The notes under the pieces: model-generated | The model's database searches: none | What the model was told of the DNA's origin: nothing | What the model saw: only the letters and a program-made list of their open reading frames with translations | Virus record (IMG/VR): IMGVR_UViG_3300017786_000008 | Coordinates: 16,093 to 80,092 of that record | Source: a virus | Length of the DNA: 64,000 nucleotides | Direction: 5' to 3' (one strand) | Program-made: the position numbers and the translations under genes | Shown: positions 1-64,000 of the stretch, piece after piece | Numbering within the stretch: position 1 is the stretch's first letter | Layout of the letters: the number at the start of each line of letters is the position of its first letter

Positions 1-74
1 TCAGTAAAAGTGTGTGTCTGAGTAAAGGCCCATACTGGGGTAAGTAATAATAAGATTAATACTAATTTTTTCAT
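1..74 (-). CDS. Secreted protein with signal peptide, N-terminal fragment
   Basis: An ATG at 74-72 opens a frame that runs off the left edge of the window. It reads MKKLVLILLLLTPVWA followed by FTQTHTFT. This is a classic signal peptide: two lysines, a leucine-rich hydrophobic core and a small residue (VWA) at the likely signal peptidase I site. The start follows the stop codon of the upstream gene by one base, so translation is probably coupled. Only about 24 residues are visible, so the mature product is unknown. A secreted or periplasmic product next to membrane and amidase-like genes suggests an envelope or lysis role, which is inference. Confidence 0.6.
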   Translation of the reverse strand, partial: MKKLVLILLLLTPVWAFTQTHTFT

Positions 75-75
75 A

Positions 76-393
76 TTAATTACTTTTTTTAAGTCTATTT
101 TTTAGAGAGTTAGTTGCCTGTTTTCCTGTTTTCTTTTTTACTTTAGGTTTTTTAGTTTTAAGTTCTTTTAATTCCTTATCTGTATCAGCAATTTTTTTCT
201 TCGTAACTTTCTTTTTCTTTTTTACGTTTTCTATCTTTTTATCAACTTCTTTTGTTTTCTTTTTGTTGGATTTAATATTTTTTTTAAGTTTCTTAACTTT
301 TTTATCGGTGTGTGAGTTCATCATCCATACTAGACCTATAAAGAACCCTATAACACCTAATACCCATTTCCACGATTTTCTTAAAAATTCCAT
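76..393 (-). CDS. Small membrane-anchored, Lys-rich coiled-coil protein
   Basis: This 105-aa protein has one N-terminal transmembrane helix (about residues 9-26, WVLGVIGFFIGLVWMM). The rest is a strongly basic heptad-like region rich in KKK, which should form a charged coiled coil. There is no signal cleavage site, so it is probably a membrane-tethered protein. It lies in a chain of genes separated by only one base, after an unknown 178-aa gene and before a signal-peptide gene. A spanin-like or membrane-organising role is possible from the layout, but no family was recognised. Confidence 0.6.
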   Translation of the reverse strand: MEFLRKSWKWVLGVIGFFIGLVWMMNSHTDKKVKKLKKNIKSNKKKTKEVDKKIENVKKKKKVTKKKIADTDKELKELKTKKPKVKKKTGKQATNSLKNRLKKSN

Positions 394-394
394 A

Positions 395-931
395 CTATTC
401 GTTTTCGTCTTCCATTTTTTTAGTTGACTTTCTATCTGCCAATACTTTTGCCCATTTTGCGGAGAATATTTGGTAGTAGTCTTTTAGGTTATTTAACATC
501 TCTAACATTTCTGTATCTACCTTAACCATACTACCTGTAATATATACACCATTTCTTTCACCTACCGTATAAAAGAATTCTGTGTCGTATTTAACCAAAA
601 CCCCAGACCACTCTACATTATTATCGTATATATTTAGAGAATTGTAATCTACCAAATCAGAAACTTGTTCAATAAAATCGTCCATTGTTTCTTGATATGT
701 GTTTTTTTCTTCGTCAGTTAAAGTTATATCTGTTGTAGTATAACCATGTACTATTATTTTTCCACTAGAAACTTCATACTCTTTTATTTTTTCCTCATCT
801 CTTTGCATATCTAAATTATCATCTTTTTCTACCTGTTCAAATAATTTTTTAGATTTATTTAAAAGTGACTTCATTTCATCGTACTTATCATTTTGGTACT
901 CGGTATAATCTTTAATAATAGCTTTTTTCAT
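395..931 (-). CDS. Hypothetical protein, helical and acidic
   Basis: This 178-aa protein was not recognised. The first 60 residues are predicted helical and highly charged (many E/K/D). The middle holds short beta-like segments (IIVHGYTTTDITL; VLVKYDTEFFYTVG), and the C-terminus is helical and ends in an acidic tail (KKMEDENE). There is no signal peptide or membrane segment. The ATG at 931 overlaps the stop codon of the upstream amidase-like gene (ATGA overlap), so the two are probably translated together. Confidence 0.6.
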   Translation of the reverse strand: MKKAIIKDYTEYQNDKYDEMKSLLNKSKKLFEQVEKDDNLDMQRDEEKIKEYEVSSGKIIVHGYTTTDITLTDEEKNTYQETMDDFIEQVSDLVDYNSLNIYDNNVEWSGVLVKYDTEFFYTVGERNGVYITGSMVKVDTEMLEMLNNLKDYYQIFSAKWAKVLADRKSTKKMEDENE

Positions 932-1485
932 AATAGTTCAAAATTAAAAGATGGGTTTATGTCGGTCCAATATTCATTATAGTTACTTCTAGAAACTATA
1001 CCTTTAAAATTTTCTATTCCATCAACTAGAACATTATGCCCTATAAAATCTTGTGGTATGTTTTGTTTCTTACAAATATCTTTAACCAGTTTTAAAGTAC
1101 TTTCCATCTGTTTATTAGTATAAATATCCCAAAAATGTTTACCTCTCCATTTTTTTTCATGGACTTTATTATTATAAATATCACCTAACCAGTCAACAAA
1201 CTTACCATCTACACTTCTTCTTTTTAACCAACCAACATTTTCCAAACAAACAACAACCACTCCTTTATTGGTGTATCCGTCTAAAAAATAGGGTGTCACG
1301 TCTTCTTTATTTAAATTATTTATTTTACCACTTTTTTCTATTAGGTAATTTGGTACTTTCTTATAGTTACCGTTCAATCTAAATTTTATTGAGTTTAGGA
1401 AATCTTTGCTATTTCTGTTTGTGTTACACAAAAGAATTTGTTTACTTTCTACCTTTGTATTGGAGTGTGTTTTTATTTTTTTCAT
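928..1485 (-). CDS. N-acetylmuramoyl-L-alanine amidase-like protein, catalytic residues apparently lost
   Basis: The layout resembles phage type-2 amidases (T7 lysozyme/AmpD/PGRP fold). There is an N-terminal strand SKQILLCNTNR where active enzymes have a His (usually followed by a Thr). A VVVVCLENVGWL strand follows, then a helix KQMESTLKLVKDICKKQNI, and finally GIVSRSNYNEYWTDINPSFNF in place of the AmpD 'GH...DPG..F' segment. The first His is replaced (CN) and the second His position is Ser/Arg; only the Asp of WTD remains. It may be a cell-wall-binding pseudo-enzyme or an unusual metal site. The open frame reaches a GTG at 1491, but the ATG at 1485 is the better start (185 aa). It still overlaps the upstream gene by about 44 bases. 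Confidence 0.5.
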   Translation of the reverse strand: MKKIKTHSNTKVESKQILLCNTNRNSKDFLNSIKFRLNGNYKKVPNYLIEKSGKINNLNKEDVTPYFLDGYTNKGVVVVCLENVGWLKRRSVDGKFVDWLGDIYNNKVHEKKWRGKHFWDIYTNKQMESTLKLVKDICKKQNIPQDFIGHNVLVDGIENFKGIVSRSNYNEYWTDINPSFNFELL

Positions 1486-2689
1486 TTTCACTTCTTACAA
1501 CTTTATTTATTAATGTTTGTGTTGTGTCGGTTAGTCTATCTAAGTCTACATTTTCATCACTATAATTAATATTAAGTACTTCGGCTAATTTTTCAAGGTC
1601 TTTTTTAGAAGGATTTATTGGAGTTGGGTTGGTTTCTTCTTCAGTCTTACCTATTTCTTTACTTAGATTTTCTATTTCGTCTTTGGTTAAATTTTCTGTT
1701 GTGGTTATGATATTATCATAGTGTAGTCCGTCATTACCATTTTGTCCTATAATATTCATCCTTTTTTCATCTATTTCTAATTCTTCTTTTTTGTCTTGTC
1801 TTTTAAAAGCTTCCGAAACTTCTTCCATAGTATAGGGTGTGTTAAACTCTAGTCCATCTGGTGCAGACATTTTAACTTCTGGTTCCTTTCTTCGTATTTG
1901 TGTAAATGCAAAGTTTGCTGCTACAACCAATGCTATTGCTAATGGGTCGAAAACAAATATAATTAATAATAAAAACCAGTTGACTACTTGACCCATTGGG
2001 TATCCTGTTGTTTCTGCTAGATATTTAAGTGGACCTAGTTCTCTTTGTTCTTCATTACCAATTTCTAATTCTAATAGTTCTGTATCAATTCTCATTACCG
2101 AATCCATTACAGCTTCTAATTTTAGATTTAGTTTATCTCTATCTTCTATTGTAGTTTTTAATTCTGATTGTAATGCTCTTCTTGTTGAACTAGAAGTTGT
2201 TGTTATCACTTTTTCAGCTTCGGCATCGTAGTATGACACTTGAGCAGGATTTGAAAGAGATGTTCTTAAATCCGAAATAGTTGTATTTAATTGTGTCTTT
2301 TCTAAAGTAAGGTCTGTCTTCTGTTCCTCAAATCTACTTTGTTTAGTTTCTAAAACCACCAAAGATTTGTCTAAGAATTCCGATTTGGTTGCTGTTTCTT
2401 GATAGGCTCCGGATAAAAATCCGTATATACCACCAGATGTAATTAGTATTAAAACAAAACACGCTATAGATAAATAAATTCTGAGTACTTTATTTATGGT
2501 GTCCCAGTATTGGTATAGTAGTGATGCTACCACTAATTTGGCAAATTCAAGACTTCCGGCCATAATAATTACCTGTGTACTAGCCCCCGCAAATAGTTTA
2601 CTTAAACCGAATACGGAATAAAAAGCAGCTGAACCAGATACAGCAAGTGCTGATAGTGCTATTAATAATGGAAATAATGTTTTTTTCAT
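1442..2689 (-). CDS. Four-helix membrane protein with long periplasm-type coiled coil
   Basis: This 415-aa protein has hydrophobic segments at about residues 5-32, 36-62, 68-94 and 235-262. Between the third and fourth lies a long coiled-coil region (about 100-215) rich in E, K, Q and L. A hydrophilic C-terminal tail of about 150 residues is rich in E, N and T. The topology places the coiled coil on one side of the membrane and the tail in the cytoplasm or the reverse. No named family was recognised. It lies just after the sigma factor gene and before an amidase-like gene, so a role in envelope remodelling or lysis is possible. The ATG is preceded by an A-rich stretch (AATAAAAGGATAA) and by one copy of the TATTTAT motif. 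Confidence 0.65.
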   Translation of the reverse strand: MKKTLFPLLIALSALAVSGSAAFYSVFGLSKLFAGASTQVIIMAGSLEFAKLVVASLLYQYWDTINKVLRIYLSIACFVLILITSGGIYGFLSGAYQETATKSEFLDKSLVVLETKQSRFEEQKTDLTLEKTQLNTTISDLRTSLSNPAQVSYYDAEAEKVITTTSSSTRRALQSELKTTIEDRDKLNLKLEAVMDSVMRIDTELLELEIGNEEQRELGPLKYLAETTGYPMGQVVNWFLLLIIFVFDPLAIALVVAANFAFTQIRRKEPEVKMSAPDGLEFNTPYTMEEVSEAFKRQDKKEELEIDEKRMNIIGQNGNDGLHYDNIITTTENLTKDEIENLSKEIGKTEEETNPTPINPSKKDLEKLAEVLNINYSDENVDLDRLTDTTQTLINKVVRSENEKNKNTLQYKGRK

Positions 2690-2710
2690 TTATCCTTTTA
2701 TTGATAAATA

Positions 2711-3508
2711 TTAATCAGTTAGGTATTCTAATAACTGATAGCTATCATTTCTTAACTTACGCAAAGCTTTTTCTTTTATTTGTCTTACCCTTTCTTTTGT
2801 TAAAGATAGTCCATCACCAATCTCTTGTAGTGTCATAGGTGTTTTATTAAGACCATAATAATCTATTATTATATTTTTTTCTCTCTCATCCAATGCCGCC
2901 ATTAACTTAGTTAACTCATCTTTTAAATTTACCTCATCAGCAAAAGATTCTTCTGGGTTATCCGCGTCTTTATTAACTAAAATATCTATAAGTGTGTCAC
3001 CCTCTTCATTTATAGGTCTGTCATAATTTATAGTTGTTGGTAACATAGCTAGTTTAGTATTTAATTTACCTATTTCATCGGTAACTTTTTTTCTTTCTTT
3101 ATGTAATTCTTGTATAATATTTACCGGGAGTCTTATTGTACGTGCATGTTCATTTAAAGACTGTAGTATAGATTGTTTTACCCACCAAACAGCGTATGAT
3201 ATAAATCTAAACCCTTTTTCCCATTTAAAATTATTAATAGCTTTTAGTAATCCGTAGTTACCTTCCGCTATTAAATCTGGTAAATCTACTCCTTGTCCTT
3301 GGTAATCTTTTGCTACACTAATTACAAATCTAAGATTTCCTTCTAATAGTTCTAAATGTATTTTTTCTCTCTCTTTTACTGAAAGTTCGTTACTTAACAT
3401 CATTTTTGCCAGTTCTTTTTCTCTTGCTGGTGTTAAAACTTTTCTTTTTCTCACATCTTTTAGATACTGAGAGATTTCTGCTTGGTTTATAAATGTATTT
3501 TTTGACAT
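2711..3508 (-). CDS. RNA polymerase sigma factor, RpoD-like (sigma-70 family)
   Basis: This 265-aa sigma factor redirects host RNA polymerase. A short N-terminal helix resembles region 1.2 (ISQYLKDVRKRKVLTPARE). Region 2 spans about 53-120 (NLRFVISVAKDY; DLIAEGNYGLLKAINNF; RFISYAVWWVKQSI), including the -10 recognition helix. A reduced region 3 covers about 124-180. Region 4 covers about 197-254, with its helix-turn-helix at LTLQEIGDGLSLTKERVRQIK. It has no region 1.1, and it is far closer to housekeeping sigma factors than T4 gp55 is. It is preceded by a 155-base leader with two hairpins, unusually long for this genome. It is probably the regulator of a phage gene class; which class is not shown by the sequence. 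Confidence 0.93.
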   Translation of the reverse strand: MSKNTFINQAEISQYLKDVRKRKVLTPAREKELAKMMLSNELSVKEREKIHLELLEGNLRFVISVAKDYQGQGVDLPDLIAEGNYGLLKAINNFKWEKGFRFISYAVWWVKQSILQSLNEHARTIRLPVNIIQELHKERKKVTDEIGKLNTKLAMLPTTINYDRPINEEGDTLIDILVNKDADNPEESFADEVNLKDELTKLMAALDEREKNIIIDYYGLNKTPMTLQEIGDGLSLTKERVRQIKEKALRKLRNDSYQLLEYLTD

Positions 3509-3562
3509 ATAATTACTTTTTATTTATTAAACGTTTATATACTTATTTTATTACAAATAGTG

Positions 3563-3594
3563 TACCGTAATGGTATTACTGACTTTTTGTCAGT
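3563..3594 (-). promoter_or_regulatory. Two tandem hairpins in the leader of the sigma factor gene
   Basis: On the minus strand ACTGAC-AAAAA-GTCAGT (3594-3578) is a perfect 6-bp stem with an A5 loop. Two bases later comes TACC-ATTAC-GGTA (3575-3563), a 4-bp stem. Neither is followed by a U-tract, so they do not look like intrinsic terminators. They lie 55-86 bases upstream of the sigma factor start codon and could be an operator or an mRNA structure. The rest of the 155-base gap (3509-3664) is A/T-rich and holds no open frame of note. Confidence 0.4.
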
Positions 3595-3610
3595 TTCACT
3601 AAATATTGTA

Positions 3611-3618
3611 CAAATATA
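3611..3618 (-). promoter_or_regulatory. Possible Bacteroidota-type -7 element (TATATTTG)
   Basis: TATATTTG on the minus strand matches the Bacteroidota -7 consensus TAnnTTTG. It lies about 100 bases upstream of the sigma factor ATG and upstream of the two hairpins. No clear TTTG -33 box is seen at the expected 19-21 base spacing, so this is a weak call in an A/T-rich region. Confidence 0.25.
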
Positions 3619-3664
3619 ATAAATAAATTTGAATTATTTGTATGTTTTGGGATAAACTTATATC

Positions 3665-4030
3665 TTAGGTAAGGTATGGTGTTAGGACTTTTATTATGTT
3701 TTCTGATGTCATGTCATTTACACACTTCCCATCATCACAATTTACAGTATCTTGTACTGATGGTATATAAGATATTTCACCATTATCACTTTCTATAACG
3801 ATAACTGGTGTAAACCAGTTAAAGCCATTATTGTCTCTTTCTGCATCTATAAAATCCCATCTATTAGCAGAGTTAATTTTTTTTTGTTCTTCTGAATCTA
3901 CTTTAGTGGTGATACTTAAGTTGGTAAATGGAATATTGTTATCCTGTAGAATATTTTTTAAAGTTTTACAGTCTTCACATACATCTTCAGTAAATAATGA
4001 TAATTTATAATTTCCTGTATTAAATTTCAT
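3665..4030 (-). CDS. Glutaredoxin/thioredoxin-like protein
   Basis: This 121-aa thioredoxin-fold protein has the redox motif CEDC at residues 18-21 after the first beta strand (YKLSLFTEDVCEDC). The cis-proline is at T74-P75 (FTPVIVIES). An insertion (VDSEEQKKINSANRWDFIDAERDNN) separates the two. Near the C-terminus a further Cys pair (NCDDGKC) may bind metal or form a disulfide. The likely role is to pass electrons to a reductase such as the class II ribonucleotide reductase encoded at 50140-52044, or to keep Cys-rich phage proteins reduced; both are inference. It lies between the Rad50-like block and the sigma factor. Confidence 0.75.
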   Translation of the reverse strand: MKFNTGNYKLSLFTEDVCEDCKTLKNILQDNNIPFTNLSITTKVDSEEQKKINSANRWDFIDAERDNNGFNWFTPVIVIESDNGEISYIPSVQDTVNCDDGKCVNDMTSENIIKVLTPYLT

Positions 4031-4057
4031 ATAATAATATTTTTAAAAAGTTATTTA

Positions 4058-4615
4058 TTAAATTTTATTATATTTTTTTAAGAAATCAAGTTCTTCTTGT
4101 GTTAAACTCTCCATACCCTCATCAATAATCTTATCTAGGACGTTATCTACGTTTAAAGGTCTTAACTTGTTTGTTTTTATTTTTTCTATTGGGTTAAGTA
4201 GTGTGTCTCTTAATCTCTTAACTTTACTATCCATTAAATTCTTTAGTTGGTCTGCTAAAGCTTGTGCAACTCTAGGGTCTATGTTTAGTTGTGGGTGGAG
4301 AGGTGCTTTACCAAATAAATGATTTTCTAAATTTTTATCTAACCTATAACCTAATTTTCTAGGTTTAGGCATTAAGAAATAAGTAGATATGTGTGGTTCT
4401 AAAAATTCTTCTAGTATCTGATTTATATCTTCAAATACTAGTTCAGATTTTATACACATTATTATTACTTTGTCCCCAGTAACAAAACTAAATTCTTGTG
4501 TTGTAACAATGGTCTCCATAATATCTCTAATATTATTCATTATTGGTGCGTTTCTTTCTATTGTTTCCCAATTTCCAAACATAAATAATAGATATTTTTT
4601 TATTCTAGGTTTCAT
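4058..4615 (-). CDS. Hypothetical protein downstream of gene 46
   Basis: This 185-aa protein was not recognised. The N-terminal half is alpha/beta (KKYLLFMFGNWETIE; VTGDKVIIMCIKS). The C-terminal half is helical, with a basic region and a terminal ESLTQEELDFLKKYNK helix. There is no signal peptide or membrane segment. It starts 12 bases after the stop of the Rad50-like gene and is probably co-transcribed with it. A copy of the TATTTAT motif lies immediately before its ATG. Confidence 0.6.
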   Translation of the reverse strand: MKPRIKKYLLFMFGNWETIERNAPIMNNIRDIMETIVTTQEFSFVTGDKVIIMCIKSELVFEDINQILEEFLEPHISTYFLMPKPRKLGYRLDKNLENHLFGKAPLHPQLNIDPRVAQALADQLKNLMDSKVKRLRDTLLNPIEKIKTNKLRPLNVDNVLDKIIDEGMESLTQEELDFLKKYNKI

Positions 4616-4627
4616 AGTTATAAATAT

Positions 4628-6958
4628 TTAAACAAGCTTTGAAATATTATTTTCTTTCTTAATTGTTATATTGTTATCTGCCCATTCTCTAACTAGTGGG
4701 TTGTGGGTGATTAGAAAAACGTTTTCAAAATAATCTTTTATCCTTGTAAAGAATACTCCTACTTGGTCTAGATTTTCATTACTTACCTTACCCAATACTT
4801 CGTCAAAGACTGTAATGTTTGGTCTTGGTAGGCAGGATACTTTTGTCAATACAGTACGTATAGCTAAAGAAGATAGTGTTTTTTCAAATCCACTACCTGT
4901 AGATAGTAGTTTTTCTACGTTTGTTTGATTATCTACCATCCAGAATTCCACTTCATTTTTATCATTTACTCTTATCTCTACCATAAAATTTGTAACATCA
5001 GATAGTAATCTCATCAATTCATTATTTAATTTAGGTACAACACTCTTAACAATTGTTTTTATTATACCATTTTTACCAAATACAGTTAGATAAGCTCTAA
5101 AAACTTTTTCTACGTTATTTTCTTTTTTTATTTTTTCTATCTTACTATTATTATCGTTAATAGAATTATCTATTGTTTCTACTCTATTAGTATTGTATTC
5201 CACCTCTCTAAATATATTTTCTTTTTTATTTTTTAATACATCAATTTCAGAGTTAATACTTAATACACCTTTTTCTAATTTAGCGTTATTTTCTAATCTT
5301 TCTTTATTTTCTCGCCACTTAATTAATTTATTTTTTAATTTTTCTAGTTCTAATTTTTTTTGTCCAACTTCTAAAATCAACCTTTCCTTTTTTAAAAGTT
5401 CTTTTTCATACTCATCAAAAACATTTTTTTTAGTTGTTAAATTCTCTACAATAATATTTAATTTTTTTAATTCTAAGTTTTTATTTTCTATATTTAACTC
5501 TAAATTTTTTGTTTCTTCAGTTAATTTATCTATTTCTTCACTATGGTCCACATCCTTTAATGTTTGTTTACAAGTAGGGCATATTTCAGATTCTTTTAAG
5601 TTTTTGAGGGTGTTAGTTAAATTTTTTAGATTAGTCTTATTTTTTACATTTTCAATATTAAGTTCATCTCTACTTTTAGTTTTATCTCTCAATAAATTTA
5701 AATCTATTTCTTCTGGTATTTCTTTATCACCATAGACCTTTAATTTTGTACTTAAACCATTTAGCTCGTTTTCTACTTGCTCTATACTACCCTCCACCAA
5801 TCTAGGGTTCACATTTTGTATTTCAGTATCTATATCAGTTATTTTCTGACTTATTAGATTATCTCTAAGGTTATTTTTTTCTTTTAACTCCTCTTCCCAA
5901 GTTTTTAGATTTTTTTCGTTGGTTATATTGTTTTTTATTAGGTCTTCTTTTTCTTTTAAATATTTTTTTATTTCTTCTTTTAATTCTTCTGTATTATATA
6001 CATTAGAAATTAGTGTTTTAGACCATTTTGAATACATTTCTTTGCACGCTTTTTCTTTATCTTTTAAAACCTCTAAACCTATAAACCTACTAAGAACGTT
6101 ACCTCTTTCAGTAGGTTTAGACTCTATAAGAGATTCTAAATTAGATGCTGTAGATAGTACAGTAAGTAAAAAATCATTCATAGTACCTATAGATTCTTTT
6201 ATAAATTTTTCAGTCTCTCTTCTCTGTTCCCCAGTAAAATTTTGTAGTGAACCATCATCTTTTCTTTCTAAAAATTCTAGATTTGTACTAACTGACCATT
6301 CTCCCTTTTTTGTTTTTCTTCTTTTTATTTTTCTAACTATTATGTAATCACGACCGTCTATTTCAACTTCACCTTGTACAAAAACCTCATTTGATTTTTT
6401 AAACCTGTTAAATATTTCCCCAGCTTTACTGGATTTTGTTGTGGTATTAAAAAATAGAAATAGTATTAGGTCTACCGCTAACACTGACTTACCACCAAAG
6501 TTAGGTGGGTTAGAATCTATAACTGTTATCCCACCTAATTTTTTAACATCTAAATAATTATTGTCACCAAAAGATAAAAAATTAGAAAATTTAATATTTT
6601 TAATATAAACTCTTTTATATTTTGTATCTATTTCTACACTATCAGCTAATTCAGCATTTACCTTATCATCCAATCTTTTTAGTAGATTTACATCTACGCC
6701 CATATCATTTGCCATCACAAATTGTGACATTAAATTTCTTTGGTATGCTGTGTCTAAAATATTTTGTTCTAAATCTAGGTCTAATTCTTTACCTGATTTT
6801 CTATCGACGCCTCTTGTAAGAATTGTCACATTTTTAGAATTATATTTATTTTGGAAATAACTTCTAACTCTCTTAATTCTTTCTTGTGTAAAGTTTTCTG
6901 GTATGTCTTCCCAGGTTACCTTAATAAAGGGATTTTCTAATTTTTTTAATGTACTCAT
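4628..6958 (-). CDS. 46: Recombination endonuclease subunit gp46 (Rad50/SbcC-like ATPase)
   Basis: This is the ATPase half of the T4 gp46-gp47 (Rad50-Mre11) complex, which resects DNA ends for recombination-dependent replication. Counted from the chosen start, it has a 110-residue N-terminal extension, then the first ATPase strand (IKFSNFLSFG) and a Walker A ending GGKS near residue 157. A zinc-hook CPTC (about 460-463) lies between long coiled coils. The ABC signature STGSGFEKT is near 690, Walker B ITVFDEV near 718, and an H-loop FLITHN at the end. Walker A lacks the usual first Gly. The frame opens at a GTG at 6985, but the ATG at 6958 is preferred: it overlaps the glycosyltransferase stop by 4 bases (ATGA) and follows an A-run. 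It is separated from gene 47 by five genes. Confidence 0.9.
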   Translation of the reverse strand: MSTLKKLENPFIKVTWEDIPENFTQERIKRVRSYFQNKYNSKNVTILTRGVDRKSGKELDLDLEQNILDTAYQRNLMSQFVMANDMGVDVNLLKRLDDKVNAELADSVEIDTKYKRVYIKNIKFSNFLSFGDNNYLDVKKLGGITVIDSNPPNFGGKSVLAVDLILFLFFNTTTKSSKAGEIFNRFKKSNEVFVQGEVEIDGRDYIIVRKIKRRKTKKGEWSVSTNLEFLERKDDGSLQNFTGEQRRETEKFIKESIGTMNDFLLTVLSTASNLESLIESKPTERGNVLSRFIGLEVLKDKEKACKEMYSKWSKTLISNVYNTEELKEEIKKYLKEKEDLIKNNITNEKNLKTWEEELKEKNNLRDNLISQKITDIDTEIQNVNPRLVEGSIEQVENELNGLSTKLKVYGDKEIPEEIDLNLLRDKTKSRDELNIENVKNKTNLKNLTNTLKNLKESEICPTCKQTLKDVDHSEEIDKLTEETKNLELNIENKNLELKKLNIIVENLTTKKNVFDEYEKELLKKERLILEVGQKKLELEKLKNKLIKWRENKERLENNAKLEKGVLSINSEIDVLKNKKENIFREVEYNTNRVETIDNSINDNNSKIEKIKKENNVEKVFRAYLTVFGKNGIIKTIVKSVVPKLNNELMRLLSDVTNFMVEIRVNDKNEVEFWMVDNQTNVEKLLSTGSGFEKTLSSLAIRTVLTKVSCLPRPNITVFDEVLGKVSNENLDQVGVFFTRIKDYFENVFLITHNPLVREWADNNITIKKENNISKLV

Positions 6959-8019
6959 ATATTTTTTTTTATTGCTTCTACACACTTAATAATAATATTC
7001 TTAAAATTAATTTCGTCAAGTTTTCTTTTGTCACTATTAGCATATTCTTCAAATTTTTTATTTTTCCATTTTTCTAATTTTCCGTATAATTCACCATTCC
7101 TATTTTCCTTGATGTCTTCTAAATATAAATCCATTTCTTTTGCTGTTCTAGGCAATAAAAGGTCATATAATTCTGAAGGTACTCTTTCTAAATCCCAGTA
7201 ATCATGTACATACCTCATACCTAAATTATCTGATATTTTTTTTAAGTTTTTTATATAGATTGATTTATTAGCTAAAATCATTAAAAACCACATTATTGGA
7301 GATTTAAATTTTTTAAATATATTTGTTTTAACTATTTTAATCTCAGGGTGTCGTAATAAAAAATTATTATGTTCTTTTACACTATAAAATTTTATTATTT
7401 CTTTTTTTAATTTTTTTTGTGTTGTACTGTTGTGTGTTATTAGAACACTAGTAGTACCACCAAAATGTAGATATTTCACCCTAATCTTTTTAATTTTTTT
7501 TCCAACCCTATGAATAGAATTAGATAATTTTAAATCCTCATAACCAAAATAACACTCCTCATCATAACCACCTATCTCTAAAAACTTATCTCTTTCCATA
7601 AACATAGGAGCTTCTTTTAAAAAAAATTTTGTTTTAAATTTTTTGTACGGGATACCTGTGGTGTGTAAATCTGGACCAACAGCGTACACATCACTTGATA
7701 GTACTTTAGTTGCCTTTAATACCCAATTATAGTCTAAGATATCTACGTCATCATGAAAAAAAGCTAAGTACTTTTTATCTGTGTTTTTTACACCTAAATT
7801 ATATGCTTTTGGTATGTGGTATGGTAGTGATTTAATTACTTTTATACCTTTCATTTTAAAGTTTTGTTTTGGACCGGCATCAATTACCATTATTTCTATA
7901 TCCCAATCTGTTAAATGTTTTGTGGTTCTTTTAATACTAGGTATTAATCTCTCCTTTACAAATAAATCATTTAAACAACTTAAAATAATACACGAAATAC
8001 TTTTATTACCAACCATCAT
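6955..8019 (-). CDS. Family 2 glycosyltransferase
   Basis: This 354-aa protein has a GT-A fold typical of GT2 enzymes. The N-terminal strand is SISCIILSCLND, with VIDAGP as the nucleotide-binding region. The DxD-type motif is HDDVD at residues 89-93. The acceptor region GGYDEECYFGYEDL carries the catalytic-type ED at 161-162. The C-terminal third is basic and helical with no clear membrane helix. It transfers a sugar from a nucleotide-sugar donor; the acceptor is unknown. It overlaps the aminotransferase gene by 14 bases, so the two probably act in one pathway. This could modify DNA, a virion protein or the host surface. The start has two adjacent ATGs (8019 and 8016). Confidence 0.85.
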   Translation of the reverse strand: MMVGNKSISCIILSCLNDLFVKERLIPSIKRTTKHLTDWDIEIMVIDAGPKQNFKMKGIKVIKSLPYHIPKAYNLGVKNTDKKYLAFFHDDVDILDYNWVLKATKVLSSDVYAVGPDLHTTGIPYKKFKTKFFLKEAPMFMERDKFLEIGGYDEECYFGYEDLKLSNSIHRVGKKIKKIRVKYLHFGGTTSVLITHNSTTQKKLKKEIIKFYSVKEHNNFLLRHPEIKIVKTNIFKKFKSPIMWFLMILANKSIYIKNLKKISDNLGMRYVHDYWDLERVPSELYDLLLPRTAKEMDLYLEDIKENRNGELYGKLEKWKNKKFEEYANSDKRKLDEINFKNIIIKCVEAIKKNI

Positions 8020-9175
8020 TTATAACTTTTACTATTTGTTTGATTTCTTTTTTACCTAACCACCAACCTACAGGTAAACAAATCATCTCATTAACTATTT
8101 TGTCTAGGTTTGGCAATTTTGTGTTATATTTAAACACACATGAGTGCTTATCGTTTCTTTCATGCACCCTACTAACCATTATATTGTTTTTATTCATTTT
8201 TTCCATAAACCGTGTTTGGTTTTTTACCTTTATTGTGTATATCCAATACGATGGATTATTATTTTTATCAACTTTTAAAAGGGTAATATCCGGATTATTT
8301 CTTAATTTTTTTATATAATAATCAGCATTTCTTCTATTAATTTTAAGTAATTTATTAACGTATTTAAGATTTTCTATACCTACAGTAGCACACACATCAT
8401 TCATATGAAATTTAAATCCCCATTCAGAAATATTATTTTCACACCTGAAATCTTTTGTGTTGTCATCCCTATCAATACCATACCACCTTAAAAGTTTTGC
8501 TTGTTTTGTTAAAGTATTATCTGGAAATATAATACACCCACCGTCAATACTTGTAATGTGTTTTATAGCTTGAAAACTATGAACTTTTATATTGTCGTTA
8601 TCTATTGAACTTAGTATGTGTCCTTTATATTCACTCCCGAATGCATGTGCTGAATCTTCAATTATGATAGGTCTGAATCCATATTTTTTTTCTGAATACT
8701 CTTTTATCTCTTCTATCTTTTTTAGGTCTATTGGGTTACCTCCCCAGTGAACAAGAATTATAATTTTAGTTTTTGATGATATTTTATTCTTTAAGTCACT
8801 TAGGCACATATTGCATGTATCTCTATCCACATCGACCCACTTTAGGTTTAAATTATTAGCTAGTACTGGCCAATTAGTTGCTGTACAAGTTAGTGGACAA
8901 CTTAATACCTCATCACCTTCTTTTACAAAAGGCCAATTATATTTTTTATGTCCATGAATATTATTTTTAAGTAAATGAAGTGTTAAGTGAAGTGCAGAAG
9001 TCGCTGAATTTGTTGTTACTAAGTTTTTACAACCTATGTATTTTTTTAAATTTTTTTCAAATAATTTTACTTGTTCACCTTCACCTATAAATCCAGATTC
9101 TAGTACTTGTTTAACTTTTTCTGGTGCGTTAGGTGACATAAATACCTTAAATAGTGGTATGTTAATTTTCTTCAT
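8006..9175 (-). CDS. DegT/DnrJ/EryC1/StrS-family PLP aminotransferase
   Basis: This 389-aa protein matches the usual length of nucleotide-sugar aminotransferases (WecE/ArnB/PglE type). It has GFIGEGEQVKLFE at about 28-40, TNSATSALHL at about 55-64, the PLP-ring Asp in EDSAHAFGSEYKG (D174) and the Schiff-base lysine in HSFQAIKHITSIDGG (K205). The chemistry is transfer of an amino group to a keto-sugar on a nucleotide carrier, giving an amino sugar. It is translationally coupled to the GT2 gene downstream. No nucleotide-sugar dehydratase is visible in the window, so the keto-sugar would come from the host or from another phage locus. Confidence 0.88.
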   Translation of the reverse strand: MKKINIPLFKVFMSPNAPEKVKQVLESGFIGEGEQVKLFEKNLKKYIGCKNLVTTNSATSALHLTLHLLKNNIHGHKKYNWPFVKEGDEVLSCPLTCTATNWPVLANNLNLKWVDVDRDTCNMCLSDLKNKISSKTKIIILVHWGGNPIDLKKIEEIKEYSEKKYGFRPIIIEDSAHAFGSEYKGHILSSIDNDNIKVHSFQAIKHITSIDGGCIIFPDNTLTKQAKLLRWYGIDRDDNTKDFRCENNISEWGFKFHMNDVCATVGIENLKYVNKLLKINRRNADYYIKKLRNNPDITLLKVDKNNNPSYWIYTIKVKNQTRFMEKMNKNNIMVSRVHERNDKHSCVFKYNTKLPNLDKIVNEMICLPVGWWLGKKEIKQIVKVINDGW

Positions 9176-9211
9176 ATTTAAAATATAAAGAATTTTAAAG
9201 TGTAAATCAAT

Positions 9212-9535
9212 TTACTGTATTCCTGGTCCTTTGTCTATTCTATTTTCTTCAAAGTATTCTATAATAGCATTTATAGCCCATACTGAACCACTAGCAAACA
9301 TTCCATCAAAAAACCAATTAGTGTATGGTATGACTGTTAGTTCTGCTGTTGGTGAAAAAAATACTAATGAGAAGAAGAACCCCACCCATGTAGATGTACA
9401 CATCATACATTGAATTAGGTCACCAAAAAATTCTGATTTTTTTATTAACCAAGTTCTTAGGTTTTCAAAAATACTACCAAACACTAATATGTTTGACATT
9501 CCGTAAGCTGTTAAAATCCAAATAAATATTTCCAT
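9212..9535 (-). CDS. Small membrane protein with CxxC motif (DUF1360-like)
   Basis: This 107-aa protein has an N-terminal hydrophobic segment (IFIWILTAYGMSNILVFG) and further ones around VGFFFSLVFF and the WFFDGMFASGSVWAINAII region. A CMMCTSTWVGFF motif (residues about 43-54) resembles the C-x2-C-x-G/T-W motif of DUF1360 membrane proteins. Its function is unknown. It lies between a coiled-coil gene and the aminotransferase gene in the interval between genes 47 and 46. Confidence 0.55.
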   Translation of the reverse strand: MEIFIWILTAYGMSNILVFGSIFENLRTWLIKKSEFFGDLIQCMMCTSTWVGFFFSLVFFSPTAELTVIPYTNWFFDGMFASGSVWAINAIIEYFEENRIDKGPGIQ

Positions 9536-9539
9536 AGTT

Positions 9540-9980
9540 TTAATCGTAATAAGTGTCGTTTAAGTTAGATGACCTCATGTGTTTAGTTCTTCTGTTGACT
9601 GTAACATTTTTAAAGTGTTCTAACACATCATCTTGTTGTTTTATTTTATTTTTTTGTTCGTTTATTATATTATATTTTTCAGTTAATTCTTTTTTAAGTT
9701 TTTCTAATTCTTCAATTAACTGAGTATCTTTTACCTCTTTAGTCACAATCTTTTCAATAATAACTTCTTTTTCTACCGGTATTTCTTTAATAACTTCTTT
9801 TATTATTTCTTTTTCTACTGGTACTTCTTGTATTTGTGATTTAGGTAAGAATGGTGCTATTCCGTATTTATCTAATGTTAATCCATCTTTAGCACATTTA
9901 ACAATAAAATTATCAATGTCTTCTATTTCATTTAATTGACAATAATTTTTAAACTCTTTGTGTTGTTCTTTACTAAGCAT
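9540..9980 (-). CDS. Coiled-coil protein with VEKE/IKEV repeats
   Basis: This 146-aa protein was not recognised. Residues 1-48 form a small helical domain (KEQHKEFKNYCQ; NFIVKCAKDGLTLDKYG). Residues about 52-85 are a repeating run of VPVEKE / IIKEV / IPVEKE / VIIEKIV units, followed by a leucine-zipper-like coiled coil (LIEELEKLKKELTEKYNI). The C-terminus is basic. The ATG overlaps the end of the Mre11-like gene by 8 bases. It may be a structural or adaptor protein, but nothing here decides it. Confidence 0.6.
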   Translation of the reverse strand: MLSKEQHKEFKNYCQLNEIEDIDNFIVKCAKDGLTLDKYGIAPFLPKSQIQEVPVEKEIIKEVIKEIPVEKEVIIEKIVTKEVKDTQLIEELEKLKKELTEKYNIINEQKNKIKQQDDVLEHFKNVTVNRRTKHMRSSNLNDTYYD

Positions 9981-10758
9981 TTGTTAAAATTTCTTTTTCG
10001 TTTTGGATATCTTCTATATCTTTTATCTTAAAATTAAGATAAGGTTGGGGATTATCAATATTAAAAAACTTATATTTTTTTGTTTCTGTGTTATACAACC
10101 CATACCCGTGGTTTTTTATACTTTCACCGAAGTTTTGATTTATCATAGACCCAATCATGTAGGCTTTTTTATTTCCTGGTATTTTAAATGTTTGTCTTTT
10201 GTGTATATCACCCGCTAACACAACATCACAATCTTCGAATATTTCCACACTATAACCATCTTCAAACTCAAAACCAATATCTGTATATAGACCTATTATT
10301 GGTCCATGAAACAAACCTACTTTATGTTCTTCACATACTTCAGGTATATTTGGTTTGGTATTGTGTGTTAATAATGAATATACACACCATAATATATTAT
10401 TGTCCTTGTAACATCCTTTATCTTTATAATATACTATATTAGGATTATTTAGACTGTCTACAACTGGTGATATAGCATCCATCCTATCTAAGTTATTTTC
10501 TAAAAAATCATGGTTACCAATTATATAAACACATTTACATATTTTAGCTGTTTCTGTCATAAACCAAGACATTAAATTTATTAGTTCTGGTGTCATTTGG
10601 TTTTTAGAATGTACAAAATCACCAGTAAATACTATTCTGTCGGGTGATAACTCTTTCCACTCTTTTAATGCTATTTCTAATATATTTTTGTCTCGTGTGT
10701 GTTGTTTATAGAGTTTTAAATGTAAATCAGAATAGTGTATAATATTTTTAATCTTCAT
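9973..10758 (-). CDS. 47: Recombination endonuclease subunit gp47 (Mre11/SbcD-like)
   Basis: This 261-aa metallophosphoesterase pairs with the Rad50-like gp46. All core motifs are visible: YSDLHL (D11, H13), GDFVHSK (D47, H50), GNHDF (N82, H83, D84), FHG (H151) and GDIHKR (D184, H186). It is shorter than T4 gp47 (339 aa) because the C-terminal capping region is reduced. Its start overlaps the ParB-like gene. In T4-like phages genes 46 and 47 are usually adjacent; here an unknown gene, a membrane protein gene, an aminotransferase and a glycosyltransferase separate them. Confidence 0.9.
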   Translation of the reverse strand: MKIKNIIHYSDLHLKLYKQHTRDKNILEIALKEWKELSPDRIVFTGDFVHSKNQMTPELINLMSWFMTETAKICKCVYIIGNHDFLENNLDRMDAISPVVDSLNNPNIVYYKDKGCYKDNNILWCVYSLLTHNTKPNIPEVCEEHKVGLFHGPIIGLYTDIGFEFEDGYSVEIFEDCDVVLAGDIHKRQTFKIPGNKKAYMIGSMINQNFGESIKNHGYGLYNTETKKYKFFNIDNPQPYLNFKIKDIEDIQNEKEILTNA

Positions 10759-11440
10759 TATTCTTTTCTTTTTCTTTAAGACTAGCTGCTACACCCACGA
10801 AAAGTAGGACACCAATTAATTTTAAAACACCACCGTAAGCTAAATAAATTATATAACAAAGTATAGTTGTCATTATAATTATAACCCTAAGATTTTTATA
10901 TAAGTTTAACCAAAGTGTGTAAATATATGGGTATTTATCTTGCCATTTTTTTTTATCAGGGTCCGCTTCGTAATTAACTGGGAATGAATAGGTATTTTCT
11001 GGAAAGTAATTAATGGTGTACCAAATAATTGCACTTAAAATAATAGTAGCTAATAAGTTACTAATAAAAAAATACCAAAATATAACACCTAATGTTATTA
11101 AAGTAATAATTTTAGTTATTTTACTTTTATTTTTACCTAAAACAGGTTCTACCATTCTTGTGTACAAATCTTTTAAAGCTGTTTGAGGTTTATCTTGACA
11201 GATAACTTCTAACTCATAATCTTCCCCATACATTTGTTCTAAGACTTTTATCCTGTGATTACCATTTATGATGTGGTATTTTTTATCATGTTTATAAACT
11301 ATTATGTAGGAAAAATTTTCTGGTTTATATCCGTTGGTGTTTATGCTTTTTCTTAGTCTCCTCCAACTATAAAAGATTGATGATGGATTAATATCACAAT
11401 GAATATCTTTTATTTTTACTTTTATTTTTTCTTTACCCAT
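10748..11440 (-). CDS. ParB/sulfiredoxin-like domain fused to a membrane domain
   Basis: The first 95 of 230 residues look like a ParB N-terminal (ParB/Srx) domain: VKIKDIHCDINPS, SYIIVYKHDKKYHII and the signature NGNHRIKVLEQM at about 60-70. The remainder holds about four hydrophobic segments (roughly 109-125, 127-145, 184-203, 205-221) separated by a hydrophilic loop (about 146-182). The C-terminus is charged (KEKEKNNED). ParB-like domains bind CTP or act on nucleotides or DNA; a membrane-anchored version is unusual. It lies in the DNA-processing operon, overlapping the PD-(D/E)XK and Mre11 genes. The function is unknown. Confidence 0.6.
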   Translation of the reverse strand: MGKEKIKVKIKDIHCDINPSSIFYSWRRLRKSINTNGYKPENFSYIIVYKHDKKYHIINGNHRIKVLEQMYGEDYELEVICQDKPQTALKDLYTRMVEPVLGKNKSKITKIITLITLGVIFWYFFISNLLATIILSAIIWYTINYFPENTYSFPVNYEADPDKKKWQDKYPYIYTLWLNLYKNLRVIIIMTTILCYIIYLAYGGVLKLIGVLLFVGVAASLKEKEKNNED

Positions 11441-12206
11441 CTTTATTCATTATTTTTAAAATTTCTTCTCTAAAATCATAACATTTCATAATTTTGTATG
11501 TCTCGTTATTTTCATTAAACCATACTATATAACAGTCCCCAAGTTCTAACTCGGTATTTCTTTCCACTATTAATTTATAAAAAGATAACTGTAAAGAATA
11601 CGTATTTAATTCACAAACGTCTAGGTGAGATAATGGTTCCTTAAATTGTTGCCATTTATTTTTTTTATTTATAGCTTTATTTGTTTTCCAATCCCATATT
11701 TCTAATTTTTTAGATTTTTCATTATAAAATAACTGGTCAATCATTCCTGTCACACCCCAATCTTTATCACCAACAACAATCTCCGCCCTAACAGGTATTA
11801 GTTTACCAAAAGATGTTTCGTAAAACTCAGTAAACATTTTTGTCAATTTATTAACAGCTTGTTTACATTCTAACATATTTTCCACACTACCTAAAGCTTC
11901 GGTAATTTTATATTCTGGAAATGGAAATAATTTATTTGTTAAGAAATTTTCAGCGTACTCGTGAAAAGCAGAACCTTTTTCACAAGAAAAATCTGCCTTA
12001 TATTTCCATTCTTTTAGTATTTCTTCTTTTGTGATTCCTCTTTCATCTGCTTTTTTTTGTGACCAGTAATCTTTATCAAAAGGGTGTTTATAGTTTGATA
12101 TTACCGATGTTACTGATTTTGTTTTAACCCCATCTAGGTAATAGATATGTTCTTTATCGTGAAACTTTATATTGTTAAACTTTGCTAATTCTTTAATTAT
12201 TTTCAT
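11433..12206 (-). CDS. PD-(D/E)XK superfamily nuclease (Cas4/RecB-like)
   Basis: This 257-aa protein has the full RecB/Cas4-type motif set: GSAFHEY (H82), VRAEIVV (E142), VTGMIDQLF (D157), LEIWDWKTNK (D172 and K174) and the QxxxY motif LQLSFYK (Q206, Y210). These form a two-metal nuclease site. No four-cysteine iron-sulfur cluster is evident. The likely role is exonuclease or end processing in phage replication, as it sits between primase and the Mre11-like genes with a short overlap downstream. Confidence 0.85.
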   Translation of the reverse strand: MKIIKELAKFNNIKFHDKEHIYYLDGVKTKSVTSVISNYKHPFDKDYWSQKKADERGITKEEILKEWKYKADFSCEKGSAFHEYAENFLTNKLFPFPEYKITEALGSVENMLECKQAVNKLTKMFTEFYETSFGKLIPVRAEIVVGDKDWGVTGMIDQLFYNEKSKKLEIWDWKTNKAINKKNKWQQFKEPLSHLDVCELNTYSLQLSFYKLIVERNTELELGDCYIVWFNENNETYKIMKCYDFREEILKIMNKDG

Positions 12207-13121
12207 TTATAATAGTTTTATTTCTTTTAGTCCTTTTAGGCCACCTAATTCACCAACATCTTTATCTTTAGGTAACTTTATTAGTCTGATTCTACCGGTT
12301 AATTTTCCACCATCTAGTTTGCGATATAATTTTTCCGCGTCTTTCCAGGCATCTCCATCTAAACATATCACAATATTATCTTTACAATTATCATATAATT
12401 TACCCCAAAGTTTATCACTAACATTTTTACCTAATACCGGTATCGAATTATTAACAAAAAACATATCAAAAACACCCTCCACTAGATAAACTTTTTCTTC
12501 CCAGTTTATTTGGTGTTCATTAAATATAATTTTATCTTTTTCTGCTTCAGGATTTTTATATTTATTCTTATGGCCAACATAAGAACGAGAAACAAAATAG
12601 TTGATGTCACCATTTTCGTCAAAAGAAGGGACTATAATTCGACCCCTATATTTACCTTCTGTGGTATAACCTAAAGAATATTTTGTTATAAGTTCATCAC
12701 TTATATTTCTTTTTCTTAAATAATTATAAGCTTCCCTATAGGGTATGGTTAATTTATTTCCTTTAGTAAAAGATATATATTCGTTTGGTAGTGTTACGTC
12801 TTCGTAGGTTCGTTTTTGTGTTTTAATAAAATCACCCCCTATTAATTTCCAAGTAGACTTATTTCTTTTATTACCCCACTTTAAAAATAATTTGTTTAAA
12901 GAACCATGTGTGTTATAGGTTTCTGAACATGCCCAACATTTATAAACTCCTTGTTGGTAGTTTACTTCGAAATTACCTTTACCGTCTCCTTTATCTAACC
13001 CTTTAATATCATAGGAACAAACTGGACAATCAAATGAGATTTGTCCTTTATTTGGGTAATGTGAATTTATATCACCTAAAACATCTTGTAGTAGTTCTAA
13101 TAGTAGTGGGTTGTCTTCCAT
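12207..13121 (-). CDS. DNA primase, DnaG-type (zinc ribbon plus Toprim)
   Basis: This 304-aa primase synthesises RNA primers with the DnaB-like helicase (T4 gp61/gp41 arrangement). A zinc-binding domain has CPVC (C32, C35) and CWAC (C62, C65). A middle domain contains YLRKRNISDELITKYSLG, as in DnaG catalytic cores. The Toprim motifs are VYLVEGVFDM (E215) and IVICLDGDAWKDA (D255, D257). It has no C-terminal helicase-binding domain of normal DnaG size. It ends directly before the start of the PD-(D/E)XK nuclease gene. Confidence 0.9.
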   Translation of the reverse strand: MEDNPLLLELLQDVLGDINSHYPNKGQISFDCPVCSYDIKGLDKGDGKGNFEVNYQQGVYKCWACSETYNTHGSLNKLFLKWGNKRNKSTWKLIGGDFIKTQKRTYEDVTLPNEYISFTKGNKLTIPYREAYNYLRKRNISDELITKYSLGYTTEGKYRGRIIVPSFDENGDINYFVSRSYVGHKNKYKNPEAEKDKIIFNEHQINWEEKVYLVEGVFDMFFVNNSIPVLGKNVSDKLWGKLYDNCKDNIVICLDGDAWKDAEKLYRKLDGGKLTGRIRLIKLPKDKDVGELGGLKGLKEIKLL

Positions 13122-13156
13122 GTGATAAATGTATGGAATTTTTACTGGTTAATCAA

Positions 13157-13753
13157 TTACCAAATACCTTTTTGTTTCATAGAACCTAAAACACAGGTAT
13201 AAGCATCCGCCATATCGTAATTTTCTTTTTTAAGTGTATTATTACGGGTATAAGCCCATGTTAAATGGGGTTCTCTATCAGAAACATGTTGCCAAATTAT
13301 TTGTTTTTTATCACATCCAACTTCATATTTACCAAATAAAACATTTCTTCCTTTTTTATTTTCAGTAAATAGTGTTGGGAAAGCAAATTTTCTAGAGTTG
13401 TATGTAGATATGAATTCTGGTACAATACCTAAAACATCATATATTACTCTTGTTATAAATGAATTATACCTCATTAGGGTAGCTACGGTTCTAATATTGT
13501 TTGAATTAATTAGTGGTTCTTCTATTACCACCTGAGTAATCCCCACCTTAGTATAGTCGGCTAGTTTATCTTTAAAATGGGTGGTTTTTTCCAACATTTC
13601 TTCTATTTTACACTCCTTTGGTGGTTTGATTTTTGGTGAGAAATGGGTTAATTCTAAAAGTTGCCCATCTTGTAGGTCAAATAAAGCCCACCCTATAGTT
13701 TTTGTAGATATGTCTAAACCTAAAATTTTAGGTCGATTTCCAATATTTTTCAT
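13157..13753 (-). CDS. RuvC-like Holliday junction resolvase
   Basis: This 198-aa RNase H-fold nuclease shows all four acidic motifs of RuvC-like resolvases: LGLDISTKTIGWAL (D14), VVIEEPL (E78/E79) and the C-terminal NYDMADAY (D180, D183). It would resolve branched recombination or replication intermediates before packaging, a role filled in T4 by the unrelated gp49. It follows the virion block by 10 bases and begins the second DNA-metabolism block. Confidence 0.85.
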   Translation of the reverse strand: MKNIGNRPKILGLDISTKTIGWALFDLQDGQLLELTHFSPKIKPPKECKIEEMLEKTTHFKDKLADYTKVGITQVVIEEPLINSNNIRTVATLMRYNSFITRVIYDVLGIVPEFISTYNSRKFAFPTLFTENKKGRNVLFGKYEVGCDKKQIIWQHVSDREPHLTWAYTRNNTLKKENYDMADAYTCVLGSMKQKGIW

Positions 13754-13763
13754 AATTAAAATA

Positions 13764-14969
13764 TTAGAATTTTAACTTCAAAGTCAAGGTTACTGGTGTG
13801 TTTTTAGGTTTTTTAATTGGTCTATCTGGTTTTGCTATAGCTAATAGTCTGTTTTGTGCATCATATAAACCTATTTCTGTTATATAGGTCGAACTAACAC
13901 TGGACAAATCCCATACTTGGTTTACTTCACCAAATGGTGTCATAAACTGTATACCGGTATCACTACCTCCCGCACCATAATAAGGTGCATCTGCACTAGA
14001 AGCCGTTTGATTTTCTGTTATAAAAAATTCTCCTGAATTGGCGACGACATTAATAGTTAACAATATCTCTCTTTCAAAAGAATAATAAGTACACGAACCA
14101 GAAGTGTCTGCCGTAAAAAACACTTGGGTAAATCCTGATTCTACACCAGTATAACCATAGTCAATTGTGGTTGCACTTGTACCAGAAGCTGAACCAGAGT
14201 ATAGGAAATTTTGTACTATTGTTGGGTCTGTTAAGACTATAAATCCTTTATCTAAATAACAAATTCCTACTGGGATATCTTGTGATTGTGCATATGCTTT
14301 AGGTGTGTTTGATGAAGAAACTGTATCGGTAAATCTAAAATTATCCACACCACCATCAGTATACCCATTAGGTATTACGTCTTGTTGCCAACCACTAGAC
14401 CAACTAGATATTGTTGTTGATGTGGCAGACATCTCAGGCCCTAAAATTTCATCTGTAAATAAAAAGGCTATATTGGTTGAGTGTAGACTAGGGTTACCTT
14501 TTACATTTTCGTTTCTTATCGATGGTCCTCCGAAATACTCTCCGTTTATCGAATTGTCTGATGAAAATGGTTCCGGTTCATAATATGAACTGTAAAAATC
14601 TAGGGTATTACCAACCTCACCTCCACGGTATGTTCCACCCATAGGTAGTGTTAGTTTAAGTGTTCTTCCATCTATAAGTTCACCATATGTGTTAACACCT
14701 ATATCAACAACAACAACATTTTCTTGACTTAACCCACTAAACCCACTTCTAGCCCAAGAAGATTCAAATGTTTCACATTGTGCTGAAGTTGTAGGTAAGT
14801 TAAACGATGAAAATAGGTTTGAGAATGGTCTCCCATTAGATGGGTCTCTTTGTACCGCTGTAAATGTTAGTGAAGTACCTGTTGTGGTAGTCCAACCGTT
14901 CCCCGACCAAGGAACTAATGTAGTTTCTACAAATTTTTCGTTTGCTGATATTTTTTTAAGTTTTCCCAT
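13764..14969 (-). CDS. Tail fibre/adhesin-like structural protein with TEIGLYD C-terminal domain
   Basis: This 401-aa protein is Ser/Thr/Gly-rich and predicted to be all-beta. Its last 50 residues (STYITEIGLYDAQNRLLAIAKP...) closely match the C-terminus of the 807-aa protein encoded at 18156-20579 (ARITEIGLFDNENG...LMAIAKL). The motif also resembles the ITE(I/V)(A/G)L(Y/F)D segment of P2-type tail-collar fibre proteins. It lies at the end of the virion gene run. A fibre or fibre-adaptor role is inferred from this motif and its place. Confidence 0.6.
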   Translation of the reverse strand: MGKLKKISANEKFVETTLVPWSGNGWTTTTGTSLTFTAVQRDPSNGRPFSNLFSSFNLPTTSAQCETFESSWARSGFSGLSQENVVVVDIGVNTYGELIDGRTLKLTLPMGGTYRGGEVGNTLDFYSSYYEPEPFSSDNSINGEYFGGPSIRNENVKGNPSLHSTNIAFLFTDEILGPEMSATSTTISSWSSGWQQDVIPNGYTDGGVDNFRFTDTVSSSNTPKAYAQSQDIPVGICYLDKGFIVLTDPTIVQNFLYSGSASGTSATTIDYGYTGVESGFTQVFFTADTSGSCTYYSFEREILLTINVVANSGEFFITENQTASSADAPYYGAGGSDTGIQFMTPFGEVNQVWDLSSVSSTYITEIGLYDAQNRLLAIAKPDRPIKKPKNTPVTLTLKLKF

Positions 14970-14970
14970 T

Positions 14971-15405
14971 TTAATTCCAATTTTTATAATTAGCTGAATT
15001 AGTGTTTGTATCTAAAGCTAAGGACGCTCTACCAGGAAAGTAAAGTTTTATCATATGAAAAGGACTAGCCTCACTCATATTATTCCCATTACTTTGTATA
15101 CCAGGGAAAACTGTTCTTTTTGTTAGTTTACCGTTACTTGGATAATCAACAAACATTATTTTACCTTTATCTAACGAACTTATCACCGATAAATATTTGG
15201 ACGTTTTAAATCTAGCTCCATACTCACCAGGGGTACCATAAAAATCCATTCCGTTACCACCTGTAGATACAACATCCTGATATCTATTTCTTCCACCTTT
15301 TATATTTTGATTATCAAAATATGCTATTGGTAATTTATTTACCTTTCGACTATTTTCTGTGTAGTCACTATTATTTCTATACCACTCTAATGCTTTTACG
15401 TTCAT
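14971..15405 (-). CDS. Hypothetical virion-block protein
   Basis: This 144-aa protein was not recognised. It is Gly/Asn/Tyr-rich with no membrane segment or signal peptide. The C-terminal half (ASPFHMIKLYFPGRASLAL) looks like beta strands. It sits between two fibre-like genes with gaps of 1 and 4 bases, so it is probably a virion protein or a fibre accessory factor. Confidence 0.55.
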   Translation of the reverse strand: MNVKALEWYRNNSDYTENSRKVNKLPIAYFDNQNIKGGRNRYQDVVSTGGNGMDFYGTPGEYGARFKTSKYLSVISSLDKGKIMFVDYPSNGKLTKRTVFPGIQSNGNNMSEASPFHMIKLYFPGRASLALDTNTNSANYKNWN

Positions 15406-15409
15406 AATT

Positions 15410-17296
15410 TTAAATTTCTTGTCCTGTTATTACTTTTCTAAATAATGCATCTCCACCACTTGTTGTCCAAGTAGTAGACGCACCTGAAGCGTAACCAAAT
15501 CCTCTTGGGTCTGGTGAAAATGATGTCTTAGTTTCTCCTGCAGCACCATAAAACTTAAATTCTGCATCATCATATATTCTATAATAATTCTGTGAAGAAA
15601 CCGTGTTGTATGATACTGAGTCAGTAACAGCTTCTTTATTAAATTTAAATCTGACAGTTACTTTACAAGGTGCTGCACTAGGTGAGTTTTGAGAGTATAC
15701 TGTCCATGTTACTGGTATAGATATATTATAGTGATTAAGACTACTACCACTTAATCCACTTCTAAACCCACCACTATATGTATCAGTCCTCCAAAAGTTA
15801 TTACTTTGTGACGCTACACCAACAAATATTTCGTCAGCCATTTTCATCATACGAGTACTTAGGGTATAGTAAGGTTCAGTTTGTGCCGCAACTCTACCTG
15901 AATCAATACTCATCGCATTATCTTTAGATGGTACCACTCTAAAATATGGTGCAGAAAATCTGAGTCCATTTTGATTTGAGTTCCAGTTTGAGGTGTACTC
16001 TAGCCCACCAACTAATAAACCAAAAGTATCCGATGGGTGAGTTGTTTTAGTTATGTTAATACCTTTAGCTTGTTGTGAGTTTATATTAATATACTTACCT
16101 TCTTCCTGACTTAATCTTTTCATTTTTATTGGGTAATATGTTGGTGACGCATCATTACCTTTATTAATATCTAATACTATTCTTGCTGTCGGTAGGGTTG
16201 CTGTAATATTTGAGTATCCTAGATTTGCTAAATTTTCATTAGCAACACTAGTCTCCATGTCTACACTAGAAACAAACCCTATAAAGGTATTTGTTATATC
16301 TACCATATCTGTAGACCATCCAGTTTCTTTTGTTAACATATCAAACATAGGATATGGGGCTGTACTACTTTCATCCCAATTATTTATACCTCCACAATTT
16401 AAATAACCCATGCTGAAAGCTTCAAATCCTATACCCGCTGAACCAGAACCTTTAGTATACCTAGTTCTTCCATTATCTAGTGATGGTGAAAATACAAGAG
16501 AAAATGGAGAAGCTACATTTAAACCTTTTAGGTAGGTCCCACTAAAGTTTATACCCATATTTTCACCTCTACCCATAAAAGCTCCACCTGCCAAAGCTAA
16601 TCCATTAAAATAACTATAATCTTTCATGGGTACTAGTTTAACATCTTCACTACTAAAGTCAGCTCCATTATATACTCTAATACTGTCCCAAAAATCTAGA
16701 TATTGACTTATACCAAATTCTGATAGGTCATTTAGAAAAGAATTGTAGTCAGAATTAGTAATTACATTTAGTGTGTCTTGGAAGTAGTTATTTAAACTTT
16801 GTTCAATTGTTGTAGGGTTAGAGGATAGTATGTCTTTGTGGTCAGCTATGTATTTTGATGCTAATAATTTATTAAGTACAAAATAATCATGTAAATAAAC
16901 ATCTATTTCTACATTATCTCTATAGTATTTAACACTTCCGTTGGTTGTTTTTACTCCGACAGCTACATATGTTGTTTCATTCCCCCTAGCATTAACAGTA
17001 TTAGTTTCTGGAGAAGCCCATATTATATTTTTTTGTCTATAACCATTATTAATTTGTTTTCTAAAATTTAGTAAATTACCAGTAACATATGGTATATAAC
17101 CTAGTTGTGCAGAATCGTTAGTGGTAGCGTTAGTGTCTGCGTGTTGTTGTGTATTTCTATAGTCTATATCAGCATCTGAAATAGCAAACTTTTCAAATAA
17201 TGAAGTTAAACTTTTACTTTCTAAAACACGTCTACGTCCCTCATCAGTTAATTGTAACTCTAATGTCGTTGTTGTTGCACTTGTTATATATGCCAT
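15410..17296 (-). CDS. Structural protein with shared N-terminal virion-anchor-like domain
   Basis: This is a 628-aa beta-rich protein. Residues 12-47 (LELQLTDEGRRRVLESKS... FAISDADIDYR) are a version of a short domain also found at the N-termini of the 269-aa and 807-aa proteins encoded just upstream. The rest is Ser/Gly/Asn/Tyr-rich, with a beta-sandwich-like C-terminus (CKVTVRFKFNKEAV). The shared N-terminus with divergent bodies suggests an attachment domain for a set of fibres or decoration proteins. No enzyme motif was seen. Confidence 0.6.
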   Translation of the reverse strand: MAYITSATTTTLELQLTDEGRRRVLESKSLTSLFEKFAISDADIDYRNTQQHADTNATTNDSAQLGYIPYVTGNLLNFRKQINNGYRQKNIIWASPETNTVNARGNETTYVAVGVKTTNGSVKYYRDNVEIDVYLHDYFVLNKLLASKYIADHKDILSSNPTTIEQSLNNYFQDTLNVITNSDYNSFLNDLSEFGISQYLDFWDSIRVYNGADFSSEDVKLVPMKDYSYFNGLALAGGAFMGRGENMGINFSGTYLKGLNVASPFSLVFSPSLDNGRTRYTKGSGSAGIGFEAFSMGYLNCGGINNWDESSTAPYPMFDMLTKETGWSTDMVDITNTFIGFVSSVDMETSVANENLANLGYSNITATLPTARIVLDINKGNDASPTYYPIKMKRLSQEEGKYININSQQAKGINITKTTHPSDTFGLLVGGLEYTSNWNSNQNGLRFSAPYFRVVPSKDNAMSIDSGRVAAQTEPYYTLSTRMMKMADEIFVGVASQSNNFWRTDTYSGGFRSGLSGSSLNHYNISIPVTWTVYSQNSPSAAPCKVTVRFKFNKEAVTDSVSYNTVSSQNYYRIYDDAEFKFYGAAGETKTSFSPDPRGFGYASGASTTWTTSGGDALFRKVITGQEI

Positions 17297-17346
17297 TTTT
17301 TTATTCTCTTATTATATAATTATCTCGTTAAACGATTTCTTTTAAT

Positions 17347-18156
17347 TTAAATACATGTTATACAATCTCCATTACATGGTGATTCTTTACCTAAGTATTC
17401 ACATAACGTACAGAAAACAAATTCATCTTTACAATACTCTAGCACGTTCTCTCCATTATTACCCAAACATTTTAAAAAACTATTTAGGTCCGAGGTACCT
17501 ACTACACCATCACCATCAAAATCACCAATCAATTCATTATTTGTACTTTTATTACCCATTAAACTTAAAAAAGTTTTAAAGTCATTTATATCTACGTAAC
17601 CATCTTGATTGAAATCTGCACATATAGTACAGTAAGATGGAAAATAATTAGTAACACTCATACCCATAGACCAACAACTACTCTTTGTCCCAGAAGAAGG
17701 TAGTTCAACTTCTTGGTGTTTTGTTGGTGGTTTGAAGGTGGACCATAATGTAGATTGTATATAGTCACTCCCTATACTACTATTAAAAAATTTTATGTTA
17801 CCTTTTTTTATTTCAAATTTAGGTCCTTTCATTACAGAGGAAAGGGTTCCGTAATCCCCAGATAATACTAAAGGGTCCCCACCCCTAGAATCTGGTAAAT
17901 CATAAAAACAAGAACCTGTTAATGCACTAACACTGGTTCCTGTTATACCACAATTTCCAGTTACAGATATATTATCAACACAACTACCATTACCTACAAA
18001 TCTACGATAATCAATATCTGAATCCGATAGTCCGAATTTTTGTATAGCATCTAGTAAACTAACCTGTGATGTTAATACTGCTTTCCCATAATCGGACAGA
18101 TATAACCTCATCGTATTACCGGACAAAGAATTGTTATGTATATTTAAAAATGCCAT
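17347..18156 (-). CDS. Structural protein with dockerin-like calcium-binding module
   Basis: This 269-aa protein has the shared N-terminal domain at residues 16-50 (LYLSDYGKAVL... FGLSDSDIDYR), a linker, then a dockerin type I-like pair of EF-hand-style loops. Loop 1 is DFNQDGYVDIND (residues 181-192, with D181, N183, D185 and D192). Loop 2 is DFDGDGVVGTSD (212-223). Each loop is followed by a short helix (FKTFLSLMG; LNSFLKCLG). A Cys-rich tail (CTLCEYLG; CNGDCITC) ends the protein. Dockerins bind cohesins in cellulosomes and in other extracellular assemblies; in a phage protein this may dock a partner fibre or simply bind calcium. Overlaps the 807-aa gene by one base. Confidence 0.65.
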   Translation of the reverse strand: MAFLNIHNNSLSGNTMRLYLSDYGKAVLTSQVSLLDAIQKFGLSDSDIDYRRFVGNGSCVDNISVTGNCGITGTSVSALTGSCFYDLPDSRGGDPLVLSGDYGTLSSVMKGPKFEIKKGNIKFFNSSIGSDYIQSTLWSTFKPPTKHQEVELPSSGTKSSCWSMGMSVTNYFPSYCTICADFNQDGYVDINDFKTFLSLMGNKSTNNELIGDFDGDGVVGTSDLNSFLKCLGNNGENVLEYCKDEFVFCTLCEYLGKESPCNGDCITCI

Positions 18157-20579
18157 TAAAAATCAATAGTTATTGTAAATTGTTGAGTCCCCGTTCTTGT
18201 AATAGGTGACTGCAATTTAGCAATAGCCATTAAATCTGGATTCCCATTTTCATTATCAAATAAACCAATTTCGGTTATTCTAGCGTTAGCTGCTGGTAAA
18301 GTAACATTTGCTAAGTTATAATCTACCCAAGTTGGGTTTGTTGATTGTGTGTACTGATTATTACCTAATTGTACTACATGTTTCATTTCATATATCGTTG
18401 CCATTATATCTGTTGCTAGTGACCCATAGAAGAAATATTCGTCCCCAAATTGTAGGTGGGTGGGTTGTGTTACACTAGGGATATTTATAAAATTGTCTAA
18501 ATTATAAGAAGTCATTGCAGACCAATAAGGACAAGTTGCAGTACTACCGGCTGTATAGTCTTCAGTTATATAAAAAGTGTGACCTACTAGTTGTGAAGCA
18601 GAAATTTTATCTCCCACAGTATGATTTGTTAACTCTGCAGTCACATCTCTATAATGCCAATCTGCTGGATTTAATGTGTTTCCATTTTGGACTAGTTGTG
18701 TTAATATGTATACTTTTGTTGCTGTAAATCCAGTACCTAACTCATCGGTAATTAAATAAGGGAATTCTCTACCCAATGTAAAAGCTACATCAAAAGCGGT
18801 TTCTCCTGGTACTTTTGTTTCTTTAACATAATAATTACAGTGTAATCCAGTAGTCATTCCCGTATTAACCAACATATATGTCATATAAAGAGTATCACCA
18901 GGAAATTGCACAGCACCCCCAGTACATCCTGTGGTACACATAGTACCAGCTGGGAATTTTTCTGTTTTAGGAGCTGGTAAGGTCCAACTTCTATTTGATT
19001 TATAGGACATTGCTGCTAATAATTCTTCATCATCAATCACTACCATTTTATAATCTGGAAATACTTTACCTACCCTATTAGGGTTGGTTGTTCCACTACC
19101 TGAATTGTCATCCCATAAATGATAATATCTTAATCCATCATCATTCATATTAGGGTTAAGGTTGGATTGCATTAAATGTGGTTGAGCACCCACTGGGAAA
19201 ACACTAAATCCGGCTGGGTCAACATAAAAAGTTTGTCCATATTTGGTTTCGTCCCCCATTCCCGTACCCGCACCAGAACCGGTAGTACTTGTTTTTTTAT
19301 GCCACATTAACCAAGGTAAATGCATTTTAAAATTACGTGCCTCACCTATTGTGGTTGCTGGGTTATAACCTACGGATTCTAAAGCAAATTTTTCACCATA
19401 GAAATCTGTAGTATTTAGGTTGGTGTAGTGTATGAATCCAGCACATTTTTGTTCTGAAGGTTTAACCCCTCTAACATTACTAAACGAATCATAATACCAA
19501 GTACCAGCAAAATAATCTTGGTAATCGTCATAAGCTGTATTACTAAATGTTTGCCCATTATCACTCTCTAAACCAAAATATTCTTTAGAACCTGAATATC
19601 CACTTGACCCATAATGATTTACTCCTTCGTATATTGTAGGGTCTACTCCTGCCACAGTGTGTGTCCAATTAATGTTCATATTCCATATTTGAGCGTCAAA
19701 TTCTGACACGTCACAACAACTATTAAATGAGAGTGTATCGTTACACCAATAAGTAGAAGTATTTGCAGTAACATATATACTATCAGTTGTCATAGGGTCA
19801 GCTGACATCCCAGGATAAACCCTTACCCTAGCAAAAGTTTCAGCGGAGTATGATTGGAATGCTAAATTTGCACTATTATTAAAATCAGCTATATCTCTAT
19901 CTAATGTTAATGTTATAGTAGTAGTTTGTTGGTCGGATGCTACACCTCCATTATCTAAAACTTGATAGAATAGTGTAGGTGAAGGTGCGTCACAATTTAA
20001 TTCAAAACAACTAGTACCCCCTGATAGCTGGTAGGTTACCGAAATTAAATCTCCCGGCATAGGTGTGTAATCAATATCAGTATAACATTCATCAGCAAAA
20101 AGACTTGTTGTACCAGCACTTAATATTTGCATAGTTGCTCCTCCAGTCATAGCTGAGGCTGGTGTTACCCAATTTGAGTTTAGTACATATTCGAATCCTA
20201 CTTCCGCACCGAAATTACAACCTGTACCACTAAAAAACCCTCTTTGAGCTGCTGTATTGTAAACTTCTTCAAATCCTGGTTGTGGTATTGTTGGGCCAAA
20301 TGTATCACCACTAGCTATACCATCTTGTAATGGGTATTTAACATGTCCTTTATTTTTTGCTGGAAAACCTAAAAGATTTTGTGCGTTATGTTCTGCTTGT
20401 AAAATATGTGTACCGGTATCAAATGCTAATGAATTAGTGTAACAATCATAACAAAATTCACTGTCTCCCACTTGGAATAGTCCAATATTTAATTTACCTT
20501 CTGATAGTTTCTTCCTACCAGCGTCTGTTAATCGAGCTACGATAGCTCCTTGTGTACTGTTTTTAACTATATAACTCAT
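18156..20579 (-). CDS. Large fibre-like structural protein with shared N- and C-terminal domains
   Basis: This is an 807-aa all-beta-like protein, rich in Gly, Thr, Ser, Asn and Tyr. Its N-terminus (ARLTDAGRKKLSEGKLNIGLFQVGDSEF, here split by positions 16-43) matches the attachment domain of the two neighbours encoded downstream. Its C-terminus (ARITEIGLFD...LMAIAKL) matches that of the 401-aa protein. It therefore combines both shared modules with a unique body of about 700 residues. The role is probably a tail fibre or short decoration fibre, inferred from architecture and position. A TATTTAT motif precedes its ATG. Confidence 0.6.
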   Translation of the reverse strand: MSYIVKNSTQGAIVARLTDAGRKKLSEGKLNIGLFQVGDSEFCYDCYTNSLAFDTGTHILQAEHNAQNLLGFPAKNKGHVKYPLQDGIASGDTFGPTIPQPGFEEVYNTAAQRGFFSGTGCNFGAEVGFEYVLNSNWVTPASAMTGGATMQILSAGTTSLFADECYTDIDYTPMPGDLISVTYQLSGGTSCFELNCDAPSPTLFYQVLDNGGVASDQQTTTITLTLDRDIADFNNSANLAFQSYSAETFARVRVYPGMSADPMTTDSIYVTANTSTYWCNDTLSFNSCCDVSEFDAQIWNMNINWTHTVAGVDPTIYEGVNHYGSSGYSGSKEYFGLESDNGQTFSNTAYDDYQDYFAGTWYYDSFSNVRGVKPSEQKCAGFIHYTNLNTTDFYGEKFALESVGYNPATTIGEARNFKMHLPWLMWHKKTSTTGSGAGTGMGDETKYGQTFYVDPAGFSVFPVGAQPHLMQSNLNPNMNDDGLRYYHLWDDNSGSGTTNPNRVGKVFPDYKMVVIDDEELLAAMSYKSNRSWTLPAPKTEKFPAGTMCTTGCTGGAVQFPGDTLYMTYMLVNTGMTTGLHCNYYVKETKVPGETAFDVAFTLGREFPYLITDELGTGFTATKVYILTQLVQNGNTLNPADWHYRDVTAELTNHTVGDKISASQLVGHTFYITEDYTAGSTATCPYWSAMTSYNLDNFINIPSVTQPTHLQFGDEYFFYGSLATDIMATIYEMKHVVQLGNNQYTQSTNPTWVDYNLANVTLPAANARITEIGLFDNENGNPDLMAIAKLQSPITRTGTQQFTITIDF

Positions 20580-20636
20580 AATTTTTGTCTTTAATCATAA
20601 ATACCTTTTATTTTAGTTTGTTCACCATATTATATA

Positions 20637-23600
20637 TTAATATCCACCACCAGAAGAAATACTACCATTAGAAGTGTTTGAGATTATCGTTGAATTCTCG
20701 TTTCTTGGTGGTGAATAGAATACGTTTCTATCCATAACAAAGTTTATTGTGTCTGTCTGTGATTCACTTGTAATTGTTTGTCCCCCAATCAACGGATAGT
20801 ATCTTCTTACTAAAACATAGTAATAATAACTATCTGGGTCTGGTGGTAATAATTTAAATTCTCTAAATATATTACCTGACATATCAATATCTATTTTGTC
20901 CCTAAGTTCTTGTACTAAATTACCAGTAGAATTAAAAAGTCTAACTATTATTTCTTCTTCTAAGTTATTATTTTTTGTGTATGTTACGGGCACAATAGGG
21001 TCTTTAGTTATAGGTGCTGATATTACCCTATAAATTGTTTTGTAAAATAAAACTAACACATCACCACTACTATACGTTGATGGTTCATTTAGTAATTGTA
21101 TTTTAGTGTCACTAAATTTTCTATAATCTTTTTTATCATTTTGTAATACCCCATTTATTGCCAATGTTATCGCTCCAACAGATTGTTTTTCTAGATTAAC
21201 GTAATAATACCCATTTTCTTCATATATTCTATCGGTTGATTCGGTACTCACTGTGTCTGGGATTTCTACAGATTGTGTATACGCCCCACCTTGTGTATCA
21301 TACATAAATTGTAGGTCATCACCATTCTGTACTGTTTCTGGGTGAAATATAACACTTCTTGTATTTTCGTAAAAATAGTAATCACCATAATCGTTTGATG
21401 CAATCCCACCTGCATTATACCCATCAGGTACTGTAGTACCACTTCTTCCTTCTTTTAAAACAACACCATTAACACTAACCATAGGTCTACTAGCTACTGG
21501 TGATTCCAGTGTGTAGTAAAATGTAGATGAAGTATACGTGGTTGCTGTAGTATCAGGTAAATCCCCGGAACCACTTACTAATTTATAAGTTTCAGTTCTT
21601 AATACCGCGTAACCTGTTATTGGTACATCAAAGTTGTCTAAATATATTTGTGGTACTGGTGGGTTTTGTAGTACCACCATATAAAAGTCTTTACCAGCAT
21701 CTATGTCTCTACTTGTTGGGTATTCTGCTGTATCTACCCAAGTATCTGTTGTAGAATTTTTATCTTTATATAAATAACTAGGTCTTATTATAAATTCCCA
21801 TGAGGTATCTGTAGACAACCCTGATAATGGCATGAATGTTTCAGCACTAAATATTATAGATTTAACATCACTATCCATGTAAGTTGGCATTGTGTCAAAT
21901 ATCGCTTCGTAATCGGCTAATGGAGCTACTTGTTCAGTTTCAAATATATAGGGGTAAACTCTAAATTTAGGGTATGCATTTTCAAAAATCATATCTTGGT
22001 TATTACCACCAAAATAGAATTGTATATTTTTACCTTTAGTATTTTCTAAATTGTAAACTTCTAATGCTGGTTTACCACCAAGCTCTGTAGATACTGTTGT
22101 GGTAGGTCTACTTAAACCATTAATAGTTAATGCTGGTGATGGCATTGTTTGTAATGAAGCTTTAATTGTAGGTCTTACTTGTGGTACCCCTTTTTGGGTT
22201 GTGTTATATTTAGGTCTACATTTAGTGTTATTTATATTTACTGTTGTAGCTGTGGTAGCTGTAATACCTATGGTTTCGGTTGGTCCGTCATCCACACCAC
22301 ATATTGGTCCTTCTAAATATTCATTAAAAGAACCACCAGTAAATTGCATATGGTAGAATCTGGAATCATCCTGTGAACTAGCAAAAAAACCAATCTTTCT
22401 AGACCCCAAATACTTACATAAAGCATAGTTATCTACCCAATAAGGGGCTGAAGCTTTATCTCCCACCCAAGTACTTTTATCTAATAAATTAAAATCTATA
22501 GTATATGTAGAGTTATATGGATTTGTATCACCATTACCTTTTGTTATTGCACCCCCCGAAGCGTTAGCCATAGTATCTGTAAAATCAATTGTAAAAAATT
22601 CACCAAAATCACCATATCTATTTACTCTAACCCTAGTTGCACCCATAGCACTCCAATCGGTACTAGTGGTAAATGGTGTTTTACTTGCTGTGTTACTCAA
22701 TACAGTGGTTATGCCATAATTAGTTGTTTCTGAACCACTACACCCACCGTTACAGTTTCTAAATTTAGGTGTGTTATAGTTACTAAATGCATATGCGTCA
22801 GCACCATTATTATTAGTGACTGTAGTTGTACCAGCCCTACCATTAAATAATAAATCTAAAGTATGTGTTACACCTGTAGGTCCATATTTACCCCTATCAT
22901 CCCTAAAAGATGCTATAGTAATACCTATAGTATCGTCATCAGATGCTCCACTTCTAAATGTAACTTCCCAAGTGTAATTGTAGTATGAACATAAACTTTG
23001 TTTACCCACAACACCACTAATATTTCCACTAGTAGCATAAAGTTGTGATGCACCACCCTCTAAAACTATTCCTGTCCCAACAGCTACTGTACCACCAGAA
23101 TTAACTGAGTAGTCACTAGAACTAACATCTTCTATTGTTACACCATAAGATGTACCTGTTAAAGCACTAACTGCTACTGGGTTACCAAATATACCATAGT
23201 TTTGTCTAGGGTCTAATGTTCTCCAACCATAACCAGCTCCCTGTGCTGGCCACCAATATAAATATTTTTGAATTACTGTGTTATAGTAGAATTTTCCTAT
23301 GTTTGCCGCGGTTGCTGCTAATGTTGTAGGTCCTAAATTGCCACCCTCTGTCATATCTATGGAGGATTCACCTAAATACCAATCATCACTACTATCTGTT
23401 AATCTACTAGCTGTTGTACCAGTGTAAAACCACACATATGGATTACTACTATAAACTTTTCCATCCAAACCTAACCCAGTATCAAAGTATGCTGCAGAAG
23501 TAGCTGGTGCTGGTCCCCACCCAGAACTAAATGGCATATCATAAGGTGCGTTGGGTACATAGGGTTCCCAACTCATACTACTACCGGAAAGGGTGTTAAG

Positions 23601-24197
23601 ATTCCATCCTGCAGTACTCATTCCATTATTACCGTCGTTATAGTTATATGGGGTACACCCACTATTATCAGGTGCTATGTTTGTATTCATAGGTCTATCT
23701 TCAATAACACTAACAGTATATACTCCATTAGTCACACCAGAAAATATATGTGTTGTATCAGCAGTTGTACCATAATATCTATCCACAACTTTTCCATTTT
23801 TAACCAAATCATACCTAAAACTAGATGTTGTTGTTGTTGAAGTTGTAACACTAATTTGTCCTAGTTTATTTGTGTCTAGTACGCAGTCATTATTGGATAG
23901 TGTGGCTTCTATTAGTGGTGTGGTAAATCCACTTACTTGTAGTTCAGTACTCCCAGTATTACCTCTTGAATCGGTAATAGTAGCCTCATACCAACCCTCA
24001 CATAAATTTATAATATCGAAAGTATCTGCTGTATAACTATCACTACTACCAGACCAACTAACAGTATATGGTGGAATCACACTTGTATTACCAGAAACGT
24101 CAACAGACCATATTTGCCCATTACACTTACCACTTAATGTGTGTTCTACATTATAGTTGATTAACATTATATCTCCGTTAGATGTTGCCATTGCCAT
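20637..24197 (-). CDS. Large virion/adhesin protein with SprB-like repeats
   Basis: This is an 1186-aa beta-rich protein. Residues about 12-90 and 95-165 read as SprB-type repeats: conserved aromatic SWSGS, CEGWYEATITDSRG, then GVYTVSVIEDRP, the pattern of Bacteroidota gliding adhesins and similar surface proteins. Residues about 904-970 and 1010-1055 hold two copies of a VNGVVL.../INGVLQ... domain with a GDDLQFMY/GDVLVLFY end, seen in other phage fibres. The C-terminus ends in SISSGGGY, like the Gly-rich tail of the 1134-aa protein. The likely role is host-surface or glycan binding in the virion; this is inference. Confidence 0.6.
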   Translation of the reverse strand: MAMATSNGDIMLINYNVEHTLSGKCNGQIWSVDVSGNTSVIPPYTVSWSGSSDSYTADTFDIINLCEGWYEATITDSRGNTGSTELQVSGFTTPLIEATLSNNDCVLDTNKLGQISVTTSTTTTSSFRYDLVKNGKVVDRYYGTTADTTHIFSGVTNGVYTVSVIEDRPMNTNIAPDNSGCTPYNYNDGNNGMSTAGWNLNTLSGSSMSWEPYVPNAPYDMPFSSGWGPAPATSAAYFDTGLGLDGKVYSSNPYVWFYTGTTASRLTDSSDDWYLGESSIDMTEGGNLGPTTLAATAANIGKFYYNTVIQKYLYWWPAQGAGYGWRTLDPRQNYGIFGNPVAVSALTGTSYGVTIEDVSSSDYSVNSGGTVAVGTGIVLEGGASQLYATSGNISGVVGKQSLCSYYNYTWEVTFRSGASDDDTIGITIASFRDDRGKYGPTGVTHTLDLLFNGRAGTTTVTNNNGADAYAFSNYNTPKFRNCNGGCSGSETTNYGITTVLSNTASKTPFTTSTDWSAMGATRVRVNRYGDFGEFFTIDFTDTMANASGGAITKGNGDTNPYNSTYTIDFNLLDKSTWVGDKASAPYWVDNYALCKYLGSRKIGFFASSQDDSRFYHMQFTGGSFNEYLEGPICGVDDGPTETIGITATTATTVNINNTKCRPKYNTTQKGVPQVRPTIKASLQTMPSPALTINGLSRPTTTVSTELGGKPALEVYNLENTKGKNIQFYFGGNNQDMIFENAYPKFRVYPYIFETEQVAPLADYEAIFDTMPTYMDSDVKSIIFSAETFMPLSGLSTDTSWEFIIRPSYLYKDKNSTTDTWVDTAEYPTSRDIDAGKDFYMVVLQNPPVPQIYLDNFDVPITGYAVLRTETYKLVSGSGDLPDTTATTYTSSTFYYTLESPVASRPMVSVNGVVLKEGRSGTTVPDGYNAGGIASNDYGDYYFYENTRSVIFHPETVQNGDDLQFMYDTQGGAYTQSVEIPDTVSTESTDRIYEENGYYYVNLEKQSVGAITLAINGVLQNDKKDYRKFSDTKIQLLNEPSTYSSGDVLVLFYKTIYRVISAPITKDPIVPVTYTKNNNLEEEIIVRLFNSTGNLVQELRDKIDIDMSGNIFREFKLLPPDPDSYYYYVLVRRYYPLIGGQTITSESQTDTINFVMDRNVFYSPPRNENSTIISNTSNGSISSGGGY

Positions 24198-24212
24198 AAT
24201 TATATTTTATTT

Positions 24213-27200
24213 TTATCCTTTACAAGGTTCTTTTTCACTTATGCATTTACCAACGCTTTCACACCAATAATAACCTTTACTACATAAACCTTCTTTTTCG
24301 ACAGGTGAAATTTCACTAATTTCGTCGTCGTACTTATCTTTTACATCAGTTTTTTCATCTTCTGTATCAGTTGCAGGTTTAACTGGTCCATCACCACCTG
24401 TTGGTGGTGGGGGTGGTGGTGAACATCTTGCCACACATTCTTCAAATGAAGTATACAACCCATCAGGGTCTTCAAAACACAGTCCTTCTTTACAACCATA
24501 CCTTACAATATTTGTTGGCCTATCACCAAGAACAAAAACTCCAGTATCTAAAGTACCTCCCCCTCTTGGGTTACCTCCTCTTGGGTCGCCTCCTCTTGGG
24601 TCGCCTCCTCTTGGGTCGCCTCCTTCTGTTACAACACCTGGTTTTCCACTAGGGCCTGATGGATACCCACCTTCAGAAGATACGTCTGAACCACCAAATA
24701 GTGTAGTGGTAACAGGTGTGTTAAATGTAGTTGGTCTTAAATTGTTTATTACTTGTCCCACATAAATATTATCGTTTGCACAGTCCCCAACTAAATGTGC
24801 TGTACATTTATTATTTAAAGAAAAACAATATTCTTGTGCGTTTTTTAAACAATCATCACACTCTTTAGTTTCTAAATCGTGAAATATATTAGTTATTCCA
24901 TATATTGGGTCTAACTTCAATGCTTTGGAGAGTTCTTGTCCACATTGGCAGTAGTACTTACATTTAGTACTATTAGATAAGACTTCTGGTTCAGGATTGT
25001 AATGTGAAAAAGCAGAAACTATATTAACGTCTTTACCTTTGATGTTTAATTTTCTATTTAGATTTACTAATTTCCAGTCAGCTGGTGTAGTTTTATGTAT
25101 AATATCATAAGTTGTACCTACTTTTGTTCCAGAACATGGTTTATAAAAACCACAGTCTGGTGTGACTACTATATAATGTAATAATGTATTACCGTAATAA
25201 TTTTTAAAGTTATTAACTATAATATAAGACTGGCTTAATTGTGGGAAATTAAAATCACATTTTGCACCGTACTCATAACTGTTATAGGTTGGTAGGTAGA
25301 ATGAGAATAACCCGTTTTCTTTCATATGGGTCATTTGTGAATTAGATTTATCACTTAACATGTAGTCTTTTATTGTATTATTTTCTATCATTCTTTGCCA
25401 GTTATTTGTAGGTTTTTCTGTACTTATATCCCAAACCAATTTACCGTCAGGAGCTGTACTATCTACAAAATTTAAACCACCAAAGGTATTATTATCGACA
25501 AAAGGTGTTCGTATGTTACCACATTCACTATCTGACAAATAAAGTGTACCATCAAGTTCTATTGTTTGTGTAGTGTCACCAACTTTAAACTCAAATGGTA
25601 GTGATTTTTTGGTTGAATCAAAGAATAATTTTTTACTACTAACACCATTAGATGCTTTTATACCACGATAATAAGGAGATTCTAAAGTGTTCCCACTAGT
25701 ATCTAATCTATGACCTAAATTTATATCTATAGCTGTTGCACCACCGGATAAGTAATAGAACCCACCTTTAGAAGTTGAGTTCCAATCTGTTTCATATTTT
25801 AATTGTATGGTTTGTCCACTAATTAAGTTTATTAATCCCGTGTCCAATGTAACTGGTATTTGTTTGTGAAATATGGTAGATGATGTCATAGAACTTAATA
25901 TACAACTATTCATACCACTAGTAGTTAAATCATTTTTATCAACATCTAATGTTAAATAATCATTTGCAAACCCATCTGTTTTTCTACTTCTTACAACTTT
26001 AAACTCAGATAATGTTGTTCCGGTACCACCTGTCGATGAACCTTGTATTATAGAAGCTGTAAAATTAAAGTTTAATATTCCAGTATTATCTGGTGCATCA
26101 CCACAAATATTTTTTTCTCTCCCAGATGTACAATCTCTATATTTTTCACCAGCATTAAATTTAAAGTCTGTGTCTGTTGCTACAACTTCTTTTTCACCAT
26201 CACCCGCTTGGATTATGGAGGTATTTATAAGTCTTTTAATCTCATAATCGTTACCTGGGTAACTACCTGTAAATCCGGAAGGATATGCTTTTTCTAGGTA
26301 CTCACACCACTGACTATCAGTATATTTTATATTTAAATACCCCTTATATGTAAACCTATATATACCACTAGTTAATGCGGAATAAGTAAGGTAGTTGTCC
26401 ACATCCGACTCATTAAAAATTAATGTCCCATTATTTCTACCATAAGCTTCACTAAATGTATATGGTCTGTATTCTAGAGTAGTATCACCGATTAGTTTCA
26501 TTTTTGTTTGTCTCTCTATATTACTAATAGGCACTATCGTATTAGCTGAAAAAGAAGCTCCACTTAAATGTAGGTCATAGGTTTTATTAGTTATATTAGG
26601 GTCACCGGTCGTAGCTGTAAATCCTGTGTATAATTCTGTTTCATCTTTTTTATCGTATGTTGTAAAACAAAAATCTGTTACAGTGTTAGCACTAATAGGT
26701 GCTATAGTATACAGAGCTGTGAGAAGGTCATGTGCTTTAGGACTATGTTTTGCTCCAACCATTGCACCTTTTTCTGGGTGCACATGGTAGAAACCTACAT
26801 ATTCTTCTCCGTTTGGTAGTAAGTATTCATTACCTGATGTATATAATCCTTCTTCCGAACCTATTTTTGTGGGGCCTACAGTACATTCTTTACTAGGACA
26901 AATAGTTATTGTGTTAATATCACCATCGACAGTATATGTAAACCTTACATCTGTAAATGTATTTAAAGAACTTCTGTTAACCCATTGTGATATTCTAGAA
27001 TAAGTTCTGGGTATATTTTGTATTTGTCCTTGCGAGTTGATTGTAGGATAATTTTCTATACTTCCGATTTGTTGTGTTTTTAATTTTTCTTCAAAAGCTT
27101 TTAATTGTGTCTTGGTAGAAAATTTTAAAGAGTAACATTTGTCAGCTTCACTAAAAAGTTCATTATTTTGTAATTCACTTGCCCAATTTAATGGGTACAC

Positions 27201-28127
27201 ATATTTTCCATTTTTAAATACTTTTCTACTTTCTTTAACCTCATTGTTTTCTACAAATCTAGAAATATTATATGGTATTTGTATTAAATTGTTAGCTGGT
27301 AGGTTTACATCATTTAAGTTAACGTTTGGTGTTAATGGGTTTTTCACCGCGTAAACTCTACTACTAATTAAATCTAAAGTCTCTGGTAAACAATTTTGTG
27401 GTGTTAATTGTTTTTTGTAGTCGTATATCACTTCTCTATCCGACAAATCTTTAGAGTGTAGTGTTAGATAAGTTGTTTCTAATTTTATTGTTTGTGGTGG
27501 TGTTGTAATTTGTTTTACAGGTTCTATAGTTATAATATTACCTTTAATTATTTTATCATCATCTAAATTAACCTTAAAGTCCAGTGAATGTACATATTGA
27601 CCGCATTTTTCTATGAAAATATCCATATCAAAAGATAGGTTATGTATTGTATTTCTTCTAAATGTAACACCTGGTATTATCATTTGTAAGGCATGTGCTT
27701 TACCACCAATAATTTTACCAAAAGGTTCTATAGCTCCACTATTAGGACTACTACTAAAATAGTTTTTATGACTTAGAAAAGCACCAGTCATTGAGGTGTT
27801 TATTTTTTCAAACCCAAGATTGCCTTTAGAATTTGTAAAAACTTCTAAAATTATGGGTGTGGGTTTTAACCCTATAAACTTATTTATATTATTATATTTT
27901 AGTATTTTTTCGTCAAAATATAGAAATGTTCTTTGTACACCACTTTTTATTTCTACAATAACATCTACTGGGTAATTAGTATCATAAATAAAATTAAATG
28001 ACGCTCTTTTACTTATTACTTCAGAAGGAGTTCTACTATTAACATTTCCGGACATAAAAAAAACAAATTTTATTTCATCTCCTAAAACTCTTAAATCTAT
28101 TTTTGTTCTATATACTTTTTCTTCCAT
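24213..28127 (-). CDS. Large virion protein with His-rich motif and Cys-rich C-terminal module
   Basis: This 1304-aa protein was not assigned to a named family. The long N-terminal part is beta-rich. Around residues 440-470 there is a dense His motif, EEYVGFYHVHPEKG... KHSPKAHDLL (H448, H450, H461, H466, D467), which suggests a metal site. Near the C-terminus a low-complexity run of GGDPRG units is followed by a Cys-rich module (CKEGLCFEDPDGLYTSFEECVARC, about 24 residues split here: CKEGLC at the start, EECVARC at the end). This matches modules of the 2634-aa protein encoded upstream. A final GYYWCESVGKC motif ends the chain. The role is probably a virion or baseplate-associated structural protein. 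Confidence 0.6.
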   Translation of the reverse strand: MEEKVYRTKIDLRVLGDEIKFVFFMSGNVNSRTPSEVISKRASFNFIYDTNYPVDVIVEIKSGVQRTFLYFDEKILKYNNINKFIGLKPTPIILEVFTNSKGNLGFEKINTSMTGAFLSHKNYFSSSPNSGAIEPFGKIIGGKAHALQMIIPGVTFRRNTIHNLSFDMDIFIEKCGQYVHSLDFKVNLDDDKIIKGNIITIEPVKQITTPPQTIKLETTYLTLHSKDLSDREVIYDYKKQLTPQNCLPETLDLISSRVYAVKNPLTPNVNLNDVNLPANNLIQIPYNISRFVENNEVKESRKVFKNGKYVYPLNWASELQNNELFSEADKCYSLKFSTKTQLKAFEEKLKTQQIGSIENYPTINSQGQIQNIPRTYSRISQWVNRSSLNTFTDVRFTYTVDGDINTITICPSKECTVGPTKIGSEEGLYTSGNEYLLPNGEEYVGFYHVHPEKGAMVGAKHSPKAHDLLTALYTIAPISANTVTDFCFTTYDKKDETELYTGFTATTGDPNITNKTYDLHLSGASFSANTIVPISNIERQTKMKLIGDTTLEYRPYTFSEAYGRNNGTLIFNESDVDNYLTYSALTSGIYRFTYKGYLNIKYTDSQWCEYLEKAYPSGFTGSYPGNDYEIKRLINTSIIQAGDGEKEVVATDTDFKFNAGEKYRDCTSGREKNICGDAPDNTGILNFNFTASIIQGSSTGGTGTTLSEFKVVRSRKTDGFANDYLTLDVDKNDLTTSGMNSCILSSMTSSTIFHKQIPVTLDTGLINLISGQTIQLKYETDWNSTSKGGFYYLSGGATAIDINLGHRLDTSGNTLESPYYRGIKASNGVSSKKLFFDSTKKSLPFEFKVGDTTQTIELDGTLYLSDSECGNIRTPFVDNNTFGGLNFVDSTAPDGKLVWDISTEKPTNNWQRMIENNTIKDYMLSDKSNSQMTHMKENGLFSFYLPTYNSYEYGAKCDFNFPQLSQSYIIVNNFKNYYGNTLLHYIVVTPDCGFYKPCSGTKVGTTYDIIHKTTPADWKLVNLNRKLNIKGKDVNIVSAFSHYNPEPEVLSNSTKCKYYCQCGQELSKALKLDPIYGITNIFHDLETKECDDCLKNAQEYCFSLNNKCTAHLVGDCANDNIYVGQVINNLRPTTFNTPVTTTLFGGSDVSSEGGYPSGPSGKPGVVTEGGDPRGGDPRGGDPRGGNPRGGGTLDTGVFVLGDRPTNIVRYGCKEGLCFEDPDGLYTSFEECVARCSPPPPPPTGGDGPVKPATDTEDEKTDVKDKYDDEISEISPVEKEGLCSKGYYWCESVGKCISEKEPCKG
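24556..24623 (-). repeat. 15-bp tandem repeat coding for GGDPRG units
   Basis: Four consecutive 15-base units plus a partial fifth end in CCTCTTGGG on the plus strand; the last two complete units (24586-24600 and 24601-24615) are identical. They encode the repeated GGDPRG/GGNPRG linker near the C-terminus of the 1304-aa virion protein, just before its Cys-rich module. Such in-frame repeats can change copy number and so alter linker length. Confidence 0.85.
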
Positions 28128-28135
28128 ATTATTTT

Positions 28136-31100
28136 TTAATATCCTCCACCACCTCCGCCTGAAGAACCTCCAGCTCCAGCACTTGATGAATATCCACCTC
28201 CACCTGAAGAACCAGCACTAGAAGTTGTATTTATACCCGAGGCACCACCACGTGAGGGTGGTGTAGTTGTAGTTGCTTGTTGGGTTGGACTTGTGAGTCC
28301 TCCACCACTATTTAAATTGTAGGTTTTTAACCAACCTAGTCCTTGATTACCAAATTCTTTTAAACCATACACACATAAAAGATTATTTGTACTACCTTGT
28401 TTTGTAAAGATTGGTTCGGATTCAAATTTTCTTTTGTTTGTGTTAAATTCATTAGCTAATATTTTACCTTCTTTGACCACTAACTCACTTCCCGATATTA
28501 ATGACTTTTGATTTATATCATATTCAGAAGCATAAGTGGATATTGGATTAGTTGTATTACCGGTTAGTATGTTATTATAATATATAGTATTTGGTTGAGG
28601 GGCTTCGGGTGGTGCGTTGAAACTCATCATCCTTGCTTGGAATTGTGGTGCTGGAAAAGAAGTATACCCTGTAGGATTTACTGTAAAGGTAGTTGTATAC
28701 CCAGAATCATAGGATATTCCTGACATAGAAAAACATCTATAGACAAATTTATCTCTGTGAAAATCAGAATTTTCTATTTTAACACCACTAGTCCATAGTG
28801 TTGTTGCTGGCATCATTTGTTCTACTATCCTTATCCAATAGTCACCCATGGATTGAGCGTAATCAACCATTTTAGTGTAGGTGTACTTATTATTATCACC
28901 ACAACTTTTATTTAGATAATCTAGGTACATTTGTTGTAGTACTGGATACCCACCAGTTTTACCGTCATTTATAGTCATTCTATTTTTAACATCAATAAAA
29001 TATTTCCAGAAATTATCTCTAAATAACTTAAAATCTAATTTTTTAGCATTAATTTGTGGGTTAGTTGAGTCCCAAGTTCCACCACTTGATGGGTATGGTG
29101 GTGGTAATGTACCCCCACTAAACATGCAATTATATAAACTAGATTGTCTCCAAACATCGTACGTCAATCCTTGTCCTATGTTTAAATGTAAATCAACATT
29201 TTTAACATTTAAAATTAGTTTTTCGTTACTTGTTTGGTAGTATGCACTTCTCCAATATCTATCGTTAAAACTATATCTTCTAGTTTCATCTTCTGTCTTA
29301 CATCTATTTTTTTGAAACATTTCGACATATCGAATTCTACTTATAAGTATTTTTCTCCAGTTTGGGTTTGTACCCGCTGCGGTTAATTCTTCAAACTTAG
29401 CAATTAATTTTTCTTTTCTTCTTTGTAATTGTCCACATTTTTCCCTATAAACATTGTTTTTAAAGTTTTGGTGTGTGTTATTTATTTGGAAAATGCCCAT
29501 ATCAGGGTCTAAATCTGGTCTATATATATCTTCCCCTATTTCTACCCAAGATTTCTTGTCGTCTATAATTCTTTCTAGGGAATACCCAAAATACATATGT
29601 GGGAATCTTCTAAATCTATCTAAATATGGTGCTTTAGGGTTGTTAGAGTGTGTACCAGTAGACCAAAATCCACCCCAAGTAAAATTATTAAATTTAGTTA
29701 CTACACTAGGATTACACCCACTTAATGTTGAGGCTTCTTGATTTATAATTAAATCTGATTTATGTTCCTCTGTTCTTTCGAACCAACCAGCTCCTCTTTG
29801 GAAAAAGAAATTGTTGTTTGTTGGTGGTACTTTTGGGTACCCAGAACCGTCTATTGGGTAGTCCCCAAAATTAAAGTTATTAGTGGTTGTACCGGTAACA
29901 TATGTAAAAGATGAAAATGGTATACTATATTTTATTGTTTTAGTTACATATGTCCCACCCGAAACAACAGCCCAAGTATCATAAAATTTATTTAAATTTA
30001 TTTTTGCGTCCGCTAAAACTATATACTCATTAAACTCAACTAACGCTTCAGGTGCACCCATTAAACCTAATAGAAATTCTATAGATTTCCTAGTACCTTT
30101 TGATTTAAATAGGTATCCTGTGTTAAGTAGTATCCTCCTATATAATTCTATATCTAATTCTGCTGGTGTCATACTTACACTACTACCAGAATATTCTGGT
30201 GCTGTTACCCCTAATACGTTGTCTAGGAATGTGTTGTTATTTAGTGTGTTAGGTGTTGACCACCCTAAGGTTCTTGCAAAGTTTTTAATTAATTCGTTAG
30301 GTATGTTATTTTTACTGTCATATGTTACATTGGTCATATAAGCTATACCATCTACAAATGTTTTTATATCATCAAAACTTCTACCATATATTTGTAGTGT
30401 TTTTTCTATTTTTTGGTCTGTGGTATCAAATTCTTTTAGTACTGGTGCCGTTAAAAATCTAGAAACTAAGTTAGTTTTTTGTACATCTAATTCATTTCCT
30501 AAGTCAGATAACTGAGTCAGATAATTAGTGTACCCACTACTAGTTATGTCTATATTAATAGCGTCTTGTTTAGGCCAAGTTATCATAGTATTACTATAAA
30601 ATGTTCCACCCGCACTAGATTCTTTTATTAATTTAAAAGTTGCTGTATATTCAGGTACTACATCTCTGTTCATTAAAAACCTTTCAACATAATCGAAGTT
30701 TTTGAATACTTCGTCACTTTCTAAACTATTAGGTTTAATAAAGAATGTATCCGTAGTACTACTATTATTTATAAATGGATTACCCTCAACAGTAAAAGTT
30801 AGAAAACCTGTAGTTACAGTTTGTGGTTTAAAATCTATTATTTTATATTCTAAAGCATTTATTTCCCCACCCAGGGTTAAAACATAATTTTTATATTCTG
30901 TAGTTAAGTTTCTTAATTTAGATACTGTCCCATCTGCAACTTTAATTAATGTGTCAGCTCCATAACCAAACATTTCTAAATTATTTAAAATTTGTTCCTT
31001 ACTAATAGGTGTATTAAGTAACTCACCATTTGAGGTAAATTCTATAACAAATGGATTTGATATGTGGTCTACACTTACATTAAAAGTAGTTTGGTCTGTG

Positions 31101-31540
31101 CCACTATTGTAGTTTATATTATAAGCTGTGGTATTACCACTTTGGTTAAGTGAATTTACCCCATCAATGAATAGAGCTGCGGGAAAAAAATTAATGATGC
31201 TTTGGGTGGCAACACTTAATCTCTTTTTTAATGAACCATATAAAACTAATTCGGCTATATTATTTGTATCGGTATTAATGTATACTTGGTAATTATTTTT
31301 TACAAATGCCTGTGCTGTTTTTAAGTCGTTAAAATCTAGAGACTCTAGGGTAATTGGATTAGAAAATCCTTCTAGTTTTTGAGGTGTGGATACACTTCGA
31401 GTGTATTCTTGACCAATGGAAAAATTACCCATGGTCATTTGTGAAGACCCGTCTGTTATTTGATTACCTACTAGATTATCACTAAAGGTATCTCCTCCGT
31501 GTCCTGGTGCTGGTGGATATCTAAATCTATTACTAGCCAT
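28136..31540 (-). CDS. Large virion structural protein with Gly-rich C-terminus
   Basis: This 1134-aa protein is mixed alpha/beta. It includes a helical segment near residues 460-500 (ELDIELYRRILLNTGYLFKSKG) that looks like a conserved core of tail or baseplate proteins, and a KGTRKSIEFLLGLMG stretch next to it. The last about 30 residues are almost only Gly, Ser and Tyr (SSGGGGYSSSAG... GGGGGGY), a flexible tail also seen in shorter form at the end of the 1186-aa protein. No enzyme motif. Position in the virion block suggests a baseplate or tail-associated role. Confidence 0.6.
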   Translation of the reverse strand: MASNRFRYPPAPGHGGDTFSDNLVGNQITDGSSQMTMGNFSIGQEYTRSVSTPQKLEGFSNPITLESLDFNDLKTAQAFVKNNYQVYINTDTNNIAELVLYGSLKKRLSVATQSIINFFPAALFIDGVNSLNQSGNTTAYNINYNSGTDQTTFNVSVDHISNPFVIEFTSNGELLNTPISKEQILNNLEMFGYGADTLIKVADGTVSKLRNLTTEYKNYVLTLGGEINALEYKIIDFKPQTVTTGFLTFTVEGNPFINNSSTTDTFFIKPNSLESDEVFKNFDYVERFLMNRDVVPEYTATFKLIKESSAGGTFYSNTMITWPKQDAINIDITSSGYTNYLTQLSDLGNELDVQKTNLVSRFLTAPVLKEFDTTDQKIEKTLQIYGRSFDDIKTFVDGIAYMTNVTYDSKNNIPNELIKNFARTLGWSTPNTLNNNTFLDNVLGVTAPEYSGSSVSMTPAELDIELYRRILLNTGYLFKSKGTRKSIEFLLGLMGAPEALVEFNEYIVLADAKINLNKFYDTWAVVSGGTYVTKTIKYSIPFSSFTYVTGTTTNNFNFGDYPIDGSGYPKVPPTNNNFFFQRGAGWFERTEEHKSDLIINQEASTLSGCNPSVVTKFNNFTWGGFWSTGTHSNNPKAPYLDRFRRFPHMYFGYSLERIIDDKKSWVEIGEDIYRPDLDPDMGIFQINNTHQNFKNNVYREKCGQLQRRKEKLIAKFEELTAAGTNPNWRKILISRIRYVEMFQKNRCKTEDETRRYSFNDRYWRSAYYQTSNEKLILNVKNVDLHLNIGQGLTYDVWRQSSLYNCMFSGGTLPPPYPSSGGTWDSTNPQINAKKLDFKLFRDNFWKYFIDVKNRMTINDGKTGGYPVLQQMYLDYLNKSCGDNNKYTYTKMVDYAQSMGDYWIRIVEQMMPATTLWTSGVKIENSDFHRDKFVYRCFSMSGISYDSGYTTTFTVNPTGYTSFPAPQFQARMMSFNAPPEAPQPNTIYYNNILTGNTTNPISTYASEYDINQKSLISGSELVVKEGKILANEFNTNKRKFESEPIFTKQGSTNNLLCVYGLKEFGNQGLGWLKTYNLNSGGGLTSPTQQATTTTPPSRGGASGINTTSSAGSSGGGGYSSSAGAGGSSGGGGGGY

Positions 31541-31546
31541 AACTCG

Positions 31547-32455
31547 TTAAACGTTTATTGTACTAAATGTCTTACTAAAATCTATATTGTTACCTCTATT
31601 TGCTCTAATTTCGTATAATTGGTCATTAAATTGGTCTCTAACCTCATATAAATCGTATTGTTGATAGATATTTTGGTTAAAGTCATAAAGAGTGTAGATT
31701 CCGTCGTCTATTGATTTAGATTGGTTACCGTATAATGCAATAGCTAAAGTGTCGAAATCATGGTCTACCATTTCTACATCTAAAACAATCGGGTTAAAAA
31801 ATGTATTTGTAATTATAACGTTTTGTCCCGGTTGCCCTATAAATGGAATCGCGTTAGGATTATTTGATGGGGCACTTGTTGGTGTTAGTGTACAAAATAT
31901 TAAATTTGTTTCAGTGTTTGTGTAGACGTATCTTGGTGCTACCTGATTTGGGTTTGTTAGGTTTGCTGCTACTGGTTCACAATAAAAATTAGATGTTACT
32001 ATTCTAAAAAAGTTATGTATTTTTTCTCCATTTGCTTGTAAGTATTCTATTCTATAACCCACTAAAGAATGGGGTTTAAATCTACTTCTATATGCTGCTG
32101 GTACATTATTTAAATCAAAGACAAGCCCTTTTACGTTTGGTAGAGAAGCTAAGATACCACAATCTATTATAGTAGTTCTTATCTCTACTGGTCTAATATA
32201 AATTGTATAAATTCCTTTAGATGCGAATACGTTGGACGGTAATTGTAAATCGTATAGTCCACCTAGAATTTCAACACCGTTTGCCCCACCAGTATTATTT
32301 TGGTGGTAATGTGGTGTTAATAAGGTATTTGCTGGTAATTGTGAAACTACAAAATTAGAGGTTGCGTCCCTACTTGGTGTGTAGTGTACAATAATTTGTA
32401 CGTCGTCTGGAAGTACGTCAGCTGGTCTTTTTATTCCGTATGCTCCTAATGCCAT
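31547..32455 (-). CDS. Virion structural protein, unassigned
   Basis: This 302-aa protein was not recognised. It is Asn/Pro/Thr-rich and beta-rich, with several hydrophobic strands (GIYTIYIRPVEIRT; VIITNTFFNPIVLDVEMV) and a C-terminal helical region (YQQYDLYEVRDQFNDQLYEI). No membrane segment or signal peptide. Located between the 1134-aa protein gene and a small 73-aa gene with gaps of 6 and 2 bases, it is probably a baseplate or tail component. Confidence 0.6.
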   Translation of the reverse strand: MALGAYGIKRPADVLPDDVQIIVHYTPSRDATSNFVVSQLPANTLLTPHYHQNNTGGANGVEILGGLYDLQLPSNVFASKGIYTIYIRPVEIRTTIIDCGILASLPNVKGLVFDLNNVPAAYRSRFKPHSLVGYRIEYLQANGEKIHNFFRIVTSNFYCEPVAANLTNPNQVAPRYVYTNTETNLIFCTLTPTSAPSNNPNAIPFIGQPGQNVIITNTFFNPIVLDVEMVDHDFDTLAIALYGNQSKSIDDGIYTLYDFNQNIYQQYDLYEVRDQFNDQLYEIRANRGNNIDFSKTFSTINV

Positions 32456-32457
32456 TT

Positions 32458-32679
32458 TTAAGGTTGTTTATTAATTTTATAAAACCCATATCCATGTAAC
32501 TCTAACTCACCTAAATTTGGTGTTTGTCCTAGTCTTTGGGGTTTTTCAAAGACGGTTATTTTACCTCTTTCAATAAATATGTTAGACCTGGTTTCTGGTC
32601 TTTCACAAACATTCATTAAAACCTCTTCTTTTGTTAAAGGTGGTATACAACCATTTCTAAAAATTTTTTTAAATCCCAT
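32458..32679 (-). CDS. Small hypothetical virion-block protein
   Basis: This 73-aa basic protein contains EEVLMNVCERPETRSNIFIERG and ends GELELHGYGFYKINKQP. It was not recognised. No membrane or signal sequence is present. It has a clean start preceded by a TATTTAT motif and A-rich sequence, and a 2-base gap to the next gene, which supports a real short gene. Confidence 0.5.
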   Translation of the reverse strand: MGFKKIFRNGCIPPLTKEEVLMNVCERPETRSNIFIERGKITVFEKPQRLGQTPNLGELELHGYGFYKINKQP

Positions 32680-32712
32680 CTATTATTTTATTATAAATAT
32701 CCCAGTAATAAT

Positions 32713-33291
32713 TTATACTGACACATTTTGTTTATAATATTTTTCTTTATATTCTTTTATTGAAATTGGTTTACCGTATTTAAAACCAAACTTATTTCTT
32801 GCTATATGTTTTTTTAGGGGAAACTCTCTGTGTATTTCCCATAAATCTTTAGTTAACTCTACCTTACCTTTATTACTATATTTGATTGCTTTTACTATGT
32901 GAGTGTCTGCGTTATTTAGTGATTGTCCTGGTTTTAACCCCCATATATCTTTTTTTCTTTGGAAACTTAGGTCCATCCAAAAATCACAATCTATTAAAGC
33001 AACCTCAACAGATTCCAGTAAGACTCTTTTAATTAAATCGTAGTCCAATTCTTTACCTTCTTCTTGTGTTACAACCATGTCTACATCCCATGTAGGCCAA
33101 AAAGGTCTTATTTTCATTATGTGACTTGTAAAAGAACCTGTAATATAAAATTCAAAATTATTATACCATTTTTTTTTAGATATTATATCAACCCATTTAT
33201 CCAACCTTTCTACTGTAGGCATATAAATTTTTTTATCTACTTTGATGTACCCTATTTCATATTTTTTATGTTTCCCATATTCCATAATCAT
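32713..33291 (-). CDS. Nucleotidyltransferase-like protein
   Basis: This 192-aa protein carries the signature of polymerase-beta-type nucleotidyltransferases: YITGSFTSHIMK (G52-S53) followed by WDVDMVV (D69 and D71), with a further acidic strand IDCDFWMDLSF (D101-D107). This arrangement matches the G-S...D-x-D plus distal Asp pattern that binds two metals and an NTP. The C-terminus is helical and basic. It is unusual to find it inside a virion gene run, between the 2634-aa protein and a 73-aa gene. Candidates are tRNA- or protein-modifying NTases; the substrate is unknown. It could also be a degenerate fold. Confidence 0.6.
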   Translation of the reverse strand: MIMEYGKHKKYEIGYIKVDKKIYMPTVERLDKWVDIISKKKWYNNFEFYITGSFTSHIMKIRPFWPTWDVDMVVTQEEGKELDYDLIKRVLLESVEVALIDCDFWMDLSFQRKKDIWGLKPGQSLNNADTHIVKAIKYSNKGKVELTKDLWEIHREFPLKKHIARNKFGFKYGKPISIKEYKEKYYKQNVSV

Positions 33292-33297
33292 TTTAAA

Positions 33298-36200
33298 TTA
33301 AAGAGGTACTATAGATGATGAGGATGAACTATTTGCACCACCACAAGGATTATTTAGACTATTAACACCACAAGGTAACCACGCACTATTATAGGTACCA
33401 TTATTAACTATAAAATCACCAGTGTTAGGGTCACCACTACCTGGGTCCATATTAACAATTTGACAAGGTGGTGGCATTACTGAACTATATTGTGCAGACC
33501 TAGCTGTTGATGAATTTGGTCCAGCAGGGGGTTCTAAACATTTGTTATCAACAATATCCCAGCCAAATTCACAACCACAACACCAACAACAATTTTCGTT
33601 GACATCTGTAGGGTCTACATTATATATACATTCACCTACTTGAAATGGTACAGAAGTATATGCTGTATTAATTGTTTGGTGTGGGAAACTTACTGGTGTT
33701 GGTAAATCGTTATATAGTGTCGTATTACAGACATCACATTCTACAATGGTTCCAGTACCACATGGGTCATTATTAACATCAACGTTACACGGTAACCACA
33801 TTCCACCATTAATATTTATACCTATAATAGAACTAGGGTCTCCTTGACCATTTTTACAAACTGGAGGTGCGACAACTTGAAATAGCATAGTTTGTAGACT
33901 TTGAGAAGTGTATGGGTTTGTACTATTTGGTAGGGGTCCTGCTGGTACACAACAATAACAACAATTATCATCATCAGAAACTACACAATCATTTATTTGA
34001 TATGTGATAGCGGGACTATAATTTCCTAAATAGTTTGATGGTCCAGTTAAAACATTACCTAAGGTAATATCACAATCTTCACAACCTAATGATACTGGGT
34101 CTACACAAACAGTTTGACAAGCACCCAAGGATTGGTATTGACCTAGTCCGGTTCCTGGGTCTAAACAATTACATGTTCCCGGACAATTAACACAATCCCA
34201 ACTATCTGGTATAATTGTATCACAACAATTTGTTGGGTCTAGTTCACATTGTGACAGTGAACTATATACACCACTAGGGTCTTGGTAACATTCACATGGT
34301 GGTCTACACATTTTCCTAGAAATAACCTTAAGTGCTTCAGTAGGTGCTGAAGGACCTGGATTACAAGGTATATTTTGGTCATTATTTATGGTACTAATAA
34401 GTAATGCAAGGTCAAGAAGATATCCATCAGGACTATACTGAGGACTACCCGCCTGACTCGGACTGTAAATTATATTCTGACTGGCATTGGTTATACATGA
34501 GCCCATCATTACACTATACCAATAAGTATTCTCACTAAAGTAGATAAGAGCAGAACTAGTACCACCAAGTATAGATGGGATGGTAGTATTCACTATCAGT
34601 CTTTTCAAACGATAGGTACCATCCGATACTTGTACAAAACAGTCAGGAGATTGTTGTAATCCTGGTTGTGTTGTATATGGAAAACATTGTACATCACTAA
34701 CATAATTTGAAATACCAAAGTAGTAAGCATTAACACTAGTACCAGCCAACGTAGAATTAGGACCATCAAAATCATAACCCAACCCTCTAGCTTTAGCAAA
34801 AAACACTTGTAAAGCTGTTAGTTCATCTGGGAAATATCCTGCATTTATTATTGTATTGGCGTATGCTTGAGACTGCCCCATCGATACTAGATATTGAGCA
34901 TCTGCAGCGTCTATAGTAAAATGATTTAACGCTGTAGCCCCTAGAGTATTCATCTGTATTAAATAACCATCCCAACCTGACCATCCTGATGTAGTTGCTG
35001 GATAAGGGCTACATTTCCACATTGTTGGAGTTGGTTGGTAACAACATGTACTGGTGTCACCTGTACAATCTGAGATAGTATTATACCCCACAATAGCATT
35101 TGCGTCCCACACACAAGGACAAACTCCAGTACCTACGTTTGGATTTCCTGTGTCACAAACATAGTATCCTGTTTGTGGTGGTTGACAACAAGGAGTTGCA
35201 GTTGCTGCTATATTACATAATGCTAAATTTGGATATACACAGTTAAGTCCGCTAGTACATTGTTGACAAGAACATGGACCTATTTGTGAACATTGACAAC
35301 TAGATGTTCCAGCAAAAAGCCCAATAGCGGTTTCCCCATAACTAGTCATTTCATCTCTTGCTTCTTGTACATTCATACCCGTATTAAATGTTTGTGGTAA
35401 ACTTAGATTTGCATTAACCAGATTTAATTGAGCTATAGCATCATTCCAATCAAGGAAAGTTACAGACTGGGGACATCCATTTGCTGTGGTATATATAACA
35501 TTTGAAGAATGACAATGAGGGGTTGTTCTAAATATTCCACCAGCACCACCATACTGATTAGGGTCAGGATTAGGACAGGAAGCATTGCTAGCGTTTGGAC
35601 TTACGGCTTTTTTACTAGCAAATGGTGTATTTGGTGGGTAAGTTTGTACTATCCAATCAAAAAATATTTGAGGAAAGTGCCAGGAACTGGTTCCTGCATT
35701 AATACCCATCGCTCCGAACCCAGTTGTTCCTACTGGGTTTATTGGGTATTCCAGAGTTGCGTTAGAACATACAGTATATACTGGTTGCCCTGGAAGACAT
35801 TCATACATCGTAGGAGTTGCAGCTGTGCTAGGACAACTGGTGTCACATGGTACCCACATTGGGTACCCTCCATTTGGTTGTCCACCAGGAAATGTACTAG
35901 GTGTATTATTTGCTAATTCATTCGCGTATGCGTCATACCATTGGTGTGGATTCATAAAACTATGTAAAACGTGGTCATATTGGTCATACACCATAACAAA
36001 ACAACAACTAGTTAATGTTCCTCCACTTCCACCAGCGTCAATTACAACATCACCTATATTATAACTTATCGCCGGAGTCCATGCTGGGGTTGCAAGTACA
36101 CTACCTACTATTGGCGTTGGTATTACAACGTTACTTAACGACCAAGTACCAGTGGCGTCAATTACTGGGAATGTAACACTCCCTGCTGTTTTACAATCTT

Positions 36201-39200
36201 CACACGGACAACATGTAGTATTGTTAGAACCTGTACCACCTAATGGGTAAGAATTGGCTGTACAGTCTGCTAAAGTATTATAAGCTGTACAAGCACCATA
36301 TGGTGGTACTGCTGAATAAAATGGTATAGTTATAAGACTGCAGTGACATGGGTCTGGTTGTGCTATAGGACCTAAATCTGGTTTACATTCTCCACATATG
36401 AAATTACACTCGTCTTGACACTGGGTTGGTGTTGTGAATGGTCCGTGTACACAACTTGCTGGCATCGTACCAACAAAACTTATACACCCTAATGTTTCAT
36501 CACAACAATATTCTGTTGTTTGTGGACAACAAGGATATTGAGTTTGTAAACTTATACAATCTCCTATAGATAACGCACAAGAAAAGTTATACGGGTTTAA
36601 GTCACAAGTACAACTAACATTTGTGTCACAACAAAATCTACAAGCTGCTTGACAGTCCCCTAAGGAAGCGAATCCAGTAGCACCAGCTGGATAAGGTGTA
36701 CCAGTACCCTGTTGTCCAAGTACTTGATTTTGGGTCCATCCTGGGAAAGGTGGTGTAGCAATCCAACTTATTATAGTAGTTTCTGGAAAACAATTTGTAG
36801 TAGTTGCTGATTGTCCAGCATTGGTATCACAAAAATAAACTGAAGGTGCTGTACAGTTACAGTTATTTGTATTTGACCAACAGTCAAAAGCTGAAGTATG
36901 TTCTGGAAATAAATTTAATGGATTATTACCTACAAATTGACATTGTCCTCCGGTTGACGAAGGGTCACAAGCCCACTTACAATTTTGTTGACAGTCGGAT
37001 AAAGTAGTATAAGCTGCTGTGGGATACAGTGGGTCTCCAGGAAAAACTTCTATACACCCACAACCATCAGGTGCTACACAAGGGTTTAATGAACTACACC
37101 ATTCAGTATCGTCACAATGAAATTTACTAGTTGCACCAGAACAACAATTTAAATTACCTGGTGGTGGTGCTAATATACCTTGTTGACACTGCCATACACT
37201 TAAAAACCCGTACCAACTTGATGAGTTAGTCGTTACTCCATTTATAACATCCTGTTGCATTACACAATCTGTAAAATCATCCGAAGGGTCTGATGGTGTA
37301 CCATTATCATCACAAAAACAACCTGCCTTACAGTGGTCCATACATGTACTAGCAGTATAACAGTTGTTAGCTGCTTCTGAACCTAGAACAAAATTACATG
37401 GTATAACGTTAAGAACACAACCATCAATAAAGTCACAACTATAGGTATCCCCATCAACTTGTTGACATGGGTCACAACCACCAACCGTATTCCCACTTGG
37501 GGTGCTACCACAACTAATCCAAGCATTTGGTGTTCCGTTTGGTGCGTCTGGTCCTCCAGGTATAAAATAATTACAATCATAAAATCCTGCTGGTGGACCC
37601 ACGTAAGGATTACTACCCATTGGTACGTCACAATAATAGCAACAAACATCAGGTGCTCCTACTTGCCAAGCTACATAATCATATAGTTCATAATCATTAG
37701 CTGTACTATCCCACTCTTCTCGGTCTACACCAACACCACCAGTAAATGGGTCACACGCACACTCACAAGTTTCTCCGTCAGGAATACAACCATTTGGATT
37801 GGCTGTCACACATTCTGTAAATGTACAATATACTGGCCCTAAAGGACTACAAGGTATATTAGCACTTCCTACTGCAACACTAGTGTAAACACAAGGCCAA
37901 TATGGCCATGATGGGTCATATAATCCACTCATTGGATTAAATATCGAAGAGTTTTCATCACACTCTATATCACAACAACCTGTTGCTATACAACAAGCTG
38001 AATAAGAATCATAAGGGCCTCCAGGTGACCAACCCCAACCACTAGGTAATGCAACTGGGTTTGGATAATTTGCACAATTACCATAACTACTACCATTAGT
38101 TAAACTAACTAAACAATCTATACCACCGTCTGTAGGACAATTATCATAACAATCTTGTGCAGTAGCGTAGGACCCATTTGGATATAGTAAAGCTAAGGTT
38201 GGGTCTGTAGGATTTGGATTTGCTCCAAACCCACTTAATGGTACAAGTGCTGGGTCAATAGCCCAGTCCGCCTCCCAAGTTGGTAATGGTGTGGGACAAG
38301 GTGCTAGATTTTGACATGGTGTAGCTGAACCACTTAAACAAACCCAACAGTCAGTTAATGGTGGGTTACAATAGGTACAACAATCTGCTGAGGTATTGTA
38401 TTGCCCACAACCATTAGTATAACAAGGTACACAAGTAGTACTACCAGGAAAACCGGTACCACCACTACATGGTTGGTACCAGGGGTCATAACAGTCCCAA
38501 CCACAAGGACCTGGTAAACCACCTAGATTATTTGGGTCACTTGCACAATCACCAGAAGTGGGATAATTACCACCTGTTATTTGTACACACCCTGTGTCAC
38601 AAAAATATTCCCAAGCTGTAAAATCACAACATGCGGATATTCCTTGTCCTGGGACACCAGTTTCACAATCATTTAAAGTGTAAAATGGGTCTAGGAATAG
38701 TTGGTTATTAGTGGCGGTTACTTGTGCTGTAGCAAGTATATAATTTGTCATTATATCATAATAGTCTGAATCTGGTAAAGCAGCACACGAAACTTCAGAA
38801 CAACATGGTGTATTTGTTGGTGTTGTACATGACCAAGCTATAGGGTTACACCAGTCTTCACAATCTGTCATTGATGAAAAAGTAACTGATAGTGGGTAAC
38901 CAGGATTATTATATTGTGGATGTGTATAATCTATTTGGATACATCCAGGTGTGTCACAATTATATTGGTTTGGGCAATGCCATCTATCATCTACAGGGCA
39001 ATTACCATTATTATATGCGGTTAGACAACCTCCTGGTCCCGCGTAGAAAGTAAAACTATTAGGAGTACTCCCTGAAATTAATTCACAAACGTCAACACCA
39101 ACATTTGTTAAGTCTTGTGGACACACCCAACTTGCACATCCCACGTAATCCCAACTTGTTACGTTAGTAGTGGCTGTTGGTACGATACCAGCTGGTACAT

Positions 39201-41202
39201 TATTTATTGCTCTATAACAATTTCCGTCTGGACCATATATAAACTCACCAGCGTTAAAAACTTGTGTGTTATTCCACTGTCCCGCTATCCCAATAGTACC
39301 CATAGGTGAATACGCATTAAAAATATTATAAGGGTCTTCACAAGGTAAAGCACTTCCTGTAGGACAACTCACACAATCAGGTGTACAACCTTCCCACACA
39401 TGTACATCAGGTCCAGTAGGATTAATATAGACACCTTGATATAGTTGGTGTGGTAGTATTCCTGCAAATGGACTGTTACCTCCAGTATTACTTGTTTGTG
39501 TTATATCTGTTACAGCAATATAACAACAGCAAGACTGGGGTGTTACATCATATACGATATCTCCTTTAACATAATCTACAAAAGGTGACCAATTAGGTGG
39601 GTTAGATGGTGGATTAGGTGTTATAGTTTCTACTGTGAGTGTAACCCTATCAATATATTCATCTTTAGTTAAACAAAATTCACAAGTTTCTTCGGGACAT
39701 TCAAAACAATCTTCACCACCAAACGCTAAAGAATTTAAACCACAACTAGTAGCTACAAAAATTGTTATTCCATTTGGAAAGTCATAAAAATCTATAGGAG
39801 TTTGTCCATTTGCGGAAGATATTGTATATCCAGTGTATATTGCATTTGCTTCAAATATCTCACCCATCATACCTGCTGTTATAGTGTTAGTTAATGGGTC
39901 TATAACGTCACCACCAACAGGTACTGTGACAAATTTTTCAAACCCATTAGGTAAAAATCCTGGAGCTGTTGTAGATGGTACATTACTATATGTAGAAAAT
40001 ATACCTACTGAACTTTCTGTGATACCCGTAAGTTCAAAACAACCTATAGAGGTACCACTATATTGATTTATGTTAGTACCAGAATCTAAAGGGTAATAGT
40101 TTGGTGTACCAATAGTACCGTAAGTACCGTGATACGCTGTTGAGGTAAACATTGGTGGTGGTGTTACTGATGGTGTTGGGTTAGGACCACTTAAATTTAC
40201 TTGATATGGGTTACCTCCTGGTGTTGTTGGTGATAGTGCTACCCCTGCTCCTACCGCAGCTCCACCCATTCCAGCTCCTGTTGGTGGTGCTGATGAAAAT
40301 GGTTGGGCAAGTATCTGGGTGTAGGTTAGGTTCGGTACCGTTATTATTTGACTAACAGACGTTGGTCCCCATGGACCTTCATGTGTTATCTTAATACTAT
40401 ATTGTGATGGATTTACATATTCATATTCACTTGTTAATGATGGGTATTGTAAATCTTCACAACAAGGATAACCGTTAGCATTAACTGGTATAGAACAATC
40501 ACATTCACCCCAATCAATTCTATATGGGGATTGTTGGAATTCTTTATACGAACCAAAGTTGGTTGTATTATATACTTGTATTTTCATACCATTCCCTGTA
40601 GTGTTAGCTGTAAAAGTAAAATTAGAAAATACTTGTTGTTGGTCTATTCTTCCATCCCAAATACTATAGTGCCCTATATCATTGAAGTCTTGTGTTAATG
40701 TTAGGGGTAACTTATACAAAATGTCGTCTAGTGGGTCCAAGCAACTGCATATTTCCACACTTTCACCCCAAAATGCATTAACACCTTGTGAGTTTAACGG
40801 TTGATTTATGTTTGTATTTGTAACATCATATATTGTAATTAAATCATTATAACTACCAGTGTAGAAGGTTCCTCCAGAAGTAAGTACTAAACCTTTAAAT
40901 TTAACATAACTATACCCGTCTGGATTATAACAATTATTTGGGTTTGGACTTAATGCCGCGTCCCATAAAATAACACATGGGATTGTAGGTGAACAATCTT
41001 TTAGTTCATCCGGAAAACTAGACATAACACCACTATCTAAAGCACTCATTATTTGAGAACCTGTTGAGTTATACATCGTGTCTCCCGAACAATTTGTACT
41101 AAGGTTTATAGGGTAAAAATTTGTACCTCCAGTACAGGGTATTGTTCCAGTACTCCCAGTGTCCGGGGTATTTCTTCGTATTGTAAACTTTTGTATATCC
41201 AT
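33298..41202 (-). CDS. Giant Cys-rich modular protein with CBM-like and knottin-like repeats
   Basis: This is a 2634-aa protein, the largest in the window. Two kinds of module alternate. (a) About 60-85-residue units start with a Y..GD.V or similar segment, as in carbohydrate-binding modules of the CBM5/12 type (FVDYVKGDIVYD; AISYNIGDVVID; AITYQINDCVVSD), then CC-aromatic, and end with W(L/V/I)(P/S)C. (b) Compact Cys-rich units have the pattern W/F-x-C...C...G-x-Y-x-S/T...DC...C (for example LGQYQSLGACQTVC; AYTTLSDCQQNC). The Cys-rich module also occurs in the 1304-aa protein. No signal peptide or membrane segment is seen. A surface-binding adhesin of the virion is the likely role; it is inference. 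Confidence 0.65.
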   Translation of the reverse strand: MDIQKFTIRRNTPDTGSTGTIPCTGGTNFYPINLSTNCSGDTMYNSTGSQIMSALDSGVMSSFPDELKDCSPTIPCVILWDAALSPNPNNCYNPDGYSYVKFKGLVLTSGGTFYTGSYNDLITIYDVTNTNINQPLNSQGVNAFWGESVEICSCLDPLDDILYKLPLTLTQDFNDIGHYSIWDGRIDQQQVFSNFTFTANTTGNGMKIQVYNTTNFGSYKEFQQSPYRIDWGECDCSIPVNANGYPCCEDLQYPSLTSEYEYVNPSQYSIKITHEGPWGPTSVSQIITVPNLTYTQILAQPFSSAPPTGAGMGGAAVGAGVALSPTTPGGNPYQVNLSGPNPTPSVTPPPMFTSTAYHGTYGTIGTPNYYPLDSGTNINQYSGTSIGCFELTGITESSVGIFSTYSNVPSTTAPGFLPNGFEKFVTVPVGGDVIDPLTNTITAGMMGEIFEANAIYTGYTISSANGQTPIDFYDFPNGITIFVATSCGLNSLAFGGEDCFECPEETCEFCLTKDEYIDRVTLTVETITPNPPSNPPNWSPFVDYVKGDIVYDVTPQSCCCYIAVTDITQTSNTGGNSPFAGILPHQLYQGVYINPTGPDVHVWEGCTPDCVSCPTGSALPCEDPYNIFNAYSPMGTIGIAGQWNNTQVFNAGEFIYGPDGNCYRAINNVPAGIVPTATTNVTSWDYVGCASWVCPQDLTNVGVDVCELISGSTPNSFTFYAGPGGCLTAYNNGNCPVDDRWHCPNQYNCDTPGCIQIDYTHPQYNNPGYPLSVTFSSMTDCEDWCNPIAWSCTTPTNTPCCSEVSCAALPDSDYYDIMTNYILATAQVTATNNQLFLDPFYTLNDCETGVPGQGISACCDFTAWEYFCDTGCVQITGGNYPTSGDCASDPNNLGGLPGPCGWDCYDPWYQPCSGGTGFPGSTTCVPCYTNGCGQYNTSADCCTYCNPPLTDCWVCLSGSATPCQNLAPCPTPLPTWEADWAIDPALVPLSGFGANPNPTDPTLALLYPNGSYATAQDCYDNCPTDGGIDCLVSLTNGSSYGNCANYPNPVALPSGWGWSPGGPYDSYSACCIATGCCDIECDENSSIFNPMSGLYDPSWPYWPCVYTSVAVGSANIPCSPLGPVYCTFTECVTANPNGCIPDGETCECACDPFTGGVGVDREEWDSTANDYELYDYVAWQVGAPDVCCYYCDVPMGSNPYVGPPAGFYDCNYFIPGGPDAPNGTPNAWISCGSTPSGNTVGGCDPCQQVDGDTYSCDFIDGCVLNVIPCNFVLGSEAANNCYTASTCMDHCKAGCFCDDNGTPSDPSDDFTDCVMQQDVINGVTTNSSSWYGFLSVWQCQQGILAPPPGNLNCCSGATSKFHCDDTEWCSSLNPCVAPDGCGCIEVFPGDPLYPTAAYTTLSDCQQNCKWACDPSSTGGQCQFVGNNPLNLFPEHTSAFDCWSNTNNCNCTAPSVYFCDTNAGQSATTTNCFPETTIISWIATPPFPGWTQNQVLGQQGTGTPYPAGATGFASLGDCQAACRFCCDTNVSCTCDLNPYNFSCALSIGDCISLQTQYPCCPQTTEYCCDETLGCISFVGTMPASCVHGPFTTPTQCQDECNFICGECKPDLGPIAQPDPCHCSLITIPFYSAVPPYGACTAYNTLADCTANSYPLGGTGSNNTTCCPCEDCKTAGSVTFPVIDATGTWSLSNVVIPTPIVGSVLATPAWTPAISYNIGDVVIDAGGSGGTLTSCCFVMVYDQYDHVLHSFMNPHQWYDAYANELANNTPSTFPGGQPNGGYPMWVPCDTSCPSTAATPTMYECLPGQPVYTVCSNATLEYPINPVGTTGFGAMGINAGTSSWHFPQIFFDWIVQTYPPNTPFASKKAVSPNASNASCPNPDPNQYGGAGGIFRTTPHCHSSNVIYTTANGCPQSVTFLDWNDAIAQLNLVNANLSLPQTFNTGMNVQEARDEMTSYGETAIGLFAGTSSCQCSQIGPCSCQQCTSGLNCVYPNLALCNIAATATPCCQPPQTGYYVCDTGNPNVGTGVCPCVWDANAIVGYNTISDCTGDTSTCCYQPTPTMWKCSPYPATTSGWSGWDGYLIQMNTLGATALNHFTIDAADAQYLVSMGQSQAYANTIINAGYFPDELTALQVFFAKARGLGYDFDGPNSTLAGTSVNAYYFGISNYVSDVQCFPYTTQPGLQQSPDCFVQVSDGTYRLKRLIVNTTIPSILGGTSSALIYFSENTYWYSVMMGSCITNASQNIIYSPSQAGSPQYSPDGYLLDLALLISTINNDQNIPCNPGPSAPTEALKVISRKMCRPPCECYQDPSGVYSSLSQCELDPTNCCDTIIPDSWDCVNCPGTCNCLDPGTGLGQYQSLGACQTVCVDPVSLGCEDCDITLGNVLTGPSNYLGNYSPAITYQINDCVVSDDDNCCYCCVPAGPLPNSTNPYTSQSLQTMLFQVVAPPVCKNGQGDPSSIIGININGGMWLPCNVDVNNDPCGTGTIVECDVCNTTLYNDLPTPVSFPHQTINTAYTSVPFQVGECIYNVDPTDVNENCCWCCGCEFGWDIVDNKCLEPPAGPNSSTARSAQYSSVMPPPCQIVNMDPGSGDPNTGDFIVNNGTYNSAWLPCGVNSLNNPCGGANSSSSSSIVPL
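33580..39620 (-). repeat. Repeated CBM-like and Cys-rich modules within the giant protein
   Basis: Copies of the GD.V...CC(Y/F/W)...W.(P/S)C unit lie at about 39400-39620, 37560-37720, 35830-36095, 33770-34025 and 33350-33680. A variant without the CC pair lies at about 39170-39290. Compact Cys-rich units fill much of the space between them. The copies are diverged in sequence, so they appear old rather than recently duplicated. Boundaries are approximate. Confidence 0.55.
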
Positions 41203-41203
41203 A

Positions 41204-42067
41204 CTATGTAGTTACGTATTCATAAAATTTTATTGGTCCTAAGACCGTTTCACCTGCTGGTGCTAATGTTATTCCAGTAGCTCCAGCTACTGAATTATAC
41301 GGGTGTACTGTATAATTATATTTTGGGTTTGTATTACCAGTTTCTATATTTAAAATTATCTGGTAATAGAAAAAATCTTCAAAACTATATTGTCCTTGTA
41401 TCGGTGATGGTAACTGATTTAACATTCTGATGACTGTGCCAGTTTTACCATTAAAAAATTTACAGGTCATGTAAAATGTATTACCAGTAAATAAATCTCT
41501 ATCTTTTAACCATTGTAAATAATAATTTTCATTAGCACCTTCAGGAGCTGATGCAGCAGAGAAAGCTGGTGTATATACATCATATTGTGGTAAGTTGATA
41601 CCTTCACTTCTTTGATTCCAATATTCTTCTGGGTCTTCTGCTGGGTCTATAACTACACTTTTTTTTCTACAGTTATTGGTAGGCATTATTGTTGAGAATA
41701 GTAGTTTTTGTTCTTCTCTGACTGGTGTATCAAAAAAATCAAATTTAAAAAAACTTTTAGTGAAGGCTTGTGCGTTTTTTGCTAATTCGGAATTACTATA
41801 ATCTAATATATTAAAATCACTGACATAGGTAGAATTTGCACTATCCCAAAATTCAAATTCGTAATATATTTCAAATTTAGGTGGGTAATTAGGTGCGTAT
41901 CTAGTAGTTTCATAATCTTGTATATAGTTTATATTATTTTGTAACTCTATCTCATCATACATTTCTAAAAGTTGTTCTCTACCTACTTCATCAAAAATTT
42001 GACCTAAAGGCACAACAACTTTTTTATTTTTTAATGACGCTTTTATTTGTATTCTATTCGCAGACAT
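41204..42067 (-). CDS. Virion structural protein, unassigned
   Basis: This 287-aa protein was not recognised. It is mixed alpha/beta with Tyr- and Asn-rich stretches (NINYIQDYETTRYAPNYPP) and an FDFFDTPVREEQKLLF segment. The open frame extends to a TTG at 42073, but the ATG at 42067 (MSANRIQIKASL) is preferred and overlaps the upstream gene by 14 bases. It ends one base before the 2634-aa gene starts. A baseplate or tail-fibre connector role is possible by position. Confidence 0.55.
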   Translation of the reverse strand: MSANRIQIKASLKNKKVVVPLGQIFDEVGREQLLEMYDEIELQNNINYIQDYETTRYAPNYPPKFEIYYEFEFWDSANSTYVSDFNILDYSNSELAKNAQAFTKSFFKFDFFDTPVREEQKLLFSTIMPTNNCRKKSVVIDPAEDPEEYWNQRSEGINLPQYDVYTPAFSAASAPEGANENYYLQWLKDRDLFTGNTFYMTCKFFNGKTGTVIRMLNQLPSPIQGQYSFEDFFYYQIILNIETGNTNPKYNYTVHPYNSVAGATGITLAPAGETVLGPIKFYEYVTT

Positions 42068-43871
42068 CGACAAATCCTGAAACTACATTTATGCTACTAG
42101 AGCTATACCCAAACATTATAGGTTCTATTTTAAATTCTATATTTAAATATGGATAATGTGCATCATTTAAATATGGGTAAGTGACCCCATTATCCCCATC
42201 TTCAAAAAAATCTATAGGTAATATTGGTCTCCACCTAAAAGTCCCCTCTGATAAAGAATAGGTAGCGTATGGTGGTGTTGTAAATAGACTATCTTCATAA
42301 CTTATAGTTGTTGATAGTTTACGTATTGGTATTCTGTGATGTGGTTGATAGTTGTATATAGATTTTACATGTACTTGTGAACTAGATGTATTTGGGTACC
42401 CAGCAAATTCATACATAGCATCTGTATTAAATTTTAAAGAGTGTTTGATTTCAGAAACTACCCTTTCCTTTAATTCAAAAGGGTTGTACTCAACAAAGGC
42501 ACCTCTATATGTTGTACCACTTAAAGGTAACGGGTCTAAACCATTAGTTGTGTTTTGAAATAAGTTTGTTGGGTTGGTATCATTATTTACAAATGGGTCT
42601 ACAAATCCGTTATGTCTAAAATTCCAATCCCATCCGTACCCTGCTGGGGAATTGGCTGGGGCTTCATAATGCCACATAAGATTTCTATTTGTCTGGAATA
42701 TTGTTAGGTATAAGTCAGTTAATGGTCTGTTTAGATTATCTAAAAATTCTTCTACATCCACATCCATGTTTATATTCCATAAAAAAGACTTAAAATCTTC
42801 TAGTATTACCGTTTTATCACCATAATTATCTGGTGTTTTTTTAGACTTAAAAACCCTACCTTTTTTATTGTAAATACCATTTTCAAAACCTGTCCTATCC
42901 AATGTATAGTCTGAAGAGTTAGTTATTAATGTGTGGATGTGACTACAATATCTAGAACGTGTTTCATTAATATTGTCTATGTTTATTATACGTTTTATCA
43001 CACAAAAAGAGTTTGTTGGTATGGCTGTTATGTCTATCCCTTTAGTGTATATATTTAAAACGTGAGTTTCTGAATTAGCAAATTCATTACCCAAAAAATC
43101 TACGTTAAATATGTTTTTATTGGTGGTTACGGACACATTATTTATATCTGTAGTAATTGGCACTGTTGAGACTAGTGTGGCCCCACCAAAGTTACTGATT
43201 GATGCACTACTCTGTAATTCTACAAATTCTCCGGATGATATACCGTGGGGTGATGGTGTTGTTATTCTTATTGTTTCTTTACCGTTTGTAGTTATTACTT
43301 GTATACGAGCTGGAATCCCATCACCACTATTGAAATTTATTCCGTCTGTGCCATCGCCCACACTAAAACTCATAGTTTGACCACTGTCACAATCTGAAAT
43401 ATAGGATATATAAGCAACCCAATTATCTTGGTATGAGTCCAAACTACTATACTGTGAAGCGTTTACTGTACCATATCTATATGGTGGCATAAAAGTAAAT
43501 AAATCAGATGGTGGTAATCCGACACACGGTGGACCACTCCAATAAGTTTGCCCCACACTTGCTACCGTAATATCTGGACAACCTATATAATCCGGCGTAA
43601 AATACATATACTCCAAAACTCTATTGTCATTAGTTTCACCTGTTATCCTATTACTATATAAAACGTCTATTTTACCATATGGCCTATAAATTGTAGAATA
43701 ATCTCTTTCAAAATCAAACTGGTCTCTAAGATTAAGAACTAGATTTCTATCCCCCTCAATCATTGGGCGTTGTTCTGATGTTAATAAAGGTTGTAAACTA
43801 ATATCTTTATTTTGTGAACCAGCAAATCTAGATTCGCCCCTAACAATTCTTATGTTTTTTTTATTACTCAT
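42054..43871 (-). CDS. Virion structural protein, unassigned (605 aa)
   Basis: This protein is mixed alpha/beta with Ser/Asn/Tyr-rich segments. A basic N-terminus (MSNKKNIRIVRGESRF) is followed by a long body with motifs such as NLVLNLRDQFDFERDYSTIYRPYG. No enzyme site is visible. Its ATG overlaps the stop of the 1140-aa gene (TAATG), a strong coupling signal. Together with its neighbours it is likely a baseplate component encoded downstream of gp6 and gp25. Confidence 0.6.
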   Translation of the reverse strand: MSNKKNIRIVRGESRFAGSQNKDISLQPLLTSEQRPMIEGDRNLVLNLRDQFDFERDYSTIYRPYGKIDVLYSNRITGETNDNRVLEYMYFTPDYIGCPDITVASVGQTYWSGPPCVGLPPSDLFTFMPPYRYGTVNASQYSSLDSYQDNWVAYISYISDCDSGQTMSFSVGDGTDGINFNSGDGIPARIQVITTNGKETIRITTPSPHGISSGEFVELQSSASISNFGGATLVSTVPITTDINNVSVTTNKNIFNVDFLGNEFANSETHVLNIYTKGIDITAIPTNSFCVIKRIINIDNINETRSRYCSHIHTLITNSSDYTLDRTGFENGIYNKKGRVFKSKKTPDNYGDKTVILEDFKSFLWNINMDVDVEEFLDNLNRPLTDLYLTIFQTNRNLMWHYEAPANSPAGYGWDWNFRHNGFVDPFVNNDTNPTNLFQNTTNGLDPLPLSGTTYRGAFVEYNPFELKERVVSEIKHSLKFNTDAMYEFAGYPNTSSSQVHVKSIYNYQPHHRIPIRKLSTTISYEDSLFTTPPYATYSLSEGTFRWRPILPIDFFEDGDNGVTYPYLNDAHYPYLNIEFKIEPIMFGYSSSSINVVSGFVDVCE

Positions 43872-46800
43872 TATATTACACTATTAGCTAATTCTTCATC
43901 CACATATAATCTAATAAATTTATTATAAGCTGTTTCTCCTGGCCTCAACCCAAAATAATAAAATAATGGTTGTGAGAACAACATAGAGGGCCCTGTGTTT
44001 GGTGTCATAGGTGGGTATGCGTCACCTGGAGTTCCAGGTTGTGGTAAACTATTCAACGCACCTACATTATTTTGGTAATCCCCCGAATGTATAAGTAGTG
44101 GTGCGGTATTGAAGAATGGTGTACCTGGTATTGTCCAATTATAAGTTTGTGATTGATATGAACCTGTGGTGTATTGCCAATCATTATTTTCTGTACCGAA
44201 TCCACTAGAACCATCTACCCTCCAAAGATAATAAGGTATTATTTGTGAACTACCAGATAATTCATAAGCTAAACAATCTATTAAATCCATACCTGTCATG
44301 ATGGTTGGGGTACCAGCGGTAAATAAATGAGGTCTCCATTGAATATCGTACCCCGCATTTACATTAACAGCGTAGTCAACATACACACCAGTATCATTCC
44401 AATTATTAGGTAAAGGATATTCTATATCACCTGTTGCTGGTATGCTTGGGGCTGGTGCTACACTACAATCACAAGATGTTGTAGTTGTATTAGTTTCATA
44501 CCCAAACACACCTAACATAGAATTTTGCATTAAAGCTTGTGCCATATCACCACCAATTTCTGATTCTGGTCTAGCAAATAAATCACCTAACTGTAAATTC
44601 TGTTGTCTGGCTTTCATATTATAAGCGTCAGAAACCAAGTCTGTTATATCTTGGAATGAGGTACTACCTATCTGGTCTGTTACTGAACATTCTTCAGCAA
44701 ATTTTTCATCTAAACATATTTGTTGTATACATTGGTTTCTTGACCCCATGTCAACAATCGTAGTTGGGAAATAAAGATGTCGGTCCATATCACCAGCAGA
44801 ATGTTCATTATCACTATTATTTCCACCTGTTACACCATCTGTGTCACCAATAAATTTACCTGTGGTTGCTGATTGCCATCTAAATGGTGTACACCTATAA
44901 TAAAAAGTATGGTCATTAGGGTGTAAGTATACTACTTTTTTACAGTAACTAGTCGCTGGTGTAGCGTAAGTATCGTTACCTGCATCATAAGATAGTTTAG
45001 CTCTAAATTGGAATTGGTATAGGAACCCGTTTACCCAAGCATTTTCCCAAAAATAATTCATTATACCATTACACAATGCAGAAAATATTTTTTCTCTTCT
45101 ATACCATTCTCTTATTAATACTGTATTAGTATTAAATGCGAGACATGCTACATTCATACAAATTGGTTTAACATAACAACCCCCACCAGCACCCAAATCA
45201 TTATTAACATTGGTACTACTAGTACCTAAAGCGTTCAGTGGTGGATTAGAGGTTGTTGAATCATAACCATATGAATCTGGGCAACAAACCACATCTCTCT
45301 CAATTCCCCAAATATTAGTTGAGACTGTACAATCATCGTTACTCCAACCATACCCAGGCCCCAACAATGCCATATCATTACCATTTATTCCTTGTACATT
45401 AGTTCTACACATACACTCTTCACATTCTGGATATTTTTTTTGTCTTAAGGTGAATAAAATAAACCCTGAAGGTATCCCGAAAACAGTACAGGTGGGTTGA
45501 CAGGAACTACTCCAAGTTAACATGGAACATATTGTAGGTGCTGGTCCTATACCTAACATACTTGCAAGCCACCCCCAAGCACTAAGTAGGTCGTGTATCG
45601 CACATATAACTACCATTACTATGGCGACAACCACCATTATAATACCAAAAACTGTAGCGATAATACCAATTAATGAACTCATCATCAAATATATCCCATA
45701 TACAAAAAATAGAATGAATTGATTTAAAAATATTATAGTTTTTGCTCTTCTAACCGCACTATTGATTGGGAAAAACATTGCACTTGTAGAACATTGTTGG
45801 TCTTGTTCTGGTAATATTTCTTTAACCCCAATAAATTGTCTTCTACCGTCGTGTTTAACGTGGTCATGAAATTGAGAGTACGTATATACTCTGTTAAATG
45901 ACATGTCATAAAATAAATCTTTTGCTCCTGGTATTAAATTTGCCTGAGCCCAAGGATGATAATCACTATATTCTATAGAAAAACAATATGGGTCATATCT
46001 TTTATTATTACCGTCACCATCAACCAAATTTTCTCCTATTTCAGGATAATCACCATTAGTGTCTGTGTGTGGTCCAAATTCTCTAATTTGTGGTACTAAA
46101 TGTGAACCACGTCTTCTTTGTCTAGATGTACCAGCAGATGATTCTGGCCTAACTCTAAATCTACATCTAGCTCTTGTAGCCACCCCTAAAGTAGGGTCAT
46201 TAGACTTAACTAAATTACCAAATTCATCTGTAATAACATGGTCTAAATTCATAGGTACATGTACTAAAAAAGAACCAGTTTCGTCAATTACTCTACCACC
46301 ATCATCAAAATAAAATCTTTCCATTACTGGGACTTGTCCACCACCACCACCAGTACCATCATAAGGCCATTCTGGAAAAGCTGATGTATCCTCCTTAAAA
46401 AATGGTGTGTATCTAATACAGTCTATTATTCCTGGTTGACTTGTAAGACTACATAGTTCCCCCATATGTTTTCTTGGTCTACATCTTTTGTTAACAGATT
46501 CCTTATCGGTATCTGTAGCTGTACTACCCATTAAAACTGATGTTGGCTGTATTTTAATTCCTGAGTTTGAAAGGTCGAAGTCTACTCTAGTTATAGCAGC
46601 ACTACAAAACTCTTCATCACCCCAAAATGGTCTAACATCTATAGATTTTTGTTGTCCTATAATTTGTGGTAGTGAATCTATCGCCGCATCATTTCTAAAT
46701 CTAGTCCCATCAAAATCAGAATCAGGAAATCCTAATTGTTTAAAATCTTCTGGTAACATAGAAAAACAACCAATATCACTTAAATCCACGTCCATAACTA

Positions 46801-47293
46801 GAGTTTGGTCCCCTAGTGGTACCCCATATAACATAAAGTCACCCGCTTCATTAGTTTTAGCTGTAAATTTATAATATTTATCATAAACATATTCTATTGC
46901 TTGTTTTTCTAAAACATCATTTATTGATGGGAATGACCCTACGGCTACATGACAATCAAAATTTGGGTCTTTTGATAATAGGTTATATCTTTTTCCGTCA
47001 GGAGTTGTATCAAAGGGTTGAGTGTAGGGATATAGTTGTTGTATTACGGGGTTTTGTTCATCTTCTCTATCTATTGGAATGAATACAGATACTTTAGCAT
47101 TGGGTATTCCGTAACCTCCATTAGATATTACTCTACCTACTACCACACCAAAATCAGCACACATTCTAGTGTAAACATCATTTTGTGATAGGGATAAACT
47201 TAAAATTTCTAATAAGTCAAAATCTTGTTTTAACTCAAAACTTACTTTTTGGTCTTTTCCAACTTGTGTTCTTACTCTAATAGATTTAGACAT
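43871..47293 (-). CDS. Large virion protein with CarboxypepD_reg-like domain and hydrophobic segment
   Basis: This is an 1140-aa protein. Residues about 48-175 resemble a carboxypeptidase-regulatory/Ig-like domain (VVGRVISNGGYGIPNAKVSVF; later KFTAKTNEAGDFMLYGVPLG). Residues about 519-582 are strongly hydrophobic (IIFLNQFILFFVYGIYLMMS; VFGIIMVVVAIVMVVICAI), enough for two to three membrane helices, and are followed by Cys-rich sequence (CEECMC). The C-terminal half is a beta-rich body. A membrane-active segment in a baseplate-region protein suggests a role in envelope penetration or a channel, by inference. It starts after a 102-base structured gap downstream of gp6. Confidence 0.6.
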   Translation of the reverse strand: MSKSIRVRTQVGKDQKVSFELKQDFDLLEILSLSLSQNDVYTRMCADFGVVVGRVISNGGYGIPNAKVSVFIPIDREDEQNPVIQQLYPYTQPFDTTPDGKRYNLLSKDPNFDCHVAVGSFPSINDVLEKQAIEYVYDKYYKFTAKTNEAGDFMLYGVPLGDQTLVMDVDLSDIGCFSMLPEDFKQLGFPDSDFDGTRFRNDAAIDSLPQIIGQQKSIDVRPFWGDEEFCSAAITRVDFDLSNSGIKIQPTSVLMGSTATDTDKESVNKRCRPRKHMGELCSLTSQPGIIDCIRYTPFFKEDTSAFPEWPYDGTGGGGGQVPVMERFYFDDGGRVIDETGSFLVHVPMNLDHVITDEFGNLVKSNDPTLGVATRARCRFRVRPESSAGTSRQRRRGSHLVPQIREFGPHTDTNGDYPEIGENLVDGDGNNKRYDPYCFSIEYSDYHPWAQANLIPGAKDLFYDMSFNRVYTYSQFHDHVKHDGRRQFIGVKEILPEQDQQCSTSAMFFPINSAVRRAKTIIFLNQFILFFVYGIYLMMSSLIGIIATVFGIIMVVVAIVMVVICAIHDLLSAWGWLASMLGIGPAPTICSMLTWSSSCQPTCTVFGIPSGFILFTLRQKKYPECEECMCRTNVQGINGNDMALLGPGYGWSNDDCTVSTNIWGIERDVVCCPDSYGYDSTTSNPPLNALGTSSTNVNNDLGAGGGCYVKPICMNVACLAFNTNTVLIREWYRREKIFSALCNGIMNYFWENAWVNGFLYQFQFRAKLSYDAGNDTYATPATSYCKKVVYLHPNDHTFYYRCTPFRWQSATTGKFIGDTDGVTGGNNSDNEHSAGDMDRHLYFPTTIVDMGSRNQCIQQICLDEKFAEECSVTDQIGSTSFQDITDLVSDAYNMKARQQNLQLGDLFARPESEIGGDMAQALMQNSMLGVFGYETNTTTTSCDCSVAPAPSIPATGDIEYPLPNNWNDTGVYVDYAVNVNAGYDIQWRPHLFTAGTPTIMTGMDLIDCLAYELSGSSQIIPYYLWRVDGSSGFGTENNDWQYTTGSYQSQTYNWTIPGTPFFNTAPLLIHSGDYQNNVGALNSLPQPGTPGDAYPPMTPNTGPSMLFSQPLFYYFGLRPGETAYNKFIRLYVDEELANSVI

Positions 47294-47395
47294 CTTTTAC
47301 ATTATATATTGACCCAAAAAGGGTTTATGGTGTATATAAAATAAATAGTTCCACCATTAAAATTAAAAGTAAGTTATTGGTCAATATAGTAAAGT
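47294..47395 (-). promoter_or_regulatory. Intergenic region with nested inverted repeats
   Basis: A 102-base gap separates gp6 from the 1140-aa gene. TATATTGACC (47305-47314) and GGTCAATATA (47379-47388) form a perfect 10-bp inverted repeat. Inside it lies ATGGTG (47327-47332) with CACCAT (47352-47357). A third hairpin, ACCC-AAAAA-GGGT (47312-47324), overlaps the left arm and would compete with the outer stem. No open frame was seen. It may be an operator or an mRNA switch before a large structural gene. Confidence 0.35.
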
Positions 47396-49237
47396 TTAGG
47401 AGAAAGTGGGTTTAGAGTTTCTCTTAGTTCTTACAGCTATGTCTTTTTGAGGAAACATAATTTGTAATATTTCATCAGGTTGTGCGAAAATGGTATCATC
47501 TATTAACCCTATTTGTTTTGTGGTAGCGTTAGAGTATGGTTGTGTACTAACTGATTGTGAATATGGGTCACCTACTTTATTATAAACTCTAATATCTACT
47601 ATGTTGACGACACCAGGTTCATTCATTATTTGTTTTCTTAATTCACCTAAAGATAAATCTTGCCCCATTTCTATTTTACTAACACCAAAATAATCACCAA
47701 CGATTGTAATTACATTAGTCACCACTTCACCCTGATTTACATCATTATTTAAAACCAAATCAATTTCAAAACTTAAATCAATTACTTTTGCTGACCCAAC
47801 CATTATATAATCATTTATCATTCTATGATTTGATAGGTATGTGGCTATATTATTTTTAAGTGTAGAACTAACGTTAGATGTTAGTGTACCTTCTGGTGTG
47901 TATGATAGTACATTTAACTTAATTTTATTTTCTATTTCCATCGCACTTGCTTTTGCTGGTGCACCGAATGATGAAGGCATTGTTCTTAGTTGAGAGACAT
48001 AGTCATTTATTGTTACAGCTCTTTGTTGAGCCGCAAAATTAAATGATATATAATTTCTTATTTCTTCTTGATTCATGGGGTCAGCACCTCCTATTGCTGA
48101 AGTTACATTATTAACAGCTAAACTATTAATAACACTTTGATTGATTTGTTGACTTGGTCCAGCCACAACAAAATCTATAGTACCCACATTAGTAACTGCT
48201 CCAGCACCTATATTTGATGCTTTACCACCACCAACCCTATACTGAATAAATAAGGTTGTATTACCTTTTACTGTATTACCTAAGGCTATGTTATTCATAA
48301 ACCTAGACATATCTAATTTAACTCCTTTAGAACTAAATTCGTCTAATAGGTCTTGAGACGTTTGGTTTCCACCACCAAATGTTAAAAAGAAAAAACCTTC
48401 AGGTGTATATTCCGTAACAAATCTCTGAGGTGCCGTAACATATTTACCAACTTTCATACTAACGTTATCCGGTGGTGTAGATGGGTCTTCTACGAATACC
48501 TCATTTTGAGCCAAAGCTTCTACCTCATACCACTTATTAGAGAGTGGTGATATAAACTCTGAAGTATTTGGTAGTGACTGATAGGATAATCCTGCTTTCT
48601 GTATAATGGATGTTACGGATATTATATTTTTTTCTGGTAAAAATAATTTAAAGAACGGTTTACTGTCACTATCTAAAATTTCTTTTTTAAATATCTTAGT
48701 GGTTCCATTAACTAAAACTTCTCTTTTAGTTATAGTATAGTTAACCAGAATACCATTAGAATCAAAATTTGGTATTTTTGTACGATTAGGTATTCCCTCT
48801 ACACTATAAGGTGAGGAAAAGTCACAGTCGTCCACTAATTCAAATATTTGTCCACCGCCATTAAATTGTGAACCAGCTCTTAATAACCCCAAATATTTAA
48901 AATCTTCTTTATCACCCAAAGGTGGTACAATTACTGATAAATCACCAACAGTTACTGATGGTCTATTACCTGGAACTTTTAAACCATAGGTTCTAGCTAA
49001 ATTATATAAAGAACTTCTTTCTTGTGCAAATTGTAATACTGTCTCTTGGAATGTCCTATCTATTTGAAAGTTTAGATTATCCGCTACTGCAGCGTTTAAA
49101 TCCAAAAAAACTGAATATATAGATGCGTCATTAGCATTTTGTATTAAGTCTGGGTAATAGGTATTAGTTAATCTTAATAGTTCATTTCTTATCCCTAGAA
49201 AATCTCTTTCAGTGTACGATATTTGTTTTTCTGCCAT
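47396..49237 (-). CDS. 6: Baseplate wedge protein gp6-like (baseplate J)
   Basis: This 613-aa protein matches T4 gp6 / baseplate-J-type proteins. It begins ISYTERDFLGIRNELLRLTN with the N-terminal helical bundle (LNFQIDRTFQETVLQFAQER SS split here by residue runs), contains an AARTYGLKVPG-like segment (LARTYGLKVPGNRPSVTV) and a C-terminal DIRVYNKVGDP region. gp6 forms the ring of the baseplate wedge in contractile tails. It is encoded directly downstream of gp25, the usual T4 order, with a 1-base gap. Confidence 0.85.
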   Translation of the reverse strand: MAEKQISYTERDFLGIRNELLRLTNTYYPDLIQNANDASIYSVFLDLNAAVADNLNFQIDRTFQETVLQFAQERSSLYNLARTYGLKVPGNRPSVTVGDLSVIVPPLGDKEDFKYLGLLRAGSQFNGGGQIFELVDDCDFSSPYSVEGIPNRTKIPNFDSNGILVNYTITKREVLVNGTTKIFKKEILDSDSKPFFKLFLPEKNIISVTSIIQKAGLSYQSLPNTSEFISPLSNKWYEVEALAQNEVFVEDPSTPPDNVSMKVGKYVTAPQRFVTEYTPEGFFFLTFGGGNQTSQDLLDEFSSKGVKLDMSRFMNNIALGNTVKGNTTLFIQYRVGGGKASNIGAGAVTNVGTIDFVVAGPSQQINQSVINSLAVNNVTSAIGGADPMNQEEIRNYISFNFAAQQRAVTINDYVSQLRTMPSSFGAPAKASAMEIENKIKLNVLSYTPEGTLTSNVSSTLKNNIATYLSNHRMINDYIMVGSAKVIDLSFEIDLVLNNDVNQGEVVTNVITIVGDYFGVSKIEMGQDLSLGELRKQIMNEPGVVNIVDIRVYNKVGDPYSQSVSTQPYSNATTKQIGLIDDTIFAQPDEILQIMFPQKDIAVRTKRNSKPTFS

Positions 49238-49238
49238 A

Positions 49239-49700
49239 TTATAAATTAATTATTACGAAGTCTTTCGTTTGGAATACGTTATCTCCAGATGTAAAATCTA
49301 TTCTAACTCTTATTGAGTATTCTCTTTCTGTGGTACCAACAAAGGTAAAACTATTATCTTCCATATCTGGTGAATTTATTTCTTCTTTTTCTTCTTGTCT
49401 AACATCCTCAGCTGTTTTAACTTCTACTTTAGTTATAGTTAAATTAGGTATAAATTTATCTACCGCTTCTCTTATCTCATTATCTATAGATGTTTTTGTT
49501 GCTGAATCCATAGGTTCAAAAATATACCTCATCAAATTAGTACCAAAATCAGGTAAAAAATAACGCGTACCTTTAAGTGTTAGTATTAAGTGTATTAAAT
49601 TGGACCTAACTTCACTATCTGGTATTTTATTAAGTCCAAGAAAAAATCCTTCACTACTATCAGTAAATGGAAACGTTATACCATATCTTTGATTGGGCAT
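49239..49700 (-). CDS. 25: Baseplate wedge protein gp25-like
   Basis: This 153-aa protein has the family signature of gp25/GPW tail proteins: LILTLKGTRYFLPDFGTNLM followed by IFEPMD and a C-terminal beta strand. It fits the family length (T4 gp25 is 132 aa). gp25 joins the baseplate to the tail sheath and helps fix the contractile state. Its presence identifies this as a contractile-tail phage. An ATAAATAC-type motif precedes the start. Confidence 0.9.
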   Translation of the reverse strand: MPNQRYGITFPFTDSSEGFFLGLNKIPDSEVRSNLIHLILTLKGTRYFLPDFGTNLMRYIFEPMDSATKTSIDNEIREAVDKFIPNLTITKVEVKTAEDVRQEEKEEINSPDMEDNSFTFVGTTEREYSIRVRIDFTSGDNVFQTKDFVIINL

Positions 49701-49720
49701 TCTTTTTTATAATAAATACT

Positions 49721-49969
49721 TCAAATATTAGTTTGTTGGGGGCTATGGTTAATATTACTCCCTTCTTTTAGTTGTGTGTTTGTTTTTTGGTGTGGTGGCC
49801 AATATGGACAATGTTTACATCCATTACCACAACAACTACCTCTTCTTTTGTGATAATCTTCTGTCATTACCATCATCCCATTTTCCCAATAAAAATCTTT
49901 ACCTTGTAGTTTAGGTTTTAAAAATTCTCTATAATGTAATTCTGAAATCCAATCGTCTCTTCTATTCAT
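49721..49969 (-). CDS. DUF5522-like Cys-rich small protein
   Basis: This 82-aa protein has the core FYWENGMMVMTEDYHKRRG followed by SCCGNGCKHCPYWP. The conserved CC..GC.HCPY motif is a feature of DUF5522 proteins, common in Bacteroidota. Four to five Cys plus His probably bind zinc. Its function is unknown. It is encoded 20 bases upstream of the gp25 gene and directly after a zinc-ribbon gene. Confidence 0.7.
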   Translation of the reverse strand: MNRRDDWISELHYREFLKPKLQGKDFYWENGMMVMTEDYHKRRGSCCGNGCKHCPYWPPHQKTNTQLKEGSNINHSPQQTNI

Positions 49970-50150
49970 TTTTATTTTCCATTATTTCTTCATTATGTCC
50001 ACAGTGGGGACACATTATTAAAATAGGTACCTTTTTTTCATTTTCTGGTACATTATTAGAAAATAAATGGTAGTCAGCAATTGACCACCATTTATTACAT
50101 TTACCACAATTAAAGTGATATAATATTTCCTTACTAAATTTATGCCTCAT
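49962..50150 (-). CDS. Zinc-ribbon small protein
   Basis: This 62-aa protein has two zinc-knuckle pairs, CGKC (residues 15-18) and CPHC (about 47-50), the pattern of a four-cysteine zinc ribbon. The spacing between the pairs is long (about 30 residues). Its start overlaps the end of the ribonucleotide reductase gene, so the two are co-translated. Role unknown; may bind RNA or DNA or be a small adaptor. Confidence 0.65.
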   Translation of the reverse strand: MRHKFSKEILYHFNCGKCNKWWSIADYHLFSNNVPENEKKVPILIMCPHCGHNEEIMENKNE

Positions 50151-52044
50151 CCAACGCTTTTTCTTTTTCTATAGATTTTAAATCAATATCTATTTCACAA
50201 GTACCACCCGCACAAGCTAGTTCACCAGTTAAGTTTGTATTATCATCTAATTCAACAACCTTACTTAAATCAACATCTTTAAGTGACTCCATCATTTTGT
50301 CATATTCTTTTTCTGTTATATCTTCAAATGGAGCTTGGGTATATGTACCTCCGTTATAAGGTAGTACAGATAATCCGTTATAATCTTTTCTGTTATCCCA
50401 CATCCATTCACCAGCTTTATCCCAATCATCTTCTTTTAGACTAATTGTTGCAGACACATTGTGAGTGTTAGAACCATTTCTATGTCCTGACCTTACCCAT
50501 TCTGTAGCTACTTTCTTTACTCTTTCTAATAAATCAAATGGAGATTCAGTTCTTAGAATAGAACCTTCAGGTGCTTTTTGTGGTATACTAATTACAGCTG
50601 TATCATGTGGTCTAAAATATTCATCTTCAACAAGTTCAGGGTGGTTTAATTTTAAGTAAGTATAAATAGCTTCATTCTTACCAACTCTAACTCTTCTAAT
50701 ATAATAATCATTATGCCATGCATGGATACCTGATGATGTTCCTAATGTTAATGAAGTGGTTCCTGCTGGTTTAACTGTTGTACATCTCGCAGATGGATTA
50801 ATGTCAATTAATTTGGATACTCTGGTATTTTCTCTTTTGGCTAGACTAGCGGCTTTTTTCATGTCGTATTTTAATACTTTTCCAGAACCAATCCCTGTCA
50901 TTGATACGCCAATGAGAGCATCTTTTTCAGTTGTTTCTTGCCAAATTTCTCTTAAATAATGGAATGAAGTGTATCCTGCTTGTAATGTTCCAATAAATGA
51001 TGCGGCTTTTACTCTTTCATTCAAATCTTCTTGTGATTCTATGTTTGACACATTTACTTCACAAAGATTACAAAACTGATTTGGTCTTAAAGCAATCTCA
51101 CAACATGGATTTGTTCCCCAGTCTTTATCGTTATTTAAATAAATTCCTGGTTCTCCAGCTCCCGATAACTCAACTCTTTTCCATAAGTCCATAAAAAATT
51201 CTTTAGTTATTTTATGTCTCATTAAACAAGCTGAGTTATTTGCTCTACCTCTTTGTGGGTTCAATTCCCACCAATTACCTGCTTTACACGAAATCATAAC
51301 ATCGTCATCAGCACTAAACAAACTAATAAGAGCTGCTCTACGAATACCACCAGCCAAAACTGCGTCCGCAATATGACATACAATATCATGTACTTCAATT
51401 GTTGTAAGTTGTTCTCCATTTTCTTTTTGACTTAATAACCCTTCTATTTTAACTAAACATTCTTTCAATGGTTGTGGTCCAGGTGCTTTTCCACCTGACG
51501 TGATTAACCTAGCTCCTTTTGGTCTAATATCCGAATAATCAAATTCTACTCTACTACCCCCACCATTCATATAGGTTTTCATTAAAACTTTTATAGCATC
51601 TGCCCATCCTTCAATTGAGTCTCCAATTAAAAATCTTTTCTTTCTTTTTGGGTATGGTTTTTGAATACAAGGTAATTTTGCAACATGATGTTTTTGTACA
51701 GAATATCCAACACCGGTTCCCCCTAACAATAAAAACATTGTTTCACTAAAAGAATCGATATGTTCAATAGGGAGATAAGCACAATTGTAAATTCTATTAG
51801 GGCTAATTTCAATTGGTTTTCCACCGAATTGCATACTTCTCATCGATGGTAAAACTTTCTTATCGTACACTAGTTTATATTTTTGTTCTATTTCTTCTTT
51901 TAAATGAGGGTATTTTTTTTGATGCATTTTTTTATTTCGAGTAACCAGTTCATCCCATGTTTCTCTTCTATTTAGTTCCGGTATATATTTTGCGTACTTC
52001 ATGTAGACAGTAATATCCGACAGAATCTTATTTGATACTTCCAT
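50140..52044 (-). CDS. nrdJ: Ribonucleoside-triphosphate reductase, adenosylcobalamin-dependent (class II)
   Basis: This 634-aa enzyme makes deoxyribonucleotides from ribonucleotides using a B12 radical. The catalytic residues match monomeric class II enzymes (L. leichmannii RTPR). C88 is the first redox Cys (IYNCAYLP). N312, C314 and E316 form the N-x-C-x-E radical site (NPCCEIAL). C325 is the second redox Cys, 11 residues after the radical Cys, as in the family. A C-terminal CAGGTC pair (C611, C616) passes electrons in. A PAGTTSLTLGTSSGIH loop is also present. T4-like phages usually encode a class I NrdA/NrdB instead. It needs cobalamin from the host. Confidence 0.9.
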   Translation of the reverse strand: MEVSNKILSDITVYMKYAKYIPELNRRETWDELVTRNKKMHQKKYPHLKEEIEQKYKLVYDKKVLPSMRSMQFGGKPIEISPNRIYNCAYLPIEHIDSFSETMFLLLGGTGVGYSVQKHHVAKLPCIQKPYPKRKKRFLIGDSIEGWADAIKVLMKTYMNGGGSRVEFDYSDIRPKGARLITSGGKAPGPQPLKECLVKIEGLLSQKENGEQLTTIEVHDIVCHIADAVLAGGIRRAALISLFSADDDVMISCKAGNWWELNPQRGRANNSACLMRHKITKEFFMDLWKRVELSGAGEPGIYLNNDKDWGTNPCCEIALRPNQFCNLCEVNVSNIESQEDLNERVKAASFIGTLQAGYTSFHYLREIWQETTEKDALIGVSMTGIGSGKVLKYDMKKAASLAKRENTRVSKLIDINPSARCTTVKPAGTTSLTLGTSSGIHAWHNDYYIRRVRVGKNEAIYTYLKLNHPELVEDEYFRPHDTAVISIPQKAPEGSILRTESPFDLLERVKKVATEWVRSGHRNGSNTHNVSATISLKEDDWDKAGEWMWDNRKDYNGLSVLPYNGGTYTQAPFEDITEKEYDKMMESLKDVDLSKVVELDDNTNLTGELACAGGTCEIDIDLKSIEKEKALDEA

Positions 52045-52058
52045 ATTTGTGCTTTTTA

Positions 52059-53438
52059 TTAATTATTTTTATTTATTATTTGTTCTCTTCTTTGTAGAGC
52101 TCGAGCTACTCTTTCACGATTCCTATCAACTTTTTCTTTCTCAAAACCTAAGAAGGTTTGTGTTGTTTCGGTATCAATTTCTAAGGTACCATTATCAAAT
52201 TTACAATTTTCAAATATAACACCATCTTTCCCTAATCTAGATTTAACGATTGCTATGGTAGCTAACCCCATTTCTTTTTGTTGTAAAGTTTTAGCTACAG
52301 ATATAATTACATGTCCCACTTGTGCTTTTTTAATTGACCCTCCCATTTGGTCAGTAGTTACAACATCTGACGATATGGAACTTCTATTTCCTTGTGTTGC
52401 TGTCCAACCAGCAATATTTAACTCGTGACACATACCTTCGAATTTTCTCATAACAGAACCTTCTCCTTTCCATTCATCATTAAATGAACGGTCTGGTAAT
52501 ATACAATCTATATAATCTATAAGGACAATGTCTATTTTTGTACCTTCAGAAATAATTTTTCTTACTTGGTTTTTAATTTGTAACATTGTCATTTCATCTG
52601 ATGGTAGTTTTTTTAAAATTAATTTACCACCAGTCTTTTTCATTTCATCTGCTTTATCTAAAACAGTTTCTTTGTGTTCACTTAACTTGTCATTAGGTAT
52701 CCCTGTCCAACAAGTAAAATGTTTTCTCTGAATTATTTTAGGGTTGTCTTCAAAAAATATTTGTAAAACGTTATACCCCATATTAAATGCTGTATTAGCA
52801 AATCTCGTCAACATTGTAGTTTTACCCACACCTGTCGGTGCTAATACCACACCTATTTCTCCTTTGGCTAGACCACCGTTTAAAATATTATCTAACCCAT
52901 CTATCCCAGTAGGTAGTGGGTGTCTATAATCTTCTTCTAGTAATTTTTCTAATTCTGTAAAAATTTCGAAACTACCTACATCACCCTCACCTATTTTAAT
53001 CGCGTCTCTAATATATTCTTCACATTTGTCATAATTTTCAAACTCACCTTTTTCCATAATACTTTCTACTTTTCTAATAGCCTTTTTTAATTCTTGTTGT
53101 TTACAAAATTTTATAGACTTTTCTTTAATAAAAAGGTGGTCTTCAAATGAAGCGTCTTTAATATCTTTTATCATATCAAAAACATTTTTTCTAGCCATTT
53201 CTGAAGATATTTCTATTCTTGTTAGTTGGTCTATGGCATCGAAAGATGGTGCTGTTTGGTATTTTTCATAATATTCTTTAATCAACTGCATGATTAACCT
53301 AAAATATTGGTTGTCAAAATATTTTGGAGTGATTGCATCAATTATGGACTGAAAAAAAGTATTATCAGTAATAATTAGATTTAATAGTTTTAGTTGAAAG
53401 GTATATCCTAGATACCCAAAATTTGTTGTTTCACTCAT
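52059..53438 (-). CDS. Replicative DNA helicase, DnaB/gp41-like
   Basis: This 459-aa hexameric helicase unwinds the fork with the primase. The N-terminal helical domain is followed by a RecA core with Walker A APTGVGKTT (K206), the catalytic Glu in IFFEDN (E230), Walker B IVLIDYID (D308) and the H4/sensor ATQGNR (Q349). Length is normal for DnaB (about 450-470 aa). The gene lies in the replication block next to the RNR and RNase H genes. A TATTTAT motif and A-rich leader precede the start. Confidence 0.92.
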   Translation of the reverse strand: MSETTNFGYLGYTFQLKLLNLIITDNTFFQSIIDAITPKYFDNQYFRLIMQLIKEYYEKYQTAPSFDAIDQLTRIEISSEMARKNVFDMIKDIKDASFEDHLFIKEKSIKFCKQQELKKAIRKVESIMEKGEFENYDKCEEYIRDAIKIGEGDVGSFEIFTELEKLLEEDYRHPLPTGIDGLDNILNGGLAKGEIGVVLAPTGVGKTTMLTRFANTAFNMGYNVLQIFFEDNPKIIQRKHFTCWTGIPNDKLSEHKETVLDKADEMKKTGGKLILKKLPSDEMTMLQIKNQVRKIISEGTKIDIVLIDYIDCILPDRSFNDEWKGEGSVMRKFEGMCHELNIAGWTATQGNRSSISSDVVTTDQMGGSIKKAQVGHVIISVAKTLQQKEMGLATIAIVKSRLGKDGVIFENCKFDNGTLEIDTETTQTFLGFEKEKVDRNRERVARALQRREQIINKNN

Positions 53439-53465
53439 GTATAATTTTATTTAGTAATAAATACT

Positions 53466-53909
53466 TTATTCACCCACAATGAGTGAATAATCTTGGTAGT
53501 TAGTAATAAGTTTTCTTGTTGATAGGGTTTCTGTTAATTCTCTAAGAATATAAGATATTTGTGGTCTAATATCTACAGTGTATCTAACTTTAGGGGGATA
53601 GACATCGGCAGGTAGAATTCTTGTGTATATAACCTTATTGCCTTTTTTAATTGTTATCGTAAAATCCGCATCATCTACGTTATTTTGATTTAGATTTTCT
53701 CTAAAATTACTGTCTAATAAAAATAAAGTTTTTTGTTTTAGTTTGTCTTTTATCCCATTTACCACATCTGTCATTACATAATGTAGGTCTAAAGAGTATG
53801 GGGCTTTATTGTTAAAATTTCTAACCGAGAAAAATCTTTGACATACTATATTATTTCCTAGAGTTAGTACAAATTCACATTTTTGTGTATTATCTTTTTT
53901 TTGTTTCAT
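53466..53909 (-). CDS. Hypothetical replication-block protein
   Basis: This 147-aa protein was not recognised. It is mostly beta/alpha, with segments such as FVLTLGNNIVCQRFFSV and DADFTITIKKGNKVIY. No membrane or signal sequence. It sits between RNase H and the helicase, 4 bases after the former, and is therefore probably a replication accessory factor. That is inference from place. Confidence 0.6.
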   Translation of the reverse strand: MKQKKDNTQKCEFVLTLGNNIVCQRFFSVRNFNNKAPYSLDLHYVMTDVVNGIKDKLKQKTLFLLDSNFRENLNQNNVDDADFTITIKKGNKVIYTRILPADVYPPKVRYTVDIRPQISYILRELTETLSTRKLITNYQDYSLIVGE

Positions 53910-53913
53910 TTTT

Positions 53914-54918
53914 TTACTTTTTTTTATTTTTATAAAAATCTTTTTCTATTCTTGTTAATCTTAAAAAAGGCCTTACGAAATCTACCCAAGCATCGTTAGT
54001 TCTAGGTAAAATATTAAGTAAACCATCTGACATCATCAAGTTTAAAGCGTTTTTCCAATCTCTCCCTTCTGGGTCTATCGCTTCTTTTGATAAATCTTCT
54101 ATGCCTTTAATTGCTTTTTTGGTTAAAAATTGTTTGCCTACACCTATAATTTCATAATTAACATTTAATACATTATTAGTGTTTGACTTTTTTTGTGTGA
54201 CCCCTTCTATAATATTTTTTTCTTTAACACTAATCTTATCTTTATCAGATATAGTTTTTAGAATTTCTTTTAGGGTCACCTTTTTTTCTAGTATTTCTGG
54301 TTTTATTTTTACTAATGATTTAATACCCACCATTTTTATACCTTGTATGTTATCTGAAGAATCACCACAAACACTTTTAACTACCCTTACATTGTCAGAG
54401 GGTATATATAAACCATTTAATGGTACTTTTTCACCAAATTTAAATAATTTGTTTAAGGAAATGATATGTAAAGATACATTTTTAGATATTATTTGTAGTA
54501 AGTCACGGTCTGAAGTTAAAACAATAATTTCTTCATTTTTAGATTCTAAACAATAATATGCTAAACAATCATCCGCTTCACACCATTTAAATGTGGCTTG
54601 TCTAACATATAATTCTTCTAAGTATTCTTGTACACGTAATTTTTGTCTATCGTAAGATTGTAGGTCGTCTTGGCTTTTAGGTTTTAATTTTCTATTTAAC
54701 TTGTACTCCGGATACATCTCTATCCTTGGTTTGGTGTTATCTTCACCGTCCCAAAATACAACTACTTTAGTTATTACATAATCATCTATTAATTTTCTTA
54801 ATGTGTTTAAAAAATGATATAATCCACCAATGTGCTCGTCATTATGGTACATATTTTTAATACCATGAAAACCTGTATTTAAAAGGGAATTTCCGTCAAC
54901 TAATAATGTTCTTACCAA
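53914..54918 (-). CDS. rnh: RNase H / 5'-3' exonuclease (FEN1/T4 rnh-like)
   Basis: This 334-aa PIN/FEN-family nuclease removes RNA primers and flaps on the lagging strand, as T4 RNase H does. The acidic sites are LLVDGNSLL (D8), VVFWDGED (D57), CEADDCLAYY (E114, D116, D117), LTSDRDLL (D137, D139) and CGDSSDNIQG (D186, D189), followed by a helix-hairpin-helix region (MVGIKS). The only usable start in this frame is a TTG at 54918, because the in-frame stop lies only four codons upstream. A TTG start is rare in this window. Confidence 0.9.
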   Translation of the reverse strand: MVRTLLVDGNSLLNTGFHGIKNMYHNDEHIGGLYHFLNTLRKLIDDYVITKVVVFWDGEDNTKPRIEMYPEYKLNRKLKPKSQDDLQSYDRQKLRVQEYLEELYVRQATFKWCEADDCLAYYCLESKNEEIIVLTSDRDLLQIISKNVSLHIISLNKLFKFGEKVPLNGLYIPSDNVRVVKSVCGDSSDNIQGIKMVGIKSLVKIKPEILEKKVTLKEILKTISDKDKISVKEKNIIEGVTQKKSNTNNVLNVNYEIIGVGKQFLTKKAIKGIEDLSKEAIDPEGRDWKNALNLMMSDGLLNILPRTNDAWVDFVRPFLRLTRIEKDFYKNKKK

Positions 54919-54949
54919 GACATTTAATTAAAAGGGTTAAACAATTTTT

Positions 54950-55384
54950 TTACTCTACTACTTCTACCAATTCTATTTCAAAATTTAAATTTTCCCCAGC
55001 TAATGGATGGTTCATATCTAAATTAACACTTTCTTCTTCAATTTTAACTATCTGTCCTTGCACTGGTCTTCCTTGATTGTCTTGACCTTGTACAAACCCA
55101 TTCATTTCAAATTTCATTTCTGGTGGAAATTCATTCTTTTTAACAGTAATAACAGCTTCGGTGATGTACTCACCATACGCATCTTTGGCGTCTAAATCAA
55201 TTTTAGTAGTTTCACCAACCCCTAAATCTTTAACCGCGTCATTAAATCCTTTTAATAATTTACCGTCATCAATTGCAAATTCTAGTGCTTGTTCTCTTTC
55301 TCTTGAGTTATCAAACTGTGAACCGTCTTTTAATGTACCGACGTAATGTACTTTTACTTTATCTCCTGTTTTTAATTTAGTCAT
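54950..55384 (-). CDS. FKBP-type peptidyl-prolyl isomerase (SlyD-like)
   Basis: This 144-aa protein has the FKBP fold start GDKVKVHYVGTLKDGSQFDNS, an insert-in-flap segment with AKDAYGEYITEAVITV and a C-terminal VNLDMNHPLAGENLNFEIEL strand, all as in SlyD-type FKBPs. It lacks the metal-binding His-rich tail of E. coli SlyD. Proline isomerisation or chaperoning of phage proteins is likely. It lies between uvsX and rnh, with an ATG that overlaps the UvsX stop by 8 bases. Confidence 0.88.
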   Translation of the reverse strand: MTKLKTGDKVKVHYVGTLKDGSQFDNSREREQALEFAIDDGKLLKGFNDAVKDLGVGETTKIDLDAKDAYGEYITEAVITVKKNEFPPEMKFEMNGFVQGQDNQGRPVQGQIVKIEEESVNLDMNHPLAGENLNFEIELVEVVE

Positions 55385-56381
55385 TTTCTTTTTCTATTTT
55401 TAAGTCGAAATCACCACCAACGCCTAATTGCTCAGACCAAAAAGTAGCATTTTCTTGTTTATATTTTTCTATTGATTTTTTTTCTTCACTGGCCTCTCTT
55501 CCAGCTATAAACCCATGGGGTGTTATAAGTATTTTACCATCCTCATATCCCAAACCATTAACATGGTTTTTCATAATGGTTATTTTTGTTCTAGTGGCAA
55601 ATTTTACTTTTCGTTTTTCTTTTACTGCTGTAATATTTGTAGTACCACCATTTTTTTGATTTCCGAACCTAAACACTAGGGTTGAATTTAGCCATAGTGA
55701 TTCTCCTCCTTTTGCTTTAATTTTAGGTTGTCCGAATGGGTTATCTGGTAACTCTACCCAAGGTTGATTCACCACTACTAATGTGTTAGTGTATTTTGAG
55801 TCTTGTCTTCTAGATTTGCCTATTCTTTGATTTAGTCCCATTCCTATTTTATCAGCTAATGTGGCCGCGTTATGCATTTTACCACCTTTACCTTCAAAAG
55901 TCATTTTACAAGGAACTGAACCAACTGAATCCCATAAAAACAATAAATCATATTCTAATTCACCTTTATCTTGTGCATCTAATAAAGTGTTAATGTAATC
56001 TGTAATTTGTTCTATATACTGAAAATCATTATTAAATAGAAAAAATCCATCCCAATCTATTTCGCCAGTAGTTTTATCAACCACTTCTTCACAATCAAAA
56101 CCTAAAATTTTAGCGTGTTCAAAACCCCATTTTTGTTCCGTAATAATTAATACTGGTAAAATACCTTTATTTTGTGCATCAACTGCCGCTTTTATTAAAG
56201 CGGTTGTTTTTCCTGTATCTGAATGACCTAAAAACATTTGTAAGTGACCCATCGCTGGACCAGGTAAACCAGTGGCATCAAGGAAAGCTTTCCCTAAATC
56301 AAAAAATCTTTCTGGTTTAAAGTTAGCTTTCTTTGAGAATTTACTCTTTAAGTCTGAAAATGTTCGTTTTTTCAATGCCAT
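55377..56381 (-). CDS. uvsX: UvsX/RecA-like recombinase
   Basis: This 334-aa RecA-family recombinase loads on ssDNA and drives strand exchange and recombination-dependent replication. Walker A is GHSDTGKT (K58), the catalytic Glu is in IITEQKW (E82), and Walker B is LLFLWDS (D151). A DNA-binding-loop region (about 210-240) includes the segment GQPKIKAKGGESLWL. The acidic C-terminal tail is short. It follows the SSB gene by 10 bases, the same layout as in many T4-like phages. Confidence 0.92.
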   Translation of the reverse strand: MALKKRTFSDLKSKFSKKANFKPERFFDLGKAFLDATGLPGPAMGHLQMFLGHSDTGKTTALIKAAVDAQNKGILPVLIITEQKWGFEHAKILGFDCEEVVDKTTGEIDWDGFFLFNNDFQYIEQITDYINTLLDAQDKGELEYDLLFLWDSVGSVPCKMTFEGKGGKMHNAATLADKIGMGLNQRIGKSRRQDSKYTNTLVVVNQPWVELPDNPFGQPKIKAKGGESLWLNSTLVFRFGNQKNGGTTNITAVKEKRKVKFATRTKITIMKNHVNGLGYEDGKILITPHGFIAGREASEEKKSIEKYKQENATFWSEQLGVGGDFDLKIEKEND

Positions 56382-56391
56382 AGTCTGTTAA

Positions 56392-57258
56392 TTAAAATGG
56401 TAAGTCTTCGTCTTGTGGGTCGTTTGCTTGTGGGTCTGTGTTACCTAAAGTTGTAGTTTTAGTTACATTTTTATCACTACTTGGGTCATCATAAACATAT
56501 TTTTTTAGTTCTGAATCCCAAACTGGGTCTAAACCTTTAGATATAGCTTCTAAGTATTCTACTGGTTTTTGTGAATACACATCCTTCCAAGTTCTCTCAT
56601 CTTCAGTCCACTCTTTTGTTTTAGTTGGGTCTTCTGATAATTTTCCTGGGTCTTCATACATAACTGAAGATACTGTAGTGTATTCTCCTCTACCACCTGG
56701 TAATGGTACTGCTTGAAGAATTAGGATTAAATCTCTACCTTCGTTAGCGTCTGTTACATCACCTTTGTTTCTCCAGATTGGTATGATTTTGTCGATTGGT
56801 CCGTCTCCTTTCCAATTATGTTTAAATCTCCAAAATTTAACACCGTCTTCTTCATTATCTCTATCTACAACTTTTACTATGTAAAATTTTTGTGAACGAT
56901 ACGAACGTGCTAGTTCTTTTGATTGTGCGTCACCTGCTAATCTTAAAGCTTCTTCAACTTCATTTAATGGGCTTCTTTCACCGGATGGTTTTCCAGTCTC
57001 ATCTTTTCCTGGGTCATAAAGTTTTTGCCATCTTCCTTGTACTTGTACGTTATGGAAAAATACTTCTTTAAAAGGAGACGACCCGTCTGTTGTTGGTACA
57101 ATTCTGATTCTTTTTTCTCCTTGTTTTGTTCCTTTTGGTAACATAATAGAAAGATATTGTTTCATTCTTTCTTCTGATGTCATTTGTGGTTTTGTGGAAC
57201 CACCACTTTGTTTGTTTTTCTCGTATTGAGCTAAAACCGCGTCTAAACTATTACTCAT
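56392..57258 (-). CDS. Single-stranded DNA-binding protein, gp32-like
   Basis: This 288-aa ssDNA-binding protein protects the lagging-strand template. The N-terminus has a LAST-like basic motif (LDAVLAQYEKNKQSGG). The OB-fold core runs through RIRIVPTTDG, FFHNVQVQGRW, FYIVKVVDRDNEEDG and FWRFKHNWKG. It has no cysteine at all, so it lacks the zinc finger of T4 gp32. The C-terminus ends DEDLPF after an acidic run, like the DDDIPF tip of bacterial SSB that docks partner proteins. It has its own promoter-like signal upstream. Confidence 0.85.
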   Translation of the reverse strand: MSNSLDAVLAQYEKNKQSGGSTKPQMTSEERMKQYLSIMLPKGTKQGEKRIRIVPTTDGSSPFKEVFFHNVQVQGRWQKLYDPGKDETGKPSGERSPLNEVEEALRLAGDAQSKELARSYRSQKFYIVKVVDRDNEEDGVKFWRFKHNWKGDGPIDKIIPIWRNKGDVTDANEGRDLILILQAVPLPGGRGEYTTVSSVMYEDPGKLSEDPTKTKEWTEDERTWKDVYSQKPVEYLEAISKGLDPVWDSELKKYVYDDPSSDKNVTKTTTLGNTDPQANDPQDEDLPF

Positions 57259-57294
57259 TATATTTTTTTTTATATTAATTAATAAATCTTTGTT

Positions 57295-57326
57295 TAAATA
57301 TAATAATATAATTTGCGGATGTCAAA
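57295..57326 (-). promoter_or_regulatory. Promoter-like signal before the ssDNA-binding protein gene
   Basis: Minus strand: TTTG (57326-57323), 20 bases, then TATATTTA (57302-57295). This fits the Bacteroidota pattern TTTG-N19-21-TAnnTTTG in all but the last base. It lies about 37 bases upstream of the SSB ATG (57258), in an 85-base gap that is otherwise A/T-rich and without an open frame. Confidence 0.45.
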
Positions 57327-57343
57327 CAAAGAACAAGATTATT

Positions 57344-58090
57344 TTATTCTTCTTCGTCTTCTGGTTGGGAAAAGCTTTTTTTGATGTCGTCTTTACTATA
57401 GTTGTCAAGTTCATCTTGTGTTAAAACATACTGTTTTTTACCTGTTTTATCAAAAACTTCTTCTTTGTCTGTGAAAAAATCACTTAAGTTTTGACTATAT
57501 GGACCACTGTCATATTTCATTAATCCTATTTTTTCTTCTGGTGTACGTGGACGATATTCTTCTAGTTTACCCTCTAAATCACTTATTTTTTGTACCATAT
57601 CATCCATAGAAGTTAAATGTGTTTCTAAATCAGATAATTTAGTCATCAAGTCATCTAAACTTTCAGTGTTTTTAGATAGTATGTCCTTTTGGTCTGATAA
57701 TTCGGTGTTTACTTCATCTTGTTTTGTTACTAAATCAGTAACATCTAGTTCTTTTGTGTCACCACCAGTTTCAATTTCACTATCCAAATCAATATCTAAA
57801 TCTACATCTTCTTCACCACTTTCATCTTCTGTTGCTGGTTCGTCTTCAAGTGATACATCTAAATCTTCAACTTCAGCTTCTGGGTCTAAAGGTATTTCTT
57901 CAGTTGTGGTTTCATCTTCCACCTCTTGTTCATCCATATTAAATCTTTTAGCTAGTCTTTCTAAATGACTACCCATACCAAGATTACCCACACCACCAAC
58001 CATTTGTTCGTTGAGATTTTGTGTGTTGTGGTTAATTTCTTTAAACCTACCTAACTCTTCTAATAATTTTTTTTCTAATTCTTTAGCCAT
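57344..58090 (-). CDS. Acidic coiled-coil protein, unassigned
   Basis: This 248-aa protein was not recognised. The first 55 residues are helical and basic/amphipathic. Residues about 56-110 are highly acidic (PLDPEAEVEDLDVSLEDE; EEDVDLDIDLDSE). Residues about 110-175 form a coiled coil (DLVTKQDEVNTELSDQKDIL; LSDLETHLTSMDDMVQKI). The C-terminus is amphipathic and ends PEDEEE. It may be a scaffold, virion or replication accessory protein. Place: directly before the SSB gene, separated by the promoter-bearing gap. Confidence 0.6.
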   Translation of the reverse strand: MAKELEKKLLEELGRFKEINHNTQNLNEQMVGGVGNLGMGSHLERLAKRFNMDEQEVEDETTTEEIPLDPEAEVEDLDVSLEDEPATEDESGEEDVDLDIDLDSEIETGGDTKELDVTDLVTKQDEVNTELSDQKDILSKNTESLDDLMTKLSDLETHLTSMDDMVQKISDLEGKLEEYRPRTPEEKIGLMKYDSGPYSQNLSDFFTDKEEVFDKTGKKQYVLTQDELDNYSKDDIKKSFSQPEDEEE

Positions 58091-58322
58091 TTAATAATTG
58101 TTTTACTTCTCCGGATGGAGACTCTACCTGTACTTTACGATTTACTCTTATACTATTTTCAACTCTTTCTATTAAACCATCTCTACTTCTAACCGTATAA
58201 CAAATCCCAGTATCCAAATCACAAACTTGTTGACCTTGTTCATTTGCTCCATTTTCAACAATATTATCTGTTTTTTTACCTAAAAAATTACCTAATTTTT
58301 GTCTTAAACTTTCTGAAATCAT
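58083..58322 (-). CDS. Small hypothetical protein
   Basis: This 79-aa protein was not recognised. A helical N-terminus (SESLRQKLGNFLGKK) is followed by beta strands (CDLDTGICYTVRSRDGLIERV; KVQVESPSGEVKQLL). No membrane or signal sequence. It overlaps the following acidic gene by 8 bases and has its own promoter-like signal upstream, so it appears to be a real gene. Confidence 0.5.
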   Translation of the reverse strand: MISESLRQKLGNFLGKKTDNIVENGANEQGQQVCDLDTGICYTVRSRDGLIERVENSIRVNRKVQVESPSGEVKQLLNG

Positions 58323-58335
58323 AATTCTTTTTTTA

Positions 58336-58366
58336 TATAAATATCATTAAACTTAATAATAGTCAA
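58336..58366 (-). promoter_or_regulatory. Weak promoter-like signal, TTG-N20-TATTTATA
   Basis: Minus strand: TTG (58366-58364), 20 bases, then TATTTATA (58343-58336), 13 bases before the ATG of the 79-aa gene. It shares the TATTTAT motif seen before several other genes here. The match to the Bacteroidota consensus is partial and the short distance to the ATG argues against a normal leader, so treat as tentative. The rest of the 57-base gap is featureless. Confidence 0.3.
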
Positions 58367-58379
58367 TCTAAACTATAAA

Positions 58380-61300
58380 TTATAGTGGTTGTGGTGGACG
58401 ATATTCAGGTAAAAAGTGTTTTGGGTTTAAAATGTGCTCTACAACACTACCGTCTTCTTGTCCTACACCCCTTCTAATTTCTAAATGTAGGTGTTGTCCT
58501 TTAGAATTTCCAGTATTACCCAACTTACCTAATTTTTTACCATTCATAGTATTACCACCAACGTAAGTACCAATTGCATTTCTATTAATTGTAGATTCTA
58601 CCCCGGCATTTGCCGCGACTAAAATACCTTCTCTTAAATAAGAATACGTTACTTTATAATAAGCAGTTTCACCCACAACAGGATTTTCTATTAATGTTTT
58701 TGTTATCTCAACAAAATTACCCCTCGCACAATTTTCATTGGTATTCCCAATTATGCATCCGTCTATCACAGCTGTGACTAAACCATCCATTATTGGGTAA
58801 ACCCCTATACCTTCTTCACTAGTAGCTAATTCAGTAAATTGTACTGTCGGTGTGAAGTCTACACCTAAATGTGGTTGTAGTGGGTTATCTTCTGATATAT
58901 CAACTATTACTGGAATTATAGCGTCACCCCAGAACATATTGTCTTCAGATAAAGTGACGTATGTAGAACCACTATCAATATAACCATTTTTGTCTGGTGT
59001 TAATTTCATTTGTTGTGGTGTGGCTGTCAAATCATCATAATAATAATTTGGTTGTCTGGTTTCTTTTAAGTTTGCTTCTGCTTCTTTGTATAAACTTTCA
59101 TTAACTCTTTGTACTAGGTCATCAATTCGTGGTAATTTAGGAATTGGTACTCTGACACCTTCAAAACTAGTTTCTATCGTATTTGGTCTTATATCGTGTT
59201 CTACATTGATAATTAGATACGGTCCATTAAACATAGGTAAGTATCTTAGTTGGAAGTATTGTGTTGGTTGTATCGTTACATTACCCATACATGTGATTTT
59301 TGCTGTGTATGACCTACTAGCGTAAACATTAAATAGAGAAAGTGATGCCATTGTTGTAGCTCCTCCACCACCTGAATTTGCCATCTCTTGTAAAACTTTA
59401 TAACTCTCTGCGGTATTTTGGTATTGTGATTGGTCCAAAGTTACTGACTCAAATATGTTTTGATTTGGTATCCCAAAATCTACGTTGAATCCCATCACTT
59501 TATTAGATAAATTTCTATCTCCACATTCTTCAGCGAGTAAGGGATTATTAGCTGTGTTATTCACATTAAAGGTATCTGTACTATACCCATTATTTGATGT
59601 CTTAACGTCTAGTTGACTTGATGTTTTACCAACGTATTGACATAAGAAGGCTGGTTTAGAATCTAGATAATCAACTGTTGTAAAAGTACCGAACATGGCA
59701 TTTCCTTGTAGTTGTGAATTATCACCCTCCACATTAAAGAAATTTATGTATGATGGTAGTGGGATAAAATTAAAGTAATTATTAGCTAAAATAATACTTA
59801 AATAACTAGCTATACTTTGAGTTAGTGTTTTAGAACTCGCATCATCAAAAGGTGAATCTAATTTTAAAATATCCCATATATTAACTATAGCTTCACTACC
59901 TATATCTCTATTAGCTCTATCTAAAAATAAAAATCTTTCAAATAATGTTCCCCCTGTAGCTGTTAAGTTAATACCAGAAACCCATCTATCGTTTAGTGTC
60001 TTAAATCCAGTATAAAGTTCTAGTTTTAAGTCGTCCGCCTCTACATCTGGTCTATCGTTTGGTTCTTTTAATTTACTAAGATTCTTTTCTTTTTTTATTT
60101 TTTTCTTCGTTTCTTTTAATATGGTGTTAACATAATTTTCTTCTTTATTATTTAATACTTCTAATTGATTAAATAATAATGTAAAATATTCGTGAGCTGG
60201 TATATTACCTTGTGTAGCACAATATGTACCATACATTCTAATTATTGGTGCGAAAGCCTCTATATTACTTGTATTAAAAGTAATACCATTACCGTCTGGT
60301 CTAGCTGTAACAAAAAAGTTATAGAATGGGTTACTAGTATTTGTGGGTACAAGTAAATCAAAAGGTGTACCCCCTTTATAGTGTTCACCAACATTAATTT
60401 GCATATCTATATGTTCTTGTGTTAGAGTTGGAAAAGAAACCCCTGGTGTTGTTGGGATGAGTGTGGTTGATTCTATATAGGTACCAAAATTATAATCTGT
60501 ATTTTTAGTGTATAGTGCCATAAAATTTTGTAGTACGGTAGACCCGTTAACTACCATATCTAAATTTGTTGTTGAGTTGTGAGCGTAATCAACATAGGTG
60601 AATAAAAAATTCTTTACCGACTCCTCAAACTTTTTAGCTTGGCCTATTAATAATTCTCTAGCATTTATAGCATCCACAGATAACGCTAATTCACTTAAGT
60701 TAAAATCTTCTATTATAGTAATTTCTTTTATGAAATTTTTAAACGTACCACCGTGTGAGGTTGGGTTAAAGTTTTCAGTCGCGTAATCTAAAAACATTTT
60801 TTCAAACTCGTCAAGTTGGTACTTGTTAAATACACCTCTTAATTCTTCAATTGTGGAGTAGTTAGGGTTTTCGATTAGAGACCAGGGTGTTGATTGTTTT
60901 TTAGTATTTGGGTTTGTTTCTTTAAAGTATCTATTAGTAGGGGGTTTATAGGTTGATTTGTGTTGAAAGTATCCTTTTGGAGATGAATGCCATAATAACC
61001 TTGAGGCTCCGTTATGTAAGGAATTTACGTTGTTACCAGCAACACTTGGGTTTAGTGAACCTTCATCTTCAAAAGCTGGAGCTTCAGTCCATTTTATCCC
61101 ACCACAAGAAGGGTATAATATAAAGTATCTTTCCGGTTTTCTATTATTACCAAATTTTACACCCAAACTTTCATCGTTAATATTTTTTGAGTCTAGGTAA
61201 ACATTGTAGTAATTTACTTTTGCACCATCTGTTGTGTTAAATGATAAGTCGGTCTCATTTTCAATAGTTAAATTTAAATCTACGTTAGGAAATACTAGTG

Positions 61301-64000
61301 GGTTAAATATAAGATTTAGTGGTGCACCTGGTACTGGTGGTGTATAACTAGAAACATTGTCAGTTGTTATATATTGAATTGCTTCTATTAATCCAGGATA
61401 CACACCAACACTTACACTACTATTAACTGTATCCTCTGTGGTGTACTGGTATGAAACTCCGTCAGTAGCACCAGTAAAAGTAAATTGCGTATTTAATGAA
61501 TTATTGACTGGGTCATATACAGTAGCTGGATTAATACCCACATTATTCCAAATTGATGTTATTGGGTCTGTGTCGGTCTCTACGAATTTTTTATATCTCC
61601 ACCATATAGAACCTATTTTTAATAATAAAGAAACCGGCACCTTATGTAGAGCAGGCATTTGATTGAACATAACAGCCACGTAATCTGATAATTCAGAACC
61701 AGTAGACCCTTTATAGCTACCCTTAAAACTAACTCTATCTCTAAAGTTTATTAAAGGTAGTGAATTTAAAAATAAGTACGCCCCTAAAGTATAAGGATTG
61801 GCTGTACCAGCTTTTTCATTAGTAACCCCATCTAATAATGCATTTATAAAATAAGGGGTGTTTAACATAGAAGTAAGTCTTTTAACTGTTTGGTCTATGT
61901 CTTGATTAAATATTGTGGGTGGGTTTACTAAATTTACTGGTGTTAGAGAGTTTTGTATGTCACCCTCAGTATATGTTAAAGTATTAATATACTCTAGTTT
62001 AAGTTGGTAATATTCATTGACTATATTTTTATCACTAATCGGACCTACAGGGGTGGATGTTCTCCAAGCACTAGGTTCAAACGGACTACTACATATGGCG
62101 TAATCTGTAAGATAACTAATAGTTTCATTGTCTTTTAAAACTCCTGTACGATTTACATCATAATACAAACTTTTACCAATATTATAAAAATCTCCCGGAC
62201 CAGATATTAGTTTACCACCAGCAAAATTATTTACCACCCAACTAGCAGAACTGTTATAAATAATTGGTGCTACATCGAAAAATCCTGTGGTGGTTTTAGA
62301 AACGTTTAAAGCTTCCACATTTAAAGGGAAGTTTTTAGATATGATTTCAAACGGGTTATTTGGTCTATATTCAATTCTGAATGTTTGTTGGTTAAATGGT
62401 GTTACTACCCCAAAATTTTCATATATAGTAAAATTATATGGTGAGGTAGATTTTAACTTTAGTTCTATATCCTCAAAACTATTTAAACTACCAATAAACT
62501 CTTGTAGTTTTGGATTTTCTTCTATTTGTTTATTTATATTTTGTGCTTCGTACCCGGCTAACTCATTTAAAGTTTCACCAATTATGGATTGTGAAGGTAG
62601 TTGTTGGTACCTTGTCATAACACTCCCAAATGTTACCACTGCTTGTGCTCTATCTAATATTTCAAATAGAAATTGTACGTTATCTTTAGTTTGGTACGGT
62701 ACTGTATCGGATGGCCAATCTCTTACATTAATAGGTGTGAATTGTTTAACGATTCCACTATTAACTGTAGCAAATTTATAATCACTATTACGATAGGTTG
62801 TACTTTTAACGTATTCCTCAACAAATTCTACCTCAGGCCAATACACTTTATTACTACCTTGTGTCACATCTATAACATCTTTTGCTCCGGGATATTTTAA
62901 AACAGCTGAAGTAATCCCACACTCACCCTCTTCTTCTACAACATAGTATTGTGGCCAAGGATAACATATTTCATTTGCTGCTGCAGTATTTTTTGGTGTG
63001 TCGTTGGAACTATTTGCCACATTTAGTCTATTCGGGTTACTTCTAACTTTCATAGCTTTTGTGTGGGCATCGTCTAAGAGCCTTAAAAATGTGTCAGCTC
63101 CCGCTAAAATAACAGCAAAAACATTTCTTATTGTTGGTACAAATCCTAAATAGTTTTGTAGTCTTTCATTCAACTCAGCAGAAACAACTTCTGACATTTC
63201 TTTTGCCTTTTTATCAAAATCTTTTTTTTGTAAATTCCATTTACCGTAAAATGATTGTTCTGATATATTAGTAATAAACCAAGGTTCTAAGTCTGGTGTT
63301 GTATTACCATCATTATCAGTTGTTGGTTTTAGATTTTCAGTATTTTCTACTTGAATACCTTCTGGACCATTAACTTTCATACTTTCATACATCTGTATTA
63401 TATCCTCTTCAAGATATTGATTAACCTTATAGTCACCAAAAAAACCAAATGTGTTATTTTGGTCTAATTTAGTTAAAGCTGGGTGGATGGTTTTTATTAA
63501 TCCCTCATTTGCATCTACCTCAGCGTTTGTCAATAATTCACTTCTATTACCATTGCCCTTTTTAACCTGTTCGTTAATAAAACCAATACCTTTAAGTGGG
63601 TAGGCTGTGACCCAAACTTTTTTACTTACAGCATTTCCTTGACCATCAACCTCACTAATTATTATTTCTACTTGCTCACCTAAATCAGTTGCAAGGTATT
63701 CCATTAACCAATCAGTTTTAAATTGTTCTTTTAGTTTATCTAAAGTTTCTTCATATTTTAGTTTATCTGTGGTTACTGTTAAATTTTTTTGTCCATATAG
63801 TTTACCTAAATCTTTATCTAAAGATTTAATCTTATCTATTAATTCTACTATAGTATATTCTGGAAAGTCTTGAGGTATGAGTTTACCTCTTTTGTATATG
63901 TCGTAAACATTATGCATTACCTGTCTACCTTTAGTAGCTGTAATATTTTCTCCCTCTACTCTGGTTGGATACATGTATGGGGCTGTAACACATTGGTGCA
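58380..64000 (-). CDS. Giant tail/baseplate-hub-like protein with C-terminal M23 peptidase domain (5' end outside window)
   Basis: The frame is open past the ATG at 63974 to the window edge (TQCVTAPYMYPTRV), so the true start is probably upstream; at least 1864 aa are visible. The body is mixed alpha/beta with no membrane segment. Near residues 1530-1610 a beta-rich segment (SRSYTAKITCMGNVTIQPTQ) followed by FNGPYLIINVEHDI resembles hub or gpD-like tail proteins. The C-terminus (about 1690-1864) is an M23 endopeptidase-like domain: HLGVD (H1702, D1706) and HLHLE (H1828, H1830) keep the zinc ligands, but the usual His of the YxHL motif is Tyr (SYLREG). It would cut peptidoglycan during entry. 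Confidence 0.75.
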   Translation of the reverse strand, partial: HQCVTAPYMYPTRVEGENITATKGRQVMHNVYDIYKRGKLIPQDFPEYTIVELIDKIKSLDKDLGKLYGQKNLTVTTDKLKYEETLDKLKEQFKTDWLMEYLATDLGEQVEIIISEVDGQGNAVSKKVWVTAYPLKGIGFINEQVKKGNGNRSELLTNAEVDANEGLIKTIHPALTKLDQNNTFGFFGDYKVNQYLEEDIIQMYESMKVNGPEGIQVENTENLKPTTDNDGNTTPDLEPWFITNISEQSFYGKWNLQKKDFDKKAKEMSEVVSAELNERLQNYLGFVPTIRNVFAVILAGADTFLRLLDDAHTKAMKVRSNPNRLNVANSSNDTPKNTAAANEICYPWPQYYVVEEEGECGITSAVLKYPGAKDVIDVTQGSNKVYWPEVEFVEEYVKSTTYRNSDYKFATVNSGIVKQFTPINVRDWPSDTVPYQTKDNVQFLFEILDRAQAVVTFGSVMTRYQQLPSQSIIGETLNELAGYEAQNINKQIEENPKLQEFIGSLNSFEDIELKLKSTSPYNFTIYENFGVVTPFNQQTFRIEYRPNNPFEIISKNFPLNVEALNVSKTTTGFFDVAPIIYNSSASWVVNNFAGGKLISGPGDFYNIGKSLYYDVNRTGVLKDNETISYLTDYAICSSPFEPSAWRTSTPVGPISDKNIVNEYYQLKLEYINTLTYTEGDIQNSLTPVNLVNPPTIFNQDIDQTVKRLTSMLNTPYFINALLDGVTNEKAGTANPYTLGAYLFLNSLPLINFRDRVSFKGSYKGSTGSELSDYVAVMFNQMPALHKVPVSLLLKIGSIWWRYKKFVETDTDPITSIWNNVGINPATVYDPVNNSLNTQFTFTGATDGVSYQYTTEDTVNSSVSVGVYPGLIEAIQYITTDNVSSYTPPVPGAPLNLIFNPLVFPNVDLNLTIENETDLSFNTTDGAKVNYYNVYLDSKNINDESLGVKFGNNRKPERYFILYPSCGGIKWTEAPAFEDEGSLNPSVAGNNVNSLHNGASRLLWHSSPKGYFQHKSTYKPPTNRYFKETNPNTKKQSTPWSLIENPNYSTIEELRGVFNKYQLDEFEKMFLDYATENFNPTSHGGTFKNFIKEITIIEDFNLSELALSVDAINARELLIGQAKKFEESVKNFLFTYVDYAHNSTTNLDMVVNGSTVLQNFMALYTKNTDYNFGTYIESTTLIPTTPGVSFPTLTQEHIDMQINVGEHYKGGTPFDLLVPTNTSNPFYNFFVTARPDGNGITFNTSNIEAFAPIIRMYGTYCATQGNIPAHEYFTLLFNQLEVLNNKEENYVNTILKETKKKIKKEKNLSKLKEPNDRPDVEADDLKLELYTGFKTLNDRWVSGINLTATGGTLFERFLFLDRANRDIGSEAIVNIWDILKLDSPFDDASSKTLTQSIASYLSIILANNYFNFIPLPSYINFFNVEGDNSQLQGNAMFGTFTTVDYLDSKPAFLCQYVGKTSSQLDVKTSNNGYSTDTFNVNNTANNPLLAEECGDRNLSNKVMGFNVDFGIPNQNIFESVTLDQSQYQNTAESYKVLQEMANSGGGGATTMASLSLFNVYASRSYTAKITCMGNVTIQPTQYFQLRYLPMFNGPYLIINVEHDIRPNTIETSFEGVRVPIPKLPRIDDLVQRVNESLYKEAEANLKETRQPNYYYDDLTATPQQMKLTPDKNGYIDSGSTYVTLSEDNMFWGDAIIPVIVDISEDNPLQPHLGVDFTPTVQFTELATSEEGIGVYPIMDGLVTAVIDGCIIGNTNENCARGNFVEITKTLIENPVVGETAYYKVTYSYLREGILVAANAGVESTINRNAIGTYVGGNTMNGKKLGKLGNTGNSKGQHLHLEIRRGVGQEDGSVVEHILNPKHFLPEYRPPQPL

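Follow-up and report, generated by a model that had tools for sequence, protein, structure and literature searches.

A 2634-residue cysteine-rich modular protein encoded at a conserved baseplate position in an uncultured T4-like phage

Phage tail proteins that include a CBM5/12-type fold, and phage tails linked through cysteines, are already known. In tailspikes and fibres such as CBA120 TSP1 (domain D2), Milano TSP gp124 and the 7-7-1 fibres, one or two CBM5/12-type domains lie close to the end by which the trimeric spike binds the tail. The CBM5/12 fold of CBA120 TSP1 is in the head part and sugar binding has not been reported for it (PMC3966878), and the XD domains of T4 gp10 and CBA120 TSP4 bind other fibres (PMC8825819). 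Agrobacterium phage Milano has a disulfide-linked, Cys-rich contractile tail for which shear resistance has been proposed, and its structural proteins contain 2.1% Cys, compared with 0.9% in the T4 proteome (PMC10811340).

The 64,000 bp stretch analysed here, referred to as the window, belongs to a virus record of 80,092 bases (IMGVR_UViG_3300017786_000008). The genome is that of a T4-like contractile phage, as it encodes gp25 and gp6 baseplate wedge proteins, a UvsX-like recombinase, a DnaB-like helicase and an SSB. The gene of interest and a candidate for the tape measure are:

33298..41202 (-), giant Cys-rich protein gene, a single open frame, 2634 aa, 197 Cys
58380-63974, tape-measure candidate, 1864 aa, with an M23 peptidase domain at the C-terminus

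Cysteine makes up 7.5% of the giant protein versus 1.21% over all other window proteins, and His is rare (0.8%). An initial annotation, made from the sequence alone, had described a giant Cys-rich repeat protein, and this was confirmed, with strict motifs exceeding their frequency in shuffled sequences ([ST]..[DE]C...C, 5 versus 0.28; W.PC, 3 versus 0.35). That annotation also had CBM-like and short Cys units alternating along the protein. Both kinds of unit are repeated, but they do not strictly alternate; the order is an N-terminal anchor, two CBM-like units, Cys units, one CBM-like unit, Cys units, one CBM-like unit, variable Cys-poor stretches with Cys units, and two final CBM-like units. 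Searches of Pfam and PHROGs with the whole protein returned no match, nor did a tblastn search of INPHARED, and cultured phages yielded no Cys-rich version. Orthologs were found only in viral metagenome contigs, at 94%, 71-76%, 63% and, for most, 32-45% identity. Complete orthologs are 2440-2991 aa and contain 7.4-8.5% Cys. A further viral contig (L323) encodes a 2711-aa protein with 193 Cys (7.1%) in which profiles detected neither the anchor domain nor CBM-like units, which makes it a giant Cys-rich phage protein of another kind. Elsewhere in the window, a DegT/DnrJ sugar aminotransferase gene (8006-9175) may be involved in glycan modification, and a 269-aa protein (17347-18156) has 4.8% Cys and an EF-hand/dockerin-like pair of calcium motifs.

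The giant gene lies in a block of baseplate genes that includes:

49239..49700 (-), gp25-type baseplate wedge
47396..49237 (-), gp6-type baseplate wedge (Baseplate_J)
41204..42073 (-), 289-aa protein, whose gene immediately precedes that of the anchor protein in the relatives examined
31547..32455 (-), 302-aa protein, 55-69% identity in the relatives examined, where its gene lies downstream of the anchor gene
28136..31540 (-), gp7-like wedge candidate, 1134 aa, related to a Mel-JY01 protein encoded close downstream of gp6

In the window, the order is gp25, gp6, the 1140- and 605-aa proteins, the 289-aa protein, the anchor protein (here the giant), and the 302- and 1134-aa proteins. From gp6 onwards, each of the 14 tabulated loci keeps this order within the reach of its contig. 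As the 1134-aa protein is related to a Mel-JY01 protein encoded near gp6, it is probably gp7-like, which would place the anchor protein between two wedge-type genes. Placement of the giant in a virion block, as initially proposed, was thus borne out, with gp25 and gp6 upstream and the gp7-like gene downstream. An order-for-order match of the block to T4 gp9-gp12 could not be made. T4 gp10, with its XD domains, is likewise a multi-domain protein encoded in the baseplate region, but no sequence match between it and the giant was found.

A search with gp6 matched only six records, at about 26-29% identity, and there was no close cultured phage. The records are from Flavobacterium phage immuto, Microcystis phage Mel-JY01 and an uncultured phage. 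A Bacteroidota host, from the Flavobacterium phages among these relatives, is only a guess. Scanning 84,980 cellular genomes for relatives of the 1140-aa neighbour and of the CBM region detected none, so these scans gave no host link. The 1140-aa protein beside gp6 (43871-47293) contains 32 Cys and a strongly hydrophobic, transmembrane-like stretch (approximately residues 520-580), both odd in a baseplate protein; it has relatives on more than 80 viral contigs and no match in the phage collection. Within the virion block, directly after the giant gene, a 192-aa protein (32713-33291) includes a nucleotidyltransferase-like GS...DVD motif, seen by eye; it has no Pfam match and was not found in contig L002.

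The N-terminal part of the giant, which the initial annotation did not distinguish, has a separate existence in related phages:

39703..41202 (-), conserved putative baseplate anchor domain (PKD-type), residues 1-500, a stand-alone protein of approximately 350 aa in most relatives

This region includes a PKD-like stretch (WGDG in relatives, where PKD models give sub-threshold scores), and in a structure search it matched a 364-aa PKD phage protein (E 1.7e-13). The stand-alone homologs, found in many relatives, are approximately 350 aa and nearly Cys-free. A scan with the N-terminus of the giant returned 520 related stretches and a scan with the stand-alone form returned 464. Among the 160 loci made up of the best 80 from each scan, which may overlap, 131 encode a complete protein of 300-399 aa and seven encode versions of 986-1253 aa with 4.5-6.4% Cys; the remainder are giants, some of which end at a contig end. 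The middle-sized versions contain between one and three CBM-like units each, and several short Cys units are present in most of them. The stand-alone anchor had no match among cultured phages in INPHARED, and no homolog was present at E<0.05 in the regions examined of Flavobacterium phage immuto, Microcystis phage Mel-JY01 and LR756508.

The 605-aa neighbour, whose gene does not depend on the trait, was used to build a tree. The giants form a single clade (support 99), the middle-sized versions form one adjoining clade (92), and all of the true stand-alone forms fall across a branch with support 100. The one entry among the giants labelled as stand-alone (L146) is no exception, because its contig breaks off within a giant gene and leaves a cut frame of 275 aa. 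The simplest account would be one gain of an extension followed by growth, with the direction of change inferred as the tree is midpoint rooted.

Beyond the anchor, the first repeated unit is related to CBM family 5/12, and six copies were found:

39364..39597 (-), CBM5/12-like module 1, residues 536-613, by profile, leave-one-out and fold
39112..39282 (-), CBM5/12-like module 2, residues 641-697, the most weakly recovered when left out (E 0.037)
37507..37713 (-), CBM5/12-like module 3, residues 1164-1232, by profile and leave-one-out
35842..36087 (-), CBM5/12-like module 4, residues 1706-1787, by profile and leave-one-out
33784..34026 (-), CBM5/12-like module 5, residues 2393-2473, by profile and leave-one-out
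33367..33651 (-), CBM5/12-like module 6, residues 2518-2612, by profile and leave-one-out

Each of 11 orthologs contains 5-7 copies, and there were no matches at E<=0.01 in 60 shuffled sequences. As the profile had been seeded from the six visible units of the giant itself, it was retrained with each unit left out in turn. Five of the six were clearly recovered and unit 2 was weak (E 8e-6, 0.037, 0.0029, 1e-9, 3e-8 and 0.0055 for units 1-6, respectively). The consensus is GVWSNGTNYNIGDIVYDPDGDNCCYVCV...W.PC, in which W, Y, GD and V are the CBM5/12 core, and the Cys before the aromatic and the final Cys are invariant. The initial annotation had rested its CBM resemblance on a Y..GD.V motif. The resemblance held, but the strict motif itself occurs only twice in the giant.

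When a profile of 43 modules was used to query 177,635 PDB sequences, eight of the nine matches were CBM5/12 chains. The best were chitin oligosaccharide deacetylases (3wx7, E 1.7e-4), and the ChiA1 chitin-binding domain was also matched (1ed7, E 0.015). The sole match outside the family, to All3316 of the Anabaena contractile injection system baseplate, was weak (E 0.27). The ChiA1 domain, using the letters of 1ED7, scored 9.7 bits against the phage profile, a score equalled by only 2 of 2000 shuffles. AlphaFold models of the giant were moderate (pLDDT 66.9 for residues 495-792, and 55.7). In a Foldseek search, a check proposed at the outset, the best matches to the residues 495-792 model were tail proteins of Agrobacterium phages 7-7-1 and Milano, and tail fibres or spikes were among the matches. 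The model also matched the tandem CBMs of chitin deacetylases, 2D49 (rmsd 2.2) and 1ED7 (rmsd 2.9) and, among viral models, proteins named CBM5/12 or ChiA1-BD. The curated cut-off of Pfam PF02839 was not reached. This model gave no match in the giant at E<=1 and none in the genome from which the window comes, but it matched two of the family's 43 modules when these were searched singly (best E 1.1e-4). The CBM5/12 relation is therefore real but distant, below the Pfam curated cut-off and evident from the profile matches to PDB, the fold and the ChiA1 comparison with shuffles.

The modules share the W..nt.Y..GD.V...g..Y core and terminal Trp of family 5/12 (ChiA1 1ED7, ChiC 2D49, deacetylase 3WX7), and their fold matches (TM 0.61-0.62 on the target). 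Unlike the family, they have extra invariant Cys (C or CC before the aromatic and W..C at the end), a long variable insert and a phage baseplate context, and any glycan binding by them is putative. Like the tailspikes and fibres, the giant places this fold in a probable tail attachment protein, but it has 6-7 copies spread over 2,100 residues, and no beta-helix or enzyme body was recognised in it.

The second repeated unit is short and has the form [WY]xC...C...GxYxxLxxCxxxC:

38845..38979 (-), short Cys module, residues 742-786, by profile
38542..38631 (-), short Cys module, residues 858-887, by profile
38137..38340 (-), short Cys module, residues 955-1022, by profile
36976..37146 (-), short Cys module, residues 1353-1409, by profile
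36403..36531 (-), short Cys module, residues 1558-1600, by profile
35062..35190 (-), short Cys module, residues 2005-2047, by profile
34243..34299 (-), partial short Cys module, residues 2302-2320, by profile
34105..34233 (-), short Cys module, residues 2324-2366, by profile, in the canonical CxDPxxGxGxYxxxxxCQxxC form
24423..24500 (-), short Cys module towards the C-terminal end of the 1304-aa virion-block neighbour (24213-28127)

The profile found about eight units in the giant and made one false match in 60 shuffles. In the 1304-aa neighbour, the module is near the C-terminus in all six orthologs examined. Two Cys are invariant and a third nearly so in an alignment of 35 members. The profile had no match in PDB and nothing convincing in Pfam, and a consensus query had no match in INPHARED. 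However, 60 stretches of viral contigs match a strict DNA pattern for the canonical form, and up to six head-to-tail copies are present in proteins unrelated to the giant. Judged from these sequences, the module is common to environmental phage proteins and was not invented by the giant gene. In smaller phage proteins (L338, 11571-12140; L317; L322), tandem arrays of the form YNC.SGNC.DPGDGTGTYATLAACQ..C, at approximately 35 aa per unit, reach six strict copies. Repeats of the CTDPTATNYNPxATxDDGSC type occur in phage proteins that also bear short Cys or CBM-like modules (L336, L161 and L164).

Variation in the giant is concentrated at its C-terminal end:

33301..35802 (-), fast-evolving distal third, residues 1801-2634, with a peak at 2051-2300

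Relative to a near-identical contig (L001), the window has no amino-acid-changing differences in residues 1-1000. Across ten virion-block genes, 190 of approximately 260 such differences (73%) are in residues 1801-2634. The dN/dS ratio is 0.83 in this third, 1.2 in residues 2051-2300 and 0.15 in residues 1-1800. As dS is also raised in the distal third (0.127 versus 0.027), imported DNA contributes to the variation, and the dN/dS near 1 may come from relaxed constraint. In orthologs at 74-76% identity, the distal-third ratio is 0.42-0.45 versus 0.13. A conserved base with a fast-evolving distal end is the usual mark of a host-contact protein. The giant has both a conserved anchor end with a variable distal end and a conserved place in the baseplate operon, as a baseplate-attached receptor-binding protein of a myophage should.

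On balance, we favour the view that the giant is a baseplate-attached, disulfide-stapled modular host-contact arm, an adhesin, and consider this probable. The clustering of variation in the distal third makes the adhesin role first proposed likely. The 'repertoire for binding glycans' that accompanied it is unproven, because the CBM5/12 fold is a tailspike head domain with no sugar binding reported (PMC3966878), and for the inner modules the data are compatible with either a glycan or a protein partner.

The main rival is a protein-docking platform. The array would be an assembly scaffold whose CBM5/12-like domains dock other fibres or spikes, like XD2/XD3 of T4 gp10 and CBA120 TSP4, with the 1304-aa neighbour as partner. 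The position of the fold in CBA120 TSP1, in a head part with no known sugar binding (PMC3966878), the protein contacts mediated by XD domains (PMC8825819), the best Foldseek matches to 7-7-1 and Milano tail proteins, and the short Cys module in the 1304-aa protein all point in this direction. However, a scaffold should be conserved lengthwise, and no stretch of the block evolves faster than the distal third, which leaves this account unlikely. It is less likely again that the targets of the array are loose polymers (algal or crustacean polysaccharide, mucus or particle glycans) in place of a specific receptor, and that the phage is thereby kept near particle-living hosts. The relation of the modules to chitin-binding domains, the retention of the terminal Trp of the fold in 88% of them and the avidity suggested by many copies are consistent with such binding, but the distal variation suggests a co-evolving partner, and the exposed WW pair that is typical of many CBM5/12 domains is missing from the module alignment.

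The stapling part of the host-contact arm reading depends on the cysteines. Over residues 1-1800 in nine orthologs, 91% of Cys are kept, while the figures are 53% for Trp, 46% for Gly and Tyr, and 25-42% for most other residues. In 120 alignment columns, Cys is present in 10 of 10 giants. As this is the pattern expected of structural disulfides, we infer that disulfides are formed. Phage assembly occurs in a reducing cytoplasm, which counts against them, and the array is probably held together by disulfides formed after lysis. Binding of zinc or iron by Cys clusters would also account for a high Cys density with some C..C pairs. We judged this very unlikely, as C..C pairs are not significantly enriched (21 versus 14.7 in shuffles, p 0.06; local shuffle, p 0.18), His is scarce and there was no convincing match to a metal-binding family. 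A known parallel is the Milano tail (PMC10811340), but the Cys content of the giants is well above the 2.1% of Milano structural proteins. The bonds described in Milano are spread over many proteins, with many of them between chains. Finally, a host-directed or secreted product that merely happens to be encoded in the virion block is highly improbable, as the gene keeps its position among baseplate genes across the contigs examined and its N-terminus is a stand-alone gene at that same place.

In the host-contact arm that we favour, the first ~500 residues would be a conserved baseplate component that docks the giant onto the tail, and the other ~2,100 residues would be an addition to it, in which small beta domains with the chitin-binding CBM5/12 fold are strung together with short multi-Cys units. 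With disulfides that probably form after lysis to hold it, this chain could act as a stiff spacer that resists protease and shear and offers many low-affinity contact surfaces. The last ~830 residues would be its exposed tip, in contact with the host surface and under pressure to change. Neither the libraries searched nor open-licence PMC papers were found to describe this combination, its size and Cys density, the growth series or the unnamed short module. Tentatively, and with less confidence than we place in the arm itself, the giants may represent a new class of attachment device, in which a baseplate protein of ~350 residues has been extended about eightfold in one lineage by accreting two exchangeable modules, the short Cys unit being an unnamed fold, and in which a disulfide-stapled arm matures only outside the reducing host cytoplasm.

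A huge unannotated gene of uncultured phages is now linked to a defined baseplate position, and the series of approximately 350, about 1000 and 2400-3000 aa makes the growth of a phage arm visible. As the short Cys module recurs in environmental phages and has no match in PDB, a single structure would help to annotate many proteins. If disulfides do staple the arm, these phages would need oxidation after lysis in order to attach in open water.
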